Part shown: piece by piece, positions 1 to 64,000 of the stretch
Numbering within the stretch: the first letter of the stretch is position 1
Layout: each line of letters starts with the position of its first letter
Assembly: GCF_037038585.1 (NCBI RefSeq)
Contig: NC_092521.1
Coordinates: 150,130,605 to 150,194,604, forward strand
Length of the DNA: 64,000 nucleotides
Source of the DNA: Patagioenas fasciata
Lineage: Eukaryota > Chordata > Aves > Columbiformes > Columbidae
Direction: 5' to 3'
Translations under genes and position numbers: made by a program
The notes under the pieces: generated by a model
What the model was told of the DNA's origin: nothing
Database searches by the model: none
Seen by the model: the letters and a program-made list of their open reading frames with translations, nothing else

Positions 1-1730
1 TGCACCTCCGTGAAGGCTGCTCTGGCAACTCCAGAATGTCCCCCCTTAATTTCCTCTTGTAACAATATGGATTCCAGACTTTCAACACTTGTGCTGAGTT
101 ATTGATTTTTGCATGCACTACTTCTTGTATTAGAAAAAAAGAGATATAGGGGGATAGTGACTTTTTCATGAACTTATCCTGACTGCAGATACTTGGGGTC
201 TGTAAAGGGAAAAAAAGGCTTCTATGGCTGAATTTCAAGCCTTTCTCATAATAGTCAAGTATCAGAAATTCTTGATAAAGTTTGCAAATAGTATTATAAT
301 TGAAAAGCTTAGATATCATGCATAGGTCATTCATTACCAGTGCCCCTGTAATATTTGAAATTAGGAATACTACAGTTTTAGAATGGAGATTTATATAACT
401 TTGTCAGAGTTTAATGACAGACATTAGAAGATCTCTGTGTATTGCTAAATGAGAGTCAGGTATTACAGTCTCAGCTAACCCAGACAGTTTAAGGTTTTAT
501 TGCTTCCAGACTGTCAGGTTTATTGAGTTTGGAATTTGTTGATGTTTTAACAAGATACTTGTCAGTAAGAAATTGGAATAGAGGGTTCAGTTCTTGAAAT
601 GAAAAATGAATATGGTTTGTTGATATTGCCAATATTTTTATTGTAGAACAAAGGGGCCCCAGAGTCTCTTGTGCTAGATTCCCTTACTCAGAATAAACAT
701 ACTGACTTTAATTTTGCTTGTATCATGAAGAAAACAGAATATTAGTCTTTAAATAAAATACAAGTGACTATACACAAATAAATTGCTTTTCAAAATCATT
801 AAATCACAAAGTAAAATTTTTCGTAAATGCAAAAGATATTTATTGGATGTGATTATTCTGATGGCATAACGAAGCAAATGAAGAATACTAATACATTCAA
901 GGGATACAAAGGAAGATATTTCTTGAGGTTTTTCAAACTTCTGATTATTATATTTCTCAGTCAGAAATTATATAATAAATCTGGATCAAAAATGCCTTGT
1001 GTGAAAAAAAAGTCATGCGATTTAACACAGATAGAGTTGATTTTTAAAAATGTGTGTGTAATTAGATGCATAATTCTTATGCATAATTTACATGCAATTA
1101 TGTATGAAAATGAGATATACACAGGCATAAATGGCTAGCTAAGCACCTCACACACAATCACAGTAATTTTGCACAGAAATTAAACATGCAGTTGCAAATA
1201 CATTTGGAAAATGAAGTCCATAAGGAGTCCAATAGCCTTTATGAAGAGGAAAAAAATTGGATTTCTTCTTAGGAGAAATTGTCTTAAATCCTCAGTCAGA
1301 AGTGGGGAAGACCATTGAAGTGAATAAAAATATAATTTAGTATAAACCCGTTTATGTTCAGCTGTGGTAGAAGAAGCAAAACCAAACATACTTTATCATT
1401 TTTATGAGGTGCGAATCTCACTACTCTATATTAAGCGCAATCCAGAGTACGCAGTGGTGTGAAGCTGCAACACTGCCCGTCCCCTCTGCTCCCCTCCATG
1501 GAGGTTGCTTGGGTGGGGGCTCGGGGTGGCAGGCTCAGGGGTTTCTGTCAGCTCTTTGAACACCAGTAGTTGTTTTCTCCATTCTGCTGAAGCTTCTCTT
1601 CAGGAGGCAAAGCTGGCTGGACCATTCTCTGTGCACTAAGGAAGTAAATAATCTGTCATCTTCCTTGTCATGGCCAGGAGGCTTGGTCAGCAAACAGAGC
1701 TAGTATTATGCTTGATGTGATGCCAACAAA

Positions 1731-1775
1731 GAGGTGGTTCTTGCCCTGGGGAGCTTACAGTTCTAAAAATAAAAA
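1731..1775. repeat. Short relic of an old interspersed repeat
   Basis: The stretch reading roughly 'ttgccctggggagcttacag' followed by A-rich sequence resembles the '...ccctgccc(c)(g)aagagcttacaatctaaa...' segment of an old repeat common in sauropsid genomes. This is recognition from memory of the family, not a database match. Only about 45 bases can be followed. Confidence 0.3.
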
Positions 1776-4129
1776 ACAAACATGACAGAGCTTTGGTCCA
1801 GTTTTTACTGATGATTGTGTTCACAACACTCTACCAATGTCTGAACTTTCCTATTGCACCCTGGACAACTAAAGCAGTGAAATATTTAGTTCACTGAAAT
1901 TCATGTGCACCTCCGAAGTAACTGTTTAAAAATAAGTTTGTATTGTGAAACTTTTGGCAATGATTTTATTGTCAACTTTTAATTTAGTTTTCCAGTAAAA
2001 AGCCATTTGTTTTTCTCAAGCTCCCATTATTTACTCTTTGAGTCCTGAGTGATCTTTCAAAGAATTTGAAATAAAGTTTCTTAATAACCTGTTACAATGT
2101 ATATTTAAAAGTAATAATTTAAGTATTTATTATCTGACCTTTTAATGTTTACCTTTCCATTGACACCTGAGAAAAATATTTTAGCTATTCTACAGTAATT
2201 TGAATTCAACTGTAATCAGAATTTTACTATTTCATTACAGGGCATGGTTAAGGTCATTAGGGCACCTGAACCATCTATACCTTGGTTAAGGTAAATGCCT
2301 AACCCTGTTAGATTAGGCCCTCTAATGATCAAAACCATGTACTTATAAATAATAAAATTTGAATTATTTTTACTTTGATTTGAGCTCTATAATTTCTAAA
2401 CCTATCTTCCCCATTTTTTTTTCTTGTTTGTTTGTAATTCAGATAGCTTCCACTTTTCAAAAAAACATGGTGATGTTGCATCCTTTTTTTCCCCTTTTAA
2501 TTGTTTTCTTTCTTTTTCTTTCATCTTTTAACTCCATTATTGGGGAATTTGATGTATTTTGAATCTTTACACACCATGGAGGAAAAAAAGCTGTGGATCT
2601 ATATAATTTACTCCTTTTCCACATCAAAAGGTGTATACTTTTTTTCACCTAAACCAAGGCTCTGTTTTTCCTTGAGGATGCAGTCCCGCAGTGGGAGCAG
2701 TGATAAAGTCACTGTCTCAAGGGGACGTGTCTGAAGCAGAATGGGGTCTGGAGGCAGGGAGAGGGGCTAGTGCCGATCTACATCAGGCAGAAACAATGCT
2801 GGTAAAAACTTAATTGTCTGACTTCTCTTGTAATAAAAAAACTGCACATTGCATATGTCTGCCCAAGATGGAAGGGAAGGAGGACCGTCATACTTAGATT
2901 TTAATGTTGTAGTATTTCAGCACCTTAAACTCCTAAGCATATTCATTCTTTCAGCTCCCTGCTGAGGTCAGGCACTGCTGGCTCTTTAACAGCTGGGGCC
3001 CCGTGGCCCAAGGTGATAGCATTATTTCTGTGTTTTCCACAAGGCTGTGGGGTAGGAGTGAGCTGAACTATGGATTCCTCATTCTTCCTTCTTCCCTCAT
3101 AACCTTTCCTGTATGTGTTGCCCTCAGGTTTTTACACCCTCTTAAAATCTTATTCTCGAAGGTATTGGTTACCCTCAACTCTCATTACCTGCTGTTGTTA
3201 CCTCTAACATGAATTCTTTTTGCCTTGTGATCCATTGGGCTACTTGATTAAACCATACTCATGAAACTGTGATTCAAAATGAATCTGCACAGGAATAGAA
3301 CACAGGATTGAAATAAATATGTATGATCTTCTAAATCAGTGGTTCTCAACCTTTTCAAAGTTGAGTGGCACTTGAGAAAATTGGCTGTGCTCTGTACCTC
3401 GCCGAGGTCACCTCCGAACGCACGAGGAGCTGTCACCTTGCTCTTTTGTCAAGTACTTGTGTACTTGCTGGCTTTATGGAAATCATAGTAAATCTGCTTG
3501 TAATATGATTGACTACGTCATTCAGTTTCATGTATCATACTATAATCAGTCTGTTAGGGATTATATGTTTATTAGAATTTCCTACAGGACAATACATATG
3601 TTACAGGGTATAATATAGGAATATTAAAAGTCCTATACTTACTGCAGAAGTATCGGATATAGTACGCCTGTGAGATGCACTGATACTTTCGTGAGCAGTG
3701 GACCTGTCCCATAAATCCTGGAATTTCTGTGTATCCATTGTACAGGAAAAACTCTTTGATTTTAATTTTTTTTCATGAATAAGGTATGTGTGTATATCCT
3801 GTGTAATGCTGTAAATCTGATGGCTTATGAACATGCCTCGCTGTCCATGGCTGTGTGCATGTATGGTGAGTCTCTCCCACACTTTGCCAGCAGGTACATC
3901 GCGTCATTGTTACACATACTATGAATGTGATGTTTTCCGGAAAGCTTGTGGTACATGTGGTGTGCAGCTGATCCTTACATGTGCAACCAAGATGTCCGGA
4001 ATTTCTTCATATACAGCAGCATGGATAGAGCTACAGCATTCCTGAAGCTGGAAATCTGGATAAAATTTTCATGGGGAAGAAAAGACAATATTAACCAGAG
4101 AACCTAGAAATACAGTGGCATTACCTAAG

Positions 4130-4190
4130 TAAAAAAACTAACCAAACAAAAACAAACTAGCAAAAATCTCCCAACAACCAAACAAAACAT
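4130..4190. repeat. A/C-rich low-complexity tract
   Basis: An AAAC/CCAAC-like simple tract. Similar A/C-rich patches (or the complementary G/T) recur near 32,914-32,960, 47,608-47,645 and 48,297-48,531. Confidence 0.6.
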
Positions 4191-6841
4191 TTTCAGCTTG
4201 TCTTCATCTGATCAAAGAGGGAAGGGGAGGGAGGACACTCAGGGGGAAATCCAGCTAATTGAAGACACTCTGAGGAGTGCAGTGCAGGACATCTGAAAAC
4301 ATGGGGTTCACTTCGGAACAGAGACGAAGTGCTTGCATTAAAGTTATTGGTACTCCAGAAGGATTAATTAGCCAACACCAAACTGGCCCTACACCTTTAT
4401 GCTGCATCCAAGCTAATAGCGCCATTCACCATCAGTCCCTGGGTTGCTGCCTTTTCCTTGTGTTTCCAAACCCGGGGCTGGGGCCTGCCTGCCAGCCTTC
4501 TTACACCCCCGCTGCAGCACTGCCTGTGAGCTGCCAGCACCTTCGAGATGAGGCAGAGACCAGACTAACAACTCCTGTCAGCCTCTGCTGATTCATTCTA
4601 GGTATGCTTCATAGTATCTGCATTCACCTCTCTCAAAACGTGGTTTGAAGATACCTGCACTAAGGCCAGTTCACAGTAAGACTGGCCTCGTGTTGCCCAT
4701 GTGATGGGGTTATGTAGCACAGGTTGACATGTATTCTGCTTTCTGTCCTGCTTGCATAAAAGCATTCCTGAGGTTTTTTGGTTTTATCAATGCCTTGACA
4801 GGCTTTGATAGCATAACTGTTTCTTGTATATGTAATACACCTTAGCTTGTGTTTATTTTGTGACTGTGAAAGTACCAAAAGGTTAGTTTGATTTTTGGTA
4901 AGACACTGTTACAGTGAAAGTAAGATTTTCACATCCAGATTTATCTTATTAATGTGTTAACTGAAATTTTGCAAAGCTTACAAAAGATATACAATCTTCT
5001 GTTGTTGAGTGCCTAAATATGCTCATATAGAGGTAGGAGATTTTGTTATGTTTTCGATATAAACAAAATGTACTAAAAGGGGGTATAAAAAGCAGTTGCA
5101 AGGAAAATTCAAATTGCCATCTGTGCATTTTCATTGCTAACAATATTGCCAACTTTTGTTTAACAAACAGAGCAGATAGTAAATTGGGCATATGCCTCAA
5201 ATCATTTGATCAGATTTTATATACAAACTCAGAAGGAAGACAATCCCATTTTTATAGTGTGATGGTTTATAATGACATTGGAAAAATACCACTGAAGTTA
5301 ATTTAAGGTGATATAGACGTAAGATGACATAGACAAAGAAGTGAGTTCCCATTGTTTAGTAGAAAGGAAAGTTTTGGCAAGAAGGCTGGCAAAACTCTTA
5401 AGTTATGGAATATCTTATGGCATTTGAAGAATATAAACTATATTTGTATCAGTAGATTCTTTTGCCTGTGGCAAAGAAACCAAAGATTACATAATGAGAT
5501 GGTAACCCAGGCATGTATGCCTTTTCAGATTTGTCAGTGTGTGGTAGTTCCTCCTCAGCCAGGTCAGGTTCTCTCTTGAGCGTCTGCATCAGTTGTAGTC
5601 AAGCATTTACTATCACTATAAGCCATGTCACCAGCTGCTTTCAAATATATTCTTTATCCCAGATATTAAATATGAAGTTGACTTTTTCTTTTAAAAGTGA
5701 GTGCTGGAAGCAGAACAGCAGTGTTCAGAGGAAGTGGTTGTAGGCCAGTTCCTTCTGCTGTGACTGAGATGTTGGCCCACGTGACTATTAGTTTTGCAGC
5801 ACATCAGGTTTAAGTCATTTGCAAATGTGTCCTCTAACAGTGCAGCTGCCTGCACCTTTTGCTGTCTCCTGCCTGAAGTCACTATTCCCTAACTAGTGCT
5901 TCTTCAACTGTTATTTCATGTCTGGTCTCTAACCTAAATCTGTGAAATAATCCTTCAGAAAATCCCAACAATATTCCCCAATTTCATTTGCAAACAGGTT
6001 GTTTTTCGGGTCTAGCTCAGAACTTGGCCAGCCCAGCATTTGTCCCAGCACTGCTGAGGGAAATCACCCTTCCAAGTCCTGGCTGCAATGATTGCCTGGA
6101 AGCAGAGGGAATATTTAAACTGGATTTGCTGCTGACAGACTAGTTGATGTGAAACCACAGTTGTAGCCAGCGCTGAACTTTATGCCGATGTGTCTATTGT
6201 ACTCCTGCTGTCTAAACTAGCGTGTATAAAGCCAGCACAATAATCTCTACATTGCCCTGAACTGCACCATGTACACCTACTCTGTAAGAATGGCAGAAAC
6301 TTGCCCTACTGTGTTTATGCCACCTAAGTGTCTGATCACAGAAATTAAGGGAGACAGCACAAAGAACAACAACGCGATATTCCAGCCACTATAATCCTCA
6401 TTAGAAATAGTGCTAGACTGATTATGGGGAGAGATGATAAAACTCTGCAGAAGCATTTGCCTGGAACTAAAGATTCAGAAATTCTGCATTTTTGAAAAGA
6501 TGCAAGATTTCATTCACTTATTCAAAACCTCAGAAAGAATCTAAGTCCTAATAAGCTGAAAAATCCAGAAGTTTGTGATGGTTTATCTACTTAGGTTATG
6601 CCTCTTGAGCTTCACACTGTGGGATAAATATAGTTAATGCATCAGAAAGAGGGGTGTCACAGTTCCATTTTTCATTTCAGTTGCATGCTTTAGAATATAA
6701 ACATTCTTGCAATTTTTTGCAGGTAAGCAATATTTGATATTATTGAAATGTAATACTAATTTAGTTGGCAAATATAACAAGCTAAGAAGAAAAAATGCCC
6801 GAATTAACAGAGATTTCTTTTTTTCTCCTTAATTTTGCTAG

Positions 6842-7091
6842 TGCTGTTGCTGAGGCTGAAGGAATCCAGCCATTAGTAAATACCCTGAATGCTCAGAGAG
6901 ATCAAGCCATTGCTAATGCTGCCACGACGCTAACAAATCTGGCCACACAAGAGCTGTTCCGCGTAACTATCCAGGGCTGCAGTGTTATGAGAGCGCTTGC
7001 AGAACCCTTGCGCTCGACCAACAGCCAAGTGCAAAGCAAAGCAGCATTTGCTGTGGCTGCTTTTGGTTGTGATGCTGATGCAAGAACTGAG
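6842..7091 (+). CDS. ARMC3: ARMC3 coding exon with armadillo repeats (first exon in window)
   Basis: ARMC3 is an armadillo-repeat protein, testis-enriched in mammals and needed for a normal sperm flagellum (loss gives tail defects in cattle and men). This 250-nt exon follows a pyrimidine-rich tract ending in TAG at 6,839-6,841 and is followed by the donor GTAAAA. Its first base completes a codon begun in the exon to the left, and it ends on a codon boundary. The translation begins AVAEAEGIQPLVNTLNAQRD and continues with the ANAATTLTNLA and QSKAAFAVAAF helices. These are typical ARM repeats and align closely with my memory of mammalian ARMC3. An in-frame ATG at 6,795 lies in the intron and is not a start. 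Confidence 0.93.
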
Positions 7092-8271
7092 GTAAAAGTC
7101 TTCTTTGGGGTTGTGGTTGTTTGTAACATTTCTACATCCTGATTGTTTGCATTCTGCTTACCTAGGATCTTTGTATTTTGTGTGTCTGTACTAGAAGTCA
7201 CAGGGTTTCTAGATTTTTCACTTTCAACATTGGCTTGTTCAGCTGAATTTAGCCCTGTTTCCCTTGAGAACTTAGAAAGGGTTTTCTTTAATTTGTATTT
7301 TTACTGCTGCATTTGCTTGTACCACATTAATGTTTTACAGCTTTAATGAGCTTTAACCAGAGCTATATCTTAATCTCCATGTTTATGAGCATTAAACATT
7401 AAGGTTTCTTTCAGTTGCAACTGTCGGCTCTGTTTTGAAGATGAGAACTTCTGTCCTCTCTATTTTCCCTCATTGTTCTGTCGCCCACTTTCAGGGCCTG
7501 AACACTAATGTCTGACCTTGATTTATATGATGCTGGATGTGCAGGGAGTAAATGTAATTCAAACAAAACTCAAAATATAGTTAATCCCTTGACCAGTGGC
7601 ATCCAGCAAGTCAAACTTTCCTCTGTTTATCAATGTTCATATTATTTTCTTTTCATAAACAAGGATGATACTATGTGCCTTCACACATTCATAAGCTGGG
7701 GATTCCTCATGGGTTAGGGCTGTTAATTAGGACATGAATAACAGGCATAGATAATTAATCTACACCTCTTTCAGTGTCCTTAAAACGTTTTTCTCTTCAA
7801 AAATCCAAATGAGTGGTATTTCCTCCAGTGTGTATAGGAAAGATACTGTAGCACACAAGAGAATAGGATGTTAATGAGATTGTCATACATACAGTACAAT
7901 ACAAATTCAAATACATTGTGATGTAAATTAGTTGCTAAGAGGCAACAGAACACAGAAAAAAGTGGTGTAACTTCTGTGGCAGGCTTGGACTGCATAGTGT
8001 CTTCAGTTTCCACACCGCAATCCCTTAACGTCAGAGCAAGGCAGAGCCAGAAGGGATGTGTGCCTGGATCCCCTCTGAAGTTCCCTTCAGCCCCAGCCTC
8101 TGCAGAAGTCACAGAGCAGAGAATCCCTACGAGTGGCCATTCCACCAGCACAGCATAGCTTGTCTGTGAGACTTGAATGTTTTGGAACATGAATTTCACA
8201 GGCTGTCCTTGCAGGGACAGATGAAATATGTAAGTAGCAATGTCGTCTTCTTTTTTTTTTTTGTTTCATAG

Positions 8272-8408
8272 CTAAGAAATGCAGGTGGACTGCAACCCCT
8301 CGTTGAACTGCTGCATTCTAAGAATGCAGAAGTCAGAAGAAATGCCTGTTTGGCTGTTACAGTCTGTGCAAGTGATGAAGTAACTGCGGTTGAACTATGC
8401 AGGCTGGG
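8272..8408 (+). CDS. ARMC3: ARMC3 coding exon, last armadillo repeat
   Basis: This 137-nt exon lies between a long T-rich acceptor (…TTTCATAG, 8,264-8,271) and the strong donor GTGAGT. It enters on a codon boundary and leaves with two bases of a split glycine codon. The translation starts LRNAGGLQPLVELLHSKNAE and ends VTAVELCRLG, an ARM repeat with the usual G-G-L-x-P-L-V-x-L-L signature. Joined to the previous exon it gives the ARTE-LRNAGGL junction seen in mammalian ARMC3. Confidence 0.95.
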
Positions 8409-9057
8409 GTGAGTAGAAATAGTATTAAGGGGCAGAGGGAAGATTTTGATGAGAGAACTCTTATTAAAAGTTCATCTTTACATATTTATAGCAGAGTAAC
8501 AAGTGAAGCTGTACTTTTTGGTAAGCAGAAACTACTTTTCCACCACAGATATTACAGATGAAATGGTATTGATTTAAGTAACAGAAGTCTGAAGAAAAAA
8601 TGCAAGCCTGAAGAGACAACTGTCTGGAATTATAAAAACATGTATTGTTTCTGTGACTAAATTAGGCTTTATATTGAAGGTGCACTTACATCAGCCAAAA
8701 TTACAAACTGCAGTACCCCATACATATGAAAGCAAAATGAAGGATTCAGGCTAAGTTCAATATACAGTAAATTATACTTATTACACACAGGCTACGCTCC
8801 AGTAAACTGCAGGTGTGCTGAAGTTTTACGTAAAAGAGGCTCTATTTTAGTCCTTCCTAGAATCTCCAAGTTCCATATATTAATATCGGAATTACAAAAG
8901 CTGTTTTAGGTTATACGAATTATGGCACAGGATTCCTTACACAGGGTGACCATTTTAGTTATTAGATTAAAATATATGTAATTGCCCTGCTCCCTCTGCT
9001 GGACGCTTCTCTGATTACTGCACAGATACTTAAAAACCATTTATGAGGGGATTCTGC

Positions 9058-10930
9058 AAAGGGGGAATCTCAGAAATTTAGGTCTGGAGCGGACCTCAAA
9101 GGTGAGGTTATCCCTCTACCCACTATAAGACTGAATCAAGTACACTGACATGTTTTTGCTTGTTAAGTGTAACTACCATTTCTGAAGGGGTTTCACAACT
9201 TTCCAAGGTAACCTGTTCCAGTGCTGAACTAACCTTACGATTAGAAGGTGGGTTTGAGTTCTAAATATCCCTTACAACCAATCAATTCAACTACATGTTG
9301 TCTTAGTTTCAGTGGGATTGAATAATGACCTTTTTATAGCAATTGGAGTTTAACTTATTGAATTTTCTCACATTCCACATCCCTCTCTCACTTTCCTTTT
9401 CATGACAAAGGAGAAACATTAAACTTATTTTTGTTTTGAAATCTTCGCATCATTTTGTCACACATTTCTGAATTTCTCTCACTTATTTGTGCCCTTTTGA
9501 AGAGCTGTCTTCCAGCCTGGATGAGGTACTTCAGCAGAGGTCATACCACCATCAGATAAAGCTCAGTAATTTCTTTCTGTATCTTGCATATAGCACTGTT
9601 CTTATTTAATCCCTTCTTTGTTACAGTATCGGAGTAGGACTATAATTTATGTCCTTCCAGTTTGACAGCATATTATTGATAATAATACATTAAGCATAGT
9701 TTTTCAACCAGTCAGGCACTACTTCATGTTATTTTCATGCAGATCATATTTCCCTGACTTACTCATGAGTATTCAAATAGGAATATGTGAAAAGACTTAT
9801 TAAAGTGAAAACATATCTCAAAGTCAACTAGTATCTCACATCTACTTCTTAGTGCCTATACATTAAGTCAGTTGCCCTATCACAGAAAGGATTAGATTGG
9901 GTTTACACGACTTATTCTTGACAAATACATAATGGCTATTTCTTAGCCTCTTATCTCTTGTTGCTTGCAAACTGATTGTTTAACAATTTGATACGGTGTC
10001 CTTTGGATACTGGAATTTGGATGAATTATCTCTATTATTTCCTTGTTACTCATTTTTCAAATCTAGATACTCTCTTAGCCCTTCTCCACTCTTCTGGCAC
10101 CTAGCCTGTCCTCCCTGAATTTTCAAATATAATTATGAATAGTTCAGAGATTGCTTTTGCCAATTCATAGAGTAGTATAAGGTAAGTCTCCTCAGGCACT
10201 GATAGCTTTGTCTCCTCAAAGTTATTCTAGACATGTTAAGCCTACTGTTTCCACCTCCTTGTTAGTATTACTGCCAGGCATCTGCTTGCAACCTTTTTAT
10301 GAAAACTGAAGCGAAAAAGGCATCAGACACTTCAGTCTTTTCTGTGCCATCTGTTATGAGTTTTCTTCCCACATTGAGCAATAGGCCTATATTTTCCTCT
10401 CTGACTTGCAGCATATGAAACATTTATTTTTGTTTCAGTCCCTGAATAGTTGCATCTCACTTTGCCTGTGGGTCCTTCTTTTTTTCCGTTACTTTTTTTG
10501 TTGTTGGAAGCGTCAGTGTTTCCATTTCTATGTGAGTCCTTTTTTGGCTTTTGGGTCTTCAAAGAATTTTTGTTGCAGCCATATTTATCGCTTTTTGGCT
10601 TGTCTTTCCTCCACGTGAGGACAATGTGCCATTGTGCCTGTAATGTCATCTGTCTTCAACACTGCTGTACTCATTAGGCTTTTCCTCCTCATTTTCTCCT
10701 TTAAAATTCTTCCCTGCATTACTTGCAGGTTACCTGACTTTCTTGCAGTTTGCTGTGTGACAAATAGCCTGTACTGCTCTTCCACTATTTTCTCCCATTG
10801 CTTTCTTCCAAAAGAGAAGGTTGTCATTTGCCCTGCCTGAAAAACTTGCTCTCTGGAATCCATCTGACATACCTTCAGAAGTCTACATTGTAAATGTCCA
10901 CAGCTGAGGCTCCCTGTGTAGTTCACAGAG
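9058..10930 (-). mobile_element. Ancient, long CR1 LINE relic (minus strand) in ARMC3 intron
   Basis: Read on the + strand, this region follows the order of an old sauropsid CR1 in reverse: the 3' end near 9,070 (ctggagcggacctcaaagg), the 'aacctgttccagtgct' block near 9,208, the 'ggcactacttcatgtt' and 'acttattcttgacaaat' blocks from the reverse-transcriptase part, and the 'gcgaaaaaggcatcagacac' block near 10,312. Frames are broken throughout. The match is from memory of the family; the 5' limit near 10,930 is approximate. The unusual point is length: old avian CR1 copies are mostly truncated to a few hundred bases. Any open frame called inside (for example 10,332-10,649 on the minus strand) is decayed. 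Confidence 0.75.
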
Positions 10931-10959
10931 AGAAATGGGCAGTCTAAATGTGGAGTTCA

Positions 10960-10982
10960 TTATATATATATATATAAATATA
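10960..10982. repeat. (TA)n microsatellite
   Basis: An uninterrupted run of TA units about 16 bases long followed by an A/T-rich extension. It lies just beyond the old CR1 relic. Confidence 0.85.
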
Positions 10983-11012
10983 AAATTGATTCCTTAGGAT
11001 GCAAGGAATGTC

Positions 11013-11071
11013 TGCGTGTGTGTATAGATACACACAGATATAAATTTGAATATACACACGCACACACATTA
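11013..11071. repeat. (GT)n/(CA)n imperfect inverted repeat
   Basis: A GTGTGTGTATA arm near 11,015 faces a TATACACACGCACACAC arm near 11,052. The arms are complementary except for one CA unit, so the region could form a hairpin with a loop of roughly 25 bases. Confidence 0.6.
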
Positions 11072-11117
11072 ATGTATCTCTTTTTTTCCAAAACTGCACT
11101 ATGTTATGGTCTCTTGA

Positions 11118-11150
11118 TTCACAGAATCACAGAATCACAGAATGGTTAAG
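11118..11150 (-). mobile_element. Very short CR1 3'-tail relic
   Basis: Three copies of CACAGAAT followed by GGTTAAGG match the 3' end of minus-strand CR1 elements. Homology stops after about 30 bases, so this is only a fragment. Confidence 0.55.
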
Positions 11151-11863
11151 GATTCAGATTCCTTTATCTTCTTAGTAGCCTTTTCCTAAGCTTCTCAGGT
11201 CAGATGTTACCAGTACATGGGTTTCAGCACCGAAACCAGCTTAAGGAATGAATTCCTGTCTTCCTATTTCCCCACGATTATTTGTTTCTACCTCCATGCT
11301 GCAAAGTCCTGCCAGTCCAGTGGTGCTGACACAACTGCTCATGTTGCCATGCTCGTCTGTGTTTTGCAATCTCTGCCCAAACACAGTGACAGTCCTGAAC
11401 CAGAGGGATTCACACACTGCATCATGCACAACTGGAGCCTGCAAATTGCATTGCAAGTTGGAGATGGGAAGAGTGAGAGAGAGGGTCCCTGAACTCTGTC
11501 ATATGGTCAGCTCTGAACATTATTCCTTTAACTCTATTTTACATCTCTCTTATTCTGATAAAAGGTTAGAGCATCCTGGTTTTTCTGATAAAAGGTCGGG
11601 GCACCCTGTTAGCATTTCCTTATATAACTGTTTCACTGCCTAAAGGAATTGCTTTTGCTTTTGAGCATTGCAAGGTGTTTTCCTCGCCCAGAGAAAGAAT
11701 TCTGTGCAGCACAGCCAGCTCCTTGCTGGCCCAGAGGGCACCAGGCCAGCACTTGGAAAAGAATCTGTCTTGGCCTTGACAATGCTGAAAACTAACTCTG
11801 AAGTGTATAATGACAATTAGTTGGTATTTAATTATGAATTAGCCTTTTTCTTATTTTTAACAG

Positions 11864-12032
11864 CGCTTTAGACATCCTAGAAGAAATTAATCTATCAATA
11901 GGGCGCAGAAATAAATTCAGTGAAGCTGCCCTGGAAAATCTGTATGATAACAATCTTTCCCAAAAGTACAGCCAGAGGGGTTATTTATCATCAAGTAATA
12001 TCATTACTGATGGATTCTATGATTGTGGTCAG
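11864..12032 (+). CDS. ARMC3: ARMC3 coding exon (end of ARM region into linker)
   Basis: This 169-nt exon has a TTTTTAACAG acceptor and a GTAAGC donor. Its first base completes the glycine codon of the previous exon, giving the CRLG-ALDILEEIN junction, and it ends on a codon boundary. The translation includes NKFSEAALENLYDNNLSQKY and SSSNIITDGFYD, which match the conserved NKFSEAA / NNLS.KYS / SSSNII.DGFYD stretch of mammalian ARMC3. This segment follows the armadillo repeats and leads into the linker. Confidence 0.96.
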
Positions 12033-12925
12033 GTAAGCTACTTTAAATAAATTAATCAACTTAGAAAGTTTAAAATTTTCATCTTGATTTAGAAGAAGTA
12101 AGAGTACTATAGCAAAAGCCTGAATCTGGCTACATAAAATACTTCATTTTCTTGTCCTGAGGTTTCCCATCTTTTACTCTAATTTCTTTTTATTATCTTT
12201 CTGCATGGATGAAATTTCATCATCTTCATGCTATTCCCCAGTTGTGATCTTCTTCCCAATCCCACGTAAGCTGTGCAGCTCCTAGTTCCTTTCCAGATCC
12301 TTTCTCAGACCTTAGTTCTGGTCTCTTTTACTGCACTATACGTAATACTAACGTAACACTGAATGACCTGTGGGTTTTTTATTTGTTTGCTTTTACATAA
12401 AGAAGTAGAGAGTTCATGTTTTCACCTTGGTCATGATCCGTTTTCTCACAAAGCACTGTTTATGTATAAAGACTCCACTCTGTATCACCTGTTAATGCTA
12501 CGTTCAGTTTAAATCCAAGAAGGACTTTTCAAAATGCCCAAATGAATTAGAAATACCAGTCTTACAGAAAATCATTAAAATACCTGCTCCTAAACTACTT
12601 GATTGCTTTTAAAAATTCTATCCTATCTTATAAAGTCTCCAGACTCAGGAACACGTCCTTATTCTAGAACTGTTTGGAATGACACAGTACCAATAATTAC
12701 AAATTATATTATTTATAAACAATCTTTTATAAGAAAATTGATGAGGAAAATGCAAATTAAGAGGAAACAAATTTCACATTTTGAATGACTTTATAGGTTC
12801 TTATGTCAGTCTTCTGTTAAAGATTAGGAATTTTATATTACTCTTTAGGTATCTTTTAAATACATTTATTCTCTTCAACTTTAACTGATCAGAACACTTT
12901 ATTGTTTATTCTGATTTCCTTGTAG

Positions 12926-13026
12926 ATAAAACCTGGAGTGAAATTTTTGTCTTTGGAGGAACTGAGTATGCAAGAGCTTACTGACCGTCGGGCCATAATC
13001 TTCATTAATGCTAAACCACGAGAAGA
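12926..13026 (+). CDS. ARMC3: ARMC3 coding exon (linker)
   Basis: This 101-nt exon lies between acceptor TTCCTTGTAG and donor GTGAGT. It enters in frame and leaves two bases of a split codon. The translation begins IKPGVKFLSLEELSMQELTD and continues RRAIIFINAKP. It corresponds to the 'INPGTKLLPLKEL…RAVLLINSK' segment of mammalian ARMC3. The G(A) end joined to the next exon forms an aspartate codon. Confidence 0.93.
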
Positions 13027-14113
13027 GTGAGTCGTGTTTGATCTACCAACAGTTATTGCAATAGCTCATGTTTTCCATTGTTTCCACTGTTTGCAGTACA
13101 AAGTACTGCATACACATACACATATATAAAATAGAGACATTTCAGTATAGTGCTTCCTGTCCTAGAAGGCAAGAATTTTGTGTTTTCTAAAATAAGAATT
13201 TGGAAAATAACTTCTTTTTCCCTCTTGGCAGAAAAGATTTATTCAGTTGATTTGCTTTTTTTTTTTTTTAATTTAGCCATTAAGACTTATTCATTTAACA
13301 CCCTTTGATTCCTGACAGTGGGTCACCTGGTGTTTTATTAGTTATAACAAAGCTTGTCATCTGCCATAATAATTATGTCATCTAAGCTGAATGTCAGCAT
13401 GCGACAATGAAACCTGTGATTTGATTATGTTCCTGTACAGGCAAAAGCAGGGAATTTTAAGCACAACATCCCAAGAGGCAAGACAAAGCCAAGCATCAAG
13501 CTTTCAGTCTTGATAAAGAACCTGTGTCCATTCCTTCTCTGTTTAAGTTGAAGCCAGCCTAACAAATCTTCTTAGATTTGAATGCAGGAAGTTGGTATTG
13601 GGCTTGTTTAACTGGGAGTAATTTCCTGTAAACAGTCTCACAGATCAAAGAATGGTCTACCAATATTTTGCAAGTCCAAAACCTTCTTCTCTGTCAACAC
13701 ATCACATATTTGGTTTACATTATCATTAGCTTCCCTTTTAAGCTTGCATATGATGCCATAAATACGTCTGAGAATATCTATGACAAATTAAAGTTCCATG
13801 CTCTTTGTTGATTCCTGGAGTTGTCTTTAACTATCAGGTTTTCTTCCTTTGACTTTGATACAGCTTCTTGCCTTTGCATCTCAGCAGCAGTCTTACTCCC
13901 CAATTCCTTTTGTGTCCTTCATTTGGTGTACAATACTTCATTTTTGATCCCTGAATCAGTATCCAGTTTATTAGTGCTTATGTTAGTTCATCCACTTATG
14001 TACTTCCTATGAATATATTTACTGTCCTTTAAAATCAAAACTCTATTTTCATAGCTCAACATGCAAATACTATCTGTGCAAATAATATGCAAAAATATCT
14101 TGCTCTGTTTCAG

Positions 14114-14209
14114 TGTCCTTGCAGTAGAGGAAAAGGCACAAGATTCATCTTATGAGCAGACTCCCTTGTCACCTGCTCTTTCAAGAAAAAGCAGTAGAGA
14201 AAAAACAAG
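14114..14209 (+). CDS. ARMC3: ARMC3 coding exon (serine/lysine-rich linker)
   Basis: This 96-nt exon follows CTCTGTTTCAG and is followed by GTATGG. The translation is VLAVEEKAQDSSYEQ… ending LSRKSSREKT plus two bases of the next codon. It is a low-complexity Ser/Lys/Glu linker, poorly conserved as in mammals, where the same place has a serine-rich stretch with KEK. Both boundary phases fit the neighbouring exons, which is the main support. Confidence 0.85.
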
Positions 14210-15739
14210 GTATGGTCTTAAGATTTACTTACCAGCGTTGTTGTGGTTCTCTAACATTAGAAAGAGAATTCTGATTGGAAATAGTTATAGAAAAATTCAT
14301 AACAGAGTATAAATGCTTAAATACATTGTTAAGCATGTTTTCAGAGTCTTTCTTTTACCTCCTAATTGCAGTAATCTTCCTTTATCTATCTTAGTAATTA
14401 TTTGTCTTCCTCATGCTGTATTTGAACATTTCCTGTTTACTTTGCCGTTTTTCCTTTCAGCATCCCTAGGAGGCAGTGAAATGCTGTTATTTTACAGCTT
14501 GACAACCACAAAATGGGGAAATTAGCATAGAAGTTCCTTCTCAGTTTAGAATTTGGACAAAAAGTTCCTACACTGCCTACATGCATCCTTATTCCTAGGT
14601 TAAATTTCTTCCAGTGCAATTCCATAGATTACTAAAAGCTGAGAAGAGTGTGCTCAGAACTGTCCCAGTTTTGACAGCAACAGACAAAAATGTGTTGATC
14701 TTCAGGGTTCCCTCTAATCCACCTCACACACTAGGTACAGTGCTGCAGTTTGCTCTGCAGAACTGATCTGGTGGGCATGTCCACCTATATCAAATAGGTC
14801 AGAATCTCTGAACTTGTTGTAGGAAATTAATTTCCTTCTTTTACAGAAAGAGGATCTGAGCGTGTCCCTCCCACCTGCAGATAGCTGACCACATGATATT
14901 TGGGATTTAGCCATCTCATTCTGGTTCATTGTAGCTGTTTGCTAATGAAAAGCATAACAAACAGAATTTTCTACTTGAACTGTTAAGAGTACTTACCTGA
15001 GAGAGTCGAGACCACAGTTCTAGTCCTTGTCTTGATAACATTTATTATAAAACGCTTAATTTTTAGATTTTGCCTGTGGAAGAAAACTGAACCATGGTCT
15101 ACCAACTGAACCACTAACTCCTTATGTAAAACAGTAACACAATCACAACCACAACAGTGCCTTTCAGAGAAGGCAGGCATAGCTGCCTAATTCCAGTGGA
15201 ATGTTCAGGATCCCAAAACCAGTCCAGATAGAACCTCCTCACCATCAACAGGATGATGTCTAGTCCTTGATAGGAATATGATGTAACCTACAACTCTCCT
15301 TGGCTTTTCAGTTAGCTAACTTAGTGAGCTGACCATTTATGATGCTGGTTTCTGCGGGTCCCAGTGCTGACTTCCTAATTTTCCCAATTTTATGGTATAG
15401 GGGCCCTTGGCCATACCTCAGAGCTGTTAGTCCTAGTCAGTTATGGGCATTACAAAATGCTAAGTGCTGCAGGGTTTGAAAAAAGGGAGAGGTGGAGTGT
15501 CTGTTATAGGAACTGAGGTACTATGTTTGCAATATTTAGCTTGGAGCTCGTCCATCAACTATGATATGCTACCATCTGTACAAGCATTTTATTGATAGAG
15601 ATAATGGTTGATTTCTTAGACTGCTTATATATTTCTGTGTATGTATGTATATATGTGTGCTTGAGATGAAATCAAGAGAAAATTGGACCCTGCTTTGTGA
15701 TCTCAATAGTTCAGTGGTATATCCAACAGAGGAAAAGCA

Positions 15740-16868
15740 GGAGTTATCTGGACAACGGTCTTCACTGAGCAAAAGCTGATAGCCCGTGGCTTGGACGAGT
15801 GCACTCTCTGCTGGGTTAAGAACTGGCTGGAGGGCCGGGCCCAGAGAGTGCTGGTGAATGGGGCTGCATCTAGCTGGCGGCCAGTCACTAGTGGTGTCCA
15901 CCAGGGGTCAGTGTTGGGTGCAGTCCCGTTTAACATCTTTATTGATGATTTAGATGAGGGGATTGAGACCATCATCAGCAAATTTGCTGATGACACCAAG
16001 TTGGGGGGCAGTGTTGACCTGCTGGAAGGCAGGAGGGCTCTGCAAAGAGATCTGGATAGACTGGAAAAATGGCGTGATTCCAATGGGATGAAGTTCAACA
16101 AGGCCAAGTACCGGGTCCTGCACTTTGGCCACAACAACCCCCTGCAGCGCTACAGGCTGGGCACAGAGTGGCTGGAGAGCAGCCAGGCAGAAAGGGACCT
16201 GGGGGTACTGATTGACAGGAAGCTCAACATGAGCCAACAGTGTGCCCAGGTGGCCAAGAAGGCCAATGGTATCCTGACCTGTATCAAAAATAGTGTGGTC
16301 AGCAGGACAAGGGAAGTGATCCTTCCCCTGTACTCTGCATTGGTGAGGCCACACCTGGAGTATTGTGTTCAGTTCTGGGCCTCTCAGTTCAGGAAAGATA
16401 TTGAGGTGCTGGAGCGGGTCCAGAGAAGAGCAACAAGACTGGTGAAGGGACTTGAGCATATGACCTATGGGGAGAGGCTGAGGGAGCTGGGGTTGTTCAG
16501 TCTGGAGAAGAGGAGGCTTAGAGGTGACCTCATCGCTCTCTATAACTATCTGAAGGGAAGTTATAGCCAGGTGGGAACTGGTCTCTTCTCCCAGGCAGTG
16601 AGCAATAGGACAAGGGGACATGGGCTTAAACTCTGCCAGGGGAAGTTTAGGCTGGATATTAGGAAGAAGTTCTTTACGGAGAGAGTGATCAGGCATTGGA
16701 ATGGCCTGCCCAGGGAGGTGGTGTACTCACTGTCCCTGAAGGTTTTTAAACTGAGATTGGACATGGCTCTTAGTGCCATGATGTAGTAAATGGGCTGAAG
16801 TTGGACCAAGGGTTGGACCTGATGATCTCTGAGGTCTTTTCCAACCTGGCCAATTCTGTGATTCCGTG
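15740..16868 (+). mobile_element. 5'-truncated CR1 LINE with open reverse-transcriptase C-terminal frame
   Basis: A CR1 retrotransposon copy inside an ARMC3 intron, in the same orientation as the gene. An open frame runs without a stop from at least 15,791 to 16,786 and encodes the C-terminal third of the CR1 ORF2 protein. It shows [12 protein letters not shown], the HQGSVLG motif, the polymerase active site FADDTKLGG at 15,978-16,004, then [42 protein letters not shown] and NGLPREVV. The short 3' UTR holds the CR1 block 'gatgatctctgaggtctttt' and ends with ATTCTGTGATTCCGTG, a degraded octamer tail. Homology extends upstream to about 15,740. The endonuclease and N-terminal RT parts are missing. 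Frames on the opposite strand here are shadows. Confidence 0.95.
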
Positions 16869-18368
16869 AAAAGGAGCACTAGAGAAAAAGGCTTAAGGCA
16901 TTACACTTTGAATTATATGTGTATCAGTTTGTTTAGAACTGACATGCAAATGGTAGACATACAGTAGCTACTCACTGTGAGGGTTGAGGTTTTGACTTAA
17001 ATCAGGACCTGAATTGTGAGCTAAGTCTGTCCAAAAGTTATTGACTTTCAAGGCAGATATTTACATTTGACTGGCTATTTGGACTGCAAGCACTTCTGGA
17101 ATTCAGTTTAAATAATTTTGTAGTAGATACCTGACATGGATCTTATGAATTGCATTGTGGAAGGTTCCTCTTTCAGGATGCAAAAGAGTAGATACTGCAT
17201 CTTGAGTATCTTACCAGGCCTGTTCTAGCTTCTGCTCATTTACCAGGTCCTCCCAATGCCCAGCATATTCTGGTCACGACCTACCATACATACGCTGGTT
17301 TGCTCAAAGGGAGCGGGAGGCGGGAGCCCCAGTCATGTTTGCTCTTTGCCAGCAGGGGATTCCTTCATCTTAGATGTTCTAGAGTCATAGGCCATGTTGC
17401 ATCATCTAAAGCAGTTGTGCAGAGCTTAGAGACCTGTTCTGACAAGATAATATAATAACCCTTGGATAGTTGCTTTTTAATGTAATTTATGTGAATTAAC
17501 ACAGTAAATTACTACTCTGTTAGCAACCATAACACTTTCAGAATGCAGAAAAGATTCTTTAGGAAAAAAACAAATACCTGGCTCAATATCCCGCAGTTAA
17601 CTTGTAGGGATACAAAGACTTCTTTCTTCAGGTATGAAATAATTGCTTTTGAATGTCATGATCGAGTTGTATGATTTATAACCCCATTGTCATTCATTTT
17701 GAATCCATAATTCATACATCATTATTATTATTAATTTGTGAGATATATGGGAGTTATTTGAAGGTCAGTATCTGACTCCAAGTCTCAAACATGCTTAGAC
17801 TTTTTCCTACAGTTTTTTTTCCTTTGATCATATGTTTCTGTTCATCATTATTTTGCAAAGTACTACTGAACACAGTTTAAAGCCATTGTTTTGAAAAAGT
17901 GATACTACTGTATATAAACCATAGTTGAAAGCTAAGAGAAATGGCAGTTGTAGTTGTCTGCTGGAGGTGTTTGAATTAGATGTAGAGGAAGTGCCTAGTT
18001 GATAGCTTGACATGTATTTGCATAGACAGATAGCAACATTTTTGATCAAACAGTTGCATATCTGATGTACACATTGACTGAGCTAAAAGATAATATTTAA
18101 TGTAGACTGATAAATGTGCGTTTATTCCATGCTATGTTCCAGTACAGCAGTTAAGGAAGTACTTTTCAATGCTCCTTTTCTAAATACAGCCAAGTCATTA
18201 AGCTATACAGAAAATGAAAGAAAATAGGTGTCATGGCTGTGTTTTGGTGGTAGAATGTTGTATTGGCTACCTTCTCCCTCACACTGACTCTCTGGTGACC
18301 CGTTGGACTTCTGTACTGAAGCTGCAACAGGAATCAGAAACAACTTGGAAACTATTAACTGCCATGAG

Positions 18369-18419
18369 TTCTCCTTTGCAGTGTTCCCCTGGGTTTGCAT
18401 CAAGTATGTCTCACAAGTG
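18369..18419 (+). CDS. ARMC3: Probable 51-nt ARMC3 linker exon
   Basis: A 51-nt segment ends at a good donor (GTAAGA) and has phases that fit both neighbours exactly (enters with one base of a split codon, leaves two bases of TGG). Its translation, SPLQCSPGFASSMSHK followed by W across the junction, aligns with the mammalian linker: S....S.GF.S matches S-YHF-S-A-GF-G-S, and W-RGKGKKEEEK at the junction matches mammalian GW-RKSKGKKEEEK. The weak point is the acceptor at 18,367-18,368, which has little pyrimidine tract. A better-looking acceptor lies at 18,380-18,381 (ttctcctttgcag), but using it would require a different phase from the exon to the left. Without this exon the flanking exons still join in frame. 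Confidence 0.5.
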
Positions 18420-19498
18420 GTAAGACAGCTTTGGAAAAGGGGAGTGATTTTTTTCTGATATAATAATTCCCATTGATAAATAAGATGGGGATAAAAAAGA
18501 GGATAGGGAAAAAAAAAGATAGTAGAATTCTACTGCAATGGTTACTGATTATTTTATAGCACTGAGCTGTAAGACAGCAACTCCACAGTTCCTTATGAGG
18601 TAAATATTAGACAGACATGGTGAACCAAACAGTTGCGGATCAGGGTAGAGACAGGTGCAGAAGACCACCTTCCATCAGCCATTCCACCAAAGAACAGAGC
18701 ATAGTCATAGCTCAGAGAAATAAGCAGAAAAAAAACAAACAAACCATTGTTCAAACCATTTCTTCTCAGGTCTTTCTGAAAACTGGAAAGAAGGAGAATA
18801 ACAGAAGCTCAGGGGCACTGGGTAGATAGAAAAAAAATTCTCTGCTATAGCACTATAATTCAGCAGTGCACTTTTCATAGGGAAAAGAAAGTACTGAGAG
18901 AATAGAAAGGAAGAGCGGTGGGCAAAGAGAAAAAATGCAAGTAACAAGAATTATACCATTTGTGGAAACTGTTGTCATGAAAACCTGCTAAGTCAGACAC
19001 TAAATCATAACTGCATAAATGGAGAAGTAGGTAGCTGTTTAATCTAGCATTGTAAGGTCCCCCAGCTATAGTTAAATAGAATCTTATTAGATAAAGAAAA
19101 CTGTTTGCCTGCTTTTTTCAAGTATAAGTGTAATTAATAACCAGAACAGTTTATTTAAGAGGGTGGTGAATTTTCTATAATTTGAAGATTAAATCTTAAT
19201 TGGTTATCCTTCTAAAAAATGTGCATTACGAAATCTATGAAAAGGGCTTTTTGTGAATATGATAAATCTCAATAGGTAAAAGTTTGCAAAGTATTCTGAA
19301 GACAAATTGCTTGAATTAGACTACTGATAATGGTATATGCCCTTCTGCTTTGTCTAATGCCTTCCATCTTCAGAGCGCTGTTCATTGTAAAATTCTAAGA
19401 ATAATTTGAAAAGCATATAATAATGACAGTGTTACCCAGACTCATGTGCTCTAGTAGTCCTTTTTTCCTCTTTTTTCCTTCCAAGAATGACAGAAGTA

Positions 19499-19557
19499 TT
19501 ACGGATGCAAAAAGAAAAAAAAAAAAAAAAGACAAAAAAAAAAAAAGACAGACCTGT
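19499..19557. repeat. A-rich low-complexity tract
   Basis: Two A runs of 12 or more bases separated by G and GAC. No element body is recognisable on either side, so it may be a simple tract rather than a retroposon tail. Confidence 0.7.
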
Positions 19558-20490
19558 TAAAGAAAAGAAATTTTGTCATATTTCACAGTAGAATTATTCA
19601 TGATTTGTGCTGAAAAAATACTTAATGTTTACAAAACACAAGTTCCATGTGTTCCCACAAATGAAAAATCCTAAGCTTTCTGAGTGTATAGATATTAATG
19701 ATGCCTCTGGTAAGGTACTGATTTTAGAGTTGCTGCATCACTCATGCAATGTACGGTATTCTAGCTAAGGAGAACAAGAATTCCAGTTATACGTCTGCTA
19801 GGTGCTTGTGATGCCTGTTCAGGATCACAGTCATTTTTCAGATTCTGAACATTAGTGAAAAATGTTGCCTGTGCAATGAAAAAAATCAGCAAAACCAGAT
19901 CTCTTATAAAATCTTTGTCTGACAAACCATGTTGTAGTTTGTATAATGCTTGAAGTACATGGATTTGCAGTGACAGAGACTACTGCTTGGCATGTCCTGG
20001 CAAGATTTCAGCCATGCTCTTGTTCCTTTATTTGAAGTCCAGATCTGTGTTGAGTAAAAACTCATGGGAGTTCACAATTTTTAATTCATGACCACATGCA
20101 ACCAAACTGTAATTGACTAAAAGTGTTTCCTGTGTACTCTCTAAAAACTTGTTGTTATTATTATGTAGCTGTACATAGGTGTCTTCTCCCCTAGATAATC
20201 CATATATGGGAAAAGCATATCAGAGCCACAAACAAGCATACAATGAGAATTTAAAGGAATATTAATACGGAGCTAGTGTCTTTTGGTTCCTAACCATCTC
20301 CTGAGGACAAGTTCCACAAGTATTTTCTACAGCTTTGTAGATTTTGGGCTATCAATTGTCATAAGAAACTATTTCCCCTATCCCTCTAAATCAGTTAGTC
20401 TAAAATGTCCTGTTGGAGAACTACTGTGTTCAAATTTGGACTTTAGAGATTACAGTATTCTAAATAAGTGTGTATTGTTTTCTATGTAAG

Positions 20491-20679
20491 GAGAGGGAAA
20501 GGGAAAAAAGAAGAGGAAAAAATGAAAGAAGTTACTGAGATTATGTCTAAAGTCCAGGATCTAGAAAATTCACATTGGCTACCACCACCTGACTTCATTT
20601 TACTGGATTACATTAATGATGCTTCTAAAGCAGTTCTACCACTAACTACTACCCGGGAACAGGTTGTGGCTCTTGCACA
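20491..20679 (+). CDS. ARMC3: ARMC3 coding exon (basic linker, start of EDR1-type domain)
   Basis: This 189-nt exon follows TCTATGTAAG and uses the donor GTGAGT. The translation opens with a lysine/glutamate run, RGKGKKEEEKMKE, equal to the KGKKEEEK stretch of mammalian ARMC3. It continues WLPPPDFILLDYINDASKAV and LPLTTTREQVVALAQ, the beginning of the EDR1/CTR1/ARMC3 peptidase-like domain, with counterpart 'PPSDPDF…YVYEVTKSILPIT'. Two bases of the glutamine codon are left for the next exon. The ATG at 20,468 lies in the intron and is not a start. Confidence 0.94.
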
Positions 20680-21159
20680 GTGAGTACTGAATTGTATTTC
20701 CATAAATAATGCAAATAAGTTGAATTGGTAAAATAACAGTTTTCTCATCCAAGAACAACTTCTCCAAATTTGTGATTTTTCCCATCCTTAATTGGAATCC
20801 ACATCATCTCTGGTCCAGAATTCTGACTTAATTTTAAATTTTAAGGTTCTTTTTTCTAATTTTGTTGTAATTAGTTTAATTTTTTAAAGAATAAAGTGTC
20901 ACTTGCAATCAAAGGGTAAAAAATTATCATTTGGAAAACAATCATATGGACAATTTGAATTTTTTTCACATTTCCATATCTATACTGATCCTTTGCAATG
21001 AACACCATTAACTGCAGACAGCATCTCTTTCAAGGAACAAGGGAGACCCAGGTCCTGCAAAGCCTAAATGCACAAGCTAAACTCCAACCTAGTACCGAGA
21101 TTATTGCAACTTATATGTATCAGGTCTGTTCTTTCTCTTACGGTCTCCCTTGCCTAGTT

Positions 21160-21280
21160 GGTTTGGAAGCCCCTTGGGACAGAAACTCTCTCATATTTTG
21201 TCTTCCTATAGAGCCCAAACCACAAGACATTTTTCTAGTGTTGCTTTTGGGTGCTACTGTAGTTAACATCCTGATGATTT
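21160..21280 (+). repeat. Old L2/CR1-like 3'-end relic
   Basis: A 'ggaagccccttgggacagaa' motif followed by 'cctatagagcccaa' and 'tgggtgctactgtagtta' resembles the 3' end of old LINE-type repeats ('gtaagctccttggggcaggga … gcgcctagcac … ggtgctac.gtaata'). Recognition is from memory and the copy is heavily diverged. Confidence 0.4.
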
Positions 21281-23031
21281 AATAGTGCCAGAATATTGCA
21301 ACAGTGCCTCGGCAGACTGTCGTTATCAATGTGTCATGCATTAGTTACACTGACAACACAGCCTGGGCACCAATCACTGTCATCTCCAAGCAGTGTGTCT
21401 GCTTTCATCTTCCCCTGGGTTTCACCTTTCCTACCTCAGCAGTTTCCTGGCTACCTCCTGAATCTGGGGAGCTCGGCATCAGGTCCCGCTGAGTCTCACA
21501 AAATTTGTTTCTTCTACTAACTCTCATTTTTTAATGAAGTGGTCTGATGTGGTATGAGGAATGATTTTTCTGTCAATTGCAAAATATGACAGGACAGATA
21601 TTCGTCCTTAACTATCCAGCTGTATATAAATCATGCTGCCTTCCTCGAGGTGGAATCCATAAAATGCTCTTTCAAATCCACTCTTCAAACACACCAGTGA
21701 AATACTTGCAGGCATATAACCCGGCAAAACAATCATGGGAAATATCAGTGGAAGGTTTTCTGTGGGGATTTTTTATGTGTACATTCCATTTTAAGCATCT
21801 GCCTGAGCAGCATGTGTTGCATAGGAAGGGGAGAAGGCAGCCTGAGCGGAGTTCCTGCTGTGCTCACAGGTCAGGGGCTGAGCAGACGAGGGAACCAGCA
21901 ACAGTGCTGGCTCTCTCCTTTCAGACAGACACAGCACATCCTCATTTGCACAAGCATGGTGGGCACACAGGCTCAAGCAGCTTTGCTGTCTTCACCAAGG
22001 CCTGGCTAGAGGCACAAGCAGCACAAGTGACTGCTTGGAGCCCCTCAGTTCTCCAGGCTCATCCAGTAGTTCCCAACTTCAAGCTGCCATGTCCAGCCTG
22101 CTCAGCGCTAGCTCCCTGTGCCCAGGCTATTGCATCCTGCACCTCCTCAGGCCCCAGGTTTTGAGAAACATGGCCTTTGAGGTTGCCTTGCATGTACTGT
22201 GAGGACAGAAACTGTTCACAGTTACTGCAGAGGAGGTGATGCAGTTTTAACTCCCTGTCTGATGCAGTGGCTTGTGACTCCCATGTCAGCTTTGCAACAC
22301 CTTGTCAGAGGGAGAGCCCTCAGTAATACTTGTGCCTTTGGCTGAGGACACTGTGGGAAGCAAAGGTGTTTATGTACAGGGGCCGTGCATAGAAGAGGTG
22401 AAGTTGTGTGTAAGAGGAGGTGGGGACTTACCCATCAGGAATCGGTCCTGTGCCTGCAGTCACCCCAAAGACAAGCTTTTGGCAACGTTTGCACAGATTG
22501 CGAGTTCTGATCTTCTCATTTGTTGACTGAGCCATTCTTTTTAATGGATAAATACACACCCCTCACCTCCCAAATACTGGCTTCAATATAAGAAAGCACA
22601 TGTAGCAGTTGAAGTAACCTTTCTGGATATAGTTGCTTTCTGATGTTGGGATCATGACCTATATTCTCATGCCTTTATTATTATTTCAAACAAATGGTAG
22701 GGCTGGGGATTGTGACACATAGCTCACGTAATCTGTTGCCTGTAAAGACAGACACTAGCTTCTGAACTACTTCCTCAGTAATTACACTGTTATTGATGAT
22801 TTCCACTGAGGACTTTATGCCTATACTAGGCCTCTCCAGGATCTCTGCTGGCAGCTGTTGGGCTTTGGTTTAGGTCTCTGACAAATTAAAAAAATAAAGC
22901 AAATGTAGCAAAAGTGTTGAAGTCTTATATGTCATTTACTTACTGCTTGCGTATATTTCATTTTGATATATTTTTGTGATGAACACAAGAGGAATTATAG
23001 AGGTAATTGATCCCAGTATATATTGGAACAG

Positions 23032-23194
23032 GTTTGTTGCAAACAAGATGGGTGGCTCAATTGAAAGAGACAAACTACATGACTTCAACTGGGAACTTCA
23101 CATAAGTGAAATAGAATTTGAACTGAAACGCAACATTGTTCCTATCGGAAAAGTCAAAAAAGGGACATTCTACCACAGGGCCTTACTTTTCAAG
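23032..23194 (+). CDS. ARMC3: ARMC3 coding exon (core of EDR1/CTR1-like domain)
   Basis: This 163-nt exon follows ATTGGAACAG and precedes GTACAT. Its first base completes glutamine, giving ALAQ-FVANKMGG. The translation includes KLHDFNWELHISEIEFEL, RNIVPIGKVKKGTFYHRALL and ends LFK on a codon boundary. This is the core of the domain shared with plant CTR1/EDR1 kinases, whose members read '…VPLGSL…GLCRHRALLFKVLAD'. The cysteine found two residues before HRALLFK in plants is phenylalanine here (T-F-Y-H-R), as also in mammalian ARMC3 by memory, so an active cysteine-protease-like centre is not expected. Confidence 0.97.
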
Positions 23195-24709
23195 GTACAT
23201 TAGCATTTATTTTACAACATAACATTACTGATGTTAAATGGACATTATAAACAAAAGTATACTTGCATCAGCATAATATAATTTATATTAATGTAAAATC
23301 TTTTGTATACGTTTAAGTTCTTTTGTACTGGCAAAGCTGATTTCCCTGTGAATGAAAGCCAGCATCGTTTCTTTCTATAAACATTCTTGTTGTCATTAAA
23401 TTGTCTTAAGTGATATCAGCAGAATACTTGATAAATGGCAAAGAGCCAATATATTTGATTTGGAGTCAAAACATTTTACATTTTCTGCAAACTGTAAAAT
23501 ATTGAATTATGCAGCTTGCTTTTTTTCCATGCTGCAAATGTAAACTTGTTGGGACAATTTTTATTTTATATCTATCCAGTATTCTATGACAGGATATAAC
23601 AGCTTTTATGCTCTAGTTTCATAGACTGGGAGGATCGATTTCTTCTGTCTCTATGTGAAGAGGTACTGGTGCAGCCTGCTTATCTGTGCCATTTTTTTCC
23701 CTTGGTTTTTGGGTAGCTGGGCTCCTCTCCTTGGATAGAAAGGAAAAGAGAAGCAAGGGTCTAGCACATTATGTGCTGTACACATTAAGCAGGAAAGACC
23801 TAGGAAATGGTACATAGGAAAAAGAGCACAATCCTAAATTTATGGCGTCTGTGGGGAGAGAAATTCCTGACATATTTTATGGAGGTTTGAGAACGTGAAT
23901 TGTGCTGAAGCAGCACTGATGTTCCCTTATCCTCTGCTGTCCTAAGAAACCTGGGTAGGCACAGATCATCTCTCTTAAAGCTACAGCAGTCTAAGCAATG
24001 GATATCATTGTCGATTTGTAACAAGTTACAAATCTTTCAGGATTTCATTCCTTCACAGCAAATGCATTCTGAGAAAGCAGGTTTGTAGCTGGAAACCATT
24101 ATATGTCTGTCAGAGACAGCACAGAGGAAAGGCAGGTGTTTCATCTAGCAGACACTTGCCTCGCATTGCATTGCTTCCCACATTTGCAGGGCTGAAAAGC
24201 AAGGCGTGTGCTTTGGAGTGAAACAGCAGTCCTAAACTTACACTGATAAAAATGTTGAGTTTTTACATTTAACATTTCATACTAGCTATATGTGTGCAAT
24301 GTACCTGCACCTCATTGCTTGAATAGACGGTTCTTCAAAATGTTTTTCAGAAATAAGGTTCCCAACTATATAAACCATTGCTGGGTACTGTGGATGTTGC
24401 ACTTCATTTGACATCCGAAGGACTGGCTGATAAACAAATATATCAGTGTCTGAAAAGAGTTAAAATGAATATTTTTTATGTTGTGCATGGAATATGGTAG
24501 AAATAACATTTAAAAGCCTACACTTTCTAAGCAGAACCAATAATAAAGATTTGCAGTTTGGAACACGTTAGGGATTTACAAAGGCTGCCTCAGGAAAGCT
24601 CTTGGCCTTTCTGATATTCGCTTTCTTTTTAAGTGTCTCTTGGCCTTGCTGTATACTACAGAAGCTACATGTATTGACTGTGATTAACTCCTTTTTCTTT
24701 CCTTTTCAG

Positions 24710-24919
24710 GTGATAGCAGACAGAATTGGCATTGGCTGTAGTTTAGTTCGTGGCGAGTATAACAGAGCTTGGAATGAAGTTGAATTGGTGGATGACTCTC
24801 CTCAAGGAATAGCTGGGCTTCTGCTTCCTCCTCAAGAGTATATTGTAGATCTCATGTTTGAGCCAGGCTTTTTGATGAAACAAGGAAGTGCAGAGGCAGA
24901 TCAGTACAAACATATTTAA
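24710..24919 (+). CDS. ARMC3: ARMC3 terminal coding exon with stop
   Basis: The exon starts after CTTTTCCTTTTCAG and runs in frame to TAA at 24,917-24,919. The translation begins VIADRIGIGCSLVRGEYNRA, continues WNEVELVDDS and EYIVDLMFEPGFLM, and ends EADQYKHI. It completes the EDR1-like domain: plant members have 'EYIVDLMGDPG' at the same place. The end matches the mammalian protein closely (SREADLYRFI), so the C-terminus is complete. Together the eight firm exons encode about 437 residues of ARMC3, or about 454 with the probable 51-nt exon. The ATG at 24,602 is intronic. Confidence 0.97.
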   Translation: MIADRIGIGCSLVRGEYNRAWNEVELVDDSPQGIAGLLLPPQEYIVDLMFEPGFLMKQGSAEADQYKHI

Positions 24920-25180
24920 TCATCTTGACAAATTTTGCCAAAATTACTATTTTAAAGATGTTTGCAGTACAAATACTTATGAAATATAAGAAGTTTCAGG
25001 TCCAGCTATCAAAAAAGAGGCATATCTGGTATGTTGTCTTGAACATTTTTTTAAACATGGTATCCAACTTCAATGCTTAAAAATTTTGTTATTTTTTTGT
25101 ACTATTTGAAGACTAAATTGTAAAGCTACAGATTAAAATTTGGTAGATCAATAATATTTGGTATGTGATTATTAAATAAC
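24920..25180 (+). other. ARMC3: ARMC3 3' UTR with candidate poly(A) signals
   Basis: AT-rich sequence after the stop. ATTAAA occurs at 25,132-25,137 and 25,171-25,176; an AATAAA lies much further on at 26,529-26,534. Which one is used cannot be decided from sequence alone. Confidence 0.55.
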
Positions 25181-28100
25181 TTTAAATTATTTCCAAAATA
25201 CAGTATTTTTTATTATGTTCCTTGAACTTCCATGTACATTTACTGGAATTTTATGTCCATGAACCAAGAAAATGTGACATCTGGTGAATTAACAAGTCAC
25301 CTAAAAACAACTGGGCAATTTTTTGTGTGAAATAGTCCAAGAACTGAGAATTAGAAGAACTAAGATAACGGTATACTTTCAGCCTCTATAGAAAGCATCC
25401 AATTTATTTTTCTTGGAACTTGGCAGAGTTAATAATTACAGATAATAACATACTCTGGATGAAAGTAAACACTGTTTGTCCTGGCACAGGGAAGACAGAT
25501 GATTGATAAGTTATTGCTTGCAATCTGCCTTTAAATTCTCTATTTTTCACCTGAAGATAAAATAGACTCTGAGAAGGCAGCAGTTTCAGACAGGGAATTT
25601 GTATTTCTTGCAGCCCTGGATAACGTGGTGTTGCTGAAGTGTGGTGGTGCATCTACGAGAGGTGGAACACTGGCTAGAGCACTCTACAATAAGTGCTTTC
25701 AGGGGAAGCTGACAGGAATTACTGGAGTAGAGTATTTCAGGGAGCATCACTATCAAGTGGGTTTACTGTGAAAAACTGAGGAAAAGGTCCTGTACAGAAG
25801 TCAGGCCAACACAGACAACATTGTGCAAAACTGAATTTCAGAAGACCAGAACACCACCACCAAGGCATTTACTTCCTGCCCACCGAAAATGTGATAAAAA
25901 AAATTGAAGTCTATGTTCTTTTAGTTTTTTAATGTTTGTATAAGCATTTGAGGAGGTTTATTTCTGTTTATTTCTGTTGTATTCATTACCGTTTATGAGC
26001 ATGATCCCACCGCTCCCCTTCTTTCCTCCTCTGACGTGCAGCATGATTTTCTGGTAGCCCTTTGGGGAACACTTAATCTTTCCATTCTAAATTCACTTAT
26101 ATGGCCTCATGTTCATTTTTTTTACCCTATGTTCAGCAGTACTCTAGACATCAGAATGAAAAAGAACTCTGGAAACAAAATGCACGATGTACTAGCAGAA
26201 GTGAGTGGAAGGTGAGGATGTGTTTCGTATCAGTGCTGTGTAGCAGGTAGGGGACTGATGAAAAGTGGTAACACTCTCACTGACAGGCATGATTGGATAC
26301 AGAAACCTGCAACTTTGAAAGTGCAGTAAATGGAAGTAAAATAAGAATTAATTTCCTACTAGCTATCATTTTGTACAGTTTTCCTACACTGGAATTTCAT
26401 TATTGAGTATTGGAACAATAATGTTGAAGTGTGACTTATTCTGTTTGAGGAGCTCTTGAAAAACAAAGCAATTTCTGTTGTTTCAAATAGAAGTCAAAAT
26501 ATATACATAAAAAGGGTAAGTTTTTCAAAATAAAAATTGAGAAACTTCTATTCTAGACATAAAAGCTTGCTTTACATAAAATGATTAGCTAAACAAATTA
26601 TAAAATATCTACACAACCATGTATAATGCAGAACTTAATGATCCAGAAATGTTGGATGAGGATTGGTTTATGTCTTTCACAAATTTTAGCTTTGTGTTAG
26701 CTGAGTTCAGTCACTCAAAATTGCGATGCAGTTGGGTGTCAGAAACAAGAGCTAGGTTGAATATAAACACTTAAATCCCGAATTATTACTTTGAAAACTG
26801 CAGTTTATTTGCCTAGTAAGCCAAGAGATGCCACACTTTTTTATCCGATGCTTCCCAGGGACCTGCCAGCTGTGCCCATGCCCTGGTGAAGAATTCCCCC
26901 AGCCTTAACAAGAGCAGCCCAGCTCACACTGATTCCAGATCTGAATTGGAAAACAAAGTGTTCAAATGTTTCTGCAGGGCTGGGCTGGGTGAATATTTCC
27001 AGGACATGCCCAGCATACATCTTTGGGCTTGGGCCATGCCTGAGTGAAGTGATCATCTACCTTCTGAGGAGCAGATGAGGAAGGGCCTCATATTTCCTTT
27101 CACATTATAGTTCAGTGGGCAGATCAGACATAGGAGTCAGGCTTGATGCTTTTCTAAGCATAAGTAAAACAGCCTGCAGCTACCTGGTTGCCACAATATA
27201 GTCTAAGCACTAAGCACTTTTCCTCCCCCTTTTTGAAGCTCTAGTTAGGTGCTGTCCCAGAAACTGAAAAGATGTCTTAAACAAAGACAGGAACTGAAAC
27301 AAGGTTCATTCCTCCATAGCTGTAACCACTGAGCAATTCCACAAAAGCAGGCATCGTGGCCTGCAGCTGTGCAGAATGAAAACCAAATGAGATGTGCTCA
27401 GCTTCTTGGAGAGGGTGTGTAGATGATTATCCCAAGACAGTGATGTGGACTGTAGATCCTGATTTGAGAGAGGCACCTCCAAGTCATCTTTGCTGAGATA
27501 CCTGTGCTTCTGAGAGAAGCGGGCATGATGACACCGTTCCCCCTGTTCACTGAAACCACCCAACTTCATACTGACTGTGCTGAACTTCGTAGTGCCTGCC
27601 CAGTGTGCTGCTTCCTGCAGGTTCTGTTCCACGGCATCTGGACCTGACACTCTGCACATGCAGGCGTGTACACACACATATCCCCCTCCCATTCATTTTC
27701 TTAAAAAATAATTTTAGTTTTTATTTGACACTGAAAAACACAATGCTTAATATATAGCACATCTGCATATCAAGAAACACAAAACTGAACTGTGTTGATA
27801 AAAGGTCAGGTGTGTTTTCTAGCTTTCTAAGAATGTGAGCCAGCAAAGCAGCAGACCAAAATCGGTGGAGTTGTCAATGTGGTTTCGAGTTCCAGCAGAG
27901 GTTTTGGTGCGAGAGACACTAATGCTTTGACCATGCACACTTCTTTGCCTTCACTTTTCTACGTGTGCCAGGACCATTGTGTCTAAGGGGATTCTAAGGA
28001 GGTGATTCCAGGCTCTTCAGACCAGTTTTTGGCTGCAACCTGTTTCTGAGGGTGCTTCTGGTAAAAACCTCGCTGCAGAAGTGGATTCCTCTGGTTTTCC

Positions 28101-31100
28101 CTGATAGACGCAGAGGCAGCACAGACCGCTGGCAGCAGCAGTGCCAGCGCTTCCACGCTTCCCTTCTGCTGCCCTTGATGCCCGAGCACTGTGAGCACTG
28201 AGGTTAACTTACACTTCTTTTATCTTTATGCTAGCAGGGAACGACTGCTGTGTAATTTATAGAATTAACACATTTCAAATAGTTTCTGATTACCTACTGC
28301 AAAACTACAGCAATGGCAGAACATCCCTCCCTCAAACTGTGCATGGTAGAGATTGAAACAAACTCTTCCTCCAGTAAATCTCTGTTGCTGATTAACTCTG
28401 CATCCTGAGAAGAATCCAAGGCTCATAGAGCAACACAGGTGTTTCTTTTCAGATCCAAGAGGAACTTTTATTCTGTTATTTTTGACATCAAACTTGGCTT
28501 CAGGGAAAACAAAAAGGTCTTTTATTAGTAAATACAGGTTTTGGATGGTGACATTATTTCATCTGTAGCTCCTTTGCGTGAATCTGCACCTTTTCTGCTA
28601 CATTATTGATTTCTCCATAAATCCAGCTCATTATCAACACAGAGTGTCAAAATAGGGACTGTGCAGAGGCAGCAGATGTTTACTGGCTAGCATGTCAACT
28701 TAGTTAAGATAGAAAAGTGCACTGATACATTTATTATATTCATAGCTCTCTTGCTGGTTTATACAAGAGTCTCCTCCCCAACATCTCATTGGCAGTACCT
28801 GTTTTCCTTCAGAAGACTGAAAATAAGCAAAAAAAATCCTGCATAATTCGAAGTCTGAAGGCAGCATATGCCTTCACAGCAAAGTAGAAGAAAGCATAAG
28901 AATGGACATACAGGGTCCCACCAAGAGTCTATCCAACAAGGAACCCATCTCGAGCAATGGTCCATATAGAAAAGGTTAAGAACATGGCACAAATGTATTT
29001 ATAAATTTCGTGAGTACTCTCACAGGTTCGGCAGTTTGCAATTCAGAGACTTTTTATGTATCAAGGTATCTAACAGCTCTTAAGGTTTTCTATCTTCACT
29101 ACAGTTGTGCAAAGAAGCATCTCATTTTATTTATTCCAAACTTGTTATCTGCTGCTTTCGTTTAATACCTCCTAGTTTGTGTAGTACAACAGACAGTAGA
29201 CATTTATTTCCTACTTAGCTTCACCATAAGGCTTGTTTTCTTACAGGACTCCATCCTGTCTCACCTCAGTATACTCTTGCCTAAGTATACTTATTTGCAG
29301 AGTATATTGAATCACTTCTTGTGTGGACTCTGTGCTGTTCCTTATGTGTACCTCTTTTAGTTATATTTTTAGTAATGAGACTAGACTGGCATACAATATG
29401 GAACAGTTTGTCATGTATTCTCTTTTTTTTTTTTCTAATAGCGCCTAATAATTAATTTGCAATTAACGATTTCTGACCATTTAGCTAAATTTTTTTTCCT
29501 AGAATGAAGAGATATGGAGGAGCAGGTACGGCTTATTTCAAGAATCTTATTGTACAAGGTCTGATAAGGTGTCTTTAAAGTTCACCGTATTAGCTGCAAA
29601 CTTAGTGGTTGCAGTGAAAAGCCCAACCTGTATCAGTATCGTAGATCTCAGGATGCTCTGTATAGCTCCATGGTCTTCCTGAACCCTAACATGAGTCAAG
29701 GTTTCCTTCTGATGCCATGACAGATAACTCCATGGACAGGCGATAGCTGAACAAGCAAGAGGTACAAAACTCATCGATCATCATGACAAAAAAAAAGGTT
29801 GTCTCTGGAAATTATATGCTCAACATGACATTGCAGTTCATACTCCAGGCCTTCACACAGTCTTCTTGTGCAATAAAGGATTTGGCCATTACCCCTTTGT
29901 GCCATCCTGAACTGCTAAACACAACAGTAAATTAAAGCTCTTTCTTACACCTCACTAGATGGAAGGTCCAAATTTCCAGAAGACGCTTTTTTTACTTCAG
30001 GGACTTGGCCCATTTCATTTATACACACTGTTGCTCTGATCTTAGAGAAGATAAGACACATCCCAGAAAGAGTCTGAAGGGCAGGATGTGTCCAACAAAG
30101 CCAAGCCCAAAGTTCAAGACCTAGGAAAGAAGAATAAGCGCACAGCTCTTGTAACTTCCCTAACTAGAAGAATCCCTCTGCCAAGCTTCACTCCTTCGTT
30201 CCCATGTCTTTACTCCCATTTTTTGCAATTGAATTGAACTAGTAAAAAGATTTGTTATCCTTTTTCATCCTCAAAAAAAGCCACCCCAAAACAGTGCTCA
30301 ATGGTCAGAGTTGGGTGTCCTGTCCCGAGACACCAGGCAGCACAGCCCCTGACACACGCTGCCCGTGCAGTGCCACGCACCCGTGCCTGCTGCACCGTGG
30401 TCCAGCCACAACAGCCAGACCAGCGGGGAAAGCACAACACTCGCTGAAAAACACAGCTCTGAGACAACCAAGATGCGTTCAAAAAGTTATTATTTATAGA
30501 ATAAAAGCACCATTGAAGGTGACTGGTAAGTTATTCATGATACTGGCCTGTGTAACAGCATCATCTGTTAACCTGCTCTGTCCTTCACCTTCCCTCCTTT
30601 CTGATTTTACTCTTTTTGCACCTTCTCTGGAGGACTTTTCCATATGCAGAAGCACAAGTATAGCAACACTCATCAGCGCACGTGAGCTGGAAGATCTGTG
30701 TTGGCTGTGCTTGTGTTCACCCCATGTTTCTGCAGGTTTATAGTCTACATGTTAAGACACGTCTGTCCAACAAACCACACTGGGGGAGTGTTTGGGGATG
30801 CCAGGAGCTGCTTTGGGGTCATAATGTTGAGCAGAGCATCCACAACTACTGATGGGATCCCAGGGAGCTGGAAAGTGCCTGGGCAGGCAGCATTCAACTG
30901 CCAGGGTCCTTCCTCCAAGACTCCTGAATTCACTTGCGTGATGCTTCCTCAGCTTGCTTTTGAAACAACCCCAGGCCGGCATCACTGCCCTGGAGGGGAC
31001 TGCTTCTGCCTGATTATACGAACACCAGTTCTGACACTGGAAGTTATCAGAAATATTAGAATGACTTTATCTGGCCTTTCTTGTCCACTATCACCCAGCC

Positions 31101-34100
31101 AGAATTTACATTTCAAGTATAGGCAGAGTATATGCAGAAATGACAGACACACAAAGGGAGAGATATGCACACACATCTTCAACCTATAAAAATGTTATTT
31201 GTAGGACATGGAAGAAATTAGTGTATTGGAGACACAGTGAGCTAGTAAAAGCTCTTGTCTCATTAAGGAGTGAGCTTATTTGCATGCTAATGAACCAGCT
31301 TGTTCTTCCAGCTCATTGATGTTTCACTGACATGCTGAGATGTCATCTATGGAAAACATGTGCAAAGCATAATTGAAGCCAGCTCTTGCCTGAAGTTGGA
31401 TGAATGTTGTGGAAAATATAGCAAGACGAGAACACCAATCATAATAAAGTAGGCAGCCAATCCTGTTGCTCATGCAGCCCTTTGCCCAGGCTATACACAC
31501 TTACTCAACCCCTGCTTACAACCAGCTCTCGTTCTAGTCCTACCTTGGAAGTGGGCACAGCAGAGAGCTTCTGTGACCCTGTCTTCTAGCACTCCTAACG
31601 CTTGGCTGGTGCAAGATCACCTTGCTTATTTTAGGAGCTGCAGTACCAAGAAGAGAGATAAATGACTAAGGGATGGACCTTAGGTATAAATATATTCAAA
31701 AAAAGTCAGAGGCCGGAAGAATAAACACTGGTATTAAATTCCTCTAGCAATTCCCAGCGAAAGAAAGTGAAGTACCAGGAACTAACAGGGACCAGAGCTT
31801 TGCATCACTGCACCAAATGTTATGTTGGGTCTAAGTACCTCATGACAGTTTCCACAAGCCAGGTGTTTGTGTCATTTCCAAAATAACATGAAATGCGGGA
31901 CGAGTTCAGGATGCAGTGATATAAGTGCCAAGTAGCACGCTGCTCTGTTCGTCAGGTTGCCTTCTTCAGAGCCAAACCTCTGATCTGAAAGCTGCAACTG
32001 TGCACTCAAGGATTAGTCTGTAGCTTTGGTTACCAAAGGACAGAGGAGTGTTAAGAAAGGCGTCGCCACCAATTCAGTGTGTTGTTGCCACTTGCTGTGT
32101 ATTTGCTGACCAGGGGACCTCAAGAGTAAACAGCAGCACAGGTACCAGTCAAGGCTGGGGTCATCTGTGGTACTGAAATGCCACCAAACATTAGGTATAC
32201 TGGGAAGGTGCCTTTGCTTGCCACTGAAAAATTAAAGAAATGCATGCCAGCAATACCTGATGTGCAAGTATTCTTCACTGCTAGATGGATGGCAGCATAG
32301 TGTGGAAACAAGAGGTCTGTCTGAAACCTAGAGCCTGCTCTGATCCTTTCTGCCCTCTGCCTACACAGCAAATATGAACCAAAACACTTACAGCAGCAGC
32401 AGCAACTCAGTACGCTCTATCCTTTAAAAGGCTCTTAACCTAAAGTTCCCACAGGAGTAGCTGTCCGCAGATCTGGCCAGTCCTGATGTCACATGAGGCT
32501 GGAGTAGAAGTTTTTGCTCACCCCAGAGTTGCTCAGATGGGCCCTGGAAAGGAAACCCCAACTCCCACTCCTATGGGGGCAGGGAGTGCTGAGCCAGACC
32601 ATCGCTGTCATGAAATGGAAAGCCAGCTCATGCCTTGGGGACAGAATGTTCTTTTTTCCAACAGGTAACTGGTGAGCATGCTGGAGACCAGGGATTGTAA
32701 CCCACTCTGGACATACTGCTAAAAGAATGAATTTAAGGAAGGCGAAGCAGAACTGCACACTATATGCCTGTAAATCCCTCAGGCATTTTTTTTAATTACA
32801 GTGTTGTCTTGCACTGCTTCCACCCTACTACATGTTCCTTATTTTTCAAATAACATATGCATTTGAGAAAACCACAATCTGGTTTTAAACAACTGTGGCG
32901 GGTGGGGAGAGAAACAAAAAAAACCCCAAACAAAACCACCACACAACACCAACACAAATACTAAAAAGCCTCCAAAAACCCAGATGCCAAATTCATTTTG
33001 AGATATTTCCCCCTCCACTACCTCCACTATCCACCTACTGTACCAATGGTCCTGTTCATTACTCCATAATTCTCACACAAGTGAAACCAAAAGGTGAGTC
33101 CAGCCTCCCTGTCCAGCCCTGAGACACGTGTCTCTTGCAGGGAGCAGGCAGTATGTTTGTGTGCCCCATTGAACTCCCCCACGAGTCCAGTCGCAGCCTT
33201 TGGGCTCCGTCAAAGCTGCTGCAGGCTCAGGGCACCAGGCCTCACACTGGGAAGAGGTGCTGGCAGAAGGAGCATGAACCACATGAAAAATTGACAGGAC
33301 CAAGATGTTACTTCTTGGCCCCTCAACTTGTTCAATTGCATCCATTTTTTGCATAAGATTTCCAGAGGACAGATGTTGCCCAGCGTCCTGACGCACACAA
33401 CACGAGCGCATCAGAACTTGAACTCCCAGCTAAACCATTGCTGCTGCTGGTGGCGCCTCAGGCAGTGGCAGTACAAAAAGTTTTAAGGCCATTCATGAGA
33501 AGCAAGGTATGCACTCAGCCCCCCGCTTTCTGCCTCTTTTCCAAACCGAGAGCATTGCAGTGGAGACGAGCTACAGCACAACATGAGTGGGCAATTCCAC
33601 CAAGTGAGACAGAGGAAATGCAGAGTTTTAGGAGATCTTTAAGGAGCATGAGTTTATGCTTTCCCTGACTAGAAAATGCATTAAAAATACATCTTTTGGA
33701 GGTCATTTAAGACAGAAGGAAAGATGGTTCACAACTGCACTTACGTGAGTCACAAATTTTAAAACACATCCAAGATGAGTAAACAGGAATAAAACCTGTT
33801 CTGGTGAGTGCTACTCCTCCGGAGTGAAGGGAGAGCAATTTGTCCCAATTGGAGAGTGAAGCATGACATACCTCCCCCTTAAATCACTTATATTTCACTT
33901 TTTTTATGACGCAATTAGCTTTTTTCTGCATTTGTAATTAGAGGATAGAACAGATGGTCAGGGTTTAGTTCAAGGTGATAAATCCATTAAGATAACTTGC
34001 AGAAAGCTGCTGCTACAGTGGCTGCTGCTAAATAACCATTCAATGCTTTGTTCAGGCTTTGGGTGCTGGGTGGAAGTTGTTCACCATCTTGAGGTACAAG

Positions 34101-34414
34101 GCATAAGAGAGCACACACAAGCTTGGGGAATGTAATTATTACTCTCCATGTGGCTCAAGGAACTTGGATGGTATGATACAGGGAATGCATGGGGTGGTCC
34201 ATGGAAATATTTGGGTGTTGTTGCTTCCCAATAGCTGCCCCTGCAGATGCACTTACTCCATCCTAGAGTGCGTGTCTGTTTTTCAAAGTGGATGAAATTT
34301 AGCTGGAGTGGTGGCCCTATCACAGAGTTTTCTATCACAGAGTGATTGCAAAATATCCATTTCACTTTGAATTAATGTCTTCACTCATTTTGCAAGAAAT
34401 TTCTGAAAGCATTT
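25181..34414. other. Intergenic region ARMC3-MSRB2, first part
   Basis: No exon, RNA gene or clear mobile element could be recognised. The sequence is mostly unique and AT-rich, with an A/C-rich simple tract near 32,914-32,960 and a possible regulatory element around 31,255-31,420 that contains a perfect octamer. Short open frames on both strands have no protein-family features. Confidence 0.5.
31255..31420. promoter_or_regulatory. Candidate regulatory element with overlapping octamer sites
   Basis: A perfect POU octamer ATTTGCAT at 31,278-31,285 runs directly into GCTAATGA, so that a second, opposite ATGCTAAT half-site overlaps it. The surrounding sequence is free of repeats. Function is inferred only from the motif. 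Confidence 0.25.
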
Positions 34415-34490
34415 AGAATCCTAGAATAATTTATGCTGGACAGGACCAATGGAAGGCATTTGTTCTAATCCAACTCAAAGCATTTATCAC
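34415..34490 (-). mobile_element. CR1 3'-end relic, minus strand
   Basis: Starts with AGAATCCTAGAATAATTTATGC and continues 'tggacaggaccaatggaagg', 'tctaatccaactc', which is the usual minus-strand CR1 3' end (agaatcatagaat…ggttggaagggacc…tctagtccaaccc) with several substitutions. Confidence 0.65.
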
Positions 34491-34493
34491 AGT

Positions 34494-34525
34494 GGACCAA
34501 ACTTGTAGGTCCATTCCAACTGGAA
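34494..34525 (+). mobile_element. CR1 3'-end relic, plus strand
   Basis: The sequence 'taggtccattccaactggaactattct' matches the last bases of a plus-strand CR1 (aggtcccttccaac…aaactattctatg). It runs directly into the pentanucleotide array. Confidence 0.65.
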
Positions 34526-34613
34526 CTATTCTATTCTATTCTATTCTATTCTATTCTATTCTATTCTATTCTATTCTATTCTATTCTATTCTATTCTATT
34601 CTATTCTATTCTA
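34526..34613. repeat. (CTATT)17 pentanucleotide microsatellite
   Basis: Seventeen perfect units and a partial one, without interruption. It starts exactly where a CR1 octamer tail (ATTCTATG)n would be expected, so it was probably seeded by that tail. Perfect arrays of this length are likely to vary in copy number between individuals. Confidence 0.97.
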
Positions 34614-34749
34614 AATTCCATCCTTAGGCTCCAGCAGAAGGCTCCTGCTTAAGCTAGTCCACAAATTTGACTTATATTTTCTGAAAACAGAGGTCAGAAT
34701 AATTAGGTACCCTATAGCTTCTGATTAGCAAAAAAAAATATTAAACCAT

Positions 34750-35528
34750 TGTGGCAGCTGGACATCCCCCTGATGAGATCTGGAGCCTTCAATAGGGTAG
34801 CTGATGGCTCTTTAGCACCTTTTGTGCCCCACTGTGCCTGTTCACATATACACACCTAGGGTGTCATGTCCTCCCCACACTTGGGGCAGGGTAACTTCAC
34901 CTACCTCTGGTTTTGGGGGGGGGTGGGCAGGAAGGGTGGGACCCTCAATCAATTGACAGGGTCCTCAACAAAGGAGGCACGCAGAGAAGCTGAGAGGCCT
35001 CTGGACAGTGTTGTAATGCCCATAGCCAGTTCTGACCAGGCTATAAATTGGGGTCCCTGACAAAGACCTCCTTGGAGTAGTCTTCTTGGAGCAGTGGGGC
35101 TGTGAACTGGAGCCCTCCCCTTAGACTGGGACACTGTCTAAGGAGACTTCTAGGGATTGAGTGTGCCTTACCTCCTCATTTGGGTGAGTGGTTGTTTTCC
35201 TCTGCTGGATATATCCTTGAATGAGTCCTTGTCTAACCCAGGCAAGTCATTATTTCTTCTGGGTATCCTTGAGTGAAGGAGGTCTCTAGTTTTTTTTTTC
35301 TTGTTAGTGTATGCATGCATGCTGTGGATCCTCATTATTCTGATGTTGTCATAGCCCAATAATCTTCTCAACTGATATCAAATCTGTACTTTATGTTGTC
35401 AGAGTGCTAAATAATTGTAGAAATCCTGTTTCTAGTTGGTTTATTGTCTACACCTTTCCGGCTAGAATAAAGTCTGTGTTGGAACTTGTTGTCTGCCTAA
35501 AATTGTCTTTTGGGGTGCCTCCATGGCA
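34750..35528 (+). mobile_element. Probable solo LTR of an endogenous retrovirus
   Basis: A 779-bp segment begins TGTGGCAG and ends ATGGCA, the TG…CA ends of a retroviral LTR. It is flanked by ACCAT (34,745-34,749) and ACCGT (35,529-35,533), a 5-bp target-site duplication with one mismatch. Inside are a TATAAA box at 35,042-35,047 and an AATAAA signal at 35,466-35,471 followed by a GT-rich stretch, the U3-R-U5 order. No primer binding site or internal genes follow, so it is a solo LTR. The 5-bp duplication would suit an ERVL-like element, but the class cannot be settled here. Old copy, no coding capacity. Confidence 0.6.
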
Positions 35529-35533
35529 ACCGT

Positions 35534-38500
35534 AAAGCAAAGAAGGCAAGAAGTTGTGTGCTCATTATTTCTGATGACACCTTTGACCTGAATCACATCA
35601 GGCTACTCCAGAAATGAATCTCAGCAAAATCCAGGGGTTAGCTTCAGGGAGGTTCTGATCTGTGTTCAGTCCTTCTGTCTGCCTGGAAACCAACAATACC
35701 TTTTTCCAAGATGCTTTGGCAATTCTCCTACTAATAACTTTTGCTGACATCCCTTTCCATCACTGGAATTCAGAACCAGAGCACTGCCACATATTTTTGG
35801 ATAGCGTTTCTGTGTGGAAACAGTATCTCCATATACCAGGAGCTGAGAGTTTCCTCAGATGAGTGACTAGAAACCAGCTGTAGAGTTGTACCAAGTCTGC
35901 TAGAGGAGAGGGAAGACACTGCTGAGGAAGGTTGTTCCTGCGACCACCTCCTACAGAAGCAGTGAGGATTTCTGTGGGAAGATGAACCTCACAACAGATA
36001 CAACCTACACACGAAAATGCTCATACCAGTCCACCTTTCTTCATTCCCTGGGGACCTGGGCACAAAGTACCACTACATATGACAGGTTCAAGTCAAATTC
36101 TTGTACGCTAAGCTCCCCTATGTTTCAATGAGTATGCCCCATAGGAGGGGACATCCGTTAGGTATGACAAAATGAGCAGAGGAAAACTAATTGCATACAA
36201 ATGCATATAAAATAAGAATACCACTATTTCAGTGTTTTCTTCTACATGTAGTAATGTCAAGGGTCTTTATTTACATAAGCTGCTTAAGCAGAAGTTTGAA
36301 TTTGAACAGGGTTCATTTGATTTCTGCACCTCATCGCTTCCTGGCTGACTGCTCAGTATCTGCCACGTAGGCATTCTGTGATGCTCTGCTTGTCCCCAAA
36401 GCTGTCAGTCAAGCCAGAGCCCAGGCTGGGAAATGGTTAGAGCCCAAACAAATATTAGCAGGATAGTCTGGACCGTGACCACTTCCCTCCTACTCTCGCC
36501 TTCACCCGCCTACACACAGGCTGCTGCTGCTGCCTCGGTGCAGGGTAGCGCTACGGGAGGAGCTGAGGAGCTTCTCCCCATCTGCACACAGCTAATAAGA
36601 CATTGTGCTTTTGATGACTGACCCTTCCCTGGATGCAGCTTGTGTGTGTCCTGGAGTCACGCAACATTCTTAACAATAAACCCGCTGAATTACAATTCAG
36701 GGAGAATTTACTTGAATATTTATATAATGCAGCTAGGGGAGACTTTTAACTGCTTCCCCTTGTGCTTAAAAAAAAAGGAGGAAAATTAAGTAAGAGCCTA
36801 ATTGGCTTTTATACCAGTCTATGGGGAGAAATGCAGGTCTGTTCTCTGCCTAGCTACGAAGCTTGGTATGTGCTGTAACCATGGGAGGCAATATTACAGG
36901 CATGACAGGACAATCATTTGGTTTTTCAGCACTGAAGATCTGAAAAATTAAATACCTCCAGCCAGGGGGGTTGTTTTCCGCTTGAGGAAGACTTGTCGTG
37001 CCATTTTGGAGGATTGCAGGTCAGGCTTTTGTTGGAGGGAAAAATGGAGGATCTGATCTGCCAGTGGACCGCTTCAAATGTGGATCATGGTGCTGGGATG
37101 AACAGGATCTGCCTCTCGCACCACCTCATTCATTTTAATCAAGGAGGGGCTTGCAATAAACTGGATAACAGCAAGGATGATGAGGCCAGGGTGGACAAGA
37201 CTAATGCTTTCCGCTCCCGCTGCTCCCAGGGTGCACAGTTCAGGCGCCTGGTCCCCTCCTGCAGAGCCCGAGGAGAGTGGCACAGCCATGGACCTGTGTT
37301 GGTTCAGGTCCCACTGCCTCAAAACTCCTGCATTTTAGGGTAGTATCAGCAATGGAGAACTGCAAAGAAGATATTGATGGTTCATTTTTTTTCTTTAAAA
37401 AAAGCACCAGTTAAATCAATGTCAATTACATTAAAACATGCAAGTTTCAGGACTGATCACTTTCTTCCACTCTCCTTCATTTCCCAGATACTTCAGGGAG
37501 AACTCCATTGATTACCTGTCCTCAGCAGCAGCAAACCTGACTGAGACCAAGGCCAGGAACAGGAGGGAATGCTTTTCTTCCATGGTTGAGCTGAAGTTAG
37601 CAGCAGGGAGCCCTGGGAAAAACATCAGCGTTCACCACCACTTTCCAGCCCTAAAACATTTGCCAGAGCTGGGTGATTATCAAATGGGGTGTCTCCTCCT
37701 CAAAGTCTACCTAACATGTTCAGATTCCTTCCTAAAACCATGGGCAAATGACTTATACAAGATGCCATAGAGGTAAGACAAATGGTGCTTGGAAAGATAT
37801 TTCTCTGATCTTCACTTGCCAAGATGGCTGAACATGGAAAAAATGTTGTTCTGCGTACAGCACAGACGCTGCCCTCTGCCAGCACCGGGAGCCCCAGCAG
37901 AGCCCTCTCCTCCCTGCCCAGCAGAGCTGCTCTCCTACCATCCTAAATCATGTTATTGAGGACTCACAGGCACCACATCTCCAGGATTTTTATCAAGGTT
38001 CTCTGGCTTCACTCCACCATGTCTCATTATATAGGACAAAGCGATTAATCAGCTGTGTGCCCTCCTCTCCCCTGCTGCCGCAGACAACGACCACGATCAC
38101 CTACAAGCCCTGTTGCTGTTGGTCTATCGGTGCACAGCTCCATGGATCTGAGCAGAGGATTCGATTACAGCCATGGTACTGATCATACACTGTGTTGGAT
38201 GTTCTCAGCTGCCACCAAACTCACTGACTTTGACACGAGGGTGGTTCAAAAAAAAGGGTGTGTATACACAGGACTGATGACACAACACTATTTTTTAGCT
38301 TTGGTTTAAAAATTGAGCTAGAAGAATTGGACTAAAAAGAAATTAAGTTTGTATTAAACACCATTACTAGCTTTGCTATCAGATGCAATCAAAACAATTC
38401 CTTCCACATAATTCAGTAACAATGAACCGATTCCAAATCAGAAATGAAGCTACTGGGAAAAAAAGCAGACAGCAGCATTAAGGCTGAACCTGGAAAACTA

Positions 38501-39603
38501 ACTTGTGTTTAGATTTACCTTTTAAGGACAGCAGGCCAAACTAAAATACAGGTCCTATTATAGGTATATTTATAGGCCAGCTCAAAGCAGCTGTGACTGC
38601 AAATCACACCACATAAACAAGTAGCCACTTAGATAGCACATCGCCTTTGCAATTACTCGATCAATACAACTAAGAGCAATGCCTTCAACATCCATTTAGG
38701 AGAGCAAGACCACTTTCGCATGCAAATACCAGACTTGTTCTCCTGAAAAGCAGTTGATAATGTCTGCAAGCAAATGCCTCAAAAGATTTTGGTCTATTTA
38801 CAGCCACAGTGGTTGTTCAATTTTTAAGCTGATCTCTTTACCTCTCAGTAAGGAGTGATTGAAACCTTTACTTGCAAATGCTGCACCAGTATTTAAGCAG
38901 GTGTTTTACTCATTGCTTTAATAAGGTGCAATTATTTAGGCTGAATGCACACATTATACACAAAATCCAGTGGGGCAGGATGGGGGGGTGACACCGACCA
39001 TGGCCAACTGGCTGTGACCAGTGTATCAAAGTCCTGTGACATTGATATAGCAGCTTATCTGCTCTGGAATGTGCTCGGGAGCTGCCTCCTCCACTGCATT
39101 GCAAGAGATGAGTATAGGCAAGCATTCATCGCTCAGGAGTTGATTTTTTTTTCACATATGCTATGCTGATGGGAGATGCTCGTGGAGGTGGTTTCACCCT
39201 CAGACTTTTTGATTAGGAAGGAATGAAACTATTTTACTCATTGTTTTCCAGCCAATCTATTAATTCTGTGGCAATCTCATATCACTATAGATGTTCTGCA
39301 CAGTGTGTACAGGCTCATAGCAGGCGTTGCTGGAGTTTTGCACTATGACTTCTGCTCTCCTGTTGTGTGTCCCTCATTTAACTGTAGCCCCATTTATCTT
39401 GGGCTATAGATACTACTTTCTTCCCGTGCACCTTGTTAGCATCACTTTTCATCGAGGCTTGTGGAAGTTGTCAGTCTTTGATAGCCCACAAATGTGTGCT
39501 AGTTCTGGTTTCTGATGATTTCCAAGAGGCAAACTACCAAACCTTTCAGCAATATCCAGGGATGAGGAAGGAGCACCAGCAGGCCAGCAGTTATCCCAAG
39601 CCA
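35534..39603. other. Intergenic region, second part
   Basis: No gene recognised. The part from 36,700 to 36,850 and the part from 38,540 to 38,945 are repeat-free and AT-rich with many homeodomain-type cores, and look like possible conserved non-coding sequence. The start exon of MSRB2 would be expected in this area but I could not identify it. Confidence 0.45.
38540..38945. promoter_or_regulatory. Candidate conserved regulatory element
   Basis: A repeat-free 400-bp block with a perfect reverse octamer ATGCAAAT at 38,720-38,727, several TAAT/ATTA cores and an E-box CAGGTG near 38,899. It sits between ARMC3 and the MSRB2 relic, on the side of the expected PTF1A neighbour. Regulatory function is inference. 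Confidence 0.25.
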
Positions 39604-39780
39604 GAATAGAATCATAGAATCATAGTCATAGAATCATTGAATGGTTTGGGTTGGAAAAGACCTTAAAGATCATCTGGTTCCAACCTCCCTGCCATGGGCA
39701 GGGCCACCTTCCACTAGAACAGGTTGCTCAAAGCCCCATCCAGCCTGTCCTTGAGCATTCCCAGGGAGGGAGCATGCAGA
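39604..39780 (-). mobile_element. Short CR1 3' end, minus strand
   Basis: Starts with repeated ATAGAATC units (39,606-39,640), then 'ggtttgggttggaaaagacc', 'aaagatcatctggttccaac', 'gggccaccttccactagaac' and 'ccagcctgtccttgagcatt'. These are the consecutive blocks of a minus-strand avian CR1 3' end. It is only slightly diverged, so younger than the relics at 9 kb and 45 kb. Confidence 0.93.
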
Positions 39781-40105
39781 ACAGAGGGCTGAGCTGGGAG
39801 AGCAGATGGTGCCTGGGGTCATAGGTGTCCATTTCTGTTCAGAGCCTTCTCAGGCAATGTGCTAGAGCTGCTCTTCATATGTAGCACACAGGATGGAAAG
39901 CAGATGCAAAGTCCTACACTCGCCCCCACTCTTACGTCCCTGAACTGTCCTCCTGTGTTTTCTCTGTACCCATAGAAATGGAGGTGATGATGGAAACCAT
40001 CACCTCAACAATGATTAAAACAGCATTAAAAATAATACGACTTTCTACATCTAATTGAAGACACAGGCTCTCTGATGAAACGAGCTGAAGCAACTGTTGC
40101 TACAG

Positions 40106-40165
40106 ACTGGGAAAAAAAAATTACTCAAGTGTAATTTTATGTTACAAGAGAAAAAAGAACTGAAC
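40106..40165 (+). pseudogene. MSRB2: MSRB2 exon relic with stop codon and lost donor
   Basis: After a CTACAG acceptor-like end at 40,100-40,105, the frame reads D-W-E-K-K-I-T-Q-V, then TAA (40,132-40,134), then FYVTREKRTE. This matches the mammalian [20 protein letters not shown] residue by residue, with the stop in place of the glutamine (CAA to TAA needs one change). Directly after, the sequence is CTAAGC where a donor (GTAAGC-like) would be expected, so the exon can no longer be spliced normally to the next. A run of nine A in the exon is another weak spot. Confidence 0.85.
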
Positions 40166-41129
40166 TAAGCTAAAGCACTAATGCTACCCAGGGTTAAGCC
40201 TCCTCCTCTGCCTGATGGGCAGAGAAAAACCTGCTTTGGGAAGCTGTCATTACTCAGCTGCTTCACAGGTTTTCCCCTGCCTCCCTGTGGTTGGAAGTTA
40301 CACATACTGAACCAGCTGGATGTTGTTCTGACCCAGCCTGCGTTGCAGATGAAAAAACATTCTGCACTCTTTTTATTTTCTTTTTTTTTTCTGGGATACT
40401 TTGCTGCCAGCTCAGCCGTCTGTGTGGCGGTAGTGGAGGCCACTCCAGAGGGAGAGAGAAGATCATATTTTTGTCCTGTAGTCTGCTTTTTTTGACCGTA
40501 TACAGAATAGCTACAAAATATGCAGGAGCCAGGTTATCCCTTGTGTGCCAGATCAACCACCCACCTTGTCCCCACATTTTGCTTCCTTCTCTGGTGGAGG
40601 CCACATAGCACTGTGGGTGCAGCACCATCATCCCTAGCCCAGAGCCACGATTTCTGCGTGCGAGGCGCATGCAATGTGGGATTAAATAATGTGAACTGTG
40701 CCCAAATCCTTATCTGTAAAATAAAGATCCCAATTTTGGACCACGCAGGAAGGAGGAAAGTCCCTTTGTAGGGACACTTTGAAGTTGTGGCACTCCATAG
40801 CAGAGACCTGGTCTTTGGGATCCTGCACTTTTCACAAGTTCCTCAGAGGTCACGACTCCAGCCCTGGTACCTGGATGATTTATGCATCTGACTGGTCTCG
40901 AAGTTTCTGGGGGCAGGGGGTAGTCTTCACTATTAATCCAAAGGCATCCTCCCCTTCATTTCTTTGGGCTGCTCGTGTTTGTTCTTCAAAGCCCCCCTGT
41001 GAAGCCTTCTTTTTATGGTTTTTCTTCTGTTTTGAATCTGATTCCTACATGCTCATTCCAGATGGTGAGTTTTTAAAGACCTGCATTATTAACTTCTCTT
41101 TTTTTTTTCTTTTCCTCCTTTTTTAATAG

Positions 41130-41206
41130 CCATTTAGTGGGATCTATCTCAATAACACAGAATCAGGACTATACTACTGCATGTGCTCCAAGGCCCTACT
41201 GTTCAG
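41130..41206 (+). pseudogene. MSRB2: MSRB2 exon relic (PFSGIYLNN exon)
   Basis: This 77-nt exon lies between a long pyrimidine tract ending TTTTTTAATAG and the donor GTAAAA. The open translation [20 protein letters not shown] continues KALLF. Mammalian MSRB2 has [25 protein letters not shown] (shown as recalled). The first zinc-binding pair CxxC becomes CMCS: the second cysteine is serine. The exon itself has no stop and its splice sites look usable. Confidence 0.92.
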
Positions 41207-44200
41207 GTAAAACCCTTTAGATTCCACAGCATCCTTATAATGCCATAACTGTGACGGGAGGGGCAGCGTCTTTTCATGAGAAAAACTGAAAGTGTAGGTC
41301 AGAAGAGCAATCCTTTGGTGCCAGAGTGCTATATATAAGATTTCCAGGATACCTGTGGTGATACAGGTACATGATGTGCCCTTTTCTTGAGCATATGAGG
41401 ATCTCCAGTGGTCAGGAGACAGTAGTTGCTATAATACATTAGGATCTGCCTTTTCCTCCTGGCACAAACATGGTCCTTTTCGGTTGATAATAATTCTGTT
41501 TAAGAGGTCCCTAAGCCACAAGATGCCACAAAATATGTGTATTTATGCATGAGTATCACTGTACGTTTGCTCTCTTCTTGCAGACTTCTGCCACTCACGC
41601 CGCTGGGCTGGAGAGACCTGTGCTCTGCCTTGGTCCCGCTGTTGTGATGTTCTTACTGCTGGGTCCCTCGTACCGGAGCTGAGACCTCCTCTTCACCCCA
41701 CGTCCCTCTTGTTCCCTAGATTAAATTCCACTGGTTTTGCCTTTTTGGTTACATCTACTTTTTAAAATCTGACTGCGAATGACTGTGCTATTAACCTCTG
41801 TGCTCTTTACAATACTAAATATTTTGCAACTTAATTAAAGTCTACGTAAAAGAAAATACAGTGCCTTGGAGTAGGATGTGCAGAGGGTGTTCTGTTCTCT
41901 GTAACTGAACCAGAAAAGACAGTTCCTCATATTTTTTATCCAGAAAATAGCCTTTATTTATTCCCAACTGAGAGCTCAATGGAATATGGCTGATGTGCTC
42001 ATTTTTATGAAGACTTTAAAGGATGCATCACAGATCAGAATGTCAAACGGGAAGCTGAGGAACGAGAGATCTGGATAGCAAGAAAGGGGGGAAATGTAAT
42101 GGCAGTATCAAAAATAAACCTCAATTAAGCAATCAAATAGTAAAATTTGAGGCTGATAATTGTGTGCAGTTAGGTTTCCTTAGGCCCAGTACAGAAAACT
42201 AATATTATGTATATGAACATTTGCTTAAATGTATATTTTTCTGTAGAGATTTGCTAATAAACATTTTAAAATATATTTATTTCAGAAGCTAGTGCAGCAT
42301 TGCAGAATATTCTGAAGGCAAATACAAAACATAAAAATACCTCTGGAAAATTCAGATAAGCTAGAGAAACTTTAAATTACGAAACTGTTCCTTTAGTTTA
42401 GGTGTCCTTTATTTTAGACAATAGACATTGACAGGTCAACATGAAGAGAGATGAGCACTGGAGGGAATTGCTTCTGCTGCTAAACCAGTAACAAAACAAT
42501 AGTATAACCAGTCATGTTGCTTTTTGCTGTATTCAGCTCTCAGATAATATAAGTACTTTTGTCTAAAGTATAAAATAACGCTGAGCCTTACAGACTGATA
42601 CAGGGAAATTAAACAACAAAACAAAACAAACAACGAAAACTTACAGAAAAATAACTTTTAAGAAAATTGAAAGCTATTGAATGTGAAAAATGGTCTGAAA
42701 ATGCATTTTACATGAATGCATTACGTTGTGAAGGCCACTAACAATGAGAGGAAAAAATGGTATTTGATAAGACCTTCATTCATCATGGTTATTTCCTGGT
42801 GCATTAAAAATCCCCCTTCTTTTTCAAATGCATTAGATCATTAGCTACAGGTAAACATGAAGCATTTCCTCCTTTCTTCCAAAGTATACATATGTGTATA
42901 CATTTATACCAGAACTTACTACCTTCTGCTACCAAATATTCATTTGAAAGAGTGAGAAATACATGGAACAAACCCCTAACCTTTATAGATAGCAAATTGT
43001 GGTGCTTTAATGAAATATCAAACCTTCAGCAAACCATAAACCTACAGCTGAGATTCTTACAGCAAAAAGCACTTTTTAGAATTATCTGGATTCCATCTAG
43101 GACGACTGAAATAGGGATCAAAGTAAATGACATGTGCTGGAGGAATGGTGTGTCGAAGGCTAATCTAATGCATATGTTTAGGGAAAGTCCATTTATCCAT
43201 AAATTAAGTGGTGAAATACTTCAAAGGACAAATGCGATCTCGAACAGCAATATTTTGGGTACTAAAATGTTTCTATTAGGGAATCTAAGTGATATTACTG
43301 TTAGTAAAACCACACAGAGACCATTTCTATTGAGAGCTGGTTTAACAGCTCAAAAAAAATGATCCTTTAGCAGTGGAAAACATCTACAATAAACTTAAGT
43401 ATTGCGAGCGGCATGTAAGGGATGGAGTCAGGCAGGGTCAGATGCAAACCCCACATAGCATTAAAGACCTTCCTCAACTCTACAGGGTTTCAGAGAGGAT
43501 GCTCATATTTATGTATGAATAAGCAGAAGGATCCCCGTCTCAAAAAATGAAGTTCTGATTGAAATCTTTTGAAAATAAAAAAGGAAACAGCACAGGTTAT
43601 TCTTTGGGACCCTATGGCTGGTGGGCACAGTGTTTGTGTGGTTTTGTGGCAAGGAGCTCTCTTTGGCCAGAAAGAAATACCTTCTCATACAAACACAGAG
43701 TCTGCAAACCGCATTTGCTTCAGTGCAGCCTGCTTCTGTGCTGTGTCCTACTTCTCCCCAGTTCCACAGAAGGGAGGAGGTAGAAGAACATTTTCATGGG
43801 TCTTCATGGAAAGGTCTGAGCAACAGCCCGCACATTCAGCAGCCATTTACAGTGAATTATCAAATGCATGTTGAAGCATGCACTGTTCTTTGGGTTGGAT
43901 TTTTTAAGCTTTTTGCCCAGCTTGTTTGTCTTGTCTTCCTAAGAGGCCCTGTATATAAGATTTTCAGATTTTTCTTCACTGTATTATTAGCCAACCAACA
44001 TATACATGATATATACTAGATATTTTGCTTTAAATTCTATATTGACTAATGCACTAATCCCCTTGATCACAGAAAAGCTGCTGCTGATGTTGGTGTCTCC
44101 ACTCACCACTAGATGCCAGTAAGAGCACTGGGTTTGTGAAATAGGGCTAAAACATGGGAAATCGGGAGGAAACAGTTGTGGCGGGTCCCCAGGCCACTTA

Positions 44201-45025
44201 TCCTACAGTATGTGAGTCTACCTTCATTTCTAGCCCTAACTCACACTAGGTCACTCTTCGCTAAGAGAAGATACTCGTTATCAAAGCTTGCACAACTTTA
44301 AACAGAAGAGATTATCTCATTTCTGTATACTAAATCCCAAAAATATTTTCTGATCGTATTTCCCAATAAGGTCTAGTTTTTAATATGCTACTAAACAGGG
44401 CTGGTGATTCTGGATGTTAAGAAGAGTCACTCACAAGTCGTCAGTTTGTAGTATTGTTTCTGATGGCTGCAATTATCTCCTGAGAAAAGTAGATCTTTGT
44501 GCTGTGAGGATTCGTCATTTGTTGACTGATGGTTTGAGTAGGGCTCTATTTGATTTTCCAGACTGATTTGGTGGCTGACTGCAAGCCGAAGCCATCACAG
44601 ACACCAGCCCAGTCTGGTGGGACAACCAAGCTATTTTCCATACTTCATTTCTTCTTGTAAACTCTCTCCCCTGAGGTTGTGCTGCATTGGGCCAGGCTTC
44701 AAACTGCAGCTTTACAGATTTAATTCAACTAAACAGTTCACTCAGTTGTTGCACAAACCTTTTTGCAAGCTTTATAAAATGCCAACCTGTCAGTGACATA
44801 GAAACAGTGAGACAAAAGCTCTTGTTGTGGGCTGATCAAGAATCCCCTTTGGAAAAGAGCTTCCAGCATAGCTTGATGCCAGTGAGAAAACTTCTACTGT
44901 GCCAACTATTATTAATAGTAGTACAAGACAGGGATGAGGGGAAAAAGTCAATGTTCTTATTAAAACCAGACCTTTTTGTAACATCTCTGTTATTAATTAG
45001 CAAGGAAATCTGGTTTCCATTATAG
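41207..45025 (+). other. MSRB2 relic intron
   Basis: No exon or clear mobile element identified. A segment at 41,581-41,850 has an acceptor-like TTCTTGCAG followed by an ATTAAA near 41,836, but without a recognisable protein it cannot be called an exon. Confidence 0.4.
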
Positions 45026-45173
45026 TTCAGAAAAGAAGTACAGTTCTGGGACTGGATGGCCATCGTTTTCTGAGTCTTATAGTACTTGTGGCAGAGATGA
45101 AAATAGTACCAGTACTATGAAATGGCCAGATAACTCATTGAGATCAACTAGAACTGAAGTTGTCTGCAAACAG
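45026..45173 (+). pseudogene. MSRB2: MSRB2 exon relic (SGTGWPSF exon)
   Basis: This 148-nt exon follows TTTCCATTATAG and precedes GTATGA; its first base completes the serine codon left by the previous exon. It is open throughout. The translation starts [18 protein letters not shown], with the MsrB family signature SGTGWPSF, and ends [10 protein letters not shown], holding the first cysteine of the second zinc pair. The middle ([20 protein letters not shown]) has drifted from the mammalian TSGSDESHTGILRRLDTSL, including loss of the histidine, though the length is unchanged. Confidence 0.93.
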
Positions 45174-45479
45174 GTATGATTATTTTGGAGGTGATACCCA
45201 AAATCCCAGATCTTAACAAATAAGTTTGTTTGTGCCCATGAATAAATCTACCTAAATCTAACAGTGAGAATTACAGTATCACAATAAATATTCTGTCTTA
45301 CTTCTTGGTATGAAACACATTAGTAGATTTCTAAATACCTAATATAGACAGTTGGTTTGGGTGAAGAAAATTATGTGACTGGGGACAGTAGTTGTTTAAG
45401 TATAGCCAAGGCCTGGAGTTTAGACAGAAAATTTACTCAGAGGACCTCAGGTGAACTGCAGGATGTGACAACAGACAGT

Positions 45480-46280
45480 AGGAGGGACTCTGAGATTTAG
45501 TTCACCCATTTGCCCCATCACAGGGTCGGTGCTTCCTAATTCAGTCCTGCTAGAGGTTTACTGAAGCTATTCTTAAAATATGCAGTGACGGAGATTCCAC
45601 AGCCTCACTAGGTAGTTGTAACCTTCATGTCTTCCTGCTGTTGCTTTGACACCAGGGAAAACACTAAATTTGCTCTACAGCAGCCAAAGCTCATTACTCT
45701 GCCCTGCATGGTGGTGGTGGCGCACCACACCTTCACAGCTATCTTCTATGGGTACTCTCATTTCACAGAAGCCACATTTCCATGGCAGCTGTTCCTGCCC
45801 TGGGCATGTCCCTGTTCTTACACCTTTACCCTTCCCTGACCCATGAGCCATACTTGTACTGGGACATTCTGTAACACCCAGGTCCTTTCCTTTTCTAAAG
45901 AACTGATAGCCCTAACCATTTCTTCCCAATCTTGAGTCTGTGCTGTGTATTACATCTGCTAAGATACAAAAGTATGCAATCGAGTTTAATGAATTGCAGA
46001 CCCTTCTAGCAGGATTAAGTATTATCTACAAATGTAACAAGCATTCATTGCAGTCCCTTATCATGGCATAGTTCGTGTTTTCAGTAATATCCAGCAAACA
46101 TCTTTCAAGAACCTCAGCTGAAGACAACCTTCCAATTTTATAATGAATTAGTAATAGCTATTCTGAGTCTTTTTCCCATCAATAATGTGGAGGGGGAGAA
46201 TCCTCAACTGACCTGTGAGAAGGACCTCCAGTGACAGTCTCAATTAACTTGAAATTTTCATTATGTATTGAGAATTCTAG
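45480..46280 (-). mobile_element. Ancient CR1-like LINE relic in MSRB2 intron
   Basis: The blocks 'gtgacggagattccacagcc', 'aggattaagtattatctaca' and 'taacaagcattcattgcag' appear in the order of the 3' part of an old minus-strand CR1-type LINE seen across sauropsids. Highly diverged, with approximate limits, recognised from memory. It ends before the last MSRB2 exon. Confidence 0.5.
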
Positions 46281-46533
46281 ATCCTCCCATTTATTTCTTG
46301 TACTTTCTGCCATTAGTACGTTTTCACTTCCTCATCTGGGGCAGATATTCACCCACTGGCCAGAGGTGATTACTCCAGGATGTATTTCTAGTGTCTCCCC
46401 AAGACTTCCCTGTCACACAACTCAATAGTGAATTAATCACACGAGGTTCTTACTTCAGGATAGCATAGTAAGTACCAGCACAATATTGGTCCATAATTAT
46501 AACGGTAATAATGGTACATAATTTCTGTTGCAG

Positions 46534-46719
46534 TGTGAGGCCCAGCTAGGCCATGTATTTGATGATGGTCCCACAACTTCTGGACAGGGATTCCACAACT
46601 TCTGGACAGGGATTCTGTATGAACAGTGTTTCGTTAAACTTCAAACCCAGCTCTGGTCAATGAGAAGTGGATCTCTGTGGCTTATAGAACACCCCTTCAC
46701 TGCTCATACAAGCTTATGA
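46534..46719 (+). pseudogene. MSRB2: MSRB2 last exon relic with 22-bp frameshifting duplication
   Basis: After TTTCTGTTGCAG the frame continues exactly from the previous exon: [20 protein letters not shown], the second zinc cysteine and the GHVFxDGP motif of MsrB. A perfect 22-bp tandem duplication (46,571-46,592 and 46,593-46,614) then moves the frame by one base. Translation passes into unrelated residues to a TGA at 46,717-46,719. The catalytic cysteine and NS(V) residues that should follow (TGT ATG AAC AGT GTT, from 46,616) are still in the DNA but out of frame. In that old frame a stop stands at 46,661-46,663, close to the normal protein end. Confidence 0.92.
46571..46614 (+). repeat. 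22-bp exact tandem duplication
   Basis: Two identical copies of a 22-base unit starting ccacaacttctggacaggga. Since 22 is not a multiple of three, it shifts the MSRB2 frame. Confidence 0.98.
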
Positions 46720-48296
46720 AAGATGCATGTTTTTAATATAAAACTCTGATTTTAGTACTTATGCCATTGTAACTTTGCTTTCGAGCTACTATCAGTGTTG
46801 ACAACATATATACATTTGTGGTAACTCTTTGGTAATCTGCCTTTTCATTGTTAGTGTGATGTAAGTGTTGATCTGTTTACTGTATTAAAAAAAAAAAAAA
46901 AATCTGTGCGTTTGTAACTATGACCATTAACTGCACTGAGGCTGCTGAAATGAAGTACTCTCCTCAACCTGACCTTGCCTATGCCAAACAGTAGTTGTGG
47001 CACCAAGAATACAGATGCCCATGGCTGATCACGCCAGGGTTTTTACTTCTGTAAAATCATTGTATCCTTCTAAAGGGAAGCAAAAATAACACGAATCTCC
47101 AAATAAGGGCTGAGGGTTTTTTTTTCCCCTGATGTGAGAGACCTTTAGCCAAACCAAGTGACTTTTCCATGAACCTGTAAAATCCAAGTCCCAAAGAAGG
47201 GTCTAATTGCAGCTATTCCAGGCAACGGAGCCAGTGAAGACATGAAGTCTTTCTTTTTTTAAATCAGTGACTTTGATTTTGTGTCCAACAGCAGAGCTAT
47301 TTTGGTTCAAAAACTTCCTCTTATATTATAATAATGTAACAATCTGTATAATATCTCCACAGTTCTGTTATCACTTGTGTATTTCAGAATCCAAAAATAA
47401 AAATGAATGTGAAATTTACTGTGTTTTGGGGAAAAAAAAAATCAGCATCAAAAAACACATGCTTTTGTTGAAAACATGCCTTGTCTGTTCTTCCTTGTAC
47501 AAGTTTGTAAATACTTCTGTGTTCTCTCAAGCACTGTCATCATGGCTTGCTGTAACAGGAACATAAATTGTATATTTGTTAAATTGAGCTTTCCTACTTT
47601 CATCTTGTTTTTTGGTTGGTTGGTTGGTTGGTTGTTTTTTTTCCAGAGAAAATAATCTCTGAGTCAGAACATCAGCTTCACTAAACTGGCTGGGTGTAAA
47701 TGCTTCCCTGCTGAGAGTTACTAGGCAACATCTCATTTGGCTTTACCTATAAGAGGTTGTTTCCATTCTCCTCACTTTGGTTGCCTCAGTAATAAAAAGG
47801 GTGTGTTCATTTACTTAGACTGGTGTAGTCTTGAAACTGTTTAATGTCTTCAGAAAGTGGACCTCTATTGCACTGAATTTACTTTTGCTCCTTCTGTCTT
47901 GTATGTCCTCAGTTTTTCATTCTCCTACACTTTCCACAGGAGAATGTACAACTTCATAACTTTTAAAACACTGTGATCACTACAGCCAGCCTAAAGAAGA
48001 ACAGCACAAAGGTCACCAGAGGTGTGAAGCAGCTACTGGTTTTATGTAGTGTCATAGATGGTGACAGTCATAGTGTCATCAGAGGTGCCTGTTAACCACA
48101 GCAGCAGGCTGCTTGCTGTGTCTGTGTTGTATCACGCTCTGCCACGCAGAGATGCCTTTGCATCACCTATTGCTGCCGCCTGCCTGCTCTGACCAGGGTC
48201 TGTATGCCCAGCCTGCTCAGGTCTGTGCTCCCAAGAGTCTTCACAGGTTGTACAGAAATCACTGTCCTCACATGCTCTGAATTCAGGTACTGCCCA

Positions 48297-48531
48297 TTGT
48301 TTGGTTTTGTTTCATTCTGTTGGTTTTGGTTTGGACTTTTTCTGTTTGTTTGCTTGTTTGGGTTTTTTTTGTTTGGTTTTATGGACTTTTTTTTGGGGGG
48401 GGGCTGTTTGGTTATTTGAGGTTTGTTGGGTTTGTTTGGGGTTTTGTTTGGCAGGTTGTTGTTTCGGTTTTGGTTGGTTGGTTTTGTTTGGTTTGGGTTG
48501 AGTTGTTTGCTTTTTTTTTTTTTCTTAAAAT
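48297..48531. repeat. G/T-rich low-complexity tract
   Basis: About 235 bases of almost pure T and G on the + strand (TTTGG, GTTTG and TTGG units), with a G run of about ten bases near 48,396-48,405 and a T run at the end. It produces false open frames rich in Phe, Gly, Leu and Trp. The G runs give some potential for unusual DNA structure. Confidence 0.9.
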
Positions 48532-50589
48532 CTCTTACACAGCTACTGGAAAGGGCATTTGGCCCTTACAGGCATTGTTTAGACAGGCAGCCCTCTCCTC
48601 TCTCCTCACCTTTCTCATCAGGAGAGGGCTGTCTCAGAAAGCAGCATGACTAGAAGGTGTCTGCAGCTGGACCCATGTTCAGGCATGTGCTAGTGGAGAA
48701 GCCAGCACCTGCCTGAGTACAGGGACTCTAGGCTGGGATACCAAGGTGAAATGCTCTTTGCTTCTGCAAGCAGCAGAAAGTAGGAAGAGAAGTGGCAAAA
48801 TACCAGTTTCCTGCTGTCCCCACAGATATGAGGTCTCACTGACACCTCCTGCGGATGCGGCTGAGTGCTATACAAAGCAGACAGACCATGAAGCTGACAT
48901 AACTAGTACCCACACACAGATTCATGCAAAACACATTCAGTTTAGTACCTTGGATGTCCATGCTTGGTGGAGACCAACTCTTGGTGAACTGGCAAGTTAG
49001 TAACTATTGCTGACAGAGGAAGCTTGCCTGAGCAGAGAGCACATTTATTTTACACCTATAAACATCATTGTGTGCAACTGCACATTTGGGCTAAGCAGCA
49101 GCTGGTGCCTCCTCACTCGCACAGCAGAATGACCGAAGGAGAGTCCTGTAAGGCCCAGTTCAGCTCATGCAGTGTTAATTACAGATAAGTAGTCATATGA
49201 ACAGACCTGTATTTCCAAGGACAAAGCTGAACTACACTGCACTGATAATGTCACCAAACAACATCAAACACAACTCTCCTGCCCCAGAGAAACCAGACAC
49301 TGAACTAAGCAACCTTTTTCTGCTTATTCAAATGAAAATGAGGAAGAGAAGAAGGTTTGGGTTTCACCACGTCTGTAACATCAGTGTAGTGGCACATCAC
49401 CTTTCAACGTGACTGTGCATCCCACAGTTTGGAGTAGCTGTACCGAAAGGTGTTTGAATATCCTGTCCCTTACACTTCACTGTAAATCTACCAGAAGCCC
49501 TCTTGTCACTCCCAGCCCTCCGCATTCTGGGCAGTTTGCACCTCTTCTAAAACACAGACACACAAATGACTGACACAGGACTGAGCAGAGGAAGAAGGAG
49601 TGGGGCAGGTAGGAGAGGAGTGAGTGGAGTAAATGGATGCGAACTTCCCAAGTCAGCTCTTCTGATGGTTTTTTTTTGGCAATGTCTGACGCTTTCTTCC
49701 ATTCTCTGCTGTATCAGATAGTGGATGGAACTGGTTGTATAGCAATCTCATGTGGTGGGGATAAGGCAAAGGTTTCTTAACTGATCTGTATTTTTATTGT
49801 ATCATCCCTTGTGAAAAATTATATGGATCAAATCAATTATTCCTCAATAGTCATTCATAAAATAGCATGTTCGACAGCCTTGTTTTCTACTGTTTGTCTT
49901 ACACTGCAAGATGGGGAAGAAGGGCCAGGTTCATTTAGGTACAAGTTAATTATCTCTTGAGCTGAGTATTACTGTTGTTAGATTAACAATTAATTTTAAG
50001 CATGTGTCAAGATCTGCATGTATAAAATTGCAAGTTGTCTATGTCTTCAGTTTCATCATTCCCTCTGCTGGCTTTTTATTCTCTATATATCAGCTCGAAC
50101 TTCTATTTTTCACTTTTAAGATCTATCTCAGCTTGTCCCGACTTTATGTTTTGTCTCAGATATGCTGATGGTACTGGCCTACACTCTGCCAGTCATGTCT
50201 GTCTTTGTTAATTTAAGGCCAAGCTTTCTTCAAATACATTTGTGCTTCATCTCAGGCTGCCAAAATCAACAAGGAGATCCATCTAAGCCTCTGCAAGTCC
50301 ACTCAGTTACTCTGCTTCTTCCCGGCCTGCTCCCTGAAATTTGCATCTCTCAGTGGGCACAAAGAGCATATCTGGTGTAGTCTGGCAGTGACACCAGCCA
50401 CAATGATGCCACTGTTACCTTGCGCTTCATGCATCTGCCAGGGGAATCCATGTGACAATTGTTGTCATGTATTTGAACTTACCTCCCATTGTGATGCATT
50501 TACCCAAACTAATTTTCTATCTATAAACAGAGCTGTTGGCATTGATGGTCTATTGCCATGTGATGTAAACTGCTGGACATTCAGGACCT

Positions 50590-50715
50590 CTGACTGTAAG
50601 CTCTTTGGGACACTTCATTATCTTCCGTGTCTGTTGTACCAAACACACCAGGACAGATCCCAGCTGAAGGTCCAAAGTGTTATAAGGTTATGAATAATAA
50701 AGATTGATAATAATG
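50590..50715 (+). repeat. Old L2/CR1-like 3'-end relic
   Basis: The sequence 'gactgtaagctctttgggac' followed by 'ccaaagtgttataaggttat' and 'aataataaagattgataata' matches the 3' end pattern of an old LINE repeat that ends in AATAATAA-type tails. A diverged sister copy is at 21,160-21,280. Confidence 0.5.
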
Positions 50716-51034
50716 GAAGATACTATTAAAGAGTATTATAGGCTACAAGAATGTCTTCATGTGTCTGCACTTTGTTCCACCACAGCAAAGAAAAAGCAAT
50801 CACTTCTCTGAGCTGAGTATACTCTGCCAGACAACTGCAGATTATGTTCCATCCTTCACATCTCAGAAGTTTTTTAACACTGTTATTTCATTAATTAGTT
50901 TCAATTATGATACTTTTTATCCCATTGTGCTTTTAAATAACCTTTTTATAAATCCTAATTGAGTTTTCTACATAATTCTTAAGATATTTTAAAATCTTAA
51001 ATAAACTATTTAAATACTTTCTTAGGTTTTGCAG

Positions 51035-51185
51035 CATCTCTACAAGGCAAGTAATTATTTTCAGTTTTACCGAGGGAAGACTTGATGAGAATTTAATTGA
51101 CTTGCTCAAGACTACAAATTAGATTTGCAGCCAAGCCAGAATTAGACTCTGCATGACTCCTAACAGCATCCAGATCTCCAGACCC
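51035..51185 (+). repeat. MIR-like CORE-SINE relic
   Basis: 'attttcagttttaccgaggg', 'ttgacttgctcaagactaca' and 'gcagccaagccagaattaga' follow the MIR/CORE-SINE order (acagatggggaaactgagg … gtgacttgcccaaggtcaca … ggcagagccgggattcgaa). Diverged but in the right order and spacing. Confidence 0.6.
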
Positions 51186-52139
51186 TGCTTTTTCTAAAAC
51201 TTGTTTTGGCATTTGATTGTTTGGAGAGGTGAATTATTGAAAGAGAGGAGGTAAAATTAGTGTATGCTTTTCCAGCTGTGATATTAAAACCAAAGCTCAG
51301 ACAACTAGAGCAACTTTAGCACATAAAGAGCAATACTTGACCTCAGAGCAAAGGCGGTATGGGCTTGGTTAGGAAACAGGCAGCTGTATGCACTGGCTGT
51401 GCTGTGTATTGCCATGCAGTCTAAAATGAACCCATGTTCTTTGTTCCATGACAGCTTTCGGTAGAAGTGAGGAAAGGCAGCTTGCTAACAATAACTTGTT
51501 TGCTCGAAAGGCAGCATGGCTCTTTTTGTGAGCAGAGCCAAGACAGGAAAGAAGGAGCAGGCTATTCTTGCATTTCTATCAGCTTCACCCTCCTTTCACC
51601 AGAAATTGTAATGTCACGTATCTACAGAACTGTGGTGGTGCCATTCTCTGTTGCACCATGCTGCAAATCATTCGAATTCTCTTTTAAGCTTGATGACAAT
51701 CTATTCTGATTCTGGTTGGAACAAGAGAAGAAAAGAGACTTATTTTGCCACCACAGAACATCTCGAGTGTGAGGTGGCTCAGGAGGCAGCCTGCATGACA
51801 AGGAACTGAAAAAGTCACAGTCGGCATTTTGCTTTTTTCCTGATTTTGCACAAGAAGGTAAGGGTTTAGCTAATGCTCCCAAGCGTGTTTGTGTTTTCTG
51901 GTCTTCAACATTTGCCCTACTGTATAGAAGAAATGAGTCCTGTCACCACATAACTGAACTTCCTCCCCTTCCTTTCATTTAATGACTTTTCTCACTGGTT
52001 AGCAGAGTGTTTTAAACCAGACTCCTGTGCCTGTCCCACCTCCTACTATATCCAAGTGATGAGCTGTGGTAACACTGCCCTCACAGCATGTCATGTAATG
52101 CTCAGCACCCCATCAGCCTCATGGATTTCACAGCTCTTT

Positions 52140-52280
52140 ACTCAGAAGCGATGCCTACCCCCAGTCCTTTGAGGTGGCGGTGAACCACATGTCACAGAAT
52201 AGGAAGCTGAGGGACAGCTGTGGGAAGTAACTCGCCCACAGTCCCCTGGGGCAGGGCAGAGAAATCTGATTACAGAAAGG
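52140..52280 (+). repeat. MIR-like CORE-SINE relic
   Basis: 'cacagaataggaagctgagg', 'gaagtaactcgcccacagtc' and 'ggggcagggcagagaaatct' follow the same MIR order as the copy at 51 kb. Recognition from memory of the family. Confidence 0.55.
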
Positions 52281-55200
52281 GTTCTCAAAAGCTCTCCAAG
52301 TGGGAGCTGCTGCCAAAATTCACAAAGGCAAAGTAGTTTAAAAGCAAAGCTCTTTATTGAAGAAGTGCCCAGATTTTTTCAAGACTAAAAGAATTTGTCT
52401 CAAGGCAGGTGTGTCCATGGGGACTGGTTTTAGTAGCGCTGAGGAATGTATGTGGAAGGGATTGGCAGCTTGCCATGGGGCAGAAGAAAGAGAAATTCAT
52501 GCCCATTATTGCACTCCCTTTTACTGTCTTCTCTTTTGTTGTTTTTCTTTTTTTTTTTTTTTTTTCCTTTGCTCTGTGGTATTCGTCCCCTCTCCTCCTC
52601 AGAAATCCCTTTGTAGTATCCCCTGGGCTCTGGCTTTCCTGGCTGCACTCACCCTCACCTGATGCCTGAATCCTCCTAGTTCCATATGCTCAGTCCTCTC
52701 CCCTTGGTACCAGAGAGACAATCAAACACGCAGTCCCATCTGAGTCAGCAGCTACCTGCCCACGCTGGAGGTAACTGTGAGGATCTGGCCTACAGGTTTT
52801 GGGAAGGTTGGCAAAGGAGGCATCAGCTGTGCTCATCCAGCTCACCTCCTTTGCTCGCACAGTTAGACAGCATTTACAAAGTGACTTGCAGAAAAACGTG
52901 TCAGGGAAAGAGGAGCTGCCACAGAAATAGGGAAAAATGAAAAAGTAAGTCATCAGGGATGCTCAAGTAGGCTGCTTAGTTATAGAAACAAAGACTGAGC
53001 TGCCCTGCCACAGTACTGATGTATAGGATCCAGAAATGTGGCCCATAGCCAGGTCATATTTGCTGAGGTGGAAGATCAGAGGGTGGATCCCAGCATTTTA
53101 TGACAGGAGGAAGGAACAGAAAAGGATAGAAAAGAGGTTTACACAACTATTAGGAAAGAGGCAAAGGCAATGCCAAGGACAGTGCTGGAGTCAGAGACAG
53201 ATGAGAATTCATGTTTTCCTTTCCAGAAGGAGTCAGAACTGAAGGATGAGGGCATAGCTGGTGGACTGAAAGCACGTAAAGGATGGCAGCTAAAGAGCTG
53301 ACCATGAGCTCCCAGGAATGGGGGAGCTCAGACCAGTCCTCCCTGGTGTGACAGTTCTGACAGAGCCACGGGATGTCTACGCATTTTCTGGGATTACTGA
53401 AGGAGAAAGCCTTGCGAAGGGCCAGGATCTAAGCAGAAGTAGAAGCAGGTGTTTATTCTTGAGAAGTTCAGGAGACCAACCACACTGTTAATCAGAATAC
53501 CAGGTGCAAAATGAACCCTCACACATTTGCTGCCCCAGGAATGACCCTATTCCCAATCCAGAAAATGTTCCCTCCCTATTTTAGGCTTTACATTATCTCT
53601 TAGTCCTGGGCCTCTCCTGAATGCACTTGGGTATTCACACTTAGGTCCATTATGAACAAAGGTCATTAAACCTTGTCATGTAAAATATATCTAGCTGGAG
53701 TTTCCTTAGGCCCCCAGAGAAGGAAAAAAATGGCCTCCATGACTCTTCTCCTTGGCAATAGCCCAAATAGCCTCTGCCTCTGGGCTTGGCCTGTAAGAAG
53801 GGCATTTCCCAAAACCAGATCACATGTAACTTTCTTTGACCTTGTAGCCTTCGCTCTACATTTATGAATGAATCTCTATTAAAAGCAGGGGGTAAATGTT
53901 TTTCCTTTGTTCCTCTTTCAGTTTACAAATTTGTCTTCTCCTACAGCCAGCTGTTAAAAGATTGGTTCTGCCCCTGCTTTCACCTTTCCTGTTTTATCAG
54001 CTGAGACGTCAAACTGAGGGCCTGACCACTTGGTGCTCAAGATCCATGGCTCTTTTTGTAAGGCAGTGGCCTGGCCCACTCTAGACTCTAAATGCTGCCT
54101 TGTCTTACAGTGTGAGTTAGCCTCTCACACCCTAAATTGCAAGGCATCATTGCCATCAGCAATGAACAGTTTCCCTGTCCTAATTCAGGGGTGACAGCAG
54201 TTAAGCAATAGGTGAAAGAAACTGTGTATTTCTGACGCATGAACACTGCTGAGAGACTTTTTTTTTTTTGGCTCTTGCAAATTGTTTGACATCCACAGAT
54301 TAAAAGGGCTGTAGAAATTCTTATGATGGCTTATTATTTTGGTCCTGTTGCTATTCTTATTTCTATTACCCTGTGCCAATTTATCTTCTTTTCTACAAGA
54401 TTTCACCTTCTTGCTCTACACCTGCCTGAAGAATATGTAGAAATCACGAATAAATAAAAAAAACACTTTACCTAAAATGGCTATAGCAGATGAACTGCTC
54501 CAACAAGACACAGTAAAACTCCTTCACTCTGCCCATGCTATGGGATTTAACTAAGCCCATTAAGCACCTCTCCACAGATAACTATGGCTGATTAGACGTG
54601 GTCAGCTGTGCTTGTGGTGACTTCCCAGCCTGCAGCAACCACAGCAGTAGCTACAGGGACCTATCTGCTGTCAGAACTGTTCTTCTGGCTGGAGAAGGAC
54701 ACATAAGACTATTTGTTCGGACCATGGTGGGTGGGAGGTTGTGGGTGCTGAGGATGTGATGCAGACAGGATGATGAGGTCAGGCTACTCTGCAGCAGGAA
54801 GACCTCATGGGGTGATGTGTGGGATAGGGAGTAGATGGGAAAAGGAGGTGGAGTGTGTAGCATGATGGAAGTGACATTCCATGCGAGAAAGGTAACAGGG
54901 CATAGTTTTGGGGCCCTGCTCTGTGGGAGTATGGCATATCATTGGGTGGTTTTGGAGAGGGATGGACAGTGACTACTCAGAGTCACCTCAAAACACATCT
55001 TTAAAAAATCTGCTTTAATATTCCAGAATATTTCAACAATTTTCCTTCAGAACACAGAGCAGCTCAAATGGCTGCTCTGCAGTGACCTCTAGGGTTTTGC
55101 TTTCAAAACTGCTGCAACCTTAGATCACCCAGAAAAAAATAGCTTCTCCCAAACAGATTATGTGCACCTACTTTTTCTTCTATGACTGGCTTATGCCATT

Positions 55201-55790
55201 GCCAGTCTCAAAGTCTTTCTCCAGGTAATGCCTTAGGTAGGGCATATACGGAGAACAAAGGCTTGTTATCTCCAGTTTGCTGGTGCATCAAAGGAAGTTA
55301 CAGATGCTCCGCATGGATCTGATCCAATTCTCTTTGAAGTCGATGAAAACCCTTCCCTCGACCTCTCATTCAGTTCTCCTCTCTCAGTAGCTCCTTATGC
55401 AAATTGTAGTCTATTTTGTGTGTGTCTCCATCAAAATCAAAATGTTTTGCCCAAGCATATCCCTTTGTGGAACCTGATAGCAAACCTTTCAAAATTCTTG
55501 GCATTCAAGCGTGACTTGAAAGCAGATTAGCGCTATCCAAAGGCAGGGAAGAAGCCAGCCCTGACCCTACAAACCTGTGGAAGCACCAATTACTGACAGC
55601 TATTATCACTCTGACTGCAGCAGGACTGCTCACCTGGGTAACAGCCAGGAGGAACAGGCCTCAGATAGGGACCTGCTGAAAATCAGACACAATGCAGATG
55701 AATGCAGGCCACTTGACGGCAGAAGGTTGTCAGGAAGCCAAACTGGAAAGAGCTGGCCAAACCTAAAATGAAATTGTCTGCATTTGCTAA

Positions 55791-55813
55791 AATTAATTAA
55801 TTAATTAATTAAT
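55791..55813. repeat. (AATT)n microsatellite
   Basis: Five AATT units plus a partial one. Confidence 0.9.
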
Positions 55814-56554
55814 GGATGGAAGTATAGAGTAACAGAAGTCCTAGCTAAGGACAAAAGTGTTCAGAAATAGAACCAAAATTCACAGCAGAGGCTAAAACTG
55901 AAAAGTGGGACAGCCCTACTTGTGGTTACTGGGATGCAATCCTAACGCTTTGTGCCTTTTAAGACAGTCCTTATGTATTCATGTGCCAACAGACCCACCC
56001 CCCCTTAACAATTACAAATCTGGGATATGGATTAAAGCGATAGCAGGTGGCAATTTAATTGCCATCAATCTTACATCTGAACCTCTCATTTGCCATATAA
56101 ACTCAAGAACAGCTGGCTCTCAGCCCTGGTTGCCCTCGCGGCTGTAATGGCCAGTTCAAAGGTGTGGATGTTGGGTCCTCATCTGTGCCTGGCCAAGGGA
56201 CGAGGGGAGGAAAGGGCTGCAGCGGTGCTGTGCTCTGCTGCAATTACATGAGGCCACCAGCTACACCCCTTTTTCCTTATCTTCACAGAAGCATTTGTTA
56301 CCTGGTACCAGCTGCAGTCCTCACGCTGAACCAATGTGGGCTGAAGAACATTCACCAGCCTGGGCTGCACACAGAAGCCCACAAGACACTGAGGCACAGC
56401 AAGCACTGTTATCAGCAAAAATTAGCAAGAAAGCAAATTTCAACCATTCTTCGGGCCTGTTTTGCTGTGCCTTGGCGAGCCTGTTTTTCTGGAGGGGGTT
56501 TGACCCGTTTTGGTGTGCTGTGGAAAGGCCAGGGCATGGTGCACACGGCAGGTC

Positions 56555-56900
56555 GCGGCACCTGCGAGGTCTCACCGAGAGCCCCATCTGCTGCCCGCCC
56601 GGCCCCGGGGAAGGGGTTGGCGGCACGAACCGGGGCTCGGGGCCTTCGTGCCCGCCCCGCTGCCAGCTCCTCCTCGGGGCCGGGCGGCGGCGGCGGCGCC
56701 ATCCCGGGGCCGCTCCGTTCAGCGCCGTTCCGCGCGGCGGCACAAGATGGCGGCAGAGCCCCAGGGCCGAACCCTCGGGGCTCCCGCCGCCTGGCCGGCT
56801 TTTCCTGTCAGGGGTCACCAAAACTGGCAGAAGCTGTGGAGCTGGCGTGGGAAAGGGTGGAATAAACTGTTGTGTTGCGAGTTTTAGGTTAGGTGTCGAG
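56555..56900 (+). promoter_or_regulatory. CpG island with YY1 site: candidate promoter
   Basis: A sharply bounded GC-rich, CpG-dense block in AT-rich surroundings, including a (GGC)n run near 56,684-56,698. At 56,744-56,754 it holds AAGATGGCGGC, the classical YY1 motif that marks transcription starts and first codons of housekeeping genes. An ATG inside this motif (56,747) opens a 46-codon frame (MAAEPQGRTLGAPAAW…) to TAG at 56,885-56,887. I recognise no protein. It could be the first exon of an unplaced gene or a non-coding RNA promoter. Longer frames on both strands through this block are composition artefacts. Confidence 0.5.
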
Positions 56901-59400
56901 GGTGGTCTAGGGCAGGGGAGGGAGGGGATGAGGCACTCACTGAAGTAAGGTGGTGTGGAGAGGGGCTTCAGCAGGGAACTGGGATTAGTGAAGGAAGAGA
57001 TCGGGGTCACATCATCTCTGAACGTTCAGTAGAGTGAATAACCTGGGTATCTTTATAGCTCGAGCTGTCATCACTTAACACTACACTTCAAAGCCATGGG
57101 GGTATGCTCACCAAGTAAACTCAATTTGCATTTGATAACAGGAAAGAGCTGGTGCTGCTGTAGCCAAAGTACACCTTAAAAATCTATTATTGTTATCGAA
57201 CCTTAACCACAATTCCTAAGCAATTGCAAACCCCGGGAATCCAAAATATAGGGAGGCAGCATCCCTGCCCTCTAAAGCAAGGACAATCTGGTGTGTGAAA
57301 TACCAGGCAGAAGCCCTGGGAATGCAGGAGCTGAGCCGTGAAGAGCTGTGGAGGACTCACAGTGCATGTTGGCATGGCACAAAGAGGGCACTGAATTCAC
57401 ACGCGTCCCCCCGAGCCTTTGTGTGCCAGCGCACAGGGCCAGCCCCCACTGCCCAGCCCCGCAGCCGCAATTAAGGGATTCCCACTCGCCATGAACAGGT
57501 GCAGCCCCACCCAAACAACAAGGCTGCAGACAAAAGATTACAAATAAGAGCTAAATCCCTCTACTGTACATTGCAGTGGTGAGCGGGGACAGGTGGCCTG
57601 GGGTAATTCGGGTTCAGTCCTCATGCTGGGGTGGGAAACCGCAGCAGTTTATTTGGATCTGAACTATTATAACTCCTTGTGGGCTCTGTTGATGGGGAAG
57701 CCGATGGAGGCATGGATTAAATCAAACAGCCTGTAAGCTACTGACAGTGGAATTATTCCTACAGATTTGACAGCTTGCAATTAAAGACACAGATGAGGGA
57801 AAGGCTACTTTCTTCAGCTACCTTCTTCACCAGTACTGTATATAATTCATTAATTCAACTATCCTTGATCATAAAGATCTTGTACATCAGATGATCATAA
57901 GTGTATGCATGCAGCTCAACCTGTGGATTTACAGTGCTCCTGTACCTTTAGGACTCACTATGTCCAGAAGAGGTCTTGAGTGTTTCAGTAACAAAAAAAA
58001 AGCAGTTGTCATCTGATGTGATTTTTGATGTTTTCATAATTTACTGCATTTATTGTTGTGTTACATGTGTCCTGCCGTAAGTGTCCTGTCTGTAGATGTG
58101 GAGGAATGTGTTAATACAGCTCGGGGCTGTGCGCAGCTCAGGTGAATTTCCAGTATTGCAGTCTGTGCTACATGGTGCTTCAAAACCTTCTGCCTTGGGT
58201 GCATGTGACTCTGTCAGATCTCTCTGAGCTTTCATGTGGTTATCCTTATAGCACCCGAGAGTGAGTGAAATGCTGTTTTCTGCATTTAGTAGGTAGGGCT
58301 GAATTATAAAACCCTGGATTCCTCTCAATCAACAAAACCACGCAAGCTAGGGTTTAATCAGTGCAGATTCTCTTGGTAATTGTTACAGAGCTATAAGCAT
58401 GTAAAGAGGGCACTCCAAATTTCAGGAGCCTTCAGAGTAATGTGCTTCCTACACTGGTTGTCTTCAGCAATGCTGAAAATCAGCCAGAATGAGCATGAGC
58501 CAGTCTGGGATCGAGGCACTTGGTTACTTCAAAACTCTTGCTAGGCATTTGAACCACTGAAATGGCAGAATACCTTGAAAAACTCGTAGCTGCCTAAATA
58601 TTAGTCCTGTAGCTTGCAGCTTTTCTTTGTTCCTTCTATTGCCAGTGAAACAGGCATGGCGTCTCCAAAGGCCAGCAGACTCCATATTAAGAAAGTTCCC
58701 TCCTGGTGGTGGTTTGTTACGCCCATCTTTTCCCCTTGACTGCTAATGAACACCTTATACTAAAGAATGCAGTTACTCTAACATAGATGTAGATGCCTTA
58801 TCCCATTCAAGCTGCTCTCGGGTATCTCACATGGATAGCCTGCATGGAAGCTCCAGCTGAGGTTCCAGAGATGTACAGGTCTCCTGTGGGTTCTGTGTCA
58901 TATCTGCAAGCCAAATTAAATGTCTTGAATCCTGTATAGTACTTAACATGATACTAGGCTGTGCGTGTCATACTCCTGTGTGTAAGGAACTGAATCCCTA
59001 TCCTGGTTAGTGTCCAGCTTTTGACTGGCTGAAATTAAAAGGAATGATGACTCACACACTAAGTGACTTGCTGGAAGACATTGATGCCAGAGGCATGTGT
59101 TTACAAGCCCAAAAAAGAGCAAAGAAGAGGATCCTGGGAAGTATAAATTCATCACCATGATAATGAGAGTCAATTATTAATCAATTCGTAAGCACATAAG
59201 TGATAAGAAGGCAGTAGAACCTATCAACATGGGTTAATCAAGAACATATCACTTCAAATTAATTCCACGTCCTTATTTGAAGGACTAACTAGCCAAGTGT
59301 CTAGAGACAAATGTGTGATATGTGTCAACTTTGTTAGTATCAAAACCTTACTCTTCTTATAAACAAAACCATGTAATTAGATCTAACTGAAATTGGGATT
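56901..59400. other. Intergenic region between CpG island and CR1 cluster
   Basis: No gene or clear repeat recognised. A GTGGGAAA motif (RBPJ-type) lies near 57,631, of unknown meaning. Confidence 0.45.
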
Positions 59401-59459
59401 AGAATGAGCACAGAATGTTAGAATCATACCAAAGCATACATCTGTGGTCCACTGTCAAA

Positions 59460-60230
59460 GCTGGACATGCCAAGCGGGGTCCTGCAGGCAAGTGTTGTGG
59501 CCTCAATGTTTTCAACAATCAATAGGCTACTAGAAAAAAGAGTATTTAATTCAACTTCTGCGAGCACTGGCTGGGAGAGGCTGGGAGAGCTTGGTTTGGA
59601 GAACAGGATCAGGACTTGCATTGATCTTCACAGATTGGAGAGCTTGCCTGAAATCAATAAACTGCACAGTAATAAAGACAAGTACAAAATGCAGGCTTGG
59701 GACAAAAGACAGAGGAAATGTGCAGTTTGCTAGATGAGGAATAACTCATAAAGCAGCAATAGTGCAGGAATGAATTGACTGGCTGTTGGAAACCAGGTGA
59801 AGCAGGACAAAACCTATGCAGAAAACCAAATGTCACTTAGGGATATATTAGCAGCAGTGTTTTGGATACAACACTGAGGTAATTATTCTGCTCTACTTGG
59901 CACTGGTGAGGCTTAACCTAACTGCAGTGTCTGGTTTTGGACATCACACTTGAAGAAAAGCTACAGGGAAATTAACAGGGAACAGCAAAAATATTAAGAT
60001 GTTTAAAAAGCACACACTGAAAGGAAATGGATTTGCTTAGTCTCAGGAGGAAATCATTGAGAGCAGACATCAAAACAATCCTCATTATGAGAAAGGTTCT
60101 CATAGAGTGGAATGAACAATGTTCTCGCGTGACTACTGGAAGGTGAGCATAGGAGAAGAGCTACAAGGTTAGGTGGAACAGTACTGTTCATGTGTGAACA
60201 GCTTCCAAAGGAAATGCAGCATCTCCTTCT
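59460..60230 (+). mobile_element. Decayed CR1 LINE copy, plus strand
   Basis: 'ctctacttggcactggtgag' near 59,891 followed by 'cagtgtctggttttggacat' corresponds to the CR1 reverse-transcriptase segment [17 protein letters not shown] seen intact at 16.3 kb, now broken by stops and indels. The upstream part 'gcggggtcctgcaggcaagt' near 59,475 resembles the GVPQGS region. Limits are approximate. Confidence 0.6.
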
Positions 60231-61199
60231 ATAGATGTTTTTCATGTCCCTGACTTGGTTAATAATTTGCCACAAAGATAAAAGCCTCAGGGCTAAATGG
60301 ATGCAGAGGTGTGGTTTTGCAATGCCTAAACTGTAGGTGCTGGGCACCCAACCCCAAGGCTTCTGGTATGGTGAGAGGCGGGTGATTAACAATGAATGTG
60401 AGAGTGAGCCAACGGGCTCAGCAAGGAGCCAACAAATGTAAGATGTCTAACTCTGGGCTGGAGAAAAACCTAACTGCATTCAGAAGTGGGGGTTGAGGGT
60501 TCTCCACTGGAAATCCTCTTCTGGAACTGAACAACTATGGCAGGTCAGCATTTCCTAGCTAAAAATCCTCAGAATCATTTTCACATCATATTACAGCAAA
60601 TCTGTTAAACGAAACACCAGCTGTGCAGGATGTCTCCTCAGAAGGGAAATTTGTAGGGTTAGATGGTAGATGAGGAGAGATCCTTGAGGAATGTGGGCCC
60701 CTAGGATGCTTTTAGACCTCTGATTTTACCTGCATCTCTAAATCTTATATCTATTTCAAAGACAGGAATTATTCATTTAAAACTCAGCTCTACTAAATAG
60801 TATCTCATAATTTTAATAAAACAACTTGTTGCTTGAGTTATAAAAGCCATTAGACAAATTCACAGAAAAATGAGAGAGAAAAGTATTGAGAGCTCTTAGA
60901 GACACAGAAACAATCTCTGGCAAAATAAATCCCTGAGCTCTTGCCACTGGCACAGGCAGGTGAGGGAACTGGACGGACCTATGTCATAGCCCAGGGTAGT
61001 AATCTCTTTGCTCTTATGGACTCAATGGAAAATTTTCATGAGCAGTTTTAGAACAAACAAAGAACTCTGCTAACAACATCTGACAAAGTCGCAGAGCAGG
61101 AAGAGCATACCAGCATGGAGGAGGCTTGAAAAGTCATCAGAAGCATCAGGACTGTGAGTATCAGAGTGCTGAAGAAGGAGGGAAATCCAGTATTAAAAG

Positions 61200-61700
61200 G
61201 TCACACATTTGGGATGCATCGTAAGAACACATGCTATGGCTGTGGCCTCGGTAGTCCTCACCAGAGAGAGAAGGAAAGAGACCTTGAGGCACTAGTTAAT
61301 GACCAAGTGGTCATGAGCTGCTGAAGGAACATGGCCATGAAAATGGTAAATATAACCCTCGCAGTACAAAGTGAGGGTTTTTGGCAGAAAGACAAGTGCT
61401 GACAACATTCTCCAAGGACCTGTAAGGTCTGTCGTGGACGACTGTGTACAGTTATGGTTCTGGTTGTCCCAGCAGATTAACTCAGATGGAGAAAAAGGCA
61501 GAGAAAGGTGATTTGGATGATAAAGAAACAAGGACTCTAATCCCGAGCTTGTTTTGCTTGCCCTAGCAAAACAAGAACTGGGAAGGAACATGGCAGCAGT
61601 ATATAAACCTGAGGAAAAATCCCGTGGAGATTGAGATCTTTCATGAGAACTCACATTTGCACAAGAGCAAATGGGCATAAACCAGGGAGGGAGAAATCAA
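61200..61700 (+). mobile_element. Decayed CR1 LINE copy, plus strand
   Basis: The stretch 'gtaaggtctgtcgtggacga' to 'ggttctggttgtcccagcag' matches a degraded CR1 'VRPSLEDCVQLWF' segment, followed by 'aggcagagaaaggtgatttg' where ERVQRRA would be. No open frame remains. It may be the 5' part of the better preserved 3' end that starts at about 61,720, or a separate insertion. Confidence 0.45.
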
Positions 61701-61719
61701 GGGATGAGGCTGGAAAACA

Positions 61720-62092
61720 GGAGTGTCCAACCCACGAAGAGGAGTGATGACTGGAAAAACTAATTTCTACAGCTACCTGAAAGGAGGCTGTAGCATGGAG
61801 GGTGTTGGTCTCTTCTCCCAAGCAGGAAGTGATAAGACAAGAGAAAACAGCTTCAAGTTGTGCCAGGGGAGGTTTAGACGGGAAATTAGTAAAAACTTCT
61901 TCCCACGAAGGGTTGTCAGGCATTGGAACAGGCTGCCCAGGGAAGTGGTTGAACTGCCATCCCTGGAGGTGTTTGAAAGACACATAGATTAGGTTCTTAG
62001 GGACATGATTTAGTGACAGTGTTCGGTTAATTGTTGGACTCAATGTTCCTGAGGGTCTCTTCCAACCAAAACGATCCTATGATTCTATTTAA
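61720..62092 (+). mobile_element. CR1 3' end, plus strand
   Basis: An 89-codon open frame (61,723-61,992) reads [20 protein letters not shown] and [20 protein letters not shown], the very end of CR1 ORF2, parallel to the copy at 16.6 kb. The 3' UTR 'gagggtctcttccaaccaaa' follows, then GATCCTATGATTCTATTT, the octamer tail. 5'-truncated, moderately young. Confidence 0.93.
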
Positions 62093-62514
62093 TCTATACC
62101 TGGATATATTTATGGAGGAGATGGTGTAATGCAGCTATTTACTGGAATGGAAAGGTGCCCTGTTATCCATTGGGATGGGGCTCTTAGTCCTCAGAAGTTG
62201 TGAGGAATAAAAAAAATGAAAACCAAGTCACAGCGTCTCCTGCCAGCTGTTATTTGGGAGCCTTGTTACCCTTTTAAAAACTCAAGGGAGTGCAACTAGC
62301 ATTTTCGTCAACAGTCACCTGCTTTGCTTTATTGTCAACTAACCCTTCTGCAGACAAAGTGACAGTCTTGTGTAGTGTTTCAAAGGAGACATCCTTTGGA
62401 TCAGAGCTGAGGGCTGTCTTGGGGAGCCATTCCTCCTCCCCATGCGTGGTTTTGTGGATTGGAAAATAAGGGACTCCTTCTCAAAACGTGATTTTTACAT
62501 CCTGCTTTTCTCCA

Positions 62515-62930
62515 GTGGCCTTGCTTACGAATCCCCCGCGGGGGAGCGGCGAGGGCTCCGGGCCGCCCGGGGCAGCCAGCCCCGGCTCTCAGCGTGCCCG
62601 CGCCTTCTGGGCCGCTCACGGTCCCTTTACGAGTCCGTTCTCTGCGGGGCACGGTTGGGTTTGTTGCTCTCATTCCTCTGCGATGGCCTAAAGGACTCAT
62701 TGCGTCCTGGCCGTCCGGTAAAGCCAGCACCCCCACCCCGCACGGCGGCTGCCTTCTCCTCCGGCCGCGCTTCGGCCCGGGCCCGGCGGTGCTGCCATGG
62801 CTCGCCCCGCAGGCAGAGCATGGCTCGCCCCGCAGGCAGAGCACGACCCGCCCCCTCGCACCTGAACTGCACCGGCAAAAGGAGCCGGGCGGCAGCCATG
62901 GCCCTGCCACCGCAGCCTGCGAAGCCTTGA
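62515..62930. promoter_or_regulatory. CpG island
   Basis: A GC-rich, CpG-dense block beginning near ccgcgggggagcggcgaggg. Long frames on both strands are composition artefacts with no recognisable domain. It contains a 23-bp direct repeat (62,797-62,842). In other vertebrates PTF1A follows MSRB2 in this direction, so the island may belong to its upstream region; this is inference from synteny. Confidence 0.5.
62797..62842. repeat. 23-bp tandem duplication in CpG island
   Basis: Two perfect adjacent copies of a 23-base unit beginning atggctcgccccgcaggcag. Confidence 0.97.
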
Positions 62931-63420
62931 ACTCGGCCATCTCCGTTGATTTAAATTATATTAGCTTTGAGCCCTTCTGTTGTCGGGCCAGTTTAGAAGT
63001 TGATGAAACAGTAAATTTTTGCTGGAAAAGTAGGGAGCTTTGTGCTCTGCCAAGCAGGTGCCTGGCGGTTTTAGTCAAGGATTGGTAAATTTACAAGAGT
63101 GCAGTGGACGTGCCCTCCCCAGGCTATTGTGAAATTCAGGGACGAACAAAGGAGAACGTGAATATTCACACAGCCGCCTTTCAGCGTGTGGCATTGCTCT
63201 GCAATATTTAAAGCGCTGCGCTTTTTGTGTGTGTTTAGAAAAAGAAAAAAACACCAACAACCCCCTCAAAAATCAGAAAGTACCTGTTTGCGTTTTAAAC
63301 CACATGGAAGTCATCCGTGAGCAACCATATAATTTGATTTGCTAAGCAATCTGCGAGGCGATTGCACATCATTTATAATGTTCATTGAGCATTTTGCTTA
63401 ATTGTGTCTCTTTTTGTCAA
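62931..63420. promoter_or_regulatory. AT-rich spacer between CpG islands, candidate regulatory DNA
   Basis: A repeat-free spacer between two GC-rich blocks with an E-box CAGGTG near 63,055 and several TAAT/ATTTG homeodomain-type cores near 63,330-63,400. Such islands and spacers are typical of developmental transcription factor loci. The function is inferred. Confidence 0.25.
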
Positions 63421-64000
63421 GGAAGCACAGCCCCCTCCCGGCTGCGGCCGGCACAAGTGGCCAGATTCCCATGGACCCGCAGACAACCGCCGGCCCGGCG
63501 CGGGGCTTTTCCCAAGCGGAGCCGTCACCACACGAACGTCTGGGGTGCGAGAGAAGGGCTCTGGTACGAGCTCGCTGTCCGAACCCGTTCTGCTCACAGC
63601 CCGCGGCTTCGGCCGATGCTGCCCGTCCAGGCTGCCGGGTGCCTGTCTCTCCTCTCGCTGGGGCGGTGCGTCCCTCGGGTGATTCTGCAGGTGCGGGACA
63701 GGCTCAGCGGCACCGATGCCGGGAGCGAGGCTGCTTCCCCTTGCCAAGCTCGGGAGAGGGGCTCGGAGAGGAGACCTGAAAGTAGCACCAGAAGGAGAGG
63801 ACAGACCTTTGGTGCATGACTTTGCTGGAGTCCCCCCATCCCGTCGCCCTTCATGTGCTTTGCAGTAGCTGGTCGCGCTTCCGCACGCCGAGCAACTTGG
63901 AAGGAAGCGCGTTTAATGGGGTGAGCCCCTCGCAGCCGGCAACCTTCTGCCTTGGCGTGGCGGGCGAGGTTCAGGCCCCTTCAAGGAGCGGGAGGCGAAG
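63420..64000. promoter_or_regulatory. CpG island at the right edge
   Basis: GC-rich, CpG-dense sequence continuing to the end of the window. Open frames of 86 to 144 codons are present on both strands and overlap each other, which is expected of GC-rich DNA; none resembles PTF1A or another protein I know. Confidence 0.55.

What the first reader, a model, noticed from the sequence alone, without database searches (positions are those of the whole stretch)
40106..46719. MSRB2 appears to be a unitary pseudogene in this bird
Four exons of mitochondrial methionine sulfoxide reductase B2 stand in the conserved place after ARMC3, with introns, yet carry several separate lesions: a stop, a lost donor, a lost zinc cysteine and a frameshift before the catalytic cysteine. 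Several independent defects argue against a single sequencing error. If real, this lineage would depend on MSRB3 or MSRB1 for repair of methionine-R-sulfoxide in mitochondria.
Basis: partly seen in the sequence, partly recalled or inferred. Interest (0 to 1): 0.9.

Follow-up and report, generated by a model that had tools for sequence, protein, structure and literature searches.

The report
Dead MSRB2 gene in a pigeon
A pigeon genome carries only a broken relic of the gene for a mitochondrial enzyme that repairs oxidised methionine, while other birds compared keep an open version, so the pigeon may be relying on related enzymes.

Summary
The window is from a band-tailed pigeon (Patagioenas fasciata) or a very close relative: its ARMC3 exons match that species' protein apart from exon-junction residues. 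Lesions: in-frame TAA, lost donor, lost zinc cysteine, lost conserved His and Arg, a 22-bp tandem duplication shifting the frame before the catalytic Cys and, probably, a lost start codon. At residues invariant in 29 other birds' predicted proteins the relic is changed at 13 of 70, against 0-5 in any of those birds. ARMC3 of the same species is within the range of other birds. Searches of the 1.45-Gb assembly find no second MSRB2. The MSRB1 and MSRB3 exons found are open; MSRB3 keeps its mitochondrial-leader exon. The sandgrouse, from the pigeons' sister group, has an open MSRB2 model. So this is a unitary pseudogene, probably old: a real loss, but an ordinary kind of event. Whether other pigeons share it is untested. 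Sea-turtle and kagu models hint at separate losses.

The parts
6837..24919 (+). 3' exons of ARMC3 (upstream syntenic gene), stop at 24917-24919; matched exons open, stops in the alignments only past exon ends
   Evidence: tblastn with P0121 Patagioenas ARMC3 (residues 338-776), 8 segments, differences only at exon junctions; 3' end
39047..39091 (+). probable relic of MSRB2 exon 1 (mitochondrial leader): IAAYLLWNVLGSCLL against bird MAARLLRRMLGSRLL; ATA in place of the start ATG
   Evidence: profile of nine bird leaders; 0 of 300 shuffles reach the score; no CpG-island-like stretch between 24918 and 40055
40061..40164 (+). relic of MSRB2 exon 2; acceptor kept, donor lost (ctaagc follows)
   Evidence: tblastn 56.2 bits, 77% identity to Spheniscus; sequence
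40132..40134 (+). in-frame TAA where the 29 birds compared have Gln
41130..41206 (+). MSRB2 exon 3, splice sites present
   Evidence: tblastn 47.4 bits
41187..41189 (+). codon of the second zinc-binding Cys of the first CxxC, now Ser
   Evidence: equivalent of Cys57 of MsrB3 (my mapping from the alignment; zinc site from passages)
45026..45173 (+). MSRB2 exon 4, open, splice sites present, GTGWPSF motif kept
   Evidence: tblastn 90.5 bits; PF01641 34.1 bits
46534..46663 (+). relic of MSRB2 exon 5 with acceptor and old stop codon
   Evidence: tblastn in two frames, 41.6 and 40.8 bits
46543..46545 (+). codon of the conserved His of AHLGH, now Gln
   Evidence: invariant in 29 birds and in the five MsrB alignments printed
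46588..46590 (+). codon of the conserved Arg two residues before the catalytic Cys, now Gly
   Evidence: invariant in 29 birds and in the five alignments
46571..46614 (+). 22-bp tandem duplication (46571-46592, 46593-46614) that puts the catalytic Cys codon (46616-46618) out of frame

Best explanation
This is a unitary pseudogene: the only MSRB2 found in this pigeon's assembly, dead in its original place. Shown: several disabling lesions in exons with introns retained, after ARMC3, with no second copy in the assembly. Inferred: the gene died on the pigeon branch after it split from sandgrouse and has decayed without constraint for a long time. The share of conserved residues changed corresponds to about 0.10 neutral changes per site (about 0.055-0.16), which suggests tens of millions of years, so the loss probably predates the genus and perhaps all living pigeons. 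Inferred: reduction of methionine-R-sulfoxide in mitochondria is carried by the mitochondrial form of MSRB3, whose leader exon and the later coding exons found are open in the same genome.
For: Lesions at the stated coordinates. 13 of 70 bird-invariant residues changed, the stop included (14 of 71 as printed, one being a placeholder at the lost exon junction), against 0 in 17, 1 in 6, 2 in 5 and 5 in 1 of 29 other birds. MSRB2 terminal branch 0.237, median 0.033. With the same nine species for both genes, this lineage's branch is 0.229 in MSRB2 (next 0.066) and 0.093 in ARMC3 (second of nine, Struthio 0.118). Relic versus sandgrouse: 28 of 128 residues differ; penguin versus sandgrouse: 5 of 130. 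Genome: PF01641 4 matches; sandgrouse MSRB2 7, of which 5 are this locus and 2 are MSRB3 and MSRB1; exon-4 DNA 1 match. The relic shares Ile at residue 21 with the sandgrouse alone of the 29 birds. MSRB3 and MSRB1 exons open. Neutral scaling.
Against: Exon 4 is fully open, and exons 3 and 4 keep both splice sites. No RNA or read data were available. ARMC3 of this lineage is itself on the fast side of the birds compared, so part of the long MSRB2 branch may be a fast lineage. Other pigeons could not be checked at DNA level; the age rests on protein changes and on clock rates that are recalled. Exon 1 is only a probable call. A functional copy in unassembled sequence cannot be wholly excluded.
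Confidence: 0.95

Rival explanations
1. Sequencing or assembly errors make an intact MSRB2 look broken.
For: The tandem duplication alone could be an assembly fault, and no reads were seen.
Against: Besides the duplication there are a stop, a lost donor and three lost conserved residues, among 28 of 128 residues that differ from sandgrouse. Matched ARMC3 exons in the same window carry no frameshift or internal stop, and the MSRB3 and MSRB1 exons found in the same assembly are open.
Confidence: 0.02
2. An intact, functional MSRB2 copy exists elsewhere (a transposed gene, or one in a GC-rich unassembled stretch) and this locus is the dead original.
For: GC-rich genes are known to be missing from bird assemblies (recalled). 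Protein clusters at 90% name only some members, so a pigeon MSRB2 could sit inside another bird's cluster.
Against: Three searches of the 1,453,922,657-base assembly find only this locus, MSRB3 and MSRB1. None of the 120 displayed rows (203 passed) of the search with the relic's own translation bears a pigeon name, while the seven best rows of the ARMC3 search come from five pigeon species.
Confidence: 0.03
3. The loss is recent or polymorphic, confined to this species or individual, not a feature of pigeons.
Against: The load of missense changes corresponds to about 0.10 neutral changes per site, far more than a recent loss should show.
Confidence: 0.12
4. The locus keeps a non-enzymatic role, as a transcribed RNA or as a short peptide from exons 3-4.
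For: Exons 3 and 4 keep splice sites and exon 4 is open.
Against: Exon 4, though open, is changed at five sites invariant in the 29 birds (A79S, G81S, S88N, N91S, R94K), which looks like drift; I saw nothing that points to constraint, but conservation among pigeons could not be tested.
Confidence: 0.03

Closest known systems
MSRB2 (mitochondrial methionine-R-sulfoxide reductase B2; SelR domain PF01641)
   Same: Place after ARMC3, exon order, sequence closest to bird MSRB2
   Different: Not translatable as the enzyme: stop, lost donor, frameshift, lost zinc Cys, His and Arg, probable loss of the start codon
Unitary pseudogenes and lineage-specific gene losses of birds (for example COA1 erosion PMC8709867 and repeated MDA5 loss PMC8619217; seen only in the search listing)
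   Same: A single-copy gene kept by other lineages decays in one
   Different: Here the gene is a mitochondrial protein-repair enzyme with paralogues that may cover for it
MSRB2 models of sea turtles (P0289, P0291, P0281) and kagu (P0260)
   Same: Signs of decay at the same enzyme: two turtle models leave the frame before the catalytic Cys and all three lack the His; kagu has an altered CxxC and a missing Trp
   Different: Different changes, so separate events if real; only predicted proteins were seen

Membership tests
Functional MSRB2 enzyme | Open reading frame through all exons | tested here: not met
   TAA at 40132, donor lost after 40164, 22-bp duplication at 46571-46614
Functional MSRB2 enzyme | Catalytic Cys in frame | tested here: not met
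   Cys codon 46616-46618 lies after the frameshift
Functional MSRB2 enzyme | Four zinc-binding Cys (two CxxC pairs) | tested here: not met
   First pair reads CMCS; zinc site as described for MsrB3 in PMC7475093 (passages)
Functional MSRB2 enzyme | Conserved His (AHLGH) and Arg (RFC/RYC) | tested here: not met
   AQLGH and QGF; both residues kept in the five alignments. Their catalytic role is recalled; one search found no paper for it.
Functional MSRB2 enzyme | N-terminal mitochondrial leader with start codon | tested here: inconclusive
   Only a probable relic with ATA at 39047
Functional MSRB2 enzyme | GTGWP motif | tested here: met
   Exon 4 GTGWPSF
Unitary pseudogene | Original syntenic position | tested here: met
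   Follows ARMC3 on the same strand; that ARMC3-MSRB2 is the order in other vertebrates is recalled. Downstream PTF1A was not found in the window with a recalled bHLH query.
Unitary pseudogene | Introns retained (not a processed copy) | tested here: met
   Exons 2-5 spread over 6.6 kb with most splice sites present
Unitary pseudogene | No functional copy elsewhere in the genome | tested here: met
   limited to the assembly
Unitary pseudogene | Functional orthologue in relatives | tested here: met
   Open protein models in the 29 birds compared, including the sandgrouse; several are partial and two (flamingo, frogmouth) are flagged LOW QUALITY. Function itself was not tested.
Unitary pseudogene | Relaxed constraint | tested here: met
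   (protein level only)
Unitary pseudogene | No functional transcript | not testable with these tools
   No RNA data
Pigeon-wide loss | Shared lesions in other Columbidae | not testable with these tools
   No DNA of other pigeons was within reach; no pigeon name in the displayed MSRB2 rows

The most novel reading that the evidence does not exclude
Mitochondrial MSRB2 has been lost repeatedly in sauropsids (pigeons, sea turtles, kagu), each time tolerated because the mitochondrial splice form of MSRB3, whose leader exon is nearly unchanged between human (as recalled) and pigeon, takes over repair of methionine-R-sulfoxide. Pigeons would then be natural, long-term knock-outs of the MsrB2-Parkin mitophagy switch described in mouse and human platelets.
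Probability: 0.4. Interest if true: 0.6.

Novelty: new member of a known kind. Interest (0 to 1): 0.42.

Why it matters
MSRB2 is described as confined to mitochondria (passages of PMC6316033; PMC7475093 also places it there) and as a switch for mitophagy in platelets, where mouse knock-outs show more platelet apoptosis (passages of PMC6685081). A bird group built for sustained flight that lives without it would be a natural knock-out, and would make it testable whether mitochondrial MSRB3 is enough. It would also warn against assuming the full set of three MsrB enzymes in birds. As an event, loss of one paralogue of an enzyme family is ordinary.

Tried and rejected
Exon 1: a plain tblastn with whole bird proteins showed only weak hits. 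A CpG-island scan found none between ARMC3 and exon 2. A leader profile then gave one hit at 39047-39091, taken as probable only. One of three held-out leaders (tinamou P0087) was not recognised by that profile, so it is not sensitive.

ARMC3 control: a first tree gave this species an ARMC3 branch of 0.016, but that tree held two other pigeons, so it was not a fair comparison. Without them the branch is 0.088, fifth longest of 15, and with the nine species shared with MSRB2 it is 0.093, second longest. The pairwise counts were not affected.

PTF1A downstream: a recalled bHLH query found nothing convincing in the window.

Literature: searches for MSRB2 with birds+pseudogene, chicken, pigeon and gene loss, and for MsrB with birds and gene loss, listed no title or abstract start on MSRB2 loss in birds. 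Most listed papers were not opened; passages of PMC3316567 and PMC3473315 were read and the passages shown did not bear on it. The library holds only open-licence PMC papers. A search for the catalytic His and Arg by number found nothing.

Pigeon-wide loss by absence from the protein database was considered but not claimed: few members of a cluster are named, and 120 of 203 rows are shown (120 of 6407).

Rows dropped: of 39 bird MSRB2 rows that I recognised among those shown were used. Ten were left out (P0078, P0091, P0118, P0248, P0260, P0263, P0276, P0282, P0283, P0293: second models, partial or alternative isoforms, or the flagged kagu model) and were looked at apart. There the partial or alternative-isoform rows differ or end where their exons differ; Buteo (P0248) has 4 changes and kagu (P0260) 6 changes and 2 gaps.

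Weak matches left alone: the MSRB3 query also matched contig 5 (E 1.9) and contig 1 near 192.73 Mb (E 9.45); taken as chance, not examined.

Full report
Identity of the window. Two ARMC3 exon pieces of the window were searched against the protein database. The seven best rows come from five pigeon species, led by Patagioenas fasciata. tblastn of that protein (P0121) against the window gives eight segments that agree except at residues next to exon ends, while Columba livia differs within exons. The window lies on contig 2 of an assembly of 1,453,922,657 bases at 150,130,605-150,194,604. That contig is 170,063,604 bases, close to but not the same as the 170,067,140 listed for the P. fasciata protein's contig. 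I therefore call it band-tailed pigeon or a very close relative; the species is in the Columbidae.

What is there. ARMC3 ends at 24919. Downstream on the same strand tblastn with bird MSRB2 proteins finds exon 2 (from 40061), exon 3 (41130-41206), exon 4 (45026-45173) and exon 5 (46534-46663) with 56.2, 47.4, 90.5 and 41.6/40.8 bits (P0077). The best of 50 dinucleotide-shuffled windows gives 28.9 bits. Exon 4 alone finds mouse MsrB2 in the PDB at E 4.5e-13 and nothing else at 0.001. The acceptors of exons 2-5 and the donors of exons 3 and 4 are present; the donor of exon 2 is not.

Exon 1. Other birds have a leader exon (MAARLLRRMLGSRLL and the like). A profile of nine such leaders finds one place, 39047-39091, reading IAAYLLWNVLGSCLL, in the right order and strand. 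The stretch 24918-40055 scores 7.8; the best of 300 shuffles of it scores 4.1, and eight other, partly overlapping 15-kb stretches of the window score at most 1.7. The start codon position reads ATA. The profile missed one of three held-out leaders, so I hold this as probable only.

Lesions. Exon 1: no ATG (probable). Exon 2: TAA at 40132-40134 and no donor. Exon 3: second Cys of CxxC is Ser. Exon 5: His of AHLGH is Gln, Arg before the catalytic Cys is Gly, and a 22-bp tandem duplication (46571-46592, 46593-46614) shifts the frame before the Cys codon at 46616-46618. The zinc role of the CxxC pairs is described for MsrB3 (passages of PMC7475093); the catalytic role of the His and Arg is recalled, but both are kept in the five MsrB alignments printed. 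MSRB1 of this genome lacks that His, so the His is not universal in the family.

Relaxed constraint. In an alignment with 29 birds, 71 columns are invariant among the birds. The relic is changed at 14, one of which is a placeholder at the lost exon junction, so 13 of 70, the stop included. Taking each other bird out in turn gives 0 changes in 17 birds, 1 in 6, 2 in 5 and 5 in one (Harpia). Under LG+G the relic's terminal branch is 0.237, the median 0.033 and the next longest 0.111. The control is ARMC3. My first ARMC3 tree gave this species 0.016 but held two other pigeons, which shortens the branch. With the same nine species in both trees, this lineage has 0.229 in MSRB2 (next 0.066) and 0.093 in ARMC3, where Struthio has 0.118 and Numenius 0.091. 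So the lineage is on the fast side in ARMC3 but within the range; only MSRB2 stands out. Relic versus sandgrouse differs at 28 of 128 residues against 5 of 130 for penguin versus sandgrouse; the same pairs differ in ARMC3 at 63 and 40 of 504. Simulated neutral change reaches the observed 13 of 70 (0.186, interval 0.112-0.292) at about 0.10 changes per site, interval about 0.055-0.16. Clock rates were not looked up. If bird rates are near 2e-9 per site per year (recalled), this means tens of millions of years.

Is it the only copy? PF01641 against the assembly gives four matches: two on contig 1, one on contig 19 and exon 4 of this window. The sandgrouse MSRB2 protein gives seven: five are this locus, one the contig-1 gene and one the contig-19 gene. 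Exon-4 DNA matches only itself. The contig-1 gene reads as MSRB3 and the contig-19 gene as MSRB1 with its UGA codon. An intact copy in unassembled sequence remains possible.

Who might cover for it. The recalled human MSRB3 mitochondrial isoform finds its exons on contig 1. The leader matches at 26 of 26 aligned residues, the next two exons at 34 of 37 and 25 of 27, and the last exon keeps a zinc Cys, the His, the Arg and the catalytic Cys. A short exon, SETKFDSNSG, sits between consensus splice sites. So the MSRB3 coding exons found are open and the mitochondrial form could be made; the other first exon and MSRB1's first exon were not examined. A review places MsrB2 only in mitochondria and MsrB3B in mitochondria in human, with no evidence for that splice form in mouse; it also says the MsrB3 gene seems to be only in mammals, which this assembly contradicts (passages of PMC6316033). 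Compensation in pigeons is inference.

Who else lacks it. Of 39 bird rows that I recognised among those shown, none bears a pigeon, fowl or duck name, but few members of each cluster are named, so I claim nothing from this. The sandgrouse, in the Columbimorphae with doves and mesites (passage of PMC11111414), has an open model from exon 2 on (P0117) and alone of the 29 birds shares an Ile with the relic at residue 21. Two sea-turtle models (P0289, P0291) leave the frame just before the catalytic Cys and, like P0281 (LOW QUALITY), lack the His; the kagu model (P0260, LOW QUALITY) has an altered CxxC and lacks the Trp of GTGWP. These look like separate losses but were seen only as predicted proteins.

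Known or new. Five full-text searches listed no title or abstract start on MSRB2 loss in birds, within an open-licence library and without opening most of the papers listed. The event itself, a unitary pseudogene of one member of an enzyme family, is a known kind. The mouse work used whole-body MsrB2 knock-outs at 30 weeks and reports increased platelet apoptosis (passages of PMC6685081), so loss is survivable but not free in a mammal.

Noticed in passing
P0289, P0291, P0281 (sea turtles; proteins): MSRB2 models of hawksbill and olive ridley turtles leave the frame just before the catalytic Cys; these and the flatback model (LOW QUALITY) lack the conserved His. A likely independent loss in sea turtles.
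   Followed up: partly
P0260 (kagu, Rhynochetos jubatus): MSRB2 model flagged LOW QUALITY, with CVCC read as YVGC and the Trp of GTGWP missing: a possible further loss.
   Followed up: partly
P0114 Harpia and P0248 Buteo: Hawk and eagle MSRB2 carry more private changes at conserved sites (Harpia 5, Buteo 4) than the other open models compared (0-2).
   Followed up: no
15708-15773 and 15710-16786: Columba livia ARMC3 isoform X3 has a segment (TEEKQELPGQQ) that maps here, at the edge of a CR1-like reverse-transcriptase ORF (CR1 name recalled; ORF) in an ARMC3 intron; the motif TEEKQEL is in 1 of the 120 ARMC3 rows. Possibly an exon gained from the repeat.
   Followed up: partly
37089-37250 and 39879-40043: Stretches upstream of MSRB2 exon 2 align with apparently over-extended N-termini of penguin, flamingo and frogmouth MSRB2 models, so sequence around the dead gene is still recognisable.
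   Followed up: no
56451-56900, 62401-63000, 63351-63950: CpG-island-like stretches downstream with no gene identified; a recalled PTF1A bHLH query did not match convincingly.
   Followed up: no
assembly G000:C1 about 178.937-179.000 Mb, minus strand: MSRB3 keeps a mitochondrial-leader exon identical at 26 of 26 aligned residues to the human leader as recalled: unusual conservation for a targeting sequence.
   Followed up: partly
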